Source of the DNA: Closterium sp. NIES-65
Taxonomy: Eukaryota > Streptophyta > Zygnematophyceae > Desmidiales > Closteriaceae
DNA length: 64,000 nt
Direction: 5' to 3'
NCBI GenBank assembly: GCA_948144175.1
Contig: CANXME010002660.1
Coordinates: forward strand, 99,409-163,408
A program made the position numbers and the translations under genes. Under the pieces are notes generated by a model. It ran no database searches. It was not told where the DNA came from and saw only the letters and a program-made list of their open reading frames with translations. Of this stretch, positions 1-64,000 are shown piece after piece. Each line of letters begins with the position of its first letter. Within the stretch, counting starts at the first letter, position 1.

Positions 1-110
1 AGCCGCCCGAGCCACCCGAGCCGCCTGAGCCGCCCGAGCCACCCGAGCCATCCGAGCCGCCCGAGCTACCCGAGCCGCCTGAGCCGCCCGAGCCGCCTGA
101 GGAGCCGAGC
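1..110. repeat. 9-bp GC-rich minisatellite in the A1 leader
   Basis: The sequence is a run of imperfect GAGCCGCCC units (variants GAGCCACCC, GAGCCGCCT) with a period of 9 bp. It lies in the untranslated leader before the gag ATG at 274. The same leader region of A2 has related GAGCCGCC motifs at about 33670-33800, so it belongs to family A rather than to flanking DNA. It probably continues left of the window. Confidence 0.75.
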
Positions 111-1080
111 CGCTGGTGCCACGGAGCCGCAGTTGCTGCTGTGCCGTCCGAGCAGCCGTGTTGCGGTGCTGGTGTACTGCTGAGCTGCCCGACCCGCCCT
201 GTCTGGTGAGAGCAGCGCTTCTGTCACTGCACTGCCCCTGTCCTACAGTTGGTACTGCTAGTCCACTGCTGTCATGGCTACCCCCAGTGTTCTCGCTTTT
301 GACGCTGAGGGTCGAGCCATTGACTTTGAGGTTTGGGTAGATGACCTGCAGCTTTTCCTACAGAGCGATAGGGCAGACGGTCTCTCCCTCTTTGACCTCA
401 CCTCTGGTGCTTCCCCTGCCCCTGCTCCGATGCCGACGCCACTGTTCGCTCCCAGTGGACCACTCGCGATGCTGCTGCACGTCTTGCTGTGCGTCGCCAC
501 CTGCCTACCACTGAGCGCGCGCACTTTAGTCTGTACAAGAGTGCTCAGACCTTGTACGACGCTGTAGTTGCACGCTACTCTTCCCCTGCCACTGCTGCAC
601 TGAGCCGCCTCATGCTACCGTACCTCTTTCCTGACCTTGCTGCCTTTCCCACAGTCGCTGACCTCATTACGCACCTCCGCACTAGTGACACTCGCTACCG
701 CGCCGCGCTTCCTGCTGAGTTCTGCGCCAAGAACCCCCCCCCCATGTACATCACTCTCTATTATATAGTCACCCGCCTCCCTGACTCCCTTCGCGTAGTC
801 AGGGACCACTTTCTCTCAGTCTGTCCCACCACTCTCACTGTTGACCTCCTAGAGAAGGCCCTCCTAGCAGCGGAGAAGAGCATAGTCGCTGTAGGAGCCT
901 CTCGTGGTGACCCTCGCACCCCCATCTTTGAGGGGTGTTCCCCTTCCCCCCTGTTGCCCTCTGTCGCCTCTGCTGCTGCGGCCGACCTCGTTGGTCTTGA
1001 GTCGGTCGGTGCGGCGTCTGCTCCTAGCGGGAGACGCCGCTCTGGCAAGGGCAAGGGGGGCAAGGGCGCCAGTGGAGCTA

Positions 1081-1259
1081 GCGGGGGTGGTGGAGGTGGC
1101 GGTGGAGGCGGCGGAGGGAGTGGGGGTGGCGGTGGGAGTGGTGGCGGGGGTGGAGGTGTCGGTGGCAGCAGCGGAGGCGGAGGCGGTAGCGGTGGGAGCG
1201 GAGGCGGCGGTGGTGGCGGAGGTGGAGGCGGCGGTGGTGGAGGAGGTGGAGCTGGTCGG
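1081..1259 (+). repeat. Polyglycine-coding GGN tract in A1 gag
   Basis: This stretch is almost pure GGN codons (GGTGGAGGCGG type) and encodes about 60 glycines with a few Ser and Val. It sits between the capsid-like part of gag and the Cys/His cluster. A2 has a matching tract at about 34690-34890 of different length, so the tract is both a family feature and length-variable. It is presumably a flexible, RNA-binding (RGG-like) linker; that function is inference. Confidence 0.8.
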
Positions 1260-3299
1260 GGTGGTGCTTCGCAGCGGAGCGGCTCCGGTGGTGGTCAGCG
1301 CCAGCAGCAGCAGCAGCGTTCTCGGGACATCCCTCCTCCTCAGCAGCTCCGTGAGTGGTACACGCAGCGTCAGCGTGGTGGGGGTTTTGGCTCGTGCACC
1401 TACGTCCTTCGCTCCGGCGACTGCGCGGGTGAGCAGTGTGGGGGTGCCCACCCCACCCAGCGCTGGTTTGGCCGCGTGACGGACGCTTGGCGTCAGCAGT
1501 TCCCGGAGGCTAGTGAGATCCCCCGCTGGGGAGACCTGTCTAGGGCAGGTGTCGCTATCTATGATCTTGACTTTGATGCTATCCTTGCTGCCATGTATGC
1601 TGTGACTATTAGTGATGAGGGTGACTGTTACCGGTGTTTCTCGCCCGACCCGGGCATTGGTACTGCTGCGCTAGGTGCTAATGAGGCTGCTGCTCTAGGT
1701 GCCAGCGCGTCTGCGCCCTCAGGTACTGGTGAGGCTGCACTCTCAGGTACCGCGTCGGCTTCGGCCTCCCTCACCTTCACACTTGACTCGCGGGCTTCTC
1801 GCTCCTTCTTTCGAGACCGCACCACATTCACGCCGCTTGGTCGACCGGTTGCAGTCTCCCTGGCAGACCCCTCTGGGGGTCCTGTCCTCTCTCACTTCTC
1901 CACTGTCCTCCCGTGTCCGGCTGCCCCCTTTGGCACCTTGTCTGGTCTTTACCTCCCCTCATTCTCTACGAACTTGGTGAGTGGTGCTGACCTGCAGGAT
2001 ACGGGGGTTCACCAGTTTACTCCTGCGAGTCAGCGGGTGACCCACTGCTCGGACGCTCGCACGGGCCGGCACCTGGCCACGTTTACGCGTCGGCCGGGGT
2101 CGAGCCTCTACACCCAGACCACTAGGTCCCCTCCTGTCCCTGCTTCTGGCCAGGTAGCTGCGTCGGGTCAGGTGTTTGCTGCAGCGTCCAGGTCTGGTCC
2201 TGAGTCTGCCCCCTGCTCGTGTCGCCTCCTGTCTCACGAGACTATCCTGTGGCACCACTGTCTTGGTCACCCCTCCCTGCCTCGTCTCCGAGGCATGGCT
2301 TCCCGTGTCCTTGTCTCTGGTCTTCCCCGGTCCCTCCCTCCCCTTCCTCCAGGGCCTGGTCCTTCCTGTGTCCCCTGTGTCGAGGGGCGGCTCCGGGCTG
2401 CCCCTCACTCCTCTCAGTTTCCCCCGACAGAGGCCCCGCTGCAGACGCTTCACATGGACGTGTGGGGCCCAGCCCGCGTCCGTGGACAGGGTCACGAGCA
2501 CTACTTCTTGCTGGTGGTTGACGACTACTCACGTTACACCACAGTCTTCCCCTTGCGCAGCAAGGATGATGTCACTGAGGTGTTGATGGACTGGATCCGC
2601 GCAGCTCGTCTCCAGCTCAGGAGGAGCTTCGGCTCGGACTTTCCTATTCTGCGTCTGCACTCTGACCGAGGCGGAGAGTTCTCCTCTGGCCTTCTGCGAG
2701 CCTACTGTCGTGCGCGAGGCATCTGCCAGACCTTTACGCTTCCGGACTCTCCACAGCAAAATGGGATTGCTGAGCACCGCATTGGCATGGTCATGGACGT
2801 CGCTCGTACGTCCATGATGCATGCGGCTGCCCCCCATTTTCTGTGGCCGTTTGCGGTTCGGTACGCGGCGCATCAGATCAACCTTCACCCCAGGGTCTCC
2901 AGGCCGGAGACCTCCCCAGCCTTGCTGTAGACGGGGAAGATCGGCGATGCGTCTGCGTTCCGTGTCTGGGGATCTCGGGCGTTTGTCCGCGACTTGTCTG
3001 CGGACAAGCTGTCCCCTCGTGCTGCTCCCTGTGTCTTCCTTGGCTTCCCCCTTGACGCCCCTGGGTGGCAGTTCTACCACCCCACCTCTCGTCGTGTTCT
3101 GTCCTCCCAGGACGTCACGTTCGACGAGTCACTCCCCTACTACCGCCTCTTCCCCTACCGCACTCCTTCCCTCCCCCCGCCACCGCACTTCCTTGTGCCA
3201 GGTCCCCCCCCAGTAGACCCCCTCCCCCCTCAGGGTCCTGCTCCTTCAGGTGTGTCCCAGGTAGATGCAGTCGAGCCGGTCGAGGTTGCTGGTGATTCT

Positions 3300-3590
3300 G
3301 GTACTGCTGCGGGTGCTGAGCCTGGGGGTGCTGACTCTGAGGGTGCTGCGCACGTGGGTGCGGAGCCTGGGGGTGCTGAGTCTGGGGGTGCTGCGACTGG
3401 GGGTGCTGAGCCTGGGGGTGCTACGCCTGGGGGTGCTGAGCCTGGGGGTACTACGACTGGGGGTGCTGAGCCTGGGGGTGCTACGACTGTGGGTGCTGAG
3501 CCTTGGGGTGCTACGTCAGGAGCTGCTGAGCCTGGGGGTGCTGCGTGTGGAGCTACTAAGCCTGGTGGTGCGGAGCCAGCGGCCGCTGGA
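3300..3590 (+). repeat. 15-bp coding minisatellite in the A1 integrase-RT linker
   Basis: These are tandem 15-bp units of GGGGGTGCTGAGCCT type, coding for a pentapeptide of the GGAEP kind, with ACG/ACT/TCT substitutions in place of GAG. It lies in the linker after the integrase, where copia elements are usually poorly conserved. A2 carries the same array at about 36915-37130 with a different copy number and order. Confidence 0.8.
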
Positions 3591-4663
3591 CCTGCTCGTG
3601 TGGCGTCTGGCGGTGCTAGGCCTGGAGGTTCTCCGAGTGCTTTGTCTCGGCGGGAGCCACTCACCCCACAGGAGTTGCGCGAGTGGTTTGCCTGGCGCTG
3701 GAGGCGTACTGCTGGAGCTGGAGCTTCTTCGGCCGCTGCGGGTGCTGGTGCCGCCGGTCCCAGAGATGCTCGTCCTGGGAGTGCTGGAGCTGCTGGGCCT
3801 GCGGGTACGACTGGAGCTGGAGCTGCTGAGGGTGTTCGCGCTGAGGCTACTGCTGTCAGTCTTGGCAATGGTCCTGCTGCGGGAGCTGCTCGTACTGCTG
3901 GAGGTCCTGCAGCTGGAGGTGATGTTGGCGCTGGTACTGCCGGTGAGGGTGCTGGTGCTGTCCCTGCTGTGTCTGGAGTCGCTGCGCGGCCTCGGCCGTA
4001 CTTCGTTCCGCTCCTTCAGCAGGTTCTTGGTCCTTCTCCTCCTGTAGGGTGTCCACCGCCTGTCCAGTCACAGTCACAGTTACCGCCCACCTCCCCACTG
4101 CCTGCTCCCTCTCCTTACACTGGTCTTACTAGAGGTCTTGCTGAGCGTCGTGAGCCTGCGTCTCGTCCCGCGTCGCGTGTTCGTGCTGCTCGCGCTAGTG
4201 GTCGCGGTTCGGTCAGCGTCCTCGTCCTGTCCCTGGCACGCACCGGATGTCTCTGCGTCCGTCCACTGCTCCTCTGCGTGTCCCTTTGCCTTCTCCTCCT
4301 GAGTCCTTTCTTCCTGCGCTTGCCGACCCGGAGTCGGACTCTCTTCGTGCTGCCAGTCCTAGCGTCACGCGTCTCCTTGCTACTGTCGTCACTGACCCCT
4401 CGTTTGAGTCCACTGCTGCGTCTGCTCTTGTTGCTAAGCTCGTCGACTTTGCTGCTCGCTATCGTCTAGACTACGCTGCTAGTCTTGTTGCTGAGTCTGC
4501 GTCTGTCTGTCCTCCATCCGTCGGGAATGAGTGAGCTCTTAGCACGGACGTCCTTGAGGAGAGGCAGGAGGAGTTCCAGTGTCTGGCTGCTGCTTCACCT
4601 CATCTCGCGTCCGTACTGCTTACCCCTGAGGGAGACCCAGATGCACTAGACATCCCGAGTCTA

Positions 4664-5158
4664 GTGGTCCTTACTGGGCACGCGGACGCTTCTTGGGCTG
4701 ACGACCAGGCTACGCAGCGGTCGTCACAGGGTTACACCTTCAGTCTTGGTTCCGGCTCTGTTTCGTGGCGGGCTACTCGCTCGTCTTCTGTTCTCGGCTC
4801 CAGTTGTGAGGCTGAGATCTACGCCGGGGCCATGGCTGCACAGGAGCTTCGCTGGCTCACCTACCTGCTGACTGACCTCGGAGAGCCGCCTCGTTCTCCT
4901 CCAGTGCTGTACGTAGACAACAAGGCCATGCTGGCCTTGTGTCGGAAGCAGCGCCTGGAGCACAGAACGAAGCACATTGCTCTCCGCTACTTTCTTGCTC
5001 GTGAGTTGCAGCAGCGTGGTCAGTTGCGACTTGCGTACGTGGCCTCTGAGGCCAACACTGCTGATGTTTTCACCAAGGCACTTCCGCTTTGTGATCATCA
5101 GCGCTTTTGCATTCAGCTGGGTCTTGTGCCTGTCTTGCCTCACAAGCTCACCCCTTGA
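4664..5158 (+). pseudogene. Family A RNase H domain, A1 (detached from RT)
   Basis: The 165-codon open segment begins LTGHADASWADD and carries the copia RNase H triad: Asp in HADASW, Glu in SCEAEIYAG and Asp in YVDNKAML. It ends with the usual ADVFTKALPLCDHQRF tail before a stop at 5156-5158. In A2 this domain follows the RT directly. Here it is joined at about 4658 to the pre-RT linker, the joint falling at short CTAGTGG/CCAGTGG similarity, which points to a simple deletion. It may be open by chance retention; there is no reason to think it is translated alone. Confidence 0.8.
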
Positions 5159-5367
5159 CATTGCTTGTACTCTTACATATATATATATACCTGCCCTTGC
5201 TTGTTTAGCCTTATATATATATGTGTACTCCAGCATGTGAACTGGCCTTGTGGCCTTGACCTTGTCCTCGGACTGTATGGTGACGTTGTGATCCACCCTA
5301 AGCTTTGTCTGCTTTGCTTGACTGGTCTTGTGACCCCTTGTTCTCCCCCACTTTGCCTATGGGGGTG
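5159..5367 (+). other. A1 3' untranslated region with TA repeats and polypurine tract
   Basis: There is no coding content. There are two TATATA runs (about 5175-5190 and 5211-5222). A short G-rich stretch (5361-5367) ends directly against the TGTCAG start of the LTR, as expected for a plus-strand priming site. Confidence 0.6.
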
Positions 5368-5479
5368 TGTCAGATTTATATGACATAGTGGGGTAGCCTA
5401 TATGGGGTACACATTTCTAGGGTTGCATATTTGTATCACTTCCATTCCTTAGTCATTCATTCTCGTTCTAATTTTCTCA
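5368..5479 (+). repeat. Family A 3' LTR of A1
   Basis: It starts TGTCAGATTT and ends TTCTCA. It shares TAGTGGGGTA, GGGGTAC, TTCATTC and the terminal TTCT with the A2 5' LTR (32909-33041), which is 133 bp and starts TGTCAGAACA. It is about 20 bp shorter near its left end and clearly diverged. The very short LTR is typical of some copia lineages. Confidence 0.7.
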
Positions 5480-5790
5480 GTTCTACCTAGCAAGGACCTT
5501 GGGAATAAACCTGGGAACAACCAGGGATGATCCCAAATAATTCCAAGCAGCAGATCCAACCTGGCTGGACAAAACAGCAGGTGGTAGGTTGGTAAACAAC
5601 CTCTGGTTCTGTTTTTCCAACCTGGGAAAAACAACAACCAGGTTCAGGTCCTTTAAAAAAACAGAATCTGATTTGTCTTTGCCCAACCAGCCAAATGCTG
5701 GTTCCACTGGTTTCCCCTGGCCCTGTATCAAGCAGATACAGACAAACAATATCCAACCTTTACCTAAATTGTACCCCTATAGTACCTGCC
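5480..5790 (-). repeat. Family B LTR fragment (-), left part, split by B1
   Basis: The sequence from GTTCTACCTAGCAAGG to AGTACCTGCC matches the middle of the minus-strand family-B LTR (compare 32560-32860 and 19850-20155). It continues at 12651 after the nested element B1. The missing outer portion (about 490 bp) is expected upstream of A1, because A1 ends exactly where this homology begins. Confidence 0.85.
5786..5790. repeat. Target-site duplication of B1 (left)
   Basis: CTGCC lies immediately before the 5' LTR and recurs at 12646-12650 immediately after the 3' LTR. Removing B1 and one copy restores the LTR sequence ...ACCTGCCTTGCTACAC, matching intact family-B LTRs (GCCTGCCCTGCTACAC). Confidence 0.9.
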
Positions 5791-6883
5791 TGTTGGGTGC
5801 AAATTCACATTGCACGACATCCTGCCGTCTGTTTGTACGAGTATGCGTGTGCGAATGCATTTGCGTGTGAATGGTATGTTTGTGTGTTTGTTTGCTTTCG
5901 CAATTTTCGCTTGAAGCATTTGCAGGTACTCGCAAAATGTGCGCTTCGGCATAACATTGTACGCGCTATGAACAGTACAAGCAGAAAGGACGAGCTCGCA
6001 AAGGAACCCAAGATGGAAGCTTTGCGGTTCGGCTTACTTGATTGCGCAGATTCAGTTCTATCCAACTCGAAATTGTACTGTTTTGTTTGGTTGACTATAG
6101 TGTAGCAGGGCAGGCACTATAGGGGTACAATTTAGGTGAAGGTTGGATGTTGTTTGTCTGTATCTGCATGCTACAGGGCCAGGGGAAACCAGCGGAACCA
6201 GCATTTGGCTGGTTGGGCAAAGACAAAACAGGTTCTGTTTTTAGGACCTGAACCTGGTTGTTGTTTTCCCAGGTTGGAAAAACAGAACCAGAGGTTGTTC
6301 ACCAACCTATCACCTGCTATTTTGTCCAGCCAGGTTGGTTCTGTTGCTTGGAATTATTTGGGATCATCCCTGGTTGTTCCCAGGTTGATTCCCAAGGTCC
6401 TTGCTAGCTAGAGCTATTTATTCCTTCTCTGTTTGTACCTGAATATAGTAAAATTGATTCAAGCGAATTCCTTCCTTGCTGGAATTTCTTTTCTACGCGG
6501 TGCGACGGCGGAATGCTACCCGAGTCAACGCTAGTACGCTAGCACTCCAACGCTAGGCTAACGCTGTCCGAGCCATAACTTCGTAATGGCAGAACTTTTC
6601 GCGAGGCAACGTGGCTTATTTTAAAGCTCTTAGAGTGAGCTTCGATATAGGAAATTCTCAGCTTAATCCGATCGACGGTCTGCACGATACGCTGCGCGAC
6701 GTTCAAGGTACTCTTGCTGTTTTGACTAAGTCCCTCTTGATCCCTCTCTCTACAAACTCGGACCCGAGGATAGGGGCTGGTCTTGTACCAGGCACCCAAG
6801 GACCCTTGGAGGTGACCCCGAGGAGAGGTTTTAAGTGTGATAAAGTCTTAATAGCTTGAGTTTATTAGGCCCTTACACCAACA
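5791..6883 (+). repeat. B1 5' LTR (1093 bp)
   Basis: It runs from TGTTGGGTGCAAATTC to TTACACCAACA and ends with the 6-bp inverted repeat TGTTGG/CCAACA. It is followed by AGC and the PBS. It should hold the promoter and the polyadenylation signals. I could not fix the TATA box or R region. A cluster of CCAGGTTG and CCTGGTTGTT motifs lies at 6253-6387. Confidence 0.95.
6253..6387 (+). promoter_or_regulatory. Cluster of CCAGGTTG / CCTGGTTGTT motifs in the B LTR (candidate cis elements)
   Basis: CCAGGTTG occurs at 6269, 6330 and 6380, and CCTGGTTGTT at 6253 and 6369. The last CCTGGTTGTT and CCAGGTTG are almost contiguous. The cluster is kept in every family-B LTR read here. Repeated short motifs in an LTR often bind transcription factors, but this function is inferred only from repetition. 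Confidence 0.35.
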
Positions 6884-6886
6884 AGC

Positions 6887-6898
6887 TGGTATCAGAGC
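6887..6898 (+). other. B1 primer-binding site (initiator Met-tRNA type)
   Basis: TGGTATCAGAGC lies three bases after the 5' LTR. This is the standard plant copia PBS complementary to the 3' end of initiator methionine tRNA. It starts minus-strand DNA synthesis. Confidence 0.9.
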
Positions 6899-6929
6899 TG
6901 CGTTATAGTGATCCTCGATATAGGTAGCT

Positions 6930-9900
6930 ATGGCGGGCAACACCTCGGCGGTAGCTGGTGAATCTTCAGCCCAAGATCGTAGCGGCAGCCATGATTCTGG
7001 TGTTTCTGCGCCAAGGGGAGCGCGAACAAGCCAGGGCTCGCTGATCAAGGAGGTGCTGAAAAACTTCACCGTCGAGAAGTTCAATGGTGAGGGCTATGAT
7101 GATTGGGCCTGGAAAATGCAACTTTATTTCCGTCAAATCGGATTGCTGAAACTAATGATTGGGGAGGAGCCTAGACCGAGTGACCCCGCCCTTCAGGAAG
7201 ATTGGGACGAGCGCGCCTCGGCTGGCTACTACTTGATGTCGCAGAGTTTGGAGCTGAACCAGCGTCACCACGTCATGCACCTGCTGCCGGAGGTTGAGTG
7301 CGGTCCGAAGGCGTGGACGGTGTTGAAGGAGCTGCACGCCCCGACCTCCGTTGTTGCAACATTGATGCTGGAGAGGGAGCTGTCCGCGTTGCGCCTGAGC
7401 GAGGGAGAGCCGGTGCAACCTGTCCTGGACAAATTGCGCGACCTCTACGCGAAGTTGGCAACCGCAGGAATCACCTACCCGGAGCAAACAAAGTGCTTGA
7501 AGATGCTCTCGCTGCTGCCGGAATCGTGGCTTCAATTTACGAGCGGATTGAGCCTGCCGCAGAACCAGAGCTTGTGGACGCTCGAGTGGGTGCGGACGAA
7601 GATTCTGGAGGAGGACTTCCGTCGCCGCCAACTGAGGGGTGGAGACGACGGCAGCAGCGGCTACGGGATGCAAGGGAGCCGACGTGGCAAAGGACGTGGC
7701 TTCGGTGGTGCTGGACGCGGTGCAAAGAAAGACGACGACTCCAACGACCAACAAGGAGGTACCGGTTGGGGTCGCGGTGCGAAATCTGGACGTGGGGGCA
7801 AGTCGGGTGCTGGTGGCAAAATGAAAGGGAGTTGCTGGTATTGTGAGAAGGAGGGGCACCCCTGGTTTTTGTGCTATAAGAAACCCGATGGATGGACCCC
7901 CCAGAATCGTCACCAGGATGGCGGCGCGCGGAGGAACCAGAAAAACGGCGCCAACATGGTCGCTGATTCGTCCGACAACAACCCGAAGGGCAACGGCGGT
8001 GCGGAGAAGAAGAAGGAGCGCACCGCGGGCCAATTCTTCCATATGGGAGACAAGGGGGAGCAAGGAGACGCATCTGCTAAGGCTGGAGCAGAGCTGCACC
8101 CCCTGGACTATTGGGTGTTGGACACAGGCGCTGCTTGGACAATGACGCCGCGCAAGGACCTGCTGGACGACGTACGCGCTGCACCGATTAATGAGGTGTG
8201 CTCTGCCTCTGGACACATGTTGAAGGTGGCTGGTGCGGGACGAGCTGCATTTAAGGGAGCGGATGGCAAGCCGGTGGTGCTGCACGACGTTCTCCTCGTC
8301 CCCGACCTGAAGGCCAACCTCATCTCCCTCCGTAAGCTTGGCAAGGCTGGGGTGAACACCAACACGGATGGGGCTCGCACTTATAAGGGGAAGCTGGGCA
8401 ATCGGGTGCTTTGGGATCTGCACGAAAGCAAGGACGTGTACAGATCCATGTGGCAGCTGCCGGCGCTGGCGTGGCACGGTGGGGGGCAGGCTAGAGAGGG
8501 GTCTGCATCCCAGGGGGAGTGCAACGCCGTTGGAGGGGTTGGTGTGAAAGTGTCGGCCAGATCTGGGGAGACGGATTGGGCAACGGCACACCGACGCTTG
8601 GGGCATGTGGCAATGCCTTTGCTGAAGCAGTTGGAGAAGGATGGAGCCGTTAAGGGCTTGAAGCTGAACGGACAACCACCCGATGATAACTGTGAAATCT
8701 GTTTGCTCTCAAAGTTTACCCGTTTCCCCTTCCATAGTGTGGCTGGCAGGAGCAAAAAGCCGTTGGAGCTGGTCCACATGGACTTGGTGGGGCCGCTGCC
8801 GGTTCAGGGACACAAGGGGGAGCGGTACTTCCTGACCATTGTGGATGATTGGAGCAGGCTTATGTGGGCATATCCGCTGAAGCAGAAGGACCATGCCGCC
8901 TCTACGATACGGGAAGATTGGCTGCCATTCGTGGAGAAGCAAGCGGAGTGTGTGGTGAAGCGGATTAGGACAGATCGGGGTGGTGAGTTCCTTGGAGCTG
9001 AGATGACGGCCTGGCTCAAGAAGCAGGGCATCCAGAGGGAGCTGACCACGGCTTACACCCCACAGTCTAACGGTGTAGCAGAACGGGCGAACCGGACAAT
9101 TCTGGAGACAGCTAGGGCGCTGCTCATAGAATCTGGGCTGGGCAACTTGATGTGGCCCCATGCTGTTCGGCACGCTACCGTCGCTAGGAACAGGGTACTC
9201 ACAAAGGTTGGGGATGACTCGTGGGTGCCGTTGGAGAGGTGGCTTGGGAGGAAGCCGCCGGTGGACATGCTGAGGGTGTTCGGTTGCATGGCAGTCGCCC
9301 ACGTCCCCAAGACCTACCGCAGTAAGTTGGGGGCAAGTGCAATCTGGTGTGTGCATTTGGGGCTGGCTGCTGAGAGCAAGGGATGGCTGCTGTGGGAGCC
9401 TTCCAAGGGTGTGTTGTTTGACAGCAGGGATGTGAAGTTTGTTGAGGGCATGATGTATGGGAGCTGGGAGAAACAGCCGGAGGCCAGGGTGTCCCAGCAG
9501 ATGGAGCAGATTACCATGCAGCTGGACCTGACTCCTAGTGTGTGGGAGGAGGGAGAGGAGGCAGCTGCAGAGGGTGGTGATAAAGAGAAGGTGCAGGAGG
9601 CACCTGCTGGTGGAGGTGATGGTGTGGAGATTAGCGGTAGCACTAGTGGAGCTGCTGGATCCGAGGGAGGAGAGCAGCAGCAGGGGAAAACTAAGAAGCC
9701 GAAGGGTGTTATTATGAAGGGATGGGAGACACCCGTCTCCAGGCCAGGACGTACCCGTATGGCTACTAAGAAGCTGACTGCAGGAGCTGATGTAGCGGAG
9801 CAGCAGCTTGGGACCGAGGAGGCATTGCTGATTCTACCGCATGGCTATGACCCGGATGAGGAGGATCAACCTGCGTACTGTTTTCTTGCCCCTGCACCAG

Positions 9901-11510
9901 AGGAACCAGCTAGCATGGAGGAGGCATTAGCTGGACCAGATAGGGACAAATGGCTAGCTTCCAGGGATGCTGAGTACCAGAGCCTGCTGGAGAATGGGAC
10001 TTGGGAACTAGTGGTGCTGCCTGAGGGAAAGAAAGCGGTACAATGCAAGTGGGTGCTAAGGATCAAGACTGACGACAAGGGGCAGGTCACCATCTACAAG
10101 AGTAGGTTGGTGGCTAAGGGGTTTATGCAGAAGGAGAAGCGGGACTTCAATGAGATCTTTGCTCCCACTGCCAAACCCCCTACCCTTCGTGTCTTGTTGG
10201 CAGATGCAGCCGTTAGTGGGAAGTTCATTATCCAGATGGACATATCAACGGCATTTCTCAACGGGATTTTAGAGGAGGAGGTGTTCATGACGCAGCCACC
10301 TGGGTATGAGGATGGTACGGGCAGGGTGTGCAAGCTGAAAAAGTCCATCTATGGCTTGAAGCAGGCGCCACGCTGCTGGTACCAGAAGTTGGCAGCTGTT
10401 TTAGAGGAGATGGGATTCAGGACCAGCAGCTGTGATGAGAGCCTCTTTCTCAAGGGGGAGGGGGAGAAGCTGGTGCTGTTTCTGGTCTATGTGGACGACA
10501 TTCTTCTCTTTAGCAGCAGCATGAAGGAGATCCAGAAGGTGCAGCAGCAGCTGATGGAGAACTTCAAGTGCAAGAACCTTGGGGAGGTAAAGTACTACCT
10601 CGGGATGCACGTGGAGAGGGATCTGGATCACAGGTGGTTGAAGCTGCACCAGGAGAAGTTCATCAAGGAGCTTGGGGAGAAGTACGGAATTGAGAATGAG
10701 CGCAAGGTTGCAACTCCCCTGCCAGCAGAATTCAAGCTTGTGAAAGCTGCAGAGGATGAAGGGGTTGAAGCCGAGGAGCAGCAGCAATTTCAGTCCTTGG
10801 TGGGCAGCCTCTTGTATGCAGCAGTTCACACGAGACCCGACATCTCTTTCTCGGTTGGGCAGCTGGCTAGGGTAGTGCAGAATCCATCAGAGGAGCAGGT
10901 GGATGCAGCTGAGCGTGTGGTGAAGTATCTGAACTCTCACCCAAGCATTGGAGTTCAATACTCCGCATCTGCACAGGTGAAGCAGAAAGGGGTTGAGGTG
11001 CTGAAAGAGAAGGGGGAGAGGCTTGGAGAAGGCAAGCTTTTTCTCACTTGCTTTACTGATGCTACGTGGGCCTCTGAGAAGGAGGATTCCTCATCTGTGG
11101 GAGGATACATCTGCGTAGTTGGGGGAGGACCGGTTAGTTGGAGGTCAAAGAAGCAGACGGAGACAGCACTCTCTTCCGTGGAATCAGAGTACATGGCGAT
11201 GTTCCATGGGGTGAAGGAGGTGATTTGGCTGAGGAGGCTGTTGGAGGAGATTGGCCAGGAGCAAAAGGTTGCTACGCCGCTGTTTTGTGATAGCAAGGGA
11301 GCTCTTGGGATGGCCAGGAACGCTGTGCTTCATGGGCTGAATAAGCACATGCGTATCAAGTGGCACTGGCTGCGTAAGGAGGTGAAGAGGGGGACGGTGA
11401 AACCGATCTACATCAAGACTCACCAGCAGCCAGCAGACTTCCTCACCAAGAGGCTTGCGGATGAGTCTCATTGGCGTTGTGTGCGCATGAGTGGAATGAG
11501 CATGAACTAG
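6930..11510 (+). CDS. Family B gag-pol polyprotein (B1), full length, 1526 aa
   Basis: One ORF encodes all proteins needed for copia retrotransposition. Gag covers about residues 1-330 and includes a zinc knuckle C302-x2-C305-x4-H310-x4-C315. The aspartic protease has D398 in LDTGA. The gag-pre-integrase zinc-binding region (AHRRLGH...CEICLLSK) comes next, then integrase with D618, D682 and E718 (DD35E). RT has D1104 in QMDIST and the YVDD box at 1187-1190. RNase H has D1377, E1418 and D1454, and the protein ends ADFLTKRLAD...GMSMN. The start is the first ATG after the PBS and is shared by all B copies. There are no stops or frameshifts and all catalytic residues are present. A single ORF rather than a gag/pol frameshift is usual for plant copia. 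It probably works in cytoplasmic virus-like particles, with the integrase acting in the nucleus. Confidence 0.97.
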   Translation: MAGNTSAVAGESSAQDRSGSHDSGVSAPRGARTSQGSLIKEVLKNFTVEKFNGEGYDDWAWKMQLYFRQIGLLKLMIGEEPRPSDPALQEDWDERASAGYYLMSQSLELNQRHHVMHLLPEVECGPKAWTVLKELHAPTSVVATLMLERELSALRLSEGEPVQPVLDKLRDLYAKLATAGITYPEQTKCLKMLSLLPESWLQFTSGLSLPQNQSLWTLEWVRTKILEEDFRRRQLRGGDDGSSGYGMQGSRRGKGRGFGGAGRGAKKDDDSNDQQGGTGWGRGAKSGRGGKSGAGGKMKGSCWYCEKEGHPWFLCYKKPDGWTPQNRHQDGGARRNQKNGANMVADSSDNNPKGNGGAEKKKERTAGQFFHMGDKGEQGDASAKAGAELHPLDYWVLDTGAAWTMTPRKDLLDDVRAAPINEVCSASGHMLKVAGAGRAAFKGADGKPVVLHDVLLVPDLKANLISLRKLGKAGVNTNTDGARTYKGKLGNRVLWDLHESKDVYRSMWQLPALAWHGGGQAREGSASQGECNAVGGVGVKVSARSGETDWATAHRRLGHVAMPLLKQLEKDGAVKGLKLNGQPPDDNCEICLLSKFTRFPFHSVAGRSKKPLELVHMDLVGPLPVQGHKGERYFLTIVDDWSRLMWAYPLKQKDHAASTIREDWLPFVEKQAECVVKRIRTDRGGEFLGAEMTAWLKKQGIQRELTTAYTPQSNGVAERANRTILETARALLIESGLGNLMWPHAVRHATVARNRVLTKVGDDSWVPLERWLGRKPPVDMLRVFGCMAVAHVPKTYRSKLGASAIWCVHLGLAAESKGWLLWEPSKGVLFDSRDVKFVEGMMYGSWEKQPEARVSQQMEQITMQLDLTPSVWEEGEEAAAEGGDKEKVQEAPAGGGDGVEISGSTSGAAGSEGGEQQQGKTKKPKGVIMKGWETPVSRPGRTRMATKKLTAGADVAEQQLGTEEALLILPHGYDPDEEDQPAYCFLAPAPEEPASMEEALAGPDRDKWLASRDAEYQSLLENGTWELVVLPEGKKAVQCKWVLRIKTDDKGQVTIYKSRLVAKGFMQKEKRDFNEIFAPTAKPPTLRVLLADAAVSGKFIIQMDISTAFLNGILEEEVFMTQPPGYEDGTGRVCKLKKSIYGLKQAPRCWYQKLAAVLEEMGFRTSSCDESLFLKGEGEKLVLFLVYVDDILLFSSSMKEIQKVQQQLMENFKCKNLGEVKYYLGMHVERDLDHRWLKLHQEKFIKELGEKYGIENERKVATPLPAEFKLVKAAEDEGVEAEEQQQFQSLVGSLLYAAVHTRPDISFSVGQLARVVQNPSEEQVDAAERVVKYLNSHPSIGVQYSASAQVKQKGVEVLKEKGERLGEGKLFLTCFTDATWASEKEDSSSVGGYICVVGGGPVSWRSKKQTETALSSVESEYMAMFHGVKEVIWLRRLLEEIGQEQKVATPLFCDSKGALGMARNAVLHGLNKHMRIKWHWLRKEVKRGTVKPIYIKTHQQPADFLTKRLADESHWRCVRMSGMSMN

Positions 11511-11541
11511 TATGGAATGATGGGGATGCAGCCGGCAGGCT

Positions 11542-11550
11542 GAGGGGGAG
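11542..11550 (+). other. B1 polypurine tract
   Basis: GAGGGGGAG lies two bases before the TGTTGG start of the 3' LTR, between the gag-pol stop and the LTR. It is the expected primer site for plus-strand DNA synthesis. The same tract in reverse complement precedes the LTRs of B2 and B3. Confidence 0.85.
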
Positions 11551-11552
11551 TG

Positions 11553-12645
11553 TGTTGGGTGCAAATTCACATTGCACGACATCCTGCCGTCTGTTTGTAC
11601 GAGTATGCGTGTGCGAATGCATTTGCGTGTGAATGGTATGTTTGTGTGTTTGTTTGCTTTCGCAATTTTCGCTTGAAGCATTTGCAGGTACTCGCAAAAT
11701 GTGCGCTTCGGCATAACATTGTACGCGCTATGAACAGTACAAGCAGAAAGGACGAGCTCGCAAAGGAACCCAAGATGGAAGCTTTGCGGTTCGGCTTACT
11801 TGATTGCGCAGATTCAGTTCTATCCAACTCGAAATTGTACTGTTTTGTTTGGTTGACTATAGTGTAGCAGGGCAGGCACTATAGGGGTACAATTTAGGTG
11901 AAGGTTGGATGTTGTTTGTCTGTATCTGCATGCTACAGGGCCAGGGGAAACCAGCGGAACCAGCATTTGGCTGGTTGGGCAAAGACAAAACAGGTTCTGT
12001 TTTTAGGACCTGAACCTGGTTGTTGTTTTCCCAGGTTGGAAAAACAGAACCAGAGGTTGTTCACCAACCTATCACCTGCTATTTTGTCCAGCCAGGTTGG
12101 TTCTGTTGCTTGGAATTATTTGGGATCATCCCTGGTTGTTCCCAGGTTGATTCCCAAGGTCCTTGCTAGCTAGAGCTATTTATTCCTTCTCTGTTTGTAC
12201 CTGAATATAGTAAAATTGATTCAAGCGAATTCCTTCCTTGCTGGAATTTCTTTTCTACGCGGTGCGACGGCGGAATGCTACCCGAGTCAACGCTAGTACG
12301 CTAGCACTCCAACGCTAGGCTAACGCTGTCCGAGCCATAACTTCGTAATGGCAGAACTTTTCGCGAGGCAACGTGGCTTATTTTAAAGCTCTTAGAGTGA
12401 GCTTCGATATAGGAAATTCTCAGCTTAATCCGATCGACGGTCTGCACGATACGCTGCGCGACGTTCAAGGTACTCTTGCTGTTTTGACTAAGTCCCTCTT
12501 GATCCCTCTCTCTACAAACTCGGACCCGAGGATAGGGGCTGGTCTTGTACCAGGCACCCAAGGACCCTTGGAGGTGACCCCGAGGAGAGGTTTTAAGTGT
12601 GATAAAGTCTTAATAGCTTGAGTTTATTAGGCCCTTACACCAACA
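11553..12645 (+). repeat. B1 3' LTR (1093 bp)
   Basis: It has the same length and the same sequence as the 5' LTR as far as I can read, including TGTTGG/CCAACA ends. It is followed at once by the TSD CTGCC. Confidence 0.95.
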
Positions 12646-12650
12646 CTGCC
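12646..12650. repeat. Target-site duplication of B1 (right)
   Basis: CTGCC matches 5786-5790. Confidence 0.9.
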
Positions 12651-12944
12651 TTGCTACACTACAGTCAACCAAACAAAACAGTACAATTTCGAGTTGGATA
12701 GAACTGAATCTGCACAATCAATTCAACTGAACCGCAAAGCTTCCATCTTGGGTTCCTTTGCGAGCTCGTCCTTTACAATGTTGTGCTAGAGCGCATAATG
12801 CACGAGTACTTGCAAATGCTTCAAGCGAAAATTGCGACAGCAAACAAACATACGAACCTTCCATTCAAACTCAAATGCATTCGCACACGCATACTCATAC
12901 AAACAGACGGCAGAATGTCGTGCAATGTGAATTTGCACCCAACA
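12651..12944 (-). repeat. Family B LTR fragment (-), right part
   Basis: It continues the minus-strand LTR interrupted by B1 and ends GCACCCAACA, the reverse complement of the LTR start. It differs from young LTRs by many substitutions and by a deletion near 12775 (CTTTACAATG for CTTTCTGCTTGTACTG...), so it is an older copy. Together with 5480-5790 it gives about 605 of 1093 bp. Confidence 0.88.
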
Positions 12945-13149
12945 TATGGTTGGTACCAATAGTATTTGCGTTACTTACCCATACATTCGGTACTAAGAGT
13001 ACGTACTTAACATACCCATACAGTCGGTACGACGACTAAGTGTATTACTTTTCCATACTAAGAATATGCGCGTTACTTACACAAACTTTCGAAATTAAAA
13101 ATAATTGCATTACTTACCTCTACGGTTGGTATGAAAAAAAACACTATGG
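12945..13149. repeat. AT-rich degenerate tandem repeat
   Basis: About five decayed units of roughly 33-42 bp share the elements GTTACTTAC, CCATAC and GGTAC/GGTTGGTA. It is far more AT-rich than its surroundings. It may be the LTR or 3' end of the family-C element that follows, or an independent minisatellite; I cannot tell which. Confidence 0.4.
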
Positions 13150-14024
13150 TTATCATTTAAAGAGTTTTCAACGTCAAGGAGCCTCCTCGCCCAATTCCAC
13201 CTAGGCCAGATCTGCTTTGTTAGCCCATGCAGACAATAACTTTTTGCAAGCTTTACTGCCGACTCGTTGTCACATACTATGACAGTCGGCTTCTTCTGAC
13301 ACACTCCGATATCCGCCAACAAACGCCTCACCCACACTACCTCCTTAGCCCCATGATGCAGGGTCATGTACTCGTCTCACATGAAGACAGCCCGACCTTA
13401 TTCTATTATTTGCTGCGCCAGCCTACTACACCTCCTCCGAACAGGCACACATAGCCTCTGATGCTGGTGCCATCCATCTGAACAGAGTTGAAGCTTATAT
13501 TAGTGTAGCAGGTCAAGAGCATCTCCCGCTTGCTCTAATCAGCTGCACCCCTTTGCAGCCGCTGTCTCACAGCGGACCAATCTTTTGGCCGCTTCCAGCT
13601 GCTCAGGACCAGGGCGTGAGATCCTACTGGCAAGCCTAGATGTAGCAATATTAGGCAGTCTGTGGTTCGCATCATAGTTGAGTGCCCCAACAATAGAATG
13701 AAACAGCTTCCTGCCACTCTCACCACCACCTCCTCATTAGCACAAAGCTCCAAAATGAACCGTAAAGGCAGTGGCGTTGCTGGCTTTCCTCCACCCTGCA
13801 ACCCATACTTCTCAACCACCCCCTCGCAGTACTTCCTCTGGTGCAACCTCAAGAGACCCTTGTCAAGGTCTCTCTCCACATGTATCTTCAAGTAACACTT
13901 CACATCCCTCATCTTCGTGCACTTGAACTGCATCTCCAGCATCTCCACGCAGTCAACCATAGCAGACAATTCATAGAAGCGAACGATGTCGTCCACATTC
14001 ACCAAAAGCATAAGGAACTTTTCG
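13150..14024 (-). pseudogene. Family C copia remnant: RT (3' part) and RNase H
   Basis: Read on the minus strand, 14035-13535 gives the second half of a copia RT: a box reading VNVDDI where YVDD is expected, then an MRDVKCYLKIHVERD segment equivalent to LGEVKYYLGMHVERD in family B. Then 13367-13110 gives an RNase H end (HGAKEVVWVRRLL, VCDNESAVKLAK, LHGLTKQI). The two parts are in different frames and the connecting part is scrambled. It is clearly different in sequence from A and B. The N-terminal side is cut off sharply where the satellite starts. It is a dead fragment. Confidence 0.75.
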
Positions 14025-17000
14025 GGGCCTTGTTGGTCCAAGGGTGTTGGACCGACTGCCCTGTTCGTCCAATGGACCGGTTGGACCTATTGGCCTGTTG
14101 GTCCAATGAACCGGTTGGACCGACTGGCCTTTTGGTCCAATAAACCGGTTGGACCGACTGGCCTGTTGGGCCAATGGACTGGTTGGACCAACTGGCCTAT
14201 TGGTCCAATGGACCGGATGGACCAACTAGCATGTTGGGCCAATGGACCGGTTGGACCGACTAGCCTGTTGGGCCAATGGACCGGTTGGACCCACTGTCCT
14301 ATTGGTCCAATGGACCGGTTGGACCGACTGGCAAGTAGGTTCAATTGACCGGATGGCCGACTAGCCTGTTGGGCCAATGGACCGGTTGGACTGACTAGCC
14401 TGTTAGGCCAATGGAACGGTTGGACCAACTGGCTTGTTGGTCCAGTGGACCGGTTGGGGGAGTGGCCTATTGGTCCAATGGTCCGGTTGGACCAACTGTT
14501 CTGATGTCCAATGGACAGGTTGGACCAAATTCCTATTGGTCCAATGGACCGGTTGGATCGACTAGCCTATTCGTCGAATGGACCGGTTGGACCGACATGC
14601 CTGTTGGTCCAATGGACCGGTTGGACCAATTGGCGTGTTGATCCAATGGACCGGTTTGACCGACTGGCCTGTTGGTCCAATGGACCGGTTGGACCGAGTG
14701 GCCTGTTGGTCCAATGGACCGGATAGACCGACTGGCCTGTTGGTCCAATGCACTGGTTGGACCGACAGACCTGTTGGTCCAATGCACCGGTTGGACCCAA
14801 TGGACTGGCTCGACCGACTAGCATGTTGGTTCAATGGACCGGTCGCACCGACTGACCTGTTGGGCCAATGGACCGGTTCGACCGACTGGCCTGTTTGGCC
14901 AATGGACCGGTTCGACCAACTGGCGTGTTGGGCCAATGGACTGGTTGGACCGACTGGCCTCTTAGTTCAGTAGAGCAGTTGGACCCAGTAGCCTGTTGAT
15001 CCAATGGACCGGTTGGACCTACTGGCCTGTTCGGCCAATGGACCCGATGGACCGACTGGCCTGTTGGTCCAATGGACGGTTAGACCGACTGACCTGTTGG
15101 TCCAATGGACCAGTTGGACTGACTGGCCGGTTGGTCCAATGAACCGGTTGGACCGACTGGCCTTTTGGGCGAAAGGTCCGGTTTGAATGACTGGCCTGTT
15201 GGGCCAATGGACCGGTTGGACCGACTGGCCTTTTTGGCCGATGGACCAGTTGGACCGACTGGCTTGTTGGGCCAATGGACCGGTTGGACCGACTGGCCTG
15301 TTGGGCCCATGGACCGGTTGGACCGATTGGCCTGTAGGGCCAATGGACCAATTGGACCGACTGGCCCGTTGGGCCAATGGAACGGTTGGACCGACTGGCC
15401 CGTTGGTCCAATGGACCAGTTGGACAGACTGGCCTGTTGGTCCAATGGACCAGTTGGACCGACTGGCCCTTTGGGCCAATGGACCGGTTGGACCGACTGG
15501 CCCGTTGGTCCAATGGACCGGTTGGACCGACTGGCCTGTTGGGCCAATGGAACGGTTGGACCGACTGGCCTGTTGGTCCAATGGACCGGTTGGACTGACT
15601 GGCATGTTGGTCCAATGGTCCGGTTGGACCCACTATTCTGAGGTCCAATGGACCGGTTGGACCGATATGCTTGTTGGTCCCATGGACCGGTTGGATCCAC
15701 TGGCCTAAAGTTCGAATGGACCGGTTGGACCTATTGGCCTGTTGGTCCAATGAACCGGTTGGACCGACTGGCCTTTTGGTCCAATAAACCGGTTGGACTA
15801 ACTGGCCTGTTGGGCCAATGGACCGGTTCGACCAACTGGCCTGTTGGTCCAATGGACCGGATGGACCGACTAGCATGTTGGGCTTATGGATCGGTTGGAC
15901 CGACAGGCCTGTTGGGCCAATAGACCGGTTGGACCAACTGTCCTATTGGTCCAATGGACCGGTTGGACCGACAGGCAAGTAGGTCCAATTGATTGGATGG
16001 ACCGACTGGCCTGTTGGGCCAATGGACCGGCTGGAAAGACTAGCCTGTTAGGCCAATAGAGCGGTTGGACCGACTGGCTTGTTGGTCCAGTGGACCGGTT
16101 GGGGGAGTGGCCTGTTGGTCCAATGGTCCGGTTGGACCCACTATTCTAATGTTCAATGGACCGGTTGGATCGACTGGCCTATTCGTCCAATGGACCGGTT
16201 CGAACGACAGGCCTGTTGGTCCAATGGACCGCTTGGACCAATTGGCGTGTTGATGCAATGCACCGGTTGGTCCGAATGGCCTGTTAGTCGAATGGACCGG
16301 TTGGACCGAGTGGCCTGTTGGTCCAATGCACTAGTTGGACCGACAGGCCTGTTGGTCCAATGCACCGGTTGGACCCAATGGATTGGCTGGACCGACTAGC
16401 ATGTTGGTTCAATGGACCGGTCGGACCGACTAACCTATTGGGCCAGTGGACCGGTTCGACCGACTTGCCTGTTTGGCCAATGGACCGGTTCGACCAACTG
16501 GCGTGTCGGGCCAATGGACTGGTTGGACCGACTAGCCTCTTGGTTCAGTAGAGTAGTTGGACCCAGTAGCCTGTTGGTCCAACGGACCGGTTGGACCTAT
16601 TGGCCTGTTGGGCCAATGGACCGGATGGACCGACTGGCCTGTTGGTCCAATGGACCGCTTGGACCGACTGGCCTGTTGGTCCAATGGACCGGTTGGACCG
16701 ACTAGCCTGTTGGTCCAATGAACCAATTGGACCGACTGGCCTTTCGGGTGAAAGGACCGGTTTGAACATCTGGCCGGTTGGGCCAAAAGACCGGTTGGAC
16801 CGATTGGTCTTTTTGGCCAATGGACCGGCTGGACTGACAGCCCTGTTGGGCCAATGGACCGGTTGGACCGACTGGCCTGTTGGGCCCATGGACTGGTTGG
16901 ACCGATTGGCCTGTTGGGCCAATGGACCGGTTGGACCGACTGGCCCGTTGGGCCAATGGACCGGTTGGACCGACTGGCCCGTTGGTCCAATGGACCGGAA

Positions 17001-17939
17001 GGACGGACTGGCCTGCTGGTCGAATGGACCAGTTGGACCGACTGGCCCGTTGGGCCAATGGACCGGTTGGACCAACTGGCCCGTTGGGCCAATGGACCGG
17101 ATAGACCGACTGGCCTGTTGGTCCAATGCACTGGTTGGACCAACAAGCCTGTTGGTCCAATGCACCTGTTGGACCCAATGGACTGGCTGGACCGACTAGC
17201 ATGTTGGTTAAATGGACCGGTCGGACTGAATGACCTGTTGGGCCAATGGACCGGTTCGACCGACTGGCTTGTTTGCCCAATGGACCGGTTCGACCAACTG
17301 GCGTATTGGGCCAATGGACTGGTTGGACCGACTAGCCTCTTGGTTCAGTAGAGCAGCTGGACCCAGTAACCTTAAGGTCCAATGGACCGGTTGGACCTAC
17401 TGGCCTGTTGGGCCAATGGACCCGATGGACCGACTGGCCTGTTGGTCCAATGGACCGGTTGGACCAACTTGCCTGTTGGTCCAATGGACCGGTTGGACCG
17501 ACTAGCCTGTTGGTCCAATGAACTAGTTGGACCGACTAGCCTTTTGAGCGAAAGTCCGGTTTGAACGTCTGGCCTGTTGGGCCAAAAGATCGGTTGGACC
17601 GACTGGCCTTTTTGGCCAATGGACCGGTTGGACCGACTGGCCTGTTGGGCCAATGGACCGGTTGGACCGACTGGCTTGTTGGGCCCATGGACCGGTTGGA
17701 CCGATTGGCCTGTTGGGCCAATGGACCGGTTGGACCGACTGGCCCGTTGGGCCAATGGACCGGTTGGACCGACTGGCCCGTTGGTCCAATGGACCGGTTG
17801 GACGGACTGGCCTGTTGGTCCAATGGACCAGTTGGACCGACTTGCCCGTTGGGCCAATGGACCGGTTGGACCGGCTGGCCCGTTGGGCCAATGGACCGGT
17901 TGGACCCACTGTCCTATTGGTCCAATGGACCGGTTGGAC

Positions 17940-18110
17940 CGACTGGCCTGTTGGGCCAATGGAACGGTTGTACAGACTGGCCTGTTGGTCCAATGGACCG
18001 GTTGGACCGACTGGCCTGTTGGGCCAATGGAACGGTTGTACAGACTGGCCTGTTGGTCCAATGGACCGGTTGGACCGACTGGCCTGTTGGGCCAATGGAA
18101 CGGTTGGACC
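17940..18110. repeat. 68-bp duplicated block within S1
   Basis: A two-unit block marked by the variants AACGGTTGTACAGACTGG and GGTCCAATGGACCGGTT occurs twice in direct succession here, with a third partial copy (AACGGTTGGACC) following. It shows recent local amplification in multiples of the 34-bp unit. Confidence 0.7.
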
Positions 18111-19371
18111 GACTGGCCTGTAGGTCCAATGGACCGGTTGGACTGACAGGCATGTTGGTCCAATGGTCTGGTTGGACCCACTATTCTGAGGTCCAATGGA
18201 CCGGTTGGATCGACATGCTTGTTGGTCCCATGGACCGGTTGGATCGACTGGCCTAAAGGTCCAATGGACCGGTTGGACCGACTGGCCTGTTGGTCCAATG
18301 GACCGGTTGGACCTATTGGCCTGTTGGTCCAATGAACCGGTTGGACCGACTGACCTTGTGGTCCAATAAACCGGTTGGACCGACTGGCCTGTCGGGCCAA
18401 TGAACCGGTTGGACCAACTGGCCTGTTGGTCCAATGGACCGGATGGACCGACTAGCATGTTGGGCCAATTGGCCGGTTGGACTGACTGGCCTGTTGGGCC
18501 AATGGACCGGTTGGACCCAATGTCCTATTGGTCCAATGGACCGGTTGGACCGACCGGCCTGTTGGGCCAATGGACCGGTTGGACTGACTAGCCTGTTAGG
18601 CCAATGGAACGGTTGGACCGACTGGCTTGTTGGTCCAGTGGATCGGTTGGGGGAGTGGCCTTTTGGTCCAATGGTCCGGTTGGACCCACTGTTCTGATGT
18701 CCAATGGACCGGTTGGACCAAATTTCTGTTGGTCCAATGGACCGGTTGGATCAGTTGGCCTATTCGTCCAATGGAACGGTTGGGCCGACTTGCCTGTTTG
18801 TCCAATGGACCGGTTGGACTGACTGGCATGTTGGTCCAATGGTCCGGTTGGACCCACTATTCTGAGGTCCAATGGACCGGTTTGACCAACATGCTTGTTG
18901 GTCCTATGGACCGGTTGGATCAACTGGCCTAAAGGTCCAATGGACAGGTTGGACTGACTGGCCTGTTGGTCCAATGGACCGGTTTGAGTGATTCGCCTGG
19001 TCCAATGGACCGGTTGGACCCACTGGCCTGTTGGTCCAATGGACTGGTTTATCGGACTGGCTTATCCGATTGGCCTGTTGGTCCTATGGACTGGTTGGAC
19101 CAACTTGCTGTTAGTCCAATGGACTGGTTAGACCGAGAAGCCTGTTGGTATAATGGACCGATTGGACCAATTTGCTGTTAGTCCAATGGACCGGTTGGAC
19201 TGACCGGCCTTTTGGTCGAATAGACCGGTTGGACGGACTGGCGAGTTGGTCCAATGGACCGGATGGACCGTCTGGCCTGTTGGTCCAATGCACTACTTGG
19301 ATCGACAGGACTGTTGGTCAAATGGACTGGTTGGACCCAATGGACTTGCTGGACCGACAAGCTTGTTGGTT

Positions 19372-19376
19372 CAATG
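19372..19376. repeat. Target-site duplication of the B2-B3 dimer (left)
   Basis: CAATG lies directly before the outer LTR and recurs at 31994-31998 after the opposite outer LTR. It is part of the satellite unit, and joining the flanks restores a normal unit (TTCAATGGACCG). Confidence 0.9.
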
Positions 19377-20469
19377 TGTTGGTGTAAGGGCCTAATAAAC
19401 TCAAGCTATTAAGACTTTATCAAACTTAAAACCTCTCCTCGGGGTCACCTCCAAGGGTCCTTGGGTGCCTGGTACAAGACCAGCCCCTATCCTCGGGTCC
19501 GAGTTTGTAGAGAGAGGGATCAAGAGGGACTTAGTCAAAACAGCAAGAGTACCTTGAACGTCGCGCAGCGTATCGTGCAGACCGTCGATCGGATTAAGCT
19601 GAGAATTTCCTATATCGAAGCTCACTCTAAGAACTTTAAAATAAGCCAAGTTGCCTCGCGAAAAGTTCTGCCATTACGAAGTTATGGCTCGGACAGCGTT
19701 AGCCTAGCGTTGGAGTGCTAGCATACTAGCGTTGACTCGGGTAGCATTCCGCCGTCGCATCGCGTAGAAACGAAATTCCAGCAAGAAAGGAATTCGCTTG
19801 AATCAATTTGACTATATTCAGGTACAAACAGAGAAGGAATAAATAGCTCTAGCTAGCAAGGACCTTGGGAATCAACCTGGGAACAACCAGGGATCATCCC
19901 AAATAATTCCAAGCAACAGAACCAGCCTTGCTGGACAAAATAGCAGGTGGTAGGTTGGTGAACAACCTCTGGTTCTGTTTTTCCAACCTGGGAAAACAAC
20001 AACCAGGTTCAGGTCCTAAAAACAGAACCTGTTTTGTCTTTGCCCAACCAGCCAAATGCTGGTTCCGCTGGTTTCCCCTGGCCCTGTAGCATGCAGATAC
20101 AGACAAACAACATCCAACCTTCACCTAAATTGTACCCCTATAGTGCCTGCCCTGCTACACTATAGTCAACCAAACAAAACAGTACAATTTTGAGTTGGAT
20201 AGAACTGAATCTGCGCAATCAAGTAAGTTGAACCGCAAAGCTTCCATCTTGGGTTCCTTTGCGAGCTCGTCCTTTCTGCTTGTACTGTTCATAGCGCGTA
20301 CAATGTTAAGCCGAAGCGCACATTGTGCGAGTACCTGCAAATGTTTGAAGCGAAAATTGCGAAAGCAAACAAACACACGAACATACCATTCACACGCAAA
20401 TGCATTCGCATACGCATACTCGTACAATCAGACGGCAGGATGTCGTGCAATGTGAATTTGCACCCAACA
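19377..20469 (-). repeat. Dimer LTR 1 (3' LTR of B2)
   Basis: It is 1093 bp with TGTTGG/CCAACA ends. It shares a G in CAATTTGACTATATT with LTR 2, where LTR 3 and other family-B LTRs on this strand have C (CAATTTCACTATATT). Confidence 0.95.
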
Positions 20470-20471
20470 CA

Positions 20472-20480
20472 CTCCCCCTC
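20472..20480 (-). other. B2 polypurine tract
   Basis: CTCCCCCTC on the + strand is the reverse complement of the B1 tract, two bases from the LTR. Confidence 0.8.
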
Positions 20481-20511
20481 AGCCTGCCGGCTGCATGTCC
20501 ATCATTCCATA

Positions 20512-23500
20512 CTAGTTCATGCTCATTCCACTCATGCGCACACAACGCCAATGAGGCTCATCCGCAAGCCTCTTGGTGAGGAAGTCTGCTGGCTGCTGGT
20601 GAGTCTTGATGTAGATCGGATTCACCGTCCCCCTCTTCACCTCCTTACGCAGCCAGTGCCACTTGATACGCATGTGCTTGTTCAGCCCATGAAGCACAGC
20701 GTTCCTGGCCATCCCAAGAGCTCCCTTGCTATCACAAAACAGCGGCGTAGCAATCTTTTGCTCCTGGCCAATCTCCTCTAATAGCCTCCTCAGCCAAATC
20801 ACCTCCTTCACCCCATGGAACATCGCCATGTACTCTGATTCCACGGAAGAGAGTGCTGTCTCCGTCTGCTTCTTTGACCTCCAACTAACCGGTCCTCCCC
20901 CAACTACGCAGATGTATCCTCCCACAGATGAGGAATCCTCCTTCTCAGAGGCCCACGTAGCATCAGTAAAGCAAGTGAGAAAAAGCTTGCCTTCTCCAAG
21001 CCTCTCCCCCTTCTCTTTCAGCACCTCAACCCCTTTCTGCTTCACCTGTGCAGATGCGGAGTATTGAACTCCAATGCTTGGGTGAGAGTTCAGATACTTC
21101 ATCACACGCTCAGCTGCATCCACCTGCTCCTCTGATGGATTCTGCACTACCCTAGCCAGCTGCCCAACCGAGAAAGAGATGTCTGGTCTCGTGTGAACTG
21201 CTGCATACAAGAGGCTGCCCACCAAGGACTGAAATTGCTGCTGCTCCTCGGCTTCAACCCCTTCATCCTCTGCAGCTTTCACAAGCTTGAATTCTGCTGG
21301 CAGGGGAGTTGCAACCTTGCGCTCATTCTCAATTCCGTACTTCTCCCCAAGCTCCTTGATGAACTTCTCCTGGTGCAGCTTCAACCACCTGTGATCCAGA
21401 TCCCTCTCCACGTGCATCCCGAGGTAGTACTTTACCTCCCCAAGGTTCTTGCACTTGAAGTTCTCCATCAGCTGCTGCTGCACCTTCTGGATCTCCTTCA
21501 TGCTGCTGCTAAAGAGAAGAATGTCGTCCACATAGACCAGAAACAGCACCAGCTTCTCCCCCTCCCCCTTGAGAAAGAGGCTCTCATCACAGCTGCTGGT
21601 CCTGAATCCCATCTCCTCTAAAACAGCTGCCAACTTCTGGTACCAGCAGCGTGGCGCCTGCTTCAAGCCGTAGATGGACTTTTTCAGCTTGCACACCCTG
21701 CCCGTACCATCCTCATACCCAGGTGGCTGCGTCATGAACACCTCCTCCTCTAAAATCCCGTTGAGAAATGCCGTTGATATGTCCATCTGGATAATGAACT
21801 TCCCATCAACGGCTGCATCTGCCAACAAGACACGAAGGGTAGGCGGTTTGGCAGTGGGAGCAAAGATCTCATTGAAGTCCCGCTTCTCCTTCTGCATAAA
21901 CCCCTTAGCCACCAACCTACTCTTGTAGATGGTGACCTGCCCCTTGTCGTCAGTCTTGATCCTTAGCACCCATTTGCATTGTACCGCTTTCTTTCCCTCA
22001 GGCAGCACCACTAGTTCCCAAGTCCCATTCTCCAGCAGGCTCTGGTACTCAGCATCCCTAGAAGCTAGCCATTTGTCCCTATCTGGTCCAGCTAATGCCT
22101 CCTCCATGCTAGCTGGTTCCTCTGGTGCAGGGGCAAGAAAACAGTACGCAGGTTGATCCTCCTCATCCGGGTCATAGCCATGCGGTAGAATCAGCAATGC
22201 CTCCTCGGTCCCAAGCTGCTGCTCCGCTACATCAGCTCCTGCAGTCAGCTTCTTAGTAGCCATACGGGTACGTCCTGGCCTGGAGACGGGTGTCTCCCAT
22301 CCCTTCATAATAACACCCTTCGGCTTCTTAGTTTTCCCCTGCTGCTGCTCTCCTCCCTCGGATCCAGCAGCTCCACTAGTGCTACCGCTAATCTCCACAC
22401 CATCACCTCCACCAGCAGGTGCCTCCTGCACCTTCTCTTTATCACCACCCTCTGCAGCTGCCTCCTCTCCCTCCTCCCACACACTAGGAGTCAGGTCCAG
22501 CTGCATGGTGATCTGCTCCATCTGCTGGGACACCCTGGCGTCCGGCTGTTTCTCCCAACTCCCATACATCATGCCCTCAACAAACTTCACATCCCTGCTG
22601 TCAAACAACACACTCTTGGAAGGTTCCCACAGCAGCCATCCCTTGCTCTCAGCAGCCAGCCCCAAATGCACACACCAGATTGCACTCGCCCCCAACTTAC
22701 TGCGGTAGGTCTTGGGGACGTGGGCGACTGTCATGCAACCGAACACCCTCAGCATGTCCACCGGCGGCTTCCTCCCAAGCCACCTCTCCAACGGCACCCA
22801 CGAGTCATCCCCAACCTTTGTGAGTACCCTGTTCCTAGCGACGGTAGCGTGCCGAACAGCATGGGGCCACATGGAGTTGCCCAGCCCAGATTCTATGAGC
22901 AGCGCCCTAGCTGTCTCCAGAATTGTCCGGTTCGCCCGTTCTGCTACACCGTTAGACTGTGGGGTGTAAGCCGTGGTCAGCTCCCTCTGGATGCCCTGCT
23001 TCTTGAGCCAGGCCGTCATCTCAGCTCCAAGGAATTCACCACCCCGATCTGTCCTAATCCGCTTCACCACACACTCCGCTTGCTTCTCCACGAATGGCAG
23101 CCAATCTTCCCGTATCGTAGAGGCGGCATGGTCCTTCTGCTTCAGCGGATATGCCCACATAAGCCTGCTCCAATCATCCACTATGGTCAGAAAGTACCGC
23201 TCCCCCTTGTGTCCCTGAACCGGCAGCGGCCCCACCAAGTCCATGTGGACCAGCTCCAACGGCTTCTTGCTCCTGCCAGCCACACTATGGAAGGGGAAAC
23301 GGGTAAACTTTGAGAGCAAACAGATTTCACAGTTATCATCGGGTGGTTGTCCGTTCAGCTTCAAGCCCTTAACGGCTCCATCCTTCTCCAGCTGCTTCAG
23401 CAAAGGCATTGCCACATGCCCCAAGCGTCGGTGTGCCGTTGCCCAATCCGTCTCCCCAGATCTGGCCGACACTTTCACACCAACCCCTCCAACGGCGTTG

Positions 23501-25092
23501 CACTCCCCCTGGGATGCAGACCCCTCTCCAGCCTGCCCCCCACCGTGCCACGCCAGCGCCGGCAGCTGCCACATAGATCTGTACACGTCCTTGCTCTCGT
23601 GCAGATCCCAAAGCACCCGATTGCCCAGCTTCCCCTTATAAGTGCGAGCCCCATCCGTGTTGGTGTTCACCCCAGCCTTGCCAAGCTTACGGAGGGAGAT
23701 GAGGTTGGCCTTCAGGTCGGGGACGAGGAGAACGTCGTGCAGCACCACCGGCTTGCCATCCGCTCCCTTAAATGCAGCTCGTCCCGCACCAGCCACCTTC
23801 AACATGTGTCCAGAGGCAGAGCACACCTCATTAATCGGTGCAGCGTGTACGTCGTCCAGCAGGTCCTTGCGCGGCGTCATTGTCCAAGCAGCGCCTGTGT
23901 CCAACACCCAATAGTCCAGGGGGTGCAGCTCTGCTCCAGCCTTAGCAGATGCGTCTCCTTGCTCCCCCTTGTCTCCCATATGGAAGAATTGGCCCGCGGT
24001 GCGCTCCTTCTTCTTTTCCGCACGGCCGTTGCCCTTTGGGTTGTTGTCGGACGAATCAGCGACCATGTTGGCGCCGTTTTTCTGGTTCCTCCGCGCGCCG
24101 CCATCCTGGTGACGATTCTGGGGGGTCCATCCATCGGGTTTCTTATAGCACAAAAACCAGGGGTGCCCTTCCTTCTCACAATACCAGCAACTCCCTTTTA
24201 TTTTGCCACCAGCACCCGACTTGCCCCCACGTCCAGATTTCGCACCGCGACCCCAACCGGTACCTCCTTGTTGGTCGTTGGAGTCGTCGTCTTTCTTTGC
24301 ACCGCGTCCAGCACCACCGAAGCCACGTCCTTTGCCACGTCGGCTCCCTTGCATCCCGTAGCCGCTGCTGCCGTCGTCTCCACCCCTCAGTTGGCGGCGA
24401 CGGAAGTCCTCCTCCAGAATCTTCGTCCGCACCCACTCGAGCGTCCACAAGTTCTGGTTCTGCGGCAGGCTCAATCCGCTCGTGAATTGAAGCCACGATT
24501 CCGGCAGCAGCGAGAGCATCTTCAGGCACTTGGTCTGCTCCGGGTAGGTGATTCCCGCGGTCGCCAACTTCGCGTAGAGGTCGCGCAATTTGTCCAGGAC
24601 AGGTTGCACCGGCTCTCCCTCGCTTAGGCGCAACGCGGACAGCTCCCTCTCCAGCATCAATGTTGCAACAACGGAGGTCGGGGCGTGCAGCTCCTTCAAC
24701 ACCGTCCACGCCTTCGGACCGCACTCAACCTCCGGCAGCAGGTGCATGACGTGGTGACGCTGGTTCAGCTCCAAACTCTGCGACATCAAGTAGTAGCCAG
24801 CCGAGGCGCGCTCGTCCCAATCTTCCTGAAGGGCGGGGTCACTCGGTCTAGGCTCCTCCCCAATCATTAGTTTCAGCAAGCCGATCTGACGGAAATAGAG
24901 TTGCATTTTCCAGGCCCAATCATCATAGCCCTCACCATTGAACTTCTCGACGGTGAAGTTTTTCAGCACCTCCTTGATCAGCGAGCCCTGGCTTGTTCGC
25001 GCTCCCCTTGGCGCAGAAACACCAGAATCATGGCTGCCGCTACGATCATGGGCTGAAGATTCACCAGCTACCGCCGAGGTGTTGCCCGCCAT
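20512..25092 (-). CDS. Family B gag-pol polyprotein (B2), full length, 1526 aa
   Basis: It has the same length and domain order as the B1 polyprotein: gag with the CWYCEKEGHPWFLC knuckle, protease LDTGA, integrase DD35E, RT with YVDD, and RNase H with TDATW, SVESEY and CDSKG. It is uninterrupted. It differs from B1 by roughly 20 scattered residues (for example SAHD for SAQD near the start, NLWT for SLWT, KIKG for KMKG beside the zinc knuckle). Versus B3 it has KIKG/KMKE, SVLF/GVLF, LLYAA/LLHAA and FTDATW/FSDATW. It is probably functional. Transcription would start in LTR 2 and end in LTR 1, or read through from LTR 3. Confidence 0.96.
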   Translation of the reverse strand: MAGNTSAVAGESSAHDRSGSHDSGVSAPRGARTSQGSLIKEVLKNFTVEKFNGEGYDDWAWKMQLYFRQIGLLKLMIGEEPRPSDPALQEDWDERASAGYYLMSQSLELNQRHHVMHLLPEVECGPKAWTVLKELHAPTSVVATLMLERELSALRLSEGEPVQPVLDKLRDLYAKLATAGITYPEQTKCLKMLSLLPESWLQFTSGLSLPQNQNLWTLEWVRTKILEEDFRRRQLRGGDDGSSGYGMQGSRRGKGRGFGGAGRGAKKDDDSNDQQGGTGWGRGAKSGRGGKSGAGGKIKGSCWYCEKEGHPWFLCYKKPDGWTPQNRHQDGGARRNQKNGANMVADSSDNNPKGNGRAEKKKERTAGQFFHMGDKGEQGDASAKAGAELHPLDYWVLDTGAAWTMTPRKDLLDDVHAAPINEVCSASGHMLKVAGAGRAAFKGADGKPVVLHDVLLVPDLKANLISLRKLGKAGVNTNTDGARTYKGKLGNRVLWDLHESKDVYRSMWQLPALAWHGGGQAGEGSASQGECNAVGGVGVKVSARSGETDWATAHRRLGHVAMPLLKQLEKDGAVKGLKLNGQPPDDNCEICLLSKFTRFPFHSVAGRSKKPLELVHMDLVGPLPVQGHKGERYFLTIVDDWSRLMWAYPLKQKDHAASTIREDWLPFVEKQAECVVKRIRTDRGGEFLGAEMTAWLKKQGIQRELTTAYTPQSNGVAERANRTILETARALLIESGLGNSMWPHAVRHATVARNRVLTKVGDDSWVPLERWLGRKPPVDMLRVFGCMTVAHVPKTYRSKLGASAIWCVHLGLAAESKGWLLWEPSKSVLFDSRDVKFVEGMMYGSWEKQPDARVSQQMEQITMQLDLTPSVWEEGEEAAAEGGDKEKVQEAPAGGGDGVEISGSTSGAAGSEGGEQQQGKTKKPKGVIMKGWETPVSRPGRTRMATKKLTAGADVAEQQLGTEEALLILPHGYDPDEEDQPAYCFLAPAPEEPASMEEALAGPDRDKWLASRDAEYQSLLENGTWELVVLPEGKKAVQCKWVLRIKTDDKGQVTIYKSRLVAKGFMQKEKRDFNEIFAPTAKPPTLRVLLADAAVDGKFIIQMDISTAFLNGILEEEVFMTQPPGYEDGTGRVCKLKKSIYGLKQAPRCWYQKLAAVLEEMGFRTSSCDESLFLKGEGEKLVLFLVYVDDILLFSSSMKEIQKVQQQLMENFKCKNLGEVKYYLGMHVERDLDHRWLKLHQEKFIKELGEKYGIENERKVATPLPAEFKLVKAAEDEGVEAEEQQQFQSLVGSLLYAAVHTRPDISFSVGQLARVVQNPSEEQVDAAERVMKYLNSHPSIGVQYSASAQVKQKGVEVLKEKGERLGEGKLFLTCFTDATWASEKEDSSSVGGYICVVGGGPVSWRSKKQTETALSSVESEYMAMFHGVKEVIWLRRLLEEIGQEQKIATPLFCDSKGALGMARNAVLHGLNKHMRIKWHWLRKEVKRGTVNPIYIKTHQQPADFLTKRLADEPHWRCVRMSGMSMN

Positions 25093-25123
25093 AGCTACCT
25101 ATATCGAGGATCACTATAACGCA

Positions 25124-25135
25124 GCTCTGATACCA
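25124..25135 (-). other. B2 primer-binding site
   Basis: GCTCTGATACCA on + is the reverse complement of TGGTATCAGAGC, three bases from the LTR. Confidence 0.88.
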
Positions 25136-25138
25136 GCT

Positions 25139-26231
25139 TGTTGGTGTAAGGGCCTAATAAACTCAAGCTATTAAGACTTTATCAAACTTAAAACCTCTCC
25201 TCGGGGTCACCTCCAAGGGTCCTTGGGTGCCTGGTACAAGACCAGCCCCTATCCTCGGGTCCGAGTTTGTAGAGAGAGGGATCAAGAGGGACTTAGTCAA
25301 AACAGCAAGAGTACCTTGAACGTCGCGCAGCGTATCGTGCAGACCGTCGATCGGATTAAGCTGAGAATTTCCTATATCGAAGCTCACTCTAAGAACTTTA
25401 AAATAAGCCAAGTTGCCTCGCGAAAAGTTCTGCCATTACGAAGTTATGGCTCGGACAGCGTTAGCCTAGCGTTGGAGTGCTAGCATACTAGCGTTGACTC
25501 GGGTAGCATTCCGCCGTCGCATCGCGTAGAAACGAAATTCCAGCAAGAAAGGAATTCGCTTGAATCAATTTGACTATATTCAGGTACAAACAGAGAAGGA
25601 ATAAATAGCTCTAGCTAGCAAGGACCTTGGGAATCAACCTGGGAACAACCAGGGATCATCCCAAATAATTCCAAGCAACAGAACCAGCCTTGCTGGACAA
25701 AATAGCAGGTGGTAGGTTGGTGAACAACCTCTGGTTCTGTTTTTCCAACCTGGGAAAACAACAACCAGGTTCAGGTCCTAAAAACAGAACCTGTTTTGTC
25801 TTTGCCCAACCAGCCAAATGCTGGTTCCGCTGGTTTCCCCTGGCCCTGTAGCATGCAGATACAGACAAACAACATCCAACCTTCACCTAAATTGTACCCC
25901 TATAGTGCCTGCCCTGCTACACTATAGTCAACCAAACAAAACAGTACAATTTTGAGTTGGATAGAACTGAATCTGCGCAATCAAGTAAGTTGAACCGCAA
26001 AGCTTCCATCTTGGGTTCCTTTGCGAGCTCGTCCTTTCTGCTTGTACTGTTCATAGCGCGTACAATGTTAAGCCGAAGCGCACATTGTGCGAGTACCTGC
26101 AAATGTTTGAAGCGAAAATTGCGAAAGCAAACAAACACACGAACATACCATTCACACGCAAATGCATTCGCATACGCATACTCGTACAATCAGACGGCAG
26201 GATGTCGTGCAATGTGAATTTGCACCCAACA
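25139..26231 (-). repeat. Dimer LTR 2 (shared middle LTR)
   Basis: This 1093-bp LTR serves as the 5' LTR of B2 and the 3' LTR of B3. It is flanked by the B2 PBS at its lower-coordinate side and the B3 polypurine tract at its upper side, so no host DNA separates the two elements. Confidence 0.95.
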
Positions 26232-26273
26232 CACTCCCCCTCAGCCTGCCGGCTGCATGTCCATCATTCCATA

Positions 26274-29200
26274 CTAGTTCATGCTCATTCCACTCATGCG
26301 CACACAACGCCAATGAGGCTCATCCGCAAGCCTCTTGGTGAGGAAGTCTGCTGGCTGCTGGTGAGTCTTGATGTAGATCGGATTCACCGTCCCCCTCTTC
26401 ACCTCCTTACGCAGCCAGTGCCACTTGATACGCATGTGCTTGTTCAGCCCATGAAGCACAGCGTTCCTGGCCATCCCAAGAGCTCCCTTGCTATCACAAA
26501 ACAGCGGCGTAGCAATCTTTTGCTCCTGGCCAATCTCCTCTAATAGCCTCCTCAGCCAAATCACCTCCTTCACCCCATGGAACATCGCCATGTACTCTGA
26601 TTCCACGGAAGAGAGTGCTGTCTCCGTCTGCTTCTTTGACCTCCAACTAACCGGTCCTCCCCCAACTACGCAGATGTATCCTCCCACAGATGAGGAATCC
26701 TCCTTCTCAGAGGCCCACGTAGCATCACTAAAGCAAGTGAGAAAAAGCTTGCCTTCTCCAAGCCTCTCCCCCTTCTCTTTCAGCACCTCAACCCCTTTCT
26801 GCTTCACCTGTGCAGATGCGGAGTATTGAACTCCAATGCTTGGGTGAGAGTTCAGATACTTCATCACACGCTCAGCTGCATCCACCTGCTCCTCTGATGG
26901 ATTCTGCACTACCCTAGCCAGCTGCCCAACCGAGAAAGAGATGTCTGGTCTCGTGTGAACTGCTGCATGCAAGAGGCTGCCCACCAAGGACTGAAATTGC
27001 TGCTGCTCCTCGGCTTCAACCCCTTCATCCTCTGCAGCTTTCACAAGCTTGAATTCTGCTGGCAGGGGAGTTGCAACCTTGCGCTCATTCTCAATTCCGT
27101 ACTTCTCCCCAAGCTCCTTGATGAACTTCTCCTGGTGCAGCTTCAACCACCTGTGATCCAGATCCCTCTCCACGTGCATCCCGAGGTAGTACTTTACCTC
27201 CCCAAGGTTCTTGCACTTGAAGTTCTCCATCAGCTGCTGCTGCACCTTCTGGATCTCCTTCATGCTGCTGCTAAAGAGAAGAATGTCGTCCACATAGACC
27301 AGAAACAGCACCAGCTTCTCCCCCTCCCCCTTGAGAAAGAGGCTCTCATCACAGCTGCTGGTCCTGAATCCCATCTCCTCTAAAACAGCTGCCAACTTCT
27401 GGTACCAGCAGCGTGGCGCCTGCTTCAAGCCGTAGATGGACTTTTTCAGCTTGCACACCCTGCCCGTACCATCCTCATACCCAGGTGGCTGCGTCATGAA
27501 CACCTCCTCCTCTAAAATCCCGTTGAGAAATGCCGTTGATATGTCCATCTGGATAATGAACTTCCCATCAACGGCTGCATCTGCCAACAAGACACGAAGG
27601 GTAGGCGGTTTGGCAGTGGGAGCAAAGATCTCATTGAAGTCCCGCTTCTCCTTCTGCATAAACCCCTTAGCCACCAACCTACTCTTGTAGATGGTGACCT
27701 GCCCCTTGTCGTCAGTCTTGATCCTTAGCACCCATTTGCATTGTACCGCTTTCTTTCCCTCAGGCAGCACCACTAGTTCCCAAGTCCCATTCTCCAGCAG
27801 GCTCTGGTACTCAGCATCCCTAGAAGCTAGCCATTTGTCCCTATCTGGTCCAGCTAATGCCTCCTCCATGCTAGCTGGTTCCTCTGGTGCAGGGGCAAGA
27901 AAACAGTACGCAGGTTGATCCTCCTCATCCGGGTCATAGCCATGCGGTAGAATCAGCAATGCCTCCTCGGTCCCAAGCTGCTGCTCCGCTACATCAGCTC
28001 CTGCAGTCAGCTTCTTAGTAGCCATACGGGTACGTCCTGGCCTGGAGACGGGTGTCTCCCATCCCTTCATAATAACACCCTTCGGCTTCTTAGTTTTCCC
28101 CTGCTGCTGCTCTCCTCCCTCGGATCCAGCAGCTCCACTAGTGCTACCGCTAATCTCCACACCATCACCTCCACCAGCAGGTGCCTCCTGCACCTTCTCT
28201 TTATCACCACCCTCTGCAGCTGCCTCCTCTCCCTCCTCCCACACACTAGGAGTCAGGTCCAGCTGCATGGTGATCTGCTCCATCTGCTGGGACACCCTGG
28301 CGTCCGGCTGTTTCTCCCAACTCCCATACATCATGCCCTCAACAAACTTCACATCCCTGCTGTCAAACAACACACCCTTGGAAGGTTCCCACAGCAGCCA
28401 TCCCTTGCTCTCAGCAGCCAGCCCCAAATGCACACACCAGATTGCACTCGCCCCCAACTTACTGCGGTAGGTCTTGGGGACGTGGGCGACTGTCATGCAA
28501 CCGAACACCCTCAGCATGTCCACCGGCGGCTTCCTCCCAAGCCACCTCTCCAACGGCACCCACGAGTCATCCCCAACCTTTGTGAGTACCCTGTTCCTAG
28601 CGACGGTAGCGTGCCGAACAGCATGGGGCCACATGGAGTTGCCCAGCCCAGATTCTATGAGCAGCGCCCTAGCTGTCTCCAGAATTGTCCGGTTCGCCCG
28701 TTCTGCTACACCGTTAGACTGTGGGGTGTAAGCCGTGGTCAGCTCCCTCTGGATGCCCTGCTTCTTGAGCCAGGCCGTCATCTCAGCTCCAAGGAATTCA
28801 CCACCCCGATCTGTCCTAATCCGCTTCACCACACACTCCGCTTGCTTCTCCACGAATGGCAGCCAATCTTCCCGTATCGTAGAGGCGGCATGGTCCTTCT
28901 GCTTCAGCGGATATGCCCACATAAGCCTGCTCCAATCATCCACTATGGTCAGAAAGTACCGCTCCCCCTTGTGTCCCTGAACCGGCAGCGGCCCCACCAA
29001 GTCCATGTGGACCAGCTCCAACGGCTTCTTGCTCCTGCCAGCCACACTATGGAAGGGGAAACGGGTAAACTTTGAGAGCAAACAGATTTCACAGTTATCA
29101 TCGGGTGGTTGTCCGTTCAGCTTCAAGCCCTTAACGGCTCCATCCTTCTCCAGCTGCTTCAGCAAAGGCATTGCCACATGCCCCAAGCGTCGGTGTGCCG

Positions 29201-30854
29201 TTGCCCAATCCGTCTCCCCAGATCTGGCCGACACTTTCACACCAACCCCTCCAACGGCGTTGCACTCCCCCTGGGATGCAGACCCCTCTCCAGCCTGCCC
29301 CCCACCGTGCCACGCCAGCGCCGGCAGCTGCCACATAGATCTGTACACGTCCTTGCTCTCGTGCAGATCCCAAAGCACCCGATTGCCCAGCTTCCCCTTA
29401 TAAGTGCGAGCCCCATCCGTGTTGGTGTTCACCCCAGCCTTGCCAAGCTTACGGAGGGAGATGAGGTTGGCCTTCAGGTCGGGGACGAGGAGAACGTCGT
29501 GCAGCACCACCGGCTTGCCATCCGCTCCCTTAAATGCAGCTCGTCCCGCACCAGCCACCTTCAACATGTGTCCAGAGGCAGAGCACACCTCATTAATCGG
29601 TGCAGCGTGTACGTCGTCCAGCAGGTCCTTGCGCGGCGTCATTGTCCAAGCAGCGCCTGTGTCCAACACCCAATAGTCCAGGGGGTGCAGCTCTGCTCCA
29701 GCCTTAGCAGATGCGTCTCCTTGCTCCCCCTTGTCTCCCATATGGAAGAATTGGCCCGCGGTGCGCTCCTTCTTCTTTTCCGCACGGCCGTTGCCCTTTG
29801 GGTTGTTGTCGGACGAATCAGCGACCATGTTGGCGCCGTTTTTCTGGTTCCTCCGCGCGCCGCCATCCTGGTGACGATTCTGGGGGGTCCATCCATCAGG
29901 TTTCTTATAGCACAAAAACCAGGGGTGCCCTTCCTTCTCACAATACCAGCAACTCTCTTTCATTTTGCCACCAGCACCCGACTTGCCCCCACGTCCAGAT
30001 TTCGCACCGCGACCCCAACCGGTACCTCCTTGTTGGTCGTTGGAGTCGTCGTCTTTCTTTGCACCGCGTCCAGCACCACCGAAGCCACGTCCTTTGCCAC
30101 GTCGGCTCCCTTGCATCCCGTAGCCGCTGCTGCCGTCGTCTCCACCCCTCAGTTGGCGGCGACGGAAGTCCTCCTCCAGAATCTTCGTCCGCACCCACTC
30201 GAGCGTCCACAAGTTCTGGTTCTGCGGCAGGCTCAATCCGCTCGTGAATTGAAGCCACGATTCCGGCAGCAGCGAGAGCATCTTCAGGCACTTGGTCTGC
30301 TCCGGGTAGGTGATTCCCGCGGTCGCCAACTTCGCGTAGAGGTCGCGCAATTTGTCCAGGACAGGTTGCACCGGCTCTCCCTCGCTTAGGCGCAACGCGG
30401 ACAGCTCCCTCTCCAGCATCAATGTTGCAACAACGGAGGTCGGGGCGTGCAGCTCCTTCAACACCGTCCACGCCTTCGGACCGCACTCAACCTCCGGCAG
30501 CAGGTGCATGACGTGGTGACGCTGGTTCAGCTCCAAACTCTGCGACATCAAGTAGTAGCCAGCCGAGGCGCGCTCGTCCCAATCTTCCTGAAGGGCGGGG
30601 TCACTCGGTCTAGGCTCCTCCCCAATCATTAGTTTCAGCAAGCCGATCTGACGGAAATAGAGTTGCATTTTCCAGGCCCAATCATCATAGCCCTCACCAT
30701 TGAACTTCTCGACGGTGAAGTTTTTCAGCACCTCCTTGATCAGCGAGCCCTGGCTTGTTCGCGCTCCCCTTGGCGCAGAAACACCAGAATCATGGCTGCC
30801 GCTACGATCATGGGCTGAAGATTCACCAGCTACCGCCGAGGTGTTGCCCGCCAT
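26274..30854 (-). CDS. Family B gag-pol polyprotein (B3), full length, 1526 aa
   Basis: It is uninterrupted and nearly identical to B2. All catalytic motifs are present: zinc knuckle, LDTGA protease, integrase DD35E, YVDD RT and RNase H. Two changes deserve a look: FTDATW is FSDATW beside the first RNase H aspartate, and the residue before the knuckle is Glu in place of Gly (KMKESCWYC). Neither removes a catalytic residue. The start ATG is at 30852-30854, 46 bases from the LTR. The upstream LTR 3 should drive it. Confidence 0.96.
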   Translation of the reverse strand: MAGNTSAVAGESSAHDRSGSHDSGVSAPRGARTSQGSLIKEVLKNFTVEKFNGEGYDDWAWKMQLYFRQIGLLKLMIGEEPRPSDPALQEDWDERASAGYYLMSQSLELNQRHHVMHLLPEVECGPKAWTVLKELHAPTSVVATLMLERELSALRLSEGEPVQPVLDKLRDLYAKLATAGITYPEQTKCLKMLSLLPESWLQFTSGLSLPQNQNLWTLEWVRTKILEEDFRRRQLRGGDDGSSGYGMQGSRRGKGRGFGGAGRGAKKDDDSNDQQGGTGWGRGAKSGRGGKSGAGGKMKESCWYCEKEGHPWFLCYKKPDGWTPQNRHQDGGARRNQKNGANMVADSSDNNPKGNGRAEKKKERTAGQFFHMGDKGEQGDASAKAGAELHPLDYWVLDTGAAWTMTPRKDLLDDVHAAPINEVCSASGHMLKVAGAGRAAFKGADGKPVVLHDVLLVPDLKANLISLRKLGKAGVNTNTDGARTYKGKLGNRVLWDLHESKDVYRSMWQLPALAWHGGGQAGEGSASQGECNAVGGVGVKVSARSGETDWATAHRRLGHVAMPLLKQLEKDGAVKGLKLNGQPPDDNCEICLLSKFTRFPFHSVAGRSKKPLELVHMDLVGPLPVQGHKGERYFLTIVDDWSRLMWAYPLKQKDHAASTIREDWLPFVEKQAECVVKRIRTDRGGEFLGAEMTAWLKKQGIQRELTTAYTPQSNGVAERANRTILETARALLIESGLGNSMWPHAVRHATVARNRVLTKVGDDSWVPLERWLGRKPPVDMLRVFGCMTVAHVPKTYRSKLGASAIWCVHLGLAAESKGWLLWEPSKGVLFDSRDVKFVEGMMYGSWEKQPDARVSQQMEQITMQLDLTPSVWEEGEEAAAEGGDKEKVQEAPAGGGDGVEISGSTSGAAGSEGGEQQQGKTKKPKGVIMKGWETPVSRPGRTRMATKKLTAGADVAEQQLGTEEALLILPHGYDPDEEDQPAYCFLAPAPEEPASMEEALAGPDRDKWLASRDAEYQSLLENGTWELVVLPEGKKAVQCKWVLRIKTDDKGQVTIYKSRLVAKGFMQKEKRDFNEIFAPTAKPPTLRVLLADAAVDGKFIIQMDISTAFLNGILEEEVFMTQPPGYEDGTGRVCKLKKSIYGLKQAPRCWYQKLAAVLEEMGFRTSSCDESLFLKGEGEKLVLFLVYVDDILLFSSSMKEIQKVQQQLMENFKCKNLGEVKYYLGMHVERDLDHRWLKLHQEKFIKELGEKYGIENERKVATPLPAEFKLVKAAEDEGVEAEEQQQFQSLVGSLLHAAVHTRPDISFSVGQLARVVQNPSEEQVDAAERVMKYLNSHPSIGVQYSASAQVKQKGVEVLKEKGERLGEGKLFLTCFSDATWASEKEDSSSVGGYICVVGGGPVSWRSKKQTETALSSVESEYMAMFHGVKEVIWLRRLLEEIGQEQKIATPLFCDSKGALGMARNAVLHGLNKHMRIKWHWLRKEVKRGTVNPIYIKTHQQPADFLTKRLADEPHWRCVRMSGMSMN

Positions 30855-30885
30855 AGCTACCTATATCGAGGATCACTATAACGCA

Positions 30886-30897
30886 GCTCTGATACCA
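30886..30897 (-). other. B3 primer-binding site
   Basis: GCTCTGATACCA on + lies three bases from LTR 3, exactly 5762 bp from the B2 site. Confidence 0.88.
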
Positions 30898-30900
30898 GCT

Positions 30901-31993
30901 TGTTGGTGTAAGGGCCTAATAAACTCAAGCTATTAAGACTTTATCAAACTTAAAACCTCTCCTCGGGGTCACCTCCAAGGGTCCTTGGGTGCCTGGTACA
31001 AGACCAGCCCCTATCCTCGGGTCCGAGTTTGTAGAGAGAGGGATCAAGAGGGACTTAGTCAAAACAGCAAGAGTACCTTGAACGTCGCGCAGCGTATCGT
31101 GCAGACCGTCGATCGGATTAAGCTGAGAATTTCCTATATCGAAGCTCACTCTAAGAACTTTAAAATAAGCCAAGTTGCCTCGCGAAAAGTTCTGCCATTA
31201 CGAAGTTATGGCTCGGACAGCGTTAGCCTAGCGTTGGAGTGCTAGCATACTAGCGTTGACTCGGGTAGCATTCCGCCGTCGCATCGCGTAGAAACGAAAT
31301 TCCAGCAAGAAAGGAATTCGCTTGAATCAATTTCACTATATTCAGGTACAAACAGAGAAGGAATAAATAGCTCTAGCTAGCAAGGACCTTGGGAATCAAC
31401 CTGGGAACAACCAGGGATCATCCCAAATAATTCCAAGCAACAGAACCAGCCTTGCTGGACAAAATAGCAGGTGGTAGGTTGGTGAACAACCTCTGGTTCT
31501 GTTTTTCCAACCTGGGAAAACAACAACCAGGTTCAGGTCCTAAAAACAGAACCTGTTTTGTCTTTGCCCAACCAGCCAAATGCTGGTTCCGCTGGTTTCC
31601 CCTGGCCCTGTAGCATGCAGATACAGACAAACAACATCCAACCTTCACCTAAATTGTACCCCTATAGTGCCTGCCCTGCTACACTATAGTCAACCAAACA
31701 AAACAGTACAATTTTGAGTTGGATAGAACTGAATCTGCGCAATCAAGTAAGTTGAACCGCAAAGCTTCCATCTTGGGTTCCTTTGCGAGCTCGTCCTTTC
31801 TGCTTGTACTGTTCATAGCGCGTACAATGTTAAGCCGAAGCGCACATTGTGCGAGTACCTGCAAATGTTTGAAGCGAAAATTGCGAAAGCAAACAAACAC
31901 ACGAACATACCATTCACACGCAAATGCATTCGCATACGCATACTCGTACAATCAGACGGCAGGATGTCGTGCAATGTGAATTTGCACCCAACA
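30901..31993 (-). repeat. Dimer LTR 3 (5' LTR of B3)
   Basis: It is 1093 bp with TGTTGG/CCAACA ends. It carries CAATTTCACTATATT at 31328, where LTRs 1 and 2 have G. It is followed by the TSD CAATG. Confidence 0.95.
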
Positions 31994-31998
31994 CAATG
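31994..31998. repeat. Target-site duplication of the B2-B3 dimer (right)
   Basis: CAATG matches 19372-19376. Confidence 0.9.
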
Positions 31999-32092
31999 GA
32001 CCGCTCGGACCGAGTGACCTATTGGGCAAATGGACCGGTTGGACAGACTAGCCTGTTTGGCCAATGGACCGGTTGGACCAACTGGCCTATTG
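31994..32092. repeat. 34-bp satellite S1, continuation after the dimer
   Basis: About three units follow the dimer directly (GGACCGCTCGGACC, then GGACCGGTTGGACAGAC, then GGACCGGTTGGACC). It is the same array as 14025-19376, split by the insertion. Confidence 0.92.
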
Positions 32093-32842
32093 TGTTGGTG
32101 TAAGGGCCTAATAAACTCAAGCTATTAAGACTTTAACAAACTTAAAACCTCTCCTCGGGGTCACCTCCAAGGGTCCTTGGGTGCCTGGTACAAGACCAGC
32201 CCCTATCCTCGGGTCCGAGTTTGTAGAAAGAGGGATCAAGAGGGACTGAGGCAAAACAGCAAGAGTACCTTGCACGTCGCGCAGCGTATCGTGCAGACCG
32301 TCGATCGGATTAAGCTAAGATTTTCCTATATCGAAGCTCCCTCCAAGAGCTTTAAAATGAACCAAGTTGCCTTGCGAAAAGTTCTGCCATTACGAAGTTA
32401 TGGCTCGGACAGCGTTTGCCTAGTGTTGGAGTGCTAGCGTACTAGCGTTGACTCGGGTAGCATTCCGCCGTTGCACCGCGTAGAAACGAAATTCCAGGAA
32501 GGGAGGAATTCGCTTGAATCAATTTCACTATATCCAGGTACAAACAGAGAAGGAATAAATAGTTCTAGCTAGCAAGGACCTTGGGAATAAACCTGGGAAC
32601 AACCAAGGATGATCCCAAATAATTCCAAGCAACAGAACCAACCTGGCTGGACAAAACAGCAGGTGGTAGGTTGGTAAACAACCTCTGGTTCTGTTTTTCC
32701 AACCTGGGAAAACAACAACCAGGTTCAGGTCCTAAAAACATAACCTATTCTGTCTTTGCCCAACCAGCCAAATGCTGGTTCCGCTGGTTTCCCGTGGCCC
32801 TGTAGCATGCAGATACAGACAAAAAAAAACCAACCTTCACCT
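32093..32842 (-). repeat. Truncated family B LTR (-)
   Basis: It starts with the intact terminus TGTTGGTGTAAGGGCC inside the satellite and runs about 750 bp, to CCAACCTTCACCT. There the sequence turns into the opposite strand of the same LTR. It carries private changes (GACTTTAACAAAC, AAAAAAAAACCAACC), so it is older than the dimer LTRs. The rest of the element is missing. Confidence 0.85.
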
Positions 32843-32905
32843 ATAGTACAATTTAGGTGAAGGTTGGATGTTGTTTGTCTGTATCTGCATGCTACAGGAC
32901 CAGGG
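32799..32905. repeat. Inverted repeat at an LTR-LTR junction
   Basis: The left arm (CCTGTAGCATGCAGATACAGAC, then CCAACCTTCACCT) and the right arm (AGGTGAAGGTTGG, then GTCTGTATCTGCATGCTACAGG) are reverse complements of about 45 bp each. They are separated by a loop of about 10 bp (ATAGTACAATTT). Confidence 0.85.
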
Positions 32906-32908
32906 GAA
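32843..32908 (+). repeat. Family B LTR fragment (+)
   Basis: It matches 6123-6188 of the B1 LTR (TACAATTTAGGTGAAGGTTGG through CCAGGGGAA) and stops where the family-A 5' LTR begins. Confidence 0.8.
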
Positions 32909-33041
32909 TGTCAGAACATTATAGCTTATGCTTTTGTGTAGGCTATAGTGGGGTATCCCCTAGGGGGTACAACCCAATTATGGTTAGTACTTGTACCCGC
33001 TTCATTCATAGTTCATTTCATTTTGCATTCACTTCTTCACA
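32909..33041 (+). repeat. A2 5' LTR (133 bp)
   Basis: TGTCAGAACATT to CTTCTTCACA is followed directly by the PBS. It aligns with the A1 3' LTR at 5368-5479. Confidence 0.75.
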
Positions 33042-33053
33042 TGGAATCAGAGC
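33042..33053 (+). other. A2 primer-binding site
   Basis: TGGAATCAGAGC is the initiator-Met PBS with one change (T to A at position 4), directly abutting the LTR. B5 carries the same variant at 52923. Confidence 0.75.
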
Positions 33054-33899
33054 AGGTCCCCTCCTAGGGACTGTTCCTAGGGCCCACCGAAGCGCGCCCC
33101 GAGGCGCGCGTTCCTTTTTTTTAGCAACCCTCTGTGTCGCCCCTAGCGGCCCGTTACGCTGCCCTTACCTACGCGGCCCCGCCGCCCTTACCTACGCGGC
33201 CCTGCCGCCCTTACCTACGCGGCCCCGCCGCCCTTACGTCGCGGCCCCGCCGCCCTTACATCGCGGCCCCGCCGCCCTCACGTCGAGGCCCCGCCGCCTC
33301 ACCTACGCGGCCCCCCCTCGCCCTTACCTACGCGGCCCCGCCGCCCTTACCTACGCGGCCCCGCCGCCCTTACCTACGCGGCCCCGCCGCCCTTACCTAC
33401 GCGGCCCCGCCGCTCTTACGTCGCGGCCCCGCCGCCCTCCAGTCGCGGCCCCGCCGCCCTCACCTACGCGGCCCCGCCGCCCTCACCTTCGCGGCCTCGC
33501 CGCCTTCACCTTTGCGGCCCCGCCGCCCTCACCTACGCGGCCCCGCCGCCCTCACCTTCGCGGCCTCGCCGCCCGTGTCTACGCGGCCCCGCCGCCTTCT
33601 CCTACGCGGCCCCGCCGCCCTCACGTCGCGGCTCCGCCGCTCACACCTTCACGGCCCCGCCGGTCTCCCCTCCTGCCGAGCCGCCCGAGCAGCCGCCCGC
33701 CACGCCGCCCGGTACCGGAGCAGCCGAGCCGCCCAGCAGCAGCCGCCGAGCCGCCGGGCCGCCGAGCCGTAGTACCGCCAAGCCGCCCCGCAGCCGAGCC
33801 GCACTACTGACGAGCCGCCCGACCTGCCCTGTCTGGTGAGCACAGCCCCACTGCTACTACGTGCCCTTCCCCCACTGCTTGCACTGCTAGTCTGTCGTC
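33054..33899 (+). other. A2 long untranslated leader
   Basis: It is 846 bp between the PBS and the gag ATG with no convincing gene. It contains the 23-bp minisatellite and, at 33670-33830, GAGCCGCC-rich sequence like the A1 leader. Open frames across it reflect repeat composition. Confidence 0.7.
33145..33660. repeat. 23-bp GC-rich minisatellite in the A2 leader
   Basis: About 22 units of the type TACGCGGCCCCGCCGCCC plus TTACC (23 bp) occur with TCGCGG, CACC and TTCACC variants. 23 is not a multiple of 3, so three units give a 69-bp, 23-residue Pro/Arg/Ala reading cycle and long spurious ORFs. The window part of the A1 leader lacks it. Confidence 0.85.
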
Positions 33900-34689
33900 A
33901 TGGCTACCCCTAGTGTCCTCGCTTTTGACGCTGAGGGTCGAGCCATTGACTTTGAGGTCTGGGTCGACGACCTGCAGCTGTTTTTACAGTGCGATAGGGC
34001 GGACGGTCTTTCTCTCTTTGACCTCACCTCTGGCGCCTCCCCTGCTCCTGCTGCTGATGCTCACCCCACTGTTCGCTCTCAGTGGGCCACCCGCGATGCT
34101 ACTGCACGTCTTGCTGTGCGTCGCCACCTGCCTACCACTAAGCGCGCGCACTTTAGTCAGTACAAGAGTGCTCAGACCTTGTACGACGCTGTAGTTGCGC
34201 GCCACTCTTCCCCTCCCACTGCTGCACTGAGCCGCCTCATGCTACCGTACCTCTTCCTGGACCTTGCTGCCTTTCCTACTGTTGCTGACCTCATCACGCA
34301 CCTCCGCACTTCTGACACTCGCTACCGCGCCGCACTTCCTGCTGAGTTCTGCGCCAGGAACCCCCCCCCATGTACATCGCTCTCTATTACATAGTCACTC
34401 GCCTCCCTGACTCCCTTCGCGTAGTCAGGGACCACTTCCTCTCAGTCTGTCCCACCACCCTCACTGTCGACCTCCTCGAGAAGGCCCTCCTAGCGCAGAG
34501 AAGAGCATAGTTGCTATAGGAGCCTCTCGTGGTGACCCGGGCACCCCCATCTTTGAGGGGTGTTCTCCTTCCCCCCTGCTGCCCTCTGTTGCCTCTGCTG
34601 CTGCTGCCGACCTGCTTGGTCTTGAGTCGGTCGGCGCGGCGTCTGCCCCTAGCGGGAGATGCCGCCCTGGCAAGGGCAAGGGGGGCAAG

Positions 34690-34890
34690 GGCGCGGGTGG
34701 AGCTGGCAGGGGCGGTGGAGGTGGCAGTGGTGGTGGCGGAGGGAGTGGGGGTGGCGGTGGGAGTGGTGGTGGGGGTGGTGGTGGTGGTGGCGGCAACGGA
34801 GGCGGCGGCGGTGGCGGCGGCGGCGGTGGGAGCGGAGGCGGCGGTGGTGGCGGAGGTGGAGGCGGCGGTGGCGGAGGAGGTGGAGCCGGT
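34690..34890 (+). repeat. Polyglycine-coding tract in A2 gag
   Basis: GGN repeats match the A1 tract at 1081-1259 but with a different length and arrangement (GGTGGTGGTGGTGGC, GGCGGCGGCGG). Confidence 0.75.
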
Positions 34891-36914
34891 CGGGGTAGTG
34901 CCCCGCAGCAGAGCGGCTCTGGTGGTGGTCAGCGCCAGCAGCAGCAGCAGCAGCAGCAGCGTTCTCGGGACATCCCCCCGCCTCAGCAGCTCCGTGAGTG
35001 GTACACGCAGCGTCAGCGTGGTGGGGGTCTTGGCCCGTGCACCAACGTTCTTCGTTCCACCGACCGCGCGGGTGAGCAGTGTGGGGGTGCCCACTCCACC
35101 CAGCGCTGCTTTGGCCGCCTGACTGACGCTTGGCGTCAGCAGTTCCCCGAGGCTAGTGAGATTCCCCGCTGGGGAGAGCTGTCTAGGGCTGGCGTAGCGA
35201 TCTTTGATCTTGACTTTCATGCTATCGTTGCTGCCATGTATGCTGTGACTATTAGCGATGAGGGTGACTGTTACCGGTGTTTCCCGCCGACCCGGGCATT
35301 GGTACTGCTGCGCCAGGTGCTTGTGAGGCTACTGCTCTAGGTGCCAGTGCGTCTGCACTCTCAGGTACTGGTGAGGTTGCGCTCTCAGGTACTGCGTCGG
35401 CTTCGGCCTCCCTCACCTTCACACTTGACTCAGGGGCTTGTCGCTCCTTCTTTCGAAACCGCACCACACTCACGCCGCTTGGTCGGCCGGTTGCAGTCTC
35501 CCTGGCTGACCCCTCTGGGGGTCCTGTCCTCTCTCACATCTCCACTGTCCTCTCGTGTCCGGCTGCCCCCTCGGGCACCCTGTCGGGTCTGTACCTCCCC
35601 TCGTTCTCGACGAACTTGGTGAGTGGTGCTGACCTGAAGGATGCGGGGGCTCATCAGTTTACTCCTGCGAGTCAGCGGGTGACCCACTGCTCAGACGCCC
35701 GCACAGGCCGACACCTAGCCACGTTTTCGCGTCGGCCCGGGTCGAGTCTCTACACCTTGACCACTGAGTCTCCTCCAGTCCCTGCGTCTGGACAGGTAGC
35801 TGCGTCGGGTCAGGTGTTTGCTACTGCGTCCAGGTCTGGTCCTGAGTCTGCCCCCTGCTCGTGTCGCCTCCTGTCTCACGAGACTCTCTTGTGGCACCAC
35901 CGTCTTGGCCACCCCTCCTTGCCTCGTCTTCGGGGCATGGCTTCCCGTGTCCTTGTCTCTGGTCTCCCCCGGTCTCTCCCTCCCCTTCCTTTGGGGCCAG
36001 GACCTTCCTGTGTACCCTGTGTCGAGGGGCGGCTCCGGGCTGCCCCTCACTCCTCCCAGTTTCCCCTGACAGAGGCTCCTCTGCAGACGCTTCACATAGA
36101 CGTGTGGGGCCCGGCCTGCGTCCGTGGACAGGGTCACGAGCGCTACTTCTTGCTGGTGGTTGACGACTACTCGCGTTACACCACAGTCTTCCCCTTGCGC
36201 ATTAAGGGTGATGTCACTGAGGTGTTGATCGACTGGATCCGCGCAGCTCGTCTCCAGCTCAGGAGGAGCTTCGGCTCGGACTTTCCAGTTCTGCGTCTAC
36301 TGCGAGCCTACTGTCGTGCACGAGGCATCCGCCAGACCTTCACGCTTCAGGACTCTCCACAGCAAAATGGGATTGCTGAGCGCCGCATTGGCATGGTCAT
36401 GGACGACGCTCGTACGTCGATGATGCATGGGGCTGCCCCCCATTTTCTGTGGCCGTTTGCGGTTCGGTACGCGGCGCATCAGCTCAACCTTCACCCCAGG
36501 GTCTCCCGGCCGGAGACCTCCCCAGCTCTGCTGTGGACGGGGAAGGTCGGCGATGCGTCTGCGTTCCGTGTCTGGGGATCTCGGGCGTTTGTCAGCGACT
36601 TGTCTGCGGACAAGTTGTCCCCTCGTGCTGCTCCCTGTGTCTTCCTAGGCTTCCCCCCTGACGCCCCAGGGTGGCAGTTCTACCACCCCTCATCTCGTCG
36701 TGTTCTGTCCTCCCAGGACGTCACGTTCGACGAGTCCGTCCCCTTCTACCGCCTCTTCCCCTACCGCACTCCTTCCCTCCCCCCGCCACCGCACTTCCTT
36801 GTGCCAGGTCCCCCCCCGGTAGACCCCCTTCCCCCTCAGGGTCCTGCTCCTTCAGGTGTGTCCCAGGTAGACGCAGTCGAGCCGGTCGAGGTTGCTGGTG
36901 ACTCAGGTACTGTT

Positions 36915-37130
36915 GGGGGTGCTGAGCCTGGGGGTGCTGACTCTGGGGGTGCTGAGTCTGGGGGTGCTGAGCCTGGGGGTGCTGAGCCTGGAGGTGCTGC
37001 CTCTGGGGGTTCTGAGCCTGGGGGTGCTGAGCCTGGGGGTACTGACTCTGGGGGTGCTGCGCGCGTGGGTGCTGAGCCTGGGGGTGCTGAGCCTGGGGGT
37101 GCTGCGTCTGGAGCTGCTGAGCCTGGAGGT
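36915..37130 (+). repeat. 15-bp coding minisatellite in the A2 linker
   Basis: The units are of the GGGGGTGCTGAGCCT kind, as in A1, with about 14 units here against about 19 in A1. Confidence 0.75.
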
Positions 37131-38261
37131 GTGGAGCTTGCGGCCACTGGACCTCCCCTTGTGGCGTCTGGCGGTGCTGGGCCTGGAGGTTCTCCGGGTG
37201 TTTCGTCTCGGCGGGAGCCACTCTCTCCACAGGAGCTGCGTAAGTGGTTTGCTCGCCGCTCGAGGCGTACTGCTGAAGCTGGCGCTTCTTCGGCCGCTGA
37301 GGGTGCTGGTGCCGCCGGTCCCGGAGCTGCTGGGCCTGCGGGTCCGCCTGGAGCTGGAGCTGCTGAGGGTGTTGGTTCTGAGACTACTACTGTCCGTCCT
37401 GGTGGTGGTCGTGCTGCAGGTGCTGCTGGCGCTGCTGGAGGTCCTGCCGCTGGAGGTGCTGTTGGCGCTGGTGCTGCCGGAGGTGCTAATGGTGCTGGTG
37501 CTGTCCCTACTATGTCTGGTGCCACCGCGCGGCCTCGGCCGTACTTCGTTCTGCTCCTTCAGCAGGTTCTTGGTCTTCCTCTTCTCTTAGAGGGTCCACC
37601 GCCTGTCCAGTCGCAGTCACAGTTTCCGCCGGCCTCCCCACTACCTTCTCCCTCTCCCTAGACTGGTCCTACTGGAGGTCTTGCTGAGCGTCGTGAGTCT
37701 GCGTCTCGTCCTGCGTCGCCTGTTCGTGCTGCTCGCACTAGTGGTCGTAGTTCGCGTCAGCGTCCTCCTCCTGTCCCTGGCACGCACCGGATGTCTCTGC
37801 GTCCGTCCCTTGTTCCTCTGCGTGCCCCTTCGCCCTCTCCTCCTGAGTCCTCTCTTCCTGCGCTTGCTGACCCTGAGTCGGACTCTCTTTGTGCTGCCAG
37901 TCCTATAGTCACGCGTCTCCTTGCTACTGTCGTCACTGACCCCTCCTTTGAGTCCACTGCTGCGTCTGCTCTTGTTGCTGAGCTCGTCGACTTTGCTGCT
38001 CGCTGTCGTCTAGACTACGCTGCTAGTCTTGTTGCTGAGTCTGCGTCTGTCTGTCCTCCGTCCGTCGGGGGTGAGTGTGCTGTTGGCACGGACGTCCTTG
38101 AGGACAGGCAGGAGGAGTTTCAGTGTCTGGCTGCTACTTCACCTCATCTCGCGTCTGTACTACTTGCCCCTGAGGGAGACCCGGATGCACTAGACATCCC
38201 GACTCCGCGCTCTTACGCGGAGGCCGTAGAGGGTCCCTACTCCTCTTAGTGGCAGGCAGCT

Positions 38262-39713
38262 ATGGATGCAGAGATGGCTTCCTGGAAGTCCACAGGCACC
38301 TACGTTGACGCGGTTCCCCCTCCTGGGGCGAACATCGTCAGTGGCATGTGGATCTTCAGGGTGAAGCGGCCGCCGGGCTCTCCACCTGTCTTCAAGGCGC
38401 GGTACTTGTCTCGTGGCTTCAGTCAGCGGCAGGGAGTTGACTACTTTCAGACTTTCTCTCCCACCCCGAAGATGACCACTCTTCGGGTGCTGCTGCACAT
38501 AGCCGCTCAGCGCGACTACGAGCTCCACTCTCTTAACTTTAGCACTGCTTTCTTGCAGGGTAGCCTGCACAAGGAGATCTGGCTGCGCCGTCCACCTGGC
38601 TTCACTGGGACTTTCCCTCCTGGCACCCAGTGCAGCCTCCGACGGCCAGTCTACAGTCTCCGCGAGGCACCGCGTGAGTGGCACGACACACTGAGGACTA
38701 CGCTTGCGGCTCTTGGGTTTGCTCCCTCTACTGCTGACCCGTCGTTGTTTCTGCACACCGACACTTCTCTGCCGCCGTTCTACATCCTCGTGTACGTCGA
38801 CGACTTGGTCTTTGCCACAGCGGACACTGCTGTACTCGCCTACGTGAAGTCCGAGCTGCGGAAGAGACACACGTGCACAGACCTGGGTGAACTGCGCAGC
38901 TACCTTGGCTTGCAAATCACTCGGGACAGAGCACGCCGCACCATTACCTTGACTCAGTCACACATGGTGCAGCAGGTCCTTCAGCGCTTCGGCTTCACGT
39001 ACTCCTCGCCTCAGGCCACTCCTCTGTCTACTCGCCATTCGCTCTCAGCTCTGCCTTCGGATGAGTCCGTAGAGTCGAGTGGCCCGTACCCAGAGCTTGT
39101 TGGCTGCCTCATGTACCTGATGACCTGCACACGACCTGACCTTGCATACCCTCTTAGCATCTTGGCACGCTATGTTGCTCCAGGGAGACACCGACCAGAC
39201 CACATGGCTGCAGCAAAGAGGGTGTTGCGCTACTTGTGCAGTACGTCGGGCATGGGGCTAGTGCTTGGAGGGCGGAGTCCAGTGGTCCTCACTGGGCACG
39301 CGGACGCTTCTTGGGCTGATGACCAGGCTACTCAGCGGTCGTCGCAGGGTTACACCTTCAGTCTTGGTTCCGGCTCTGTTTCGTGGCGGGCTACTCGCTC
39401 GTCTTCTGTTCTCGGCTCCAGTTGTGAGGCTGAGATCTACGCCGGGGCCATGGCTGCACAGGAGCTTCGCTGGCTCACCTACCTGCTGACTGACCTAGGA
39501 GAGCCGCCTCGTTCTCCTCCAGTGCTGTACGTAGACAACAAGGCTATGCTGGCCTTGTGTCGAGAGCAGCGCCTGGAGCACAGAACGAAGCACATTGCTC
39601 TCCGCTACTTTCTTGCTCGTGAGCTGCAGCACCGTGGTCAGTTGCGACTTGCGTACGTGGCCTCTGAGGCCAACACTGCTGATATTTTCACCAAGGCACT
39701 TGGAGTGGATTAG
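38262..39713 (+). pseudogene. A2 reverse transcriptase-RNase H segment (open, 483 codons)
   Basis: This segment of the A2 pseudogene is uninterrupted. RT motifs are WIFRVKR, KARYLSRGFSQ, FSTAFLQGS (catalytic Asp replaced by Asn: LNFSTA against QMDIST in family B), YSLREAPREW and LVYVDDLVF. RNase H has Asp in HADASW, Glu in SCEAEIY and Asp in YVDNKA. It begins after a stop at 38247-38249 that separates it from the linker. The LNFSTA change is worth noting because the first RT aspartate binds a metal ion; A1 cannot be compared since it lacks RT. It is unlikely to be active. Confidence 0.7.
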
Positions 39714-42255
39714 GACAGATCGGGGTGGTGAGTTCCTTGGAGCTGAGATGACGGCTTGGCTCAAGAAGCAGGGCATCTAGAGGGAGCTGACCACGGCTTA
39801 CACCCCACAGTCCAACGGTGTAGCAGAACAGGTGAACCGGACAATTCCGGAGACAGCTAGGGCGCTGCTCATAGAATCTGGGCTGGGCAACTTGATGTGG
39901 CCCCATGCTGTTCGGCACGCTACCGTCGCTAGGAACACGGTACTCACAAAGGTTGGGGATGACTCGTGGGTGCCGTTGGAGAGGTGGCTTGGGAGGAAGC
40001 CGCCGCTGGACATGCTGAGGGTGTTCGCTTGCATGGCAGTCGCCCACGTCCCCAAGACCTACCACAGTAAGTTGGGGGCGAATGCAATCTGGTGTGTGCA
40101 TTTGGGGCTGGCTGCTGAGAGCAAGGGATGGCTTCTGTGGGAACCTTCCAAGGGTGTGTTGTTTGACAGCAGGGATGTGAAGTTTGTTGAGGGCATGATG
40201 TATGGGAGCTGGGAGAAACAGCCGGAGGCCAGGGTGTCCCAGCAGATGGAGCAGATCACCTTGCAGCTGGACCTGACTCCTAGTGTGTGGGAGGAGGGAG
40301 AGGAGGTAAGTGTAGAGGGTGTTGATGGAGAGAAGGTGCAGGAGGCACCTGCTGGTGGAGGTGATGGTGTGGAGACTAGCGGTAGCACTAGTGGAGCTGC
40401 TGGATCCGAGGGAGGAGAGCAGCAGCAGGGGAAAACTAAGAAGCCGAAGGGTGTCGTTATGAAGGGATGGGAGACACCCGTCTCCCGGCCAGGACGTACC
40501 CGTATGGCTACTAAGAAGCTGACTGCAGGAGCTGAGGTAGCGGAGCAGCAGCTTGGGACTGAGGAGGCACTGCGGATTCTACCGCATGGCTATGACCCGG
40601 ATGAGGAGGATGAGCCTGCCTACTGTTTTCTTGCCCCTGCACCAGAGGAACCAGCTAGTATGGAGGAGGCATTAGCTGGACCAGATAGGGAGAAGTGGCT
40701 GGTTTCCAGGGATGCTGAGTACCAGAGCCTGCTAGAGAATGGGACATGGGAGCTGGTGGTGCTGCCTGAGAGGAAGAAAGCCGTTCAGTGCAAGTGGGTG
40801 CTAAGGATCAAGACCGATGACAAGGGACAGGTCACCATCTACAAGAGTAGGCTGGTGGCTAAGGGGTTTATGAAGAAGGAGAAGCGGGACTTCAATGAGA
40901 TCTTTGCTCCCACTGCCAAACCCCCTACCCTTCGTGTCTTGTTGGCAGATGCAGCCGTTAGTGGGAAATTCATCATTCAGATGGATATATCAACGGCATT
41001 CCTCAATGGGATTTAAGAGGAGGATGTGTACATGACGCAGCCACCTGGGTATGAGGATGGTACGGGCAGGGTGTGCAAGCTGAAAAAGTCCATCTACGGC
41101 TTGAAGCAGGCGCCACGCTGCTGGTACCAGAAGTTGGCAGCTGTTTTAGAGGAGATGGGATTCAGGACCAGCAGCTGTGATGAGAGCCTCTTTCTCAAGG
41201 GGGAGGGGGAGAAGCTGGTGTTGATTCTGGTCTACGTGGACGACATTCTTCTCTTCAGCAGCAGCATGAAGGAGATCCAGAAGGTGCAGCAGCAGCTGAT
41301 GGAGAACTTCAAGTGCAAGAACCTTGGGGAGGTAAAGTACTACCTCAAGATGCACGTGGAGAGGGATCTGGATCACAGGTGGTTGAAGCTGCACCAGGAG
41401 AAGTTCATCAAGGAGCTGGGGGAGAAGTATGGGATTGAGAATGAGCGCAAGATTGCCACTCCCGTGCCAGCAGAATTCAAGCTTGTGAAAGCTGCAGAGG
41501 ATAAAAGGGTTGAAGCCGAGGAGCAGCAGCAATTTCAGTCCTTGGTGGGCAGCCTCTTGTATGCAGCAGTTCACACGAGGCCCGACATCTCTTTCTCGGT
41601 TGGGCAGCTGGCTAGGGTGGTGCAGAATCCATCAGAGGAGCAGGTGGATGCAGCTGAGCGTGTGGTGAAGTATCTGAACTCCCACCCAAGCATTGGAGTT
41701 CAATACTCCGCATCTGCACAGGTGAAGCAGAAAGGGGTTGAGGTGCTGAAAGAGAAGGGGAAGAGGCTTAGAGAAGGCAAGCTCTTTCTCACTTGCTTTA
41801 CCGATGCTACGTGGGCCTCTGAGAAGGAAGATTCCTCATCAGTGGGAGGATACATCTGCGTAGTTGGAGGAGGACCTGTTAGTTGGAGGTCAAAGAAGCA
41901 GACGGAGACAGCACTCTCTTCTGTGGAATCAGAGTACATGGCGATGTTCCATTGGGTGAAGGAGCTGATTTGGCTGAGGAGGCTGTTAGAGGAGATTGGC
42001 GAGGAGCACAAGGTTGCTACGCCGCTGTTTTGTGATAGCAAGGGAGCTCTTGGGGTGGCCAGGAATGCTGTGCTTCATGGGCTCAATAAGCACATGCGTA
42101 TCAAGTGGCACTAGCTGCATAAGGAGGTGAAGAGGGGGACGGTGAATCCGATCTACATCAAGACTCACCAGCAGCCAGCAAACTTCCTCACCAAGAGGCT
42201 TGCGGATGAGCCTCATTGGCGTTGTGTGCGCTTGAGTGGAATGAGCATGAACTAG
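39702..42255 (+). pseudogene. Family B integrase-RT-RNase H remnant in the chimera
   Basis: It is homologous to residues of about 678-1526 of the B1 polyprotein. There are three in-frame nonsense changes: CAG to TAG at about 39778, TTA to TAA at 41014-41016 (after FLNGI in RT) and TGG to TAG at 42112-42114 (KWHW in RNase H). Otherwise the reading frame is kept, so decay is by point mutation. RT YVDD and the RNase H residues remain. The integrase second Asp and Glu are present, but the first Asp was lost with the 5' part. No product of use is expected. Confidence 0.85.
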
Positions 42256-42297
42256 TATGGAATGATGGGGATGCAGCCGGCAGGCTGATGGGGAGTG

Positions 42298-42882
42298 TCT
42301 TGGGTGCAAATTCACATTGCACGACATCGTGCCGTCTGTTTGTACGAGTTTGCGTGTGCGAATGCATTCGCATGTGAATGGTATGTTCGTGTATTTGTTT
42401 GTTTTCGCAATTTTCGCTTGAAGCATTTGCAGGTACTCGCACAATGTGCGCTTCGGCATAACATTGTACGCGCTATGAACAGTACAAGCAGAAAGGACGA
42501 GCTCGCAAAGGAACCCAAGATGGAAGCTTTGTGGTTCGGCTTACTTGATTGCGCAGATTCAGTTCTATCCAACTCGAAATTGTACTGTTTTGTTTGGTTG
42601 ACTATAGTGTAGCAGGGCAGGCACTATAGGGGTACAATTTAGGTGAAGGTTGGATGTTGTTTGTCTGTATCTGCATGCTACAGGGCCAGGGGAAACCAGC
42701 GGAACCAGCATTTGGCTGGTTGAGCAAAGACAAAACAGGTTCTGTTTTTAGGACCTGAACCTGGTTGTTGTTTTCCCAGGTTGGAAAAACAGAACCAGAG
42801 GTTGTTCACCAACCTACCACCTGCTATTTTGTCCAGCCAAGTTGGTTCTGTTGCTTGGAATTATCTGGGATCATCCCTGGTT
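42298..42882 (+). repeat. Truncated 3' LTR of the chimera
   Basis: It starts TCTTGGGTGC in place of TGTTGGGTGC, so the terminal repeat is mutated. It follows the LTR for 585 bp and stops after GATCATCCCTGGTT. Confidence 0.85.
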
Positions 42883-42914
42883 GAGTTTGATAAACTTGGT
42901 TGATCATCCCTGGT
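42883..42914. other. Filler sequence at a break junction
   Basis: Between the truncated + LTR and the truncated - element B4 lie about 32 bases, of which the end (GATCATCCCTGGTT, 42902-42915) repeats the last 14 bases of the LTR (42869-42882). Confidence 0.6.
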
Positions 42915-45657
42915 TTCTTAGTTTTCCCCTGCTGCTGCTCTCTCCCCTCAGATCCAGCAGCTCCACTAGTGCTAGTCTCCACATCATTTTCTCCACCAGC
43001 AGGTGCCTCCTGTACCTTCTTTCCATCACCACCCTCTGCAGCTGCCTCCTCTCCCTCCTCCCACACACTAGGAGTCAGGTCCAGCTGCATGGTGATCTGC
43101 TCCATTTGCTGGGACACCCTGGCCTCCGGCTGTTTCTCCCAGCTCCCATACATCATGCCCTCAACAAACTTCACATCCCTGCTGTCAAACAATACACCCT
43201 TGGAAGGTTCCCACAGCAGCCATCCCTTGCTCTCAGCAGCCAGCCCTTAATGCACACACCAGATTGCACTTGCCCCCAACTTACTGCGGTAGGTCTTGGG
43301 GACGTGGGCGACTGCCATGCAACCGAACACCCTCAGCATGTCCAGCGGCGGCTTCCTCCCAAGCCACCTCTCCAACAGCACCCACAAGTCATCCCCAACC
43401 TTTGTGAGTACCCTGTTCCTAGCGACGGTAGCGTGCCGAACAGCATGGGGCCACATCAAGTTGCCCAGCCCAGATTCTATGAGCAGCGCCCTAGCTGTCT
43501 CCAGAATTGTCCGGTTCGCCTGTTCTGCTACACCGTTAGACTGTGGGGTGTAAGCCGTGGTCAGCTCCCTCTGGATGCCCTGCTTCTTGAGCCAGGCCGT
43601 CATCTCAGCTCCAAGGAACTCACCACCCCGATCTGTCCTAATCCGCTTCACCACACACTCCGCTTGCTTCTCCACAAATGGCAGCCAATCTTCCCGTGTT
43701 GTAGAGGCGGCATGGTCCTTTAACTTCAGCGGATATGCCCATATAAGCCTGCTCCAATCATCCACTATGGTCAGAAAGTACCGCTCCCCCCTGTGCCCCT
43801 GAATCGGCAGCGGCCCCACCAAGTCCATGTGGACCAGCTCCAATGGCTTCTTGCTCCTGCCAGCCACACTATGGAAGGGGAAACGGGTAAACTTTGAGAG
43901 CAAACAGATTTCACATTTCTCATCAAGTGGCTGTCCGTTCAGCTTCAGACCCTTAACGGCTCCATCTTTCTCCAACTGCTTCAACAAGCGTCGGTGTGCC
44001 GTTGCCGAATCCGTCTCCCCAGATCTGTCCGACACTTTTACACCAACCCCTCCAACGGCGTTGCACTCCCCCAAGGATGCAGACCCCTCTCCAGCTTGCC
44101 CCCCACCATGCCACGCCAACGCCGGCAGCTGCCACATGGATCTGTACACGTCCGTAGTCTCGTGCAGATCCCAAAGCATCCGATTGCCCAGCTGCCCCTT
44201 GTAAGTGCGTGCCCCATCCGTGCTAGTGCTCACCCCAGACTTGCCAAGCTTACGGAGGAAGATGAGGTTGGCCTTGAGTTCAGGAACAAGGAGAACGTCG
44301 TGCAGCACCACCGGCTTGCCATCCGCTCCCTTAAACGCAGCTCGTCTTGCACCAGCCACCTTAAACGCGTGTCCAGAGGCGGAGCACACCTCGTTGATCG
44401 GTGCAGCTCGTACGTGGTCCAGCAGGTCTTTTCGCGGCGTCACCGTCCAAGCAGCGCCCGTGTCCAACACCCAATAATACAGGGGGAGCAGCTCTCTTCC
44501 AACCTTGGCAGAGGCGTCTCCTTGCTCCCCCTGCTCCCCCTGCTCTCCAATATGAAAGAACTGGCCCGTGGTGCGCTTCTTCTTCTTTTCCGCACCGCCG
44601 TTGCTCTTCGGGTTGTTGTTGGACGAATCGGCAACCATGCTCGCGCTGTTTTTCTGGATCCTCCGCGCGCCGCCATCCTGGTGACGATTCTTGGGGGTCC
44701 ATCCATCGGGTTTCTTATAGCACAAAAACCAGGGGTGCCCCTCCTTCTCACAATACCAGCAACTCCTTTTCATTTTGCCACCAGCACCCGACTCGCCCCC
44801 ACGTCCAGATTTCGCACCGCGACCCCAACCCAACCCTGGTCGTTGGAGTCGTCGTCCTTCTTTGCACCGCGTCCAGCACCACCGAAGCCACGTCCTCTGC
44901 CACGTCGGCTCCCTTGCATTCCGTAGCCACTGCTGCTGTCGTCTCCACCCCTCAGTTGGCGGCAACGGAAGTCCTCCTCCAGAATCTTTGTCCGCACCCA
45001 CTCGAGTGTCCACAAGCTCTGGTTCTGCGGCAGGCTCAATCCGCTCGTGAATTGAAGCCACGATTCCGACAGCAGCGAGAGCATCTTTAGGCACTTGGTC
45101 TGCTCCGGGTAGGTGATTCCCGCGGTCGCCAACTTCGCGTAGAGGTCGCGCATCTTGTCCAGGACAGGTTGCACCGGCTCTCCTTCGCTCAGGCGCAACG
45201 CGGACAGCTCCCTCTCCAGCATCAACGTTGCAACAACGGAGGTCGGGGCGTGCAGCTCCTTCAACACGGTCCACGCCTTCGGACCGCACTCAACCTCCGG
45301 CAGCAGGTGCATGACGTGGTGACGCTGGTTCAGCTCCAAACTCTGCGACATCAAATAGTAGCCAGCCGAGGAGCGCTCGTCCCAATCTTCCTGCAGCGCG
45401 GGGTCACTCGATCTAGGCTCCTCCCCAATCATTAGTTTCAGCAATCCAATCTGACGGAAATAGAGTTGCATTTTCCAGGCCCAATCATCATAGCCCTCAC
45501 CATTGAACTTCTCGACGGTGAAATTCTTCAGCACCTCCTTGACCAGCGAGCCCTGGTTTGTTCGCGCTCCCCTTGGCGCTGAAACACCAGAATCATGGCT
45601 GCCGCTACGATCTTGGGCTGAAGATTCACCAGCTCCCGTCGAGGTGTTGCCCGCCAT
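42915..45657 (-). pseudogene. Family B gag-protease-integrase remnant (B4)
   Basis: The start ATG is at 45655-45657. Gag is open to about 44840, where a short deletion (CCAACCCTGG in place of the longer CCGGTACCTCCTTG) shifts the frame. The correct frame then runs 44840-43247 through the zinc knuckle CWYCEKEGHPWFLC, protease LDTGA and integrase with all three acidic residues. A 21-bp in-frame deletion near 43986 removes LGHVAMP, including the conserved His of the pre-integrase domain. TTG to TAA at about 43248 truncates the integrase end, and the remainder (to 42915) is the linker. It is not functional. Confidence 0.85.
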
Positions 45658-45688
45658 AGCTACCTATATCTAGGATCAGTATAACGCA

Positions 45689-45700
45689 GCTCTGATACCA
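45689..45700 (-). other. B4 primer-binding site
   Basis: GCTCTGATACCA on +, three bases from the LTR. Confidence 0.85.
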
Positions 45701-45703
45701 GCT

Positions 45704-46795
45704 TGTTGGTGTAAGGGCCTAATAAACTCAAGCTATTAAGACTTTATCACACTTAAAACCTCTCCTCGGGGTCACCTCCAAGGGTCCTTGGGTGCCTGGT
45801 ACAAGACCAGCCCCTATCCTCGGGTCCGAGTTTGTAGAGAGAGGGATCAAGAGGGACTAAGTCAAAATAACAAGAGTACCTTGAATGTCGCGCAGCGTAT
45901 CGTGCAGACCGTTGATCGGATTAAGCTGAGAATTTACTATATCGAAGCTCACTCTAAGAGCTTTAAAATAAGCCAAGTTGCCTCGCGAAAAGTTTTGCCA
46001 TTACGAAGTTATGGCTCGGACAGCGTTAGCCTAGCGTTGGAGTGCTAGCGTACTAGCGTTGACTCGGGTAGCATTCCGCCGTCGCACCGCGTAGAAACGA
46101 AATTCCAGCAAGGGAGGAATTTGCTTGAATCAATTTCACTATGTCCAGGTACAAACAGAGAAGGAATATATAGTTCTAGCTAGCAAAGACCTTGGGAATA
46201 AACCTAGGAACAACCAGGGATGATCCCAAATAATTCCAAGCAACAGAACCAACCTGGCTGGACAAAACAGCAGGTGGTAGGTTGGTAAACAACCTCTGGT
46301 TCTGTATTTCCAACCTGGGAAAACAACAACCAGATTCAGGTTCTAAAAACAGAACCTGTTTTGTCTTTGCCCAACCAGCCAAATGCTGGTTCCGCTGGTT
46401 TCCCCTGGCCTTGTAGCATGCAGATACAGACAAACAACATCCAACCTTCACCTAAATTGTACCCCTATAGTGCCTGCCCTGCTACACTATAGTCAACCAA
46501 ACAAAACTGTACAATTACAAGTTGGATAGAACTGAATCTGCACAATCAATTCGACCGAACTTCAAAGCTTCCATCTTGGGTTCCTTTGCGAGCTCGTCCT
46601 TTCTGCTTGCATTGTTCATAGCGCGTATAATGTTGTACAGAAGCGCACATTGTCCGAGTACCTGCAAATGCTTCAAGCGAAAATTGCAAAAGCAAACAAA
46701 CACACGAACATACTATTTACACAAAATGCATTCGCACACGCATACTCGTACAAACTGACTACAGGATGTCGTGCAATGTGAATTTGCACCCAACA
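45704..46795 (-). repeat. B4 5' LTR (1092 bp)
   Basis: TGTTGG/CCAACA ends. It shows more substitutions than the dimer LTRs (for example CTATGTCCAGG, GGAATATATAG). The 5 bases outside it are TGTTG, part of a satellite unit. Confidence 0.93.
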
Positions 46796-49700
46796 TGTTG
46801 GGCCAATGGACTGGTTGGAGTGACTGGCCTCTTGGTCCAATGGACCAGTTGGTTCCAGTAACCTGTTGGTCCAATGGACCGGTTGGGCCCACTGGTCTGT
46901 TCGGCCAATGGACCGGTTGGACCGACTGGCCTATTGGTCCAATAGACCGATTGGACCGACTGGCCTATTGGTCAAGTGGACCCGATTGGACCGATCAGCC
47001 TGTTGGTCCAATGAACCGGTTGGACCGATTGGCCTTTTGGGCCAATGGACCGGTTGGACCGACTAGCTTGTTGGGCCAATCGACCGGTTGGACCGACTAG
47101 CCCTTTGGGTCAATGGACCGGTTGGACCGACTGGCCTGTTGGGCTAATGAACCGGTTGGACCGACTGGCCTGTTTGGCCAATGGACTGGTTGGACGGACT
47201 GGCTTGTTGGGCCAATGGACCGGTTGGACCGACTGGCCTGTTGGGCCAATAGACCGGTTAGACTGACTGGCCTGTTGGTCCAATGGACCGGTTGGACCGA
47301 CTGGCCTGTTGGGCCAATGGACCGGTTGGACCGACTGACGTGTTGGGCCAATGGACAGGTTGGACCCACTGTCCTGTTGGTTCGATGGACCGGTTAAACT
47401 GAATGGCCTGTTGGTCCAATGGTCCGGTTGGACCTACTGTTCAGAGGTCGAATGGACCGTTTGGACCGACATGCCTGTTGGTCCAATGGACCGGTTGGAT
47501 CGACAGGCCTTTTGGTCCAATGAACCGGTTGGAACTTCTGGCGTATAGGTCCAATTGACCGAATGGACCGACTGGCCTGTTGGTCCAATGGACCAGATGG
47601 ACCGACTGGCCTGTTGGTCCAATGGACCGGTTGGACCCAATGGACTGGCTGGACCGACTAGCATGTTGGTTTAATGGACCGGTCGGACCGACTGACCTGT
47701 TGGGCGAATGGACCGGTTCGACCGACTGGCCTATTGGGCCAATGGACCGGTTCGACCAACTGGCGTGTTGGGCCAATTGACTGGTTGGACCGACTGGCCT
47801 CTTGGTTCAGTAGAGCAGTTGGACCCAGTAGCCTGTTGGTCCAATGGACCGGTTGGACCTACTGGCGTGTTGGGCCAATGGACTGGTTGGCCACTGGCCT
47901 ATTGGTCACATGAACCGGTTGGACGCACTGGCCTTTTGGGCGAAAGGACCGGTTTGAACGACTGGCTGGTAGGGCAAAAAGACCGGTTGGACCGACTGGC
48001 CTGTTGGGCCAATGGACCAGTTGGACCGACTGGCCTGTTGGGCCAATGGACCGGTTGGACCGACTGGCCTATTGGGCCAATGGACCGGTTGGACCGACTG
48101 GCCTGTTGCGCCAATGGACCGGTTAGACCGACTGGCCTATTGGTCCAATGGACCGGTTGGACCGACAGGCCTGTTGGGCGAATGGACCGGTTGGACGGAC
48201 TGACGTCTTGGGCCAATGGACCGGTTGGACCCACTGTCCCGTTGGTCCGATGGACCGGTTGAACCGAGTGGCCTGTTGGTCCAATGGTCCGGTTGGACCC
48301 GCTGTTCTGAGGTGTATTGGACTGGTTGGACCAACATGCCTGTTGGTCCAATGGACTGGTTGGATCGACTTGCCTTTTGGTCCAATGGACCGGTTGGACC
48401 TTCTAGCGTATAGGTCCAATTGACCGGAAGGACTGACTGGCCTTTTGGTCCAATGGACCAGATGGACCGACTGGCCTGTTGGTCCAATGCACCGGTTGGA
48501 CTGACAGGCCTGTTGGTCCAATGGACCGGTTGGACCCAACGGACTGGCTGGACTGACTAGCATGTTGGTTCAATGGACTGGTCGGACATACTGACCTGTT
48601 GGGCCAATGGACCGGTTCGACCGACTGGCCTGTTTGGCCAACGGACCGGTTCGACCAACTGGCATGTTGGGCCAATGGACTGGTTGGACCGATTGGCCTC
48701 TTGGTTTAGTAGACCAGTTGGACCCAGTAGCCTGTAGGTCCAATGGACCGGTTCGACCTACTGGCCTGTTTGGCCAATGGACTGGTTGGACCGACTGGCC
48801 TGTTGGTCCAATGGACCGGTTGGACCGACTAACCTGTTGGTCTAATGGACCGGTTGGACCAACTAGCCTGTTGGTCCAAAGAACCGGTTGGACCGACTGG
48901 CCTTTTGGGCAAAAGGACCGGTTTGAACGACTGGCCTGTTGGGCCAAAAGACCGGTTGGACCGACTGGCCTGTTGGACCCATGGACCGGTTGGACCGATT
49001 GGCCTGTTGGGCCAATTGACCGTTGGACCGACTCGCCTGTTTGGCCAATGGAACGGTTGTACCGACTGGCCTGTTGGTCCAATGGACCGGTTGGACCGAC
49101 TCGCCTGTTGGGCCAATGGAACGGTTGGACCGACTGGCCTGTTGGTCCAATGGACCGGTTGGACTGACTGGCATGTTGGTCCAATGGTCCGGTTGGACCC
49201 ACTATTCTGAGGTCCAATGGACCGGTTGGACCGACATGCTTGTTGGTCCCATGGACCGGTTGGATCCACTGGCCTAAAGGTCCAATGGACCGGTTGGACA
49301 GACTGGCCTGTTGGTCCAATGGACCGGTTTGACTGATTGGCCTGGTCCAATGGCCCGGTTGGACCCACTGGCCTGTTGGTCCAATGGACCGGCTTGTCCG
49401 ACTAGTCTGTTGGTCCTATGGACCGGTTGGACCAACTTGCTGTTAGTCCAATAGACCGGTTAGACCGAGAAGCCTGTTGGTCTAATGGACCGATTGGACC
49501 AACTTGCTTTTAGTCCAATGGACCGGTTAGACCGACAGGCCTGTGGGTCCAATGGACCGATTGGACAAACCGGCGTTTTGGTCGAATAGGCCGGTTGGAC
49601 CGACTGGCCTGTTGGTCCAACGGGCCGGATGAACCGTTTGGCCTGTTGGTCCAATGCACTGGTTGGACCGACAGGCCTGTTGGTCAAATGGACCGGTTGG

Positions 49701-51826
49701 ACCCAATGGACCTAATGGACCGACTAGCTTGTTGCTTCAATGGACCGGCTGGACCGACTGGCCAGTTTGGCCAATGGACGGGTTGGACCAACTGGCCTCT
49801 AAGGCCAATGGACCGGTCTGACCGACTGGCCTCTTGGTCCAATGGACCAGTTGGACCCAGTAGCCGGTTGGTCCAATGGACAGGTTGGACCAACTGGCCT
49901 GTTCGGCCAATGGACCGGTTGGGTCGACTGGCCTATTGGTCCAATAGACCGGTTGGACCCACTGGCCTGTTGGTCCTGTGGACCCGGTTGGACCGATCGG
50001 CCTGTTGGTCCAATGAACCGGTTGGACTGATTGGCCTTTTGGGCCAATGGACTGGTTGGACCGTCTAGCTTGTTGGGCCAATCGACTGGTTGGACCGACT
50101 GGCCCTTAAAGCCAATGGACCGGTTGGACCGACTGGCTTGTTGGGCCAATGGACCGTTTGGACCGACTGGCCTGTTGGGCCAATAGACCGGTTGGACCGA
50201 CTGGCCTGTTGAGCCAATAGACCGGATGGACCGACTGGCTTGTTGCGCTAATGGACCGGTTAGACCGAATGGCCTATTGGTCCAATGGACCGGTTGGACC
50301 GACTGGCCTGTTGGGCCAATGGACCGGTTGGACCCACTGTCCAGTTGGTCTGATGGACCGGTTGAACCTAGTTGCCTGTTGGTCCAATGGTCCGGTTGGA
50401 CCCGTTGTTCTGAGGTCGAATGGACCGGTTGGACCGACATGCCTGTTGGTCCAATGGACCAGTTGGATCGACTTGCCTTTTGGTCCAATGGACCGGTTGG
50501 ACCTTCTGGCGTATAGGTCCAATTAACCGGATGGACTGACTGGCCTGTTGGTCCAATGGACCAGATGGACCGACTAGCCTGTTGGGCCAATGCACTGGTT
50601 GGACCGACAGGCCTGTTGGTCCAATGGACCGGTTGGACCCAATGGAATGGCTCGACCGACTAGCATGTTGGTTCAATGGACCGATCGGACCGACTGACCT
50701 ATTGGGCCATTGGACCGGTTCGACCGACAGGTCTGTTTGGCCAATGGACCGGTTCGACCAACTGGCGTGTTGGGCCAATGGACTGGTTGGACCGTCTGGC
50801 CTCTTGGTTCAGTAGACCAGTTAGACCCAGTAGCCGCTTGGCAAATGGACCGTTTGGACCTACTAGCCTGTTGGGCCAATCGACTGGTTGGACCGACTGG
50901 CCTGTTGGTCCAATGGACCGGTTGGACCGGCTGGCCTGTTGGTCTAATGGACCGGTTGGACCGACTAGCCTGTTGGTCCAATGAAATAGTTGGACCGACT
51001 GGCCTTTTGGGCGAAAGGACCGGTTTGAACGACTAGCCTGTTCGGCCAATGGACCAATTGGACCCATGGACTGGTTGGACCGATTGGCCTGTTGGGCCAA
51101 TGGACCGGTTGGACCGACTGGCCTGTTGGTCCAATGGACCAGTTGGACCGACTGGCCCGTTGGGCCAATGGACAGGTTGGACCGACATGCCCGTTGGGCC
51201 AATGGACCGGTTTGACCCACTGTCCTGTTGGTCCAACGGACCGGTTGGACCGACTGGCCTGTTGGGCTAATGGAACAGTTGTACCGACTGGCCTGTTGGT
51301 CAAATGGACCGGTTGGACCGACTGGCTTTTTGGGCTAATGGAACGGTTGGACCGACTAGCCTGTTGGTCCAATGGACCAGTTGGACTGACTGGCATGTTG
51401 GTCCAATGGTCCGGTTGGACCCACTATTCTGAGGTCCAATGGACCGGTTGGACCGACATGCTTGTTGGTCCCATAGACCGGTTGGATCGACAAGCCAAAA
51501 GGTCCAATGGACCGGTTGGACCGACTGGCCTGTTGGTCCAATGGACCGGTTTGACTGATTGGCCAGGTCCAATGGACCGATTGGACCCACTGGCCTGTTG
51601 GTCCAATGGACCGGCTTGTCCAACTGGCCTGTTAGTTCTATGGACCGGTTGGACAAACTTGCTGTTAGTCAAATGGACCGGTTAGATAGACCGGCCATTT
51701 GGTCGAATAGACCGGTTGGACCGACTGGCCTGTTGGTCCAATGCACTGGTTGGACCGACAGGCATGTTGGTCAAATGGACCGGTTCGACCCAATGGACAT
51801 GCTGGACCGACTAGCTTGTTGGTTCA
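46796..51826. repeat. 34-bp satellite array S2
   Basis: There are about 148 units of the same 34-bp satellite as S1, with the same variant units (for example the TTCAGTAGAGCAGTTGG, GGTTTGAACGACTGG and CACTATTCTGAGGTCC types) in a similar order. It is bounded by the 5' LTRs of B4 (left) and B5 (right). No gene is supported. Confidence 0.95.
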
Positions 51827-52919
51827 TGTTGGGTGCAAATTCACATTGCACGACATCCTGCCGTCTGTTTGTACGAGTAGGCGTGTGTGAATGCATTTGC
51901 GTGTGAATGGTATGTTCGTGTGTTTGTTTGCTTTCGTAATTTTTGCTTGAAGCATTTGCAGGTACTCGCACAATGTGCGCTTCGGCACAACATTGTACGC
52001 GCTATGAACAGTGCAAGCAGAAAGGACGAGCTCGCAAAGGAACCCAAGATGGAAGCTTTGCGGTTCGGTCGAATTGATTGCGCATATTCAGTTCTATCCA
52101 TCTTGTAATTGTACTGTTTTGTTTGATTGACTATAGTGAAGCAGGGCAGGCACTATAGGGGTACAATTTAGGTGAAGGTTGGATGTCGTTTGTCTGTATC
52201 TGCATGCTACAAGGCCAGGGGAAACCAGCGGAACCAGAATTTGGCTGGTTGGGCAAAGACAAAACAGGTTCTGTTTTTAGAACCTGAATCTGGTTGTTGT
52301 TTTCCCAGGTTGGAAAAACAGAACCAGAGGTTGTTTTCCAACCTACCACCTGCTGTTTTGTCCAGCCAGGTTGGTTCTGTTGCTTGGAATTATTTGGGAC
52401 CATCCCTGGTTGTTCCCAGGTTGATTCCCAAGGTCCTTGCTAGGTAGAACTAAATATTCCTTCTCTGTTTGTACCTGGATATAATGAAGTTGATTCAAGC
52501 GAATTCCTTCATTGCTGGAATTTCCTTTCTACGCGGTGCAACGGCGTAATGCTACCCGAGTCAACGCTAGTACGCTAGCACTCCAACGCTAGGCTAACGC
52601 TATCCGAGCCATAACTTGATAATGGCAAAACTTTTCGCGAGGCAACTTAGCTTATTTTAAAGCTCTTGGAGCGAGCCTCGATATAGGAAATTCTCAGCTT
52701 AATCCGATCGACGGTTTGCACGATACGTTGCACGACGTTTAAGGTACTCTTGTTATTTTGACTTAGTCCTTCTTGATCCCTCTCTCTACAAACTCGGACC
52801 TGAGGATAGGGGCTGGTCTTGTACCAGGCACCCAAGGACCCTTGGAGGTGACCCTGAGGAGAGGTTTTAAGTGTGATAAAGTCTTAATAGCTTGAGTTTA
52901 TTAGGCCCTTACACCAACA
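51827..52919 (+). repeat. B5 5' LTR (1093 bp)
   Basis: TGTTGGGTGC to ACACCAACA. It is diverged from B1 by many substitutions. Confidence 0.93.
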
Positions 52920-52922
52920 AGC

Positions 52923-52934
52923 TGGAATCAGAGC
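52923..52934 (+). other. B5 primer-binding site
   Basis: TGGAATCAGAGC has one change from the usual site and is the same variant as in A2. Confidence 0.8.
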
Positions 52935-52965
52935 TACGTTATAGTGATCCTCGATATAGGTAGCT

Positions 52966-55900
52966 ATGGCGGGCAACACCTCGACGGGAGCTGGTGAATC
53001 TTCAGCCCAAGATCGTAGCGGCAGCCATGATTCTGGTGTTTCAGCGCCAAGGGGAGCGCGAACAAACCAGGGCTTGCTGGTCAAGGAGGTGATAAAGAAT
53101 TTCACCGTCAAGAAGTTTAATGGTGAGGGCTATGATGATTGGGCCTGGAAAATGCAACTCTATTTCCGTCAGATTGGATTGCTGAAACTAATGATTGGGG
53201 AGGAGCCTAGACCAAGTGACCTCGCGCTGCAGGAAGATTGGGACGAGCGCTCCTCGGCTGGCTACTATTTGATGTCGCAGAGTTTGGAGCTGAACCAGCG
53301 TCACCACGTCATGCACCTGCTGCCGGAGGTTGAGTGCGGTCCGAAGGCGTGGACCGTGTTGAAGGAGCTGCACGCCCCGACCTCCGTTGTTGCAACATTG
53401 ATGCTGGAGAGGGAGCTGTCCGCGTTGCGCCTGAGCGAGGGAGAGCCGGTGCAACCTGTCCTGGACAAATTGTGCGACCTCTACGCGAAGTTGGCGACCG
53501 CGGGAATCACCTTCCCCGGAGCAGACCAAGTGCCTGAAGATGCTCTCGCTGCTGCCGGAATCGTGGCTTCAATTCACGAGCGGATTGAGCCAGCCGCAGA
53601 ACCAGAGCTCGTGGACACTCGAATGGGTACGGACAAAGATTCTAGAGGAGGACGTCCGTCGTCGTCAACTGAGGGGTGGAGACGACGGCAGCAGCGGCTA
53701 CGGGATGCAAGGGAGCCGACGTGGCAAAGGAAGTGGCTTCGGTGGTGCTGGACGCGGTGCAAAGAAAGACGACGACTCCAACGACCAACAAGGAGGTACC
53801 GGTTGGGGTCGCGGTGCGAAATCTGGACGTGGGGGCAAGTCGGGTGCTGGTGGCAAAATGAAAAGGAGTTGCTAATATTGTGAGAAGGAGGGGCACCCCT
53901 GGTTCTTGTGCTATAAGAAACCCGATGGATGGACCCCCCAGAATCGTCACCAGGATGGCGGCGCACGGAGGAACCAGAAAAACGGCGCGAGCATGGTTGC
54001 TGATTCATCCAACAACAACCCGAAGAGCAACGGTGGTGCGGAAAAGAAGGAGCGCACCGCGGGCCAGTTTTCCATATTGGAGAACAGGGGGAGCAGGGGG
54101 AGCAAGGAGACGCCTCTGCCAAGGTTGGAGCAGAGCTGCACCCCCTGGATTATTGGGTGTTGGACACGGGCGCTGCTTGGACGATGACGACGCGAAAAGA
54201 CCTACTGGACCACGTACAAGCTGTATGATCAACGAGGTATGCTCCGCCTCTGGACACGCGCTGAAGGTGGCTGGTGCTGGACGAGCTGCGTTTAAGGGAG
54301 CGGATGGCAAGCCGGTGGTGCTGCACGACGTTCTCCTTGTTCCTGAACTCATCTCCCTCCGTTAGCTTGGCAAGTCTGGGGTGAGCACTAGCACGGATGG
54401 GGCACGCACTTACAAGGGGCAGCTGGGCAATCGGGTGCTTTGGGATCTGCACGAGAGTACGGACGAATATAGATCCATGTGGCAGCTGCCGGCGTTGGCG
54501 TGGCATGGTGGGGGCCAGGCTGGAGAGGGGTTTGCATCCTTGGGGGAGTGCAACGCCGTTGGAGGGGTTGGTGTGAAAGTGTCGGCCAGATCTGGGGAGA
54601 CGGATTGGGCAACGGCACACCGACGCTTGGGGCATGTGCCAATGCCCTTGTTGAAGCACTTCGAGAAAGATGGGGCCGTTAAGTGTCTGAAGCTGAACGG
54701 ACAGCCACCTGATGAGAATTAAGAAATCTGTTTGCTCTCAAAGTTTACCCGTTTCCCCTTCCATAGTGTGGCTGGCAGGAGCAAGAAGCCGTTGGAGCTG
54801 GTCCACATGGACTTGGTGGGGCCGCTGCCAGTTCAGGGGCACAAGGGGGAGCGGTACTTTCTGACCATAGTGGATGATTGGAGCAGGCTTATATGGGCAT
54901 ATCCGCTGAAGCAAAAGGAACATGCCGCCTCTACAATACGGGAAGATTGGCTGCCATTTGTGGAGAAGCAAGTGGAGTGTGTGGTGAAGCAGATTAGGAC
55001 AGATCGGGGTGGTGAATTCCTTGGAGCTGAGATGACGGCCTGGCTCAAGAAGCAGGGCATCCAGATGGAGCTGACCACGGCTTACACCCCACAGTCTAAC
55101 GGTGTAGCAGAACGGGCGAACCGGACAATTCTGGATATAGCTAGGGCGCTGCTCATAGAATCTGGGCTGGGCAACTTGATGTGGCCCCATGCTGTTCGGC
55201 ACGCTACCGTCGCTAGAAACAAGGTACTCACAAAGGTTGGGGATGACTCGTGGGTGCCGTTGGAGAGGTGGCTTGAGAGAAAGCCGCCGGTGGACATGCT
55301 GAGGGTGTTCGGTTGCATGGCAGCCGCCCACGTCCCCAAGACCTACCGCAGAAAGTTGGGGGCGAGTGCAATCTGGTGTGTGCATTTGGGGCTGGCTGCT
55401 GAGAGCAAGGGATGGGTGCTGTGGGAACCTTCCAAGGGTGTGTTGTTTGACAGCAGGGATGTGAAGTTTGTTGAGGGCATGATGTATGGGAGCTGGGAGA
55501 AACAGCCGGAGGCCAGGGTGTCCCAGCAAATTGAGCAGATCACCATGCAGCTGGACCTGACTCCTAGTGTGTGGGAGGAGGGAGAGGAGGCAGCTGCAGA
55601 GGGTGGTGATGGAAAGAAGGTACAGGAGGCACCTGCTGGTGGAGAAAATGATGTGGAGACTGGCACTGGTGGAGCTGCTGGATCTGAGGGGGGAAAGCAG
55701 CAGCAGGGGAAAACTAAGAAGCCGAAGGGTGTCGTTATGAAGGGATGGGAGACACCCGTCTCCAGGCCAGGACGTACCCGTATGGCTACTAAGAAGCTGA
55801 CTGCAGGAGCTGATGTAGCAGAGCAGCAGCTTGGGACAGAGGAGGCATTGCTGATTCTACCGCATGGCTATGATCCGGATGATGAGGATGGCTGCTGTCT

Positions 55901-57534
55901 ACTGTTTTCTTGCCCCTGCACCAGAGGAACCAGCTAGCATGGAGGAGGCATTAGCTGGACCAGATAGGGAGAAGTGGCTGGTTTTCAGAGATGCTGAGTA
56001 CCAGAGCCTGCTAGAGAATGAGACATGGGAGCTAGTGGTGCTGCTTGAGGGGAAGAAAGCCGTACAGTGCAAGTGGGTGCTAAGGATCAAGACCGATGAC
56101 AAGGGACAGGTCACCATCTACAAGAGTAGGCTGGTGGCTAAGGGGTTTATGCAGAAGGAAAAGCAGGACCTCAATGAGATCTTTGCTCCCACTGCCAAAC
56201 CCCCTACCCTCCGTCTCTTCTTGGCAGATGCAACCGTTAGTGGGAAATTCATCATTCAGATGGATATATCAACGGCATTCCTCAATGGGATCTTAGAGGA
56301 GGATGTGTATATGACGCAGCCACCTGGGTATGAGGATGGTACGGGCAGGGTGTGCAAGCTGAAAAAGTCCATCTACGGCTTGAAGCAGGCGCCACGCTGC
56401 TGGTACCAGAAGTTGGCAGCTGTTTTAGAGGAGATGGGATTCAGGACCAACAGCTGTGATGAGAGCCTCTTTCTCAAGGGGGAGGGGGAGAAGCTGGTGC
56501 TGTTTCTGGTCTATGTGGATGACATTCTTCTCTTTAGCAGCAGCATGAAGGAGATCCAGAAGGTGCAGCAGCAGCTGATGGAGAACTTCAAGTGCAAGAA
56601 CCTTGGGGAGGTAAAGTACGACCTCGAGATGCACGTGGAGAGGGATCTGGATCACAGGTGGTTGAAGCTGCACCAGGAGAAGTTCATCAAGGAGCTTGGG
56701 GAGAAGTACGGAATTGAGAATGAGCGCAAGGTTGCAACTCCCCTGCCAGCAGAATTCAAGCTTGTGAAAGCTGCAGAGGATGAAGGGGTTGAAGCCGAGG
56801 AGCAGCAGCAATTTCAGTCCTTGGTGGGCAGCCTCTTGTATGCAGCAGTTCACACGAGGCCCGACATCTCTTTCTCGGTTGGGCAGCTGGCCAGGGTGGT
56901 GCAGAATCCATCAGAGGAGCAGGTGGATGTAGCTGAGCGTGTGGTGAAGTATCTGAACTCTCACCCAAGCATTGGAGTTCAATACTCCGCATCTGCACAG
57001 GTGAAGCAGAAAGGGGTTGAGGTGCTGAAAGAGAAAGGGGAGAGGCTTGGAGAAGGCAAGCTCTTTCTCACTTGCTTTACCGATGCTACGTGGGCCTCTG
57101 AGAAGGAGGATTCCTCATCAGTGGGAGGATACATCTGCGTAGTTGGGGGAGGACCGGTTAGTTGGAGGTCAAAGAAGCAGACGGAGACCGCTCTCTCTTC
57201 CGTGGAGTCAGAGTACATGGCAATGTTTCATGGGGTGAAGGAGGTGATTTGGCTGAGGAGGCTGTTAGAGGAGATTGGCCAGGAGAAAAAGGTTGCTACG
57301 CCGCTGTTTTGTGATAGCAAGGGGGCTCTTGGGATGGCTAGAAACGGTGTGCTTCATGGGCTCAATAAGCAGATGCGTATCAAGTGGCACTGGCTGTGTA
57401 AGGAGGTGAAGAGGGGGACGGTGAATCCGATCTACATCAAGACTCACCAGCAGCCAGCAGACTTCCTCACCAAGAGGCTTGCAGATGAGCCTCATTGGCG
57501 TTGTGTGCGCATGAGTGGAATGAGTATGAACTAG
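52966..57534 (+). pseudogene. Family B gag-pol polyprotein (B5), broken
   Basis: It starts MAGNTSTGAGES at 52966 and ends at the family stop at 57534. One extra base near 53515 (TTCCCCGGAGC for TACCCGGAGC) shifts gag. The zinc-knuckle Trp codon is TAA at 53873-53875 (SC*YCEKEG). An indel lies near 54215. TGT to TAA at about 54720 removes the first Cys of CEIC. The 54732-55937 stretch has an intact DD35E integrase. A further indel near 55890 shifts into the 55864-57534 frame, which carries RT with YVDD and a complete RNase H. All catalytic residues of IN, RT and RNase H remain, so decay is limited to frame and stop changes. Confidence 0.88.
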
Positions 57535-57576
57535 TATGGAATGATGGGGATGCAGCCGGCAGGCTGAGGGGGAGTG

Positions 57577-58135
57577 TGTTGGGTGCAAATTCACATTGCA
57601 CGACATCCTGCCATCTGTTTGAACGAGTATGCGTGTGCAAATGCATTTGGGTATGAATGGAATGTTCGTGTGTTTGTTTGCTTTCGCAATTTTCGCTTAA
57701 AGCATTTGCAGGTACTCGCGCATTGTGCGCTTCGGCATAACATTGTACGCGCTATGAACAATACAAGGAGAAAGGACGAGCTCGCAAAGGAACCGAAGAT
57801 GGAAGCATTGCAGTTCGGCTTACTTGATTGCGCAGATTCAGTTCTATCCAACTTTTCGCGAGGCAACTTGGCTTATTTTAAAGCTCTTAGAGTGAGCTTC
57901 GATATAGGAAATTCTCAGCTTAATCTGATCGACGGTCTGCACGATACGCGACGTTCAAGGTACTCTTGCTGTTTTGACTAAGTCCCTCTTGATCCCTCTC
58001 TCTACAAACTCGGAACCGAGGATAGGGGCTGGTCTTGTACCAAGCACCCAAGGACCCTTGGAGGTGACCCCGAGGAGAGGTTTTAAGTTTGATAAAGTCT
58101 TAATAGCTTGAGTTTATTAGGCCCTTACACCAACA
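57577..58135 (+). repeat. B5 3' LTR with internal deletion (559 bp)
   Basis: It starts TGTTGGGTGC and ends CCAACA. ATCCAAC is joined to TTTTCGCGAGG at 57851, removing about 534 bp present in other LTRs, including the CCAGGTTG motif cluster. AAC is present at both deletion borders. Confidence 0.9.
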
Positions 58136-61100
58136 AAAATCCCGTTGAGGAATGCCGTTGATATGTCCATCTGGATAATGAACTTCCCACTAACGGTTGC
58201 ATCTGGCAACAAGACACGAAGGGTAGGGGGTTTGGCAGTGGGAGCAAAGACCTCATTGAAGTCCCGCTTCTCCTTCTGCATAAACCCCTTAGCCACCAAC
58301 CTACTCTTGTAGATGGTGACCTGCCCCTTGTCTTCAGTCTTGATCCTTAGCACCCACTTGCATTGTACCGCTTTCTTTCCCTCAGGCAGCACCACTAGAA
58401 GCTAGCCATTTGTCCCTAACTTGTTCAGCTAATGGCTCCTCCATGGTAGCTGGTTCCTCTTGTGCAGGGGCAAGAAAACAGTACGCAGGCTCATCCTCCT
58501 CATCCGGGTCATAGCTATGTGGTAGAATCAGCAATGCCTCCTCGGTCCCAAGCTGCTGCTCAGCTACATCAGCTCCTGCAGTCAGCTTCTTAGTAGCCAT
58601 ACGGTACGTCCTGGCCTGGAGACGGGTGTCTCCCATCCCTTCATAACGACACCCTTCGGCTTCTTAGTTTTCACTAGCTGCTGCTCTTTCCCCTCAGATC
58701 CAGCAGCTCCACTAGTGCCAGTCTCCACATCATTTTCTCCACCAGCAGGTGCCTCTTGTACCTTCTTTCCATCACCACCCTCTGCAGCTACCTCCTCTCC
58801 CTCCTCCCACACACTAGGAGTCAGGTCCAGCTGCATGGTGATCTGCTCCATTTGCTGGGACACCCTGGCCTCCGGCTGTTTCTCCCAGCTCCCATACATC
58901 ATGCCCTCAACAAACTTCACATCCCTGCTGTCAAACAACACACCCTTGGAAGGTTCCCACAGCAGCCATCCATTGCTCTCAGCAGCCAGCCCCAAATGCA
59001 CACACCAGATTGCACTCGCCCCCAACTTACTATGGTAGGTCTTGGGGACGTGGGCGACTGCCATGCAACCGAACACCCTCAGCATGTCCACCGGTGGCTT
59101 CCTCCCAAGCCACCTCTCCAACGGCACCCACGAGTCATCCCCAACCTTTGTGAGTACCCTGTTCCTTGCGACGGTAGCGTGCCGAACAACATGGGGCCAC
59201 ATCAAGTTGCCCAGCCCAGATTCTATGAGCAGCGCCCTAGCTGTCTCCAGAATTGTCCGGTTCGCCCGTTTGCTACACCGTTGGACTGTGGGGTGTAGCC
59301 TGTGGTCAGCTCCCTCTAGATGCCCTGCTTCTTAAGCCAGGCCGTCATCTCAGCTCCAAGGAACTCACCACCCCGATCTGTCCTAATCCGTTTCACCACA
59401 CACTCTGCTTGCTTCTCCACTAACGGCAGCCAATCGTCTCGAATCGTAGAGGCGGCGTAATCTTTCTGCTTCAGTGGATACGCCCACATTAGCCTGCTCC
59501 AGTCATCCACTATGGTTAGGAAGTACCGCTCCCCGTTGTGCCCTTGCACCGGCAGCGGCCCCACCAAGTCCGTGTGGACCAGCTCCAACGGCTTTTTTGC
59601 TCTCTGCCAGCCACACTATGGAAGGGGAAAACGGGTGAACTTTGAAAGGAGGCAAATTTCACAGTTATCATCGGGTGGTTGTCCGTTCAGCTTCAAGCCC
59701 TTAAACCGCTCCATCCTTTTCCAGCTGCTTCAGCAAAGGCATTGCACATGCCCCAAACGTCGGTGTGCAGTTGCCCAATCCGTCTCCCCAGATCTGGCCG
59801 ACACTTTCACACCAACCCCTCCAACGGCGTTGCACTCCCCCTGGGATGCAGACCCCTCTCCAGCCTGCCCCCACCGTGCCACGCCAGCGCCGGCAGCTGC
59901 CACATAGATCTGTACACGTCCTTGCTCTCGTGCAGATCCCAAAGCACCCGATTGCCCAGCTTCCACTTATAAGTGCGAGCCCCATCCGTGTTGGTGTTCA
60001 CCCCAGCCTTGCCAAGCTTACGGAGGGAGATAAGGTTGGCCTTCAGGTCGGGGACGAGGAGAACCTCGTGCAGCACCACCGGCTTGCCATCTGCTCCCTT
60101 AAACGCAGCTCGTCCCGCACCAGCCACCTTCAACATGTGTCCAGAGGCAGAGCACACCTCGTTGATCGGAGCAGCGCGTACGTCGTCCTGCAGGTCCTTG
60201 CGCGGCGTTATTGTCCAAGCAGCGCCTGTGTCCAACACCCAATAGTCCAGGGGGTGCAGCTCTGCTCCAACCTTAGCAGATGCGTCTCCTTGCTCCCCCT
60301 TGTCTCCCATATGGAAGAATTGGCCCGCGGTGCGCTCCTTCTTCTTCTCCGCACCGCCTTTGCCCTTCGGGTTGTTGTCGGACGAATCAGCGACCATGTT
60401 GGCGCCGTTTTTCTGGTTCCTCCGCGCGCCGCCATCCTGGTGACGATTCTGGGGGGTCCATCCATCGGGTTTCTTATAGCACAAAAACCAGGGGTGCCCT
60501 TCCTTCTCACAATACCAGCAACTCCCTTTCATTTTGCCACCAGCATCCAACTTGCCCCCACGTCCAGATTTCGCACCGCGACCCCAACCGGTACCCTCGT
60601 TGTTGGTCGTTGGAGTCGTCGTCTTTCTTTGCACCGCGTCCAGCACCACCGAAGCCACGTCCTTTGCCACGTCGGCTCCCTTGCATCCCGTAGCCGCTGC
60701 TGCCGTCGTCTCCACCCCTCAGTTGACGGCGACGGAAGTCCTCCTCTAGAATCTTTGTCCGCACCCACTCGAGTGTCCACGAGCTCTGGTTCTGCGGCAG
60801 GCTCAATCCGCTCGTGAATTGAAGCCACGATTCCGGCAGCAGCGAGAGCATCTTCAGCAACTTGGTCTTCTCCGGGTAGGTGATTCCTGCGGTCGCCAAC
60901 TTTGCGTAGAGGTCGCACAATTTGTCCAGGACGGGTTGCACCGACTCTCCCTCGCTCAAGCGCAACGCGGATAGCTCCCTCTCTAGCATCAATGTTGCAA
61001 CAACGGAGGTTGGGGCGTGCAGCTCCTTCAACACGGTCCACGCCTTCGGACCGCACTCAACCTCCGGCAGCAGGTGCATGACGTGGTGACGCTGGTTCAG

Positions 61101-61424
61101 CTCCAAACTCTGCGACATCAAATAGTAGCCAGCCGAGGCGCGCTCGTCACAATCTTCTTGAAGGGCGGGGTCACTCAGTCTAAACTCCTCCCCAATCATT
61201 AGTTTTAGCAAACCGATCTGACGGAAATAAAGTTGCATTTTCCAGGCCCAATCATCATAGCCCTCACCACTAAACTTATCGACGGTGAAATTCTTCAGCA
61301 CCTTCTTGACTAGCAAGCCTTGGTTTGTTCGCGCTCCCCTTGGCGGTGAAACACCAGAATCATGGCTACCGCTACGATATTGGGCTGAAGATTCACCAGC
61401 TCCCGTCAAGGTGTTGCCCGCCAT
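58136..61424 (-). pseudogene. Family B gag-pol remnant (B6)
   Basis: The ATG is at 61422-61424. Gag is open to about 60600, where an indel (GGTACCCTCGTTG for GGTACCTCCTTG) shifts the frame. The next frame (60715-59807) holds the zinc knuckle and protease (LDTGAAWTITP). Several 1-base indels lie between 59600 and 59870. The integrase continues with a stop at 59316-59318 (CAG to TAG) and one at about 59296. A 47-bp deletion at about 58397 between CTAG repeats removes part of the region before the RT and shifts the frame. The piece ends inside RT. It has more small indels than B4 or B5 and is non-functional. Confidence 0.85.
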
Positions 61425-61455
61425 AGCTACCTATATCGAGGATCACTATAACGCA

Positions 61456-61467
61456 GCTCTGATACCA
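61456..61467 (-). other. B6 primer-binding site
   Basis: GCTCTGATACCA on +, three bases from the LTR. Confidence 0.85.
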
Positions 61468-61470
61468 GCT

Positions 61471-62575
61471 TGTTGGTGTAAGGGCCTAATAAACTCAAGC
61501 TATTAAGACTTTATCACACTTAAAACCTCTCCTCGGGGTCACCTCCAAGGGTCCTTGGGTGCCTGGTACAAGTCCAGCCCCTATCCTCGGGTCTGAGTTT
61601 GTAGAGAGAGATATCAAGAGAGACTTAGTCAAAACAGCAAGAGTACCTTGAACGTCGCGCAGCGTATCATGCAGACCGTCGATCGGATTAAGCTGAGAAT
61701 TTCCTATATCGAAGCTCACTCTAAGAGCTTTAAAATAAGCCAAGTTGCCCTCGCGAAAAAGTTCTGCCATTACGAAGTTATGGCTCGGACAGCGTTAGCC
61801 TAGCGTTGGAGTGCTAGCGTACTAGCGTTGACTCGGGTAGCATTCCGCCGTCGCACCGCGTAGAAAAGAAATTCCAGCAAGGAAGGAATTCGCTTGAATC
61901 AATTTCACTATATTCAGGTACAAACAGAGAAGGAATAAAATAGCTCTAGCTAGCAAGGACCTTGGGAATCAACCTGGGAACAACCAGGGATGATCCCAAA
62001 TAATTCCAAGCAACAGAACCAACCTGGCTGGACAAAAATAGCAGGTGATAGGTTGGTGAACAACCTCTGGTTCTGTTTTTCCAACCTGGGAAAACAACAA
62101 CCAGGTTCAGGTCCTAAAAACAGAACCTGTTTTGTCTTTGCCCAACCAGCCAAATGCTGGTTCCACTGGTTTCCCCTGGTCCTGTAGCATGCAGATACAG
62201 ACAAACAACATCCAACCTTCACCTAAATTGTACCCCTATAGTGCCTGCCCTGCTACACTATAGTCCAACCAACAAACAAAGTACAATTTCGAGTTGGATA
62301 GAACTGAATCTGCGCAATCAAGTAAGCCGAACCGCAAAGCTTCTATCTTGGGTTCCTTTGCGAGCTCGTCCTTTCTGCTTGTACTGTTTCATAAGCGCGT
62401 TACAATGTTATGCCGAAGCGCACATTGTGCGAGTACCTGCAAATGCTTCAAGCGAAAATTGCGAAGCAAACAAACACAACGCACGAACATACCATTCACA
62501 CGCAAATGCATTCGCACACGCATATTCGTACAAACAGACGGCAGGATGTCGTGAAATGTGAATTTGCACCCAACA
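61471..62575 (-). repeat. B6 5' LTR (1105 bp)
   Basis: TGTTGG/CCAACA ends. The extra length comes from many 1-2 base insertions (for example GCCCTCGCGAAAAAG, AGTCCAACCAACAAAC, TTTCATAAGCGCGTTAC). The 5 bases outside are CAATA, at the same place in the satellite unit as the dimer TSD. Confidence 0.92.
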
Positions 62576-64000
62576 CAATATGACTGGTTGGACCCACTGT
62601 CCTGTTGGTCCGATGGACTGGTTGAACCGAGTGGCCTATTGGTCCAATGGTCCAGTTGGACCCAAAGTTCGGAGGTCGAATTGACTGGTTTGGACCGACA
62701 TGACTGTTGGTCCAATGGACCGGTTGGATCGATTGGCCTTTTGGTCCAATGGACCGGTTGGACTTTCTCGCGTTAAGGGTCCAATGGACCGGATGGACCG
62801 ACTGCCTATTGCTCTAATGGACCAGTTGGACCAATTGGGGTCTTGGTCCAATGGACCGGTTGGACCAACTAGCCTGTTGGTCCAATGGATCTGTTGGACC
62901 TGAATGGCCTGGTCCAATGGATCGGTTGGAACCACTAGCCTGTCGGTCCAATGGACCGGCTTGTCCGACTGGCGTGTTGGTCAAGTGGACCGGTTGAACC
63001 AACTAGCTGTTAGTCCAATGGACCGGTTAGTCGGATAGGCCTGTTGGTCTAATGGACCAACTTCCTTATAGTCCAATGGATCAGTTAGACCGTCAGGTTT
63101 GTCGGTCCAATGGACCGGTTGGACTGACATGGCCTTGTTTGAATGGACCGGCTGGACCGACTTGGCCTGTTGTCCAATGGACCAGATGGACCGACTGGCA
63201 TGTTGGTCCAATGGACCGGTTGGACCGACTGGCCTGTTGGGCCAATGGACTGGTTGGAGCGACAGGCCCGTTGGGCCCAAAGGACCGGTTGGACCAAACT
63301 GCCCGTTAGGCCAATGGACCGGTTGGACCAAGTGGCCTGTTGGACCAATGGACTAGTTGGACCGACTACTAGCTTTTTGGGCCAATGGACCGGTCGGACT
63401 GACTAACCTTTTGGGCCAATGGACTGGTCGAACTGACTAGCCCGTTGGGCCAATTGACCAGTTAGCCCAGTAGCCTATTGGTCCAATGGACTGGTTGGAC
63501 CGACTAGCCTTTTGCGCCAATGGACCAGTCGGACTGACTACCTGTTGGGCCAATGGACCGGTTGGACCCACTGGCCTTTTCGGCCAATGGACCGGTTGGA
63601 CGACTGGGCCTGTTGGGGCGATGGACTGGTTGGACGACTAGCCTGTTTGTGTCCAATGGACCGGTTTGGACCAACTGGCAAGTAGGTCCAATGGACCGGA
63701 TGGCTGGACCGGCCTGTTGGTCCAATGGACCGGTTGACCAATTGGCGTTTTGGTCCAATGGACCGGTTGGACGGACAGGCCTGTTGGTCCAATGGACTGG
63801 TTGGACCGGCTTGTCTTGGTCCAATGGACCGGCTTGTCCGACTGGCTGTTGGTCTAATGGACCGGTTGGACAACTTGATGTCACTCCAATGGATATGTTA
63901 GACCGACAGGCCTGTGGGTCCAATGGACCAGTAGGAGCGACTGGCCTGTTGGTCCAATATATGGTTTGACCGACAAGCCTGTTGGTTTAGGGTGGACCGG
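62576..64000. repeat. 34-bp satellite array S3 (continues beyond window)
   Basis: There are about 42 units, with more indels and point changes than S1 and S2 (for example 62760-62790, 63590-63720). It is the same unit family and reaches the window end. Confidence 0.93.

Follow-up and report, generated by a model that had tools for sequence, protein, structure and literature searches.

Tandem arrays of long terminal repeat retrotransposons (LTR-RTs), in which neighbouring copies have one LTR in common, have been described from several plant genomes. A 2025 survey (PMC11899658), in the portions used here, reports the tandem insertions TLI1 and TLI2 together with the IDENTAM set from rice, Arabidopsis, almond and cotton; 89% of its 66 rice candidates are Gypsy elements, and the formation of such arrays is stated to be open. 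Complex insertions of the Angela, Squiq and Opie elements in grasses are ascribed to template switching in the passages of PMC1950507 considered here, and three-LTR elements of all families are catalogued genome-wide by LTRtype in the part of PMC5379124 on which we draw.

Here, we describe an array of this kind in Closterium sp. NIES-65. The window, by which we mean the whole stretch of DNA analysed, comprises 64,000 nt (contig CANXME010002660.1, positions 99,409-163,408) of an assembly of 874 Mb in 2400 contigs. Like TLI1, TLI2 and IDENTAM as presented in those portions of PMC11899658, the locus has the order LTR-internal-LTR-internal-LTR with a common inner LTR, a short flanking duplication and high identity between units; unlike the mostly Gypsy rice set, the arrays found here belong to one Copia family, with at least 39 further places of internal-LTR-internal structure. 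It resembles the Angela, Squiq and Opie complexes of the same passages of PMC1950507 in its three LTRs, two cores, 5-bp duplication and near-identical outer LTRs, and differs from them in giving no evidence of two parent elements and in belonging to a family that also has longer arrays. The architecture is likewise that of the three-LTR elements in the LTRtype material (PMC5379124), which are also a small minority, although the cases here come from one family rather than from an all-family catalogue. The tandem common-LTR structure is already published; what is mildly unusual is the number of places at which a single Copia family has it.

Results

Structure of the array

Three 1093-bp LTRs and two 4669-bp internal regions alternate head to tail with a period of exactly 5762 bp, and CAATG is present at the outer ends of the array only (Table 1). 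This arrangement, described in the earlier note, was confirmed to the base, as was its claim that both reading frames are open, each unit having a single minus-strand frame. The inner junctions consist of primer-site and polypurine-side sequence without CAATG. The LTRs have TG..CA ends, and the 5-bp duplication, primer site and polypurine tract of an LTR-RT are all present; we take the primer site, TGGTATCAGAGC, to resemble that for plant initiator-Met tRNA, and positions 20470-20480 to be the polypurine-tract side. An integrase that precedes the reverse transcriptase is the defining order of Ty1/Copia elements, and in both units the integrase lies ahead of RVT_2 in a single gag-pol frame. The element, which reads on the minus strand, is of Ty1/Copia type, with one open 1526-aa frame in each unit. 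Production of a dimeric read-through RNA from such a locus is possible. The alternation of LTRs and internal regions, the LTR at both ends and the one short flanking duplication agree with the definition of a tandem LTR-RT given in the portions of PMC11899658 used here.

Table 1. Features of the tandem array, in window positions
Feature	Position	Strand	Remarks
TSD CAATG, left copy	19372..19376	.	in 34-bp satellite
LTR1 = 3' LTR of unit 1 (element orientation)	19377..20469	-	1093 bp; G at LTR position 434
Presumed polypurine-tract side, unit 1	20470..20480	-	from sequence
Internal region, unit 1	20470..25138	-	4669 bp
gag-pol frame, unit 1	20512..25092	-	1526 aa; Retrotran_gag_2, Pol_BBD, gag_pre-integrs, rve, SH3_retrovirus, RVT_2 (order as listed)
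Primer binding site, unit 1	25124..25135	-	TGGTATCAGAGC
LTR2 = common middle LTR	25139..26231	-	no difference from LTR1
Internal region, unit 2	26232..30900	-	4669 bp; 6 differences from unit 1
gag-pol frame, unit 2	26274..30854	-	1526 aa; domain order as unit 1
Primer binding site, unit 2	30886..30897	-	
LTR3 = 5' LTR of unit 2	30901..31993	-	C at LTR position 434
TSD CAATG, right copy	31994..31998	.	
34-bp satellite array, insertion target	14046..19376, resumes 31994-32092	.	diverged units

Insertion site

The satellite runs in the same 34-bp phase across the junction once one CAATG is removed (peaks at -40, -6 and +28), and an origin from one insertion, at the CAATG of a satellite unit, is supported by the make-up of the site. 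Alternatively, two elements might have inserted at the CAATG of neighbouring satellite units, after which the facing LTRs recombined and the satellite between them was deleted. Such a history would draw on the abundance of CAATG, which makes up 2.1% of satellite 5-mers and was used, as CATTG on the other strand, by another family member in the same satellite (C1758, where a solo LTR inside the satellite has its own duplication, CTGGC); against it, two random satellite 5-mers agree by chance only 1.3% of the time. Unmatched flanks and differing outermost LTRs, by which the passages of PMC1950507 considered here recognize two independent insertions, are not seen: CAATG stands at both ends and LTR1 and LTR3 are nearly identical. 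The matching CAATG is the weaker half of this evidence because the satellite is rich in that motif. We consider two insertions very improbable.

Differences between the units

Aligned in register, the two units differ at seven of 6855 positions, the states in unit 1/unit 2 being G/C at 20966, A/G at 21207, T/C at 22614, G/A at 24136, C/T at 24194, T/C at 24199 and G/C at 25572. The sole difference among the three LTRs is at LTR position 434, which is G in LTR1 and LTR2 and C in LTR3. Internal divergence between the units is 6/4669 (0.13%) and that between the outer LTRs, LTR1 and LTR3, is 1/1093 (0.09%), with overlapping confidence limits. Duplication and insertion could therefore be one event, which counts against an expansion after integration. 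The agreement of the two divergences is in keeping with a dimer that was built before integration, by template switching of co-packaged RNAs, from a one-LTR-circle read-through RNA or by cDNA recombination, and was then integrated whole.

The three other full-length 4669-bp alignments lie 1.09-1.48% from the array, and the closest partial alignments are 99.36% identical over 2513 bp and 99.32% over 3367 bp; judged by these alignments, the two units are sisters, and no sampled copy is as close to either of them as they are to one another. The derived state is in unit 1 at 22614 and 24199 and in unit 2 at 20966, 21207, 24136 and 24194. At five of the six internal sites, each covered by 29-32 alignments with some regions represented twice, no other sampled copy has the derived base, and at 24194 it occurs in 1 of 32 other-copy alignments, again with some regions counted twice; the regions concerned are L005/L012, L006/L013, L007/L011 and L008/L014, and internal alignments shorter than 300 bp were excluded. 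The six internal differences comprise five nonsynonymous changes and one synonymous change, 77% of all possible changes being nonsynonymous, whereas unit 1 and the element at 5791-12645 differ by 16 nonsynonymous and 33 synonymous changes (Fisher p 0.026 against 5:1, for that comparison alone). Six other copies of 4.4-4.6 kb have 15-22 nonsynonymous to 34-58 synonymous changes. Because the ratio of 5:1 is near the 77% expectation, as against 16:33, the internal differences look neutral, resembling post-integration changes or copying errors rather than differences brought in by two selected parents, six sites being few. Both the sister relationship and the neutral appearance of the differences speak against two insertions. 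They also bear on the packaging of two RNAs as treated in the passages of PMC1950507 considered here: the units apparently go back to one template, or to templates that were almost identical, and show no sign of two different parents, which tells against an integrated dimer, and two RNAs of one source would be indistinguishable from a single template.

Both units carry seven substitutions that occur in no other alignment of the sampled set, from which internal alignments shorter than 300 bp were excluded. For two of the seven, GT at 20497-20498, the genome has six exact 36-mer matches outside the array, and the array is therefore part of a small subfamily; the GT was first scored as unseen owing to the 300-bp cut, and the short L025 piece has it. 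Neither of the array's LTR substitutions at 19633 and 19929 occurred in the five subfamily LTRs read.

The G/C site in the LTRs

The earlier note held that the G of LTR1 and LTR2 is derived and constrains the order of events. The G at LTR position 434 is contained in 45 exact 36-mers genome-wide, two in the array and 43 outside it, and 56 LTR alignments, in which some regions are counted twice, have C in 42, G in eight and T in six. In an LTR tree from which column 434 was left out (identical rows dropped, 52 kept), the sister of the array, its nearest sampled LTR, bears G (support 0.52). The six other GT-bearing copies have G in three cases and C in two, the sixth being without an LTR match. 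Across the LTRs compared, G is a family polymorphism, and the ordering argument fails for this reason; a reading of event order from the site was rejected. The changed state may be the C of LTR3, which carries no order information, and since a single change in LTR3 fits the pattern under any model, we draw no order from it. The remainder of the earlier account holds, namely a dimer with one common LTR, a single 5-bp duplication, open frames and an origin from one insertion.

The same architecture elsewhere in the genome

Exact matches to a 29-mer taken from the family's primer-site side number 1674 in the assembly. When 40 of 4121 first-look candidates for a 3093-bp query spanning internal region, LTR2 and internal region were scored, 40 of the 51 resulting rows had internal-LTR-internal continuity, 39 of them outside this locus; because scoring covered 40 of 4121 candidates, 39 is a lower bound. 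There are six equal-score pairs among these places, of which C1385/C641 was confirmed by its flanks; C533 and C1052, too, have common flanks. Some places are likely one locus on two contigs, and these two pairs could alternatively be segmental duplications. In an LTR sample picked by similarity to LTR1, with L001-L008 and two stretch-edge LTRs excluded from classification by position, none of the 38 classifiable LTRs outside the window is a middle LTR (1 of 46 with the window included); middle LTRs are therefore a small minority. A candidate at C3:85403/91156 (5753 spacing), taken from 100 listed places of the 29-mer, was rejected as a common-LTR array, the LTR being separated from the following internal piece by about 273 bp without a family match.

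These places bear on whether the tandem at our locus is an assembly artefact, made by joining two haplotypes, or two reads, of a single element in error. The units differ at seven sites only, and no second haplotype of the locus was seen, the exact left junction occurring once in the assembly and on no second contig, as a misjoin might leave it; yet the same structure stands at 39 or more other places, and the pairs C1385/C641 and C533/C1052 each place it on two contigs with matching flanks, unless these are segmental duplications. An artefact is unlikely.

Outer ends were examined, in 91-bp end windows, for 18 of the 39 other places. Five arrays, from three sites (C1385 and C641; C533 and C1052; C1819), could be read at both ends and have non-element sequence there. 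C1385 has its own 5-bp duplication, GTGCT; C641 has none because it is the C1385 site minus a few bases at the left end; and C533 and C1052, with the same flanks, have TCGCA. Clean dimers with duplications of their own at two further sites are as expected if dimers integrate ready-made. At C1819 both ends are clean and no duplication is found, which counts against exchange after insertion and may be a case of two neighbouring insertions. A further four of the 18 arrays extend beyond a dimer, C2323 and C579 to at least four units and C2264 and C2306 to at least three, the outermost units being known by their ends alone and the spacing being assumed from the 5762 period. For the other nine (C2391, C2121, C1840, C1739, C741, C1977, C2362, C3 and C339), one or both ends were not located in the 91-bp windows.

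The left flanks of C2121 and C2323 are identical over 45 bp; round the expected right end, the 182 bp read in C2121 contain no element sequence, and C2323 continues. The pair points to a single insertion site at which the arrays differ in length, or to duplication of a host segment. Recombination in place is a simpler origin than integration of a finished dimer, both for this pair and for the arrays that reach three or four units or more. In the C533 dimer, conversely, 11 of 591 LTR columns differ, each difference being private to a single LTR (nine in the left LTR, six of these in one cluster, one in the middle and one in the right), and no mosaic middle LTR was found over the 591 columns read. 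The private differences suggest formation before the LTRs diverged, at or near insertion, in agreement with a dimer integrated whole; the lack of a mosaic middle LTR counts against exchange.

Discussion

We favour, at roughly even odds (a probability of about 0.5), a single insertion followed by expansion through unequal LTR-LTR exchange. A single Copia element, to read the anatomy of the locus, would have entered the CAATG of a 34-bp satellite unit and created the 5-bp duplication. Soon after, the right LTR on one chromatid or homologue would have undergone unequal homologous exchange with the left LTR on the other, so that a single LTR-internal unit was doubled in place and the order became LTR-internal-LTR-internal-LTR with one LTR in common. 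Six neutral-looking internal substitutions, two on unit 1 and four on unit 2, would then have followed, and one LTR was probably altered at position 434. Exchange is favoured by the single outer duplication, the preserved satellite phase, the sister units with their neutral-looking differences, the family-wide arrays and the solo LTR at C1758, and is preferred because longer arrays and differences in length follow from ordinary recombination. It counts against exchange that, with the exact left junction present once in the assembly, neither a single-copy nor an empty allele was seen.

The internal LTR, two complete cores, flanking duplication and outermost LTRs 1/1093 apart are also the structural marks of template switching in the passages of PMC1950507 considered here, and the locus, having one 5-bp duplication and outer LTRs that hardly differ, suits a dimer integrated whole equally well. 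We take this alternative seriously, without expecting it to be the right one.

A single dimer by itself is ordinary. We suggest, tentatively and as an idea more doubtful than not, that this Copia family habitually builds tandem common-LTR arrays, at dozens of places, up to at least four units and with a length that varies between copies of one site, as a by-product of replication or of recombination at the insertion site. One family with many arrays, some of them on two contigs, would offer enough cases to separate exchange in place from the integration of ready-made dimers.

Relatives of the dimer and their setting in the window

The tandem two-unit Copia element (the dimer) shares the window with further members of its Ty1/Copia family, a second Copia-like element and long satellite arrays. 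The single full-length copy, which is nested in an old LTR remnant, has identical LTRs and an open 1526-aa frame. Both inverted pairs lack sequence close to their centre. Satellite fills the gap between the dimer and the neighboring truncated LTR, and a 63-bp LTR piece in inverted orientation comes after this truncated LTR. The two copies of the second Copia-like element are 88% alike and carry short in-frame repeats. Units of the 34-bp satellite are ~75% alike, and the dimer's family is a recurrent inserter into its arrays.

Features in the window and on contig C2362
Feature	Coordinates	Strand	Remarks
GC-rich Copia-like copy, distinct from dimer's family	27-4661
Full-length single family copy	5791-12645		TSD CTGCC
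34-bp satellite, long array	14046-19376
Truncated family LTR	32093-32843		99 bp right of dimer
GC-rich Copia-like copy, distinct from dimer's family	33678-38205
Inverted pair of family members, 3' ends facing	39701-46795
34-bp satellite, long array	46796-51826
Inverted pair of family members, 3' ends facing	51827-62577
34-bp satellite, long array	62582-64000
Second internal-LTR-internal place on C2362	C2362:39377-42469	minus	97%; outside window

Family arrays elsewhere in the genome

On contig C3, a tandem (L036 and L037, at C3:85403 and C3:91156) has a spacing of 5753 bp, and ~273 bp without family match occupy the place where the internal region would have its initial 289 bp; by eye, this segment has an exon-intron-like look. 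Locus L018 (C1450:1470500-1480400) has three LTRs spaced ~2937 bp apart, the left flank being common to LTRs 1 and 2 and the right flank to LTRs 2 and 3. The outer ends of the tabulated C2362 array were sought in 91-bp end windows and were not found there. The arrays on contigs C2121 (~95398) and C2323 (~61715) have an identical 45-bp left flank and differ downstream where read; they are possibly haplotypes with different numbers of units.
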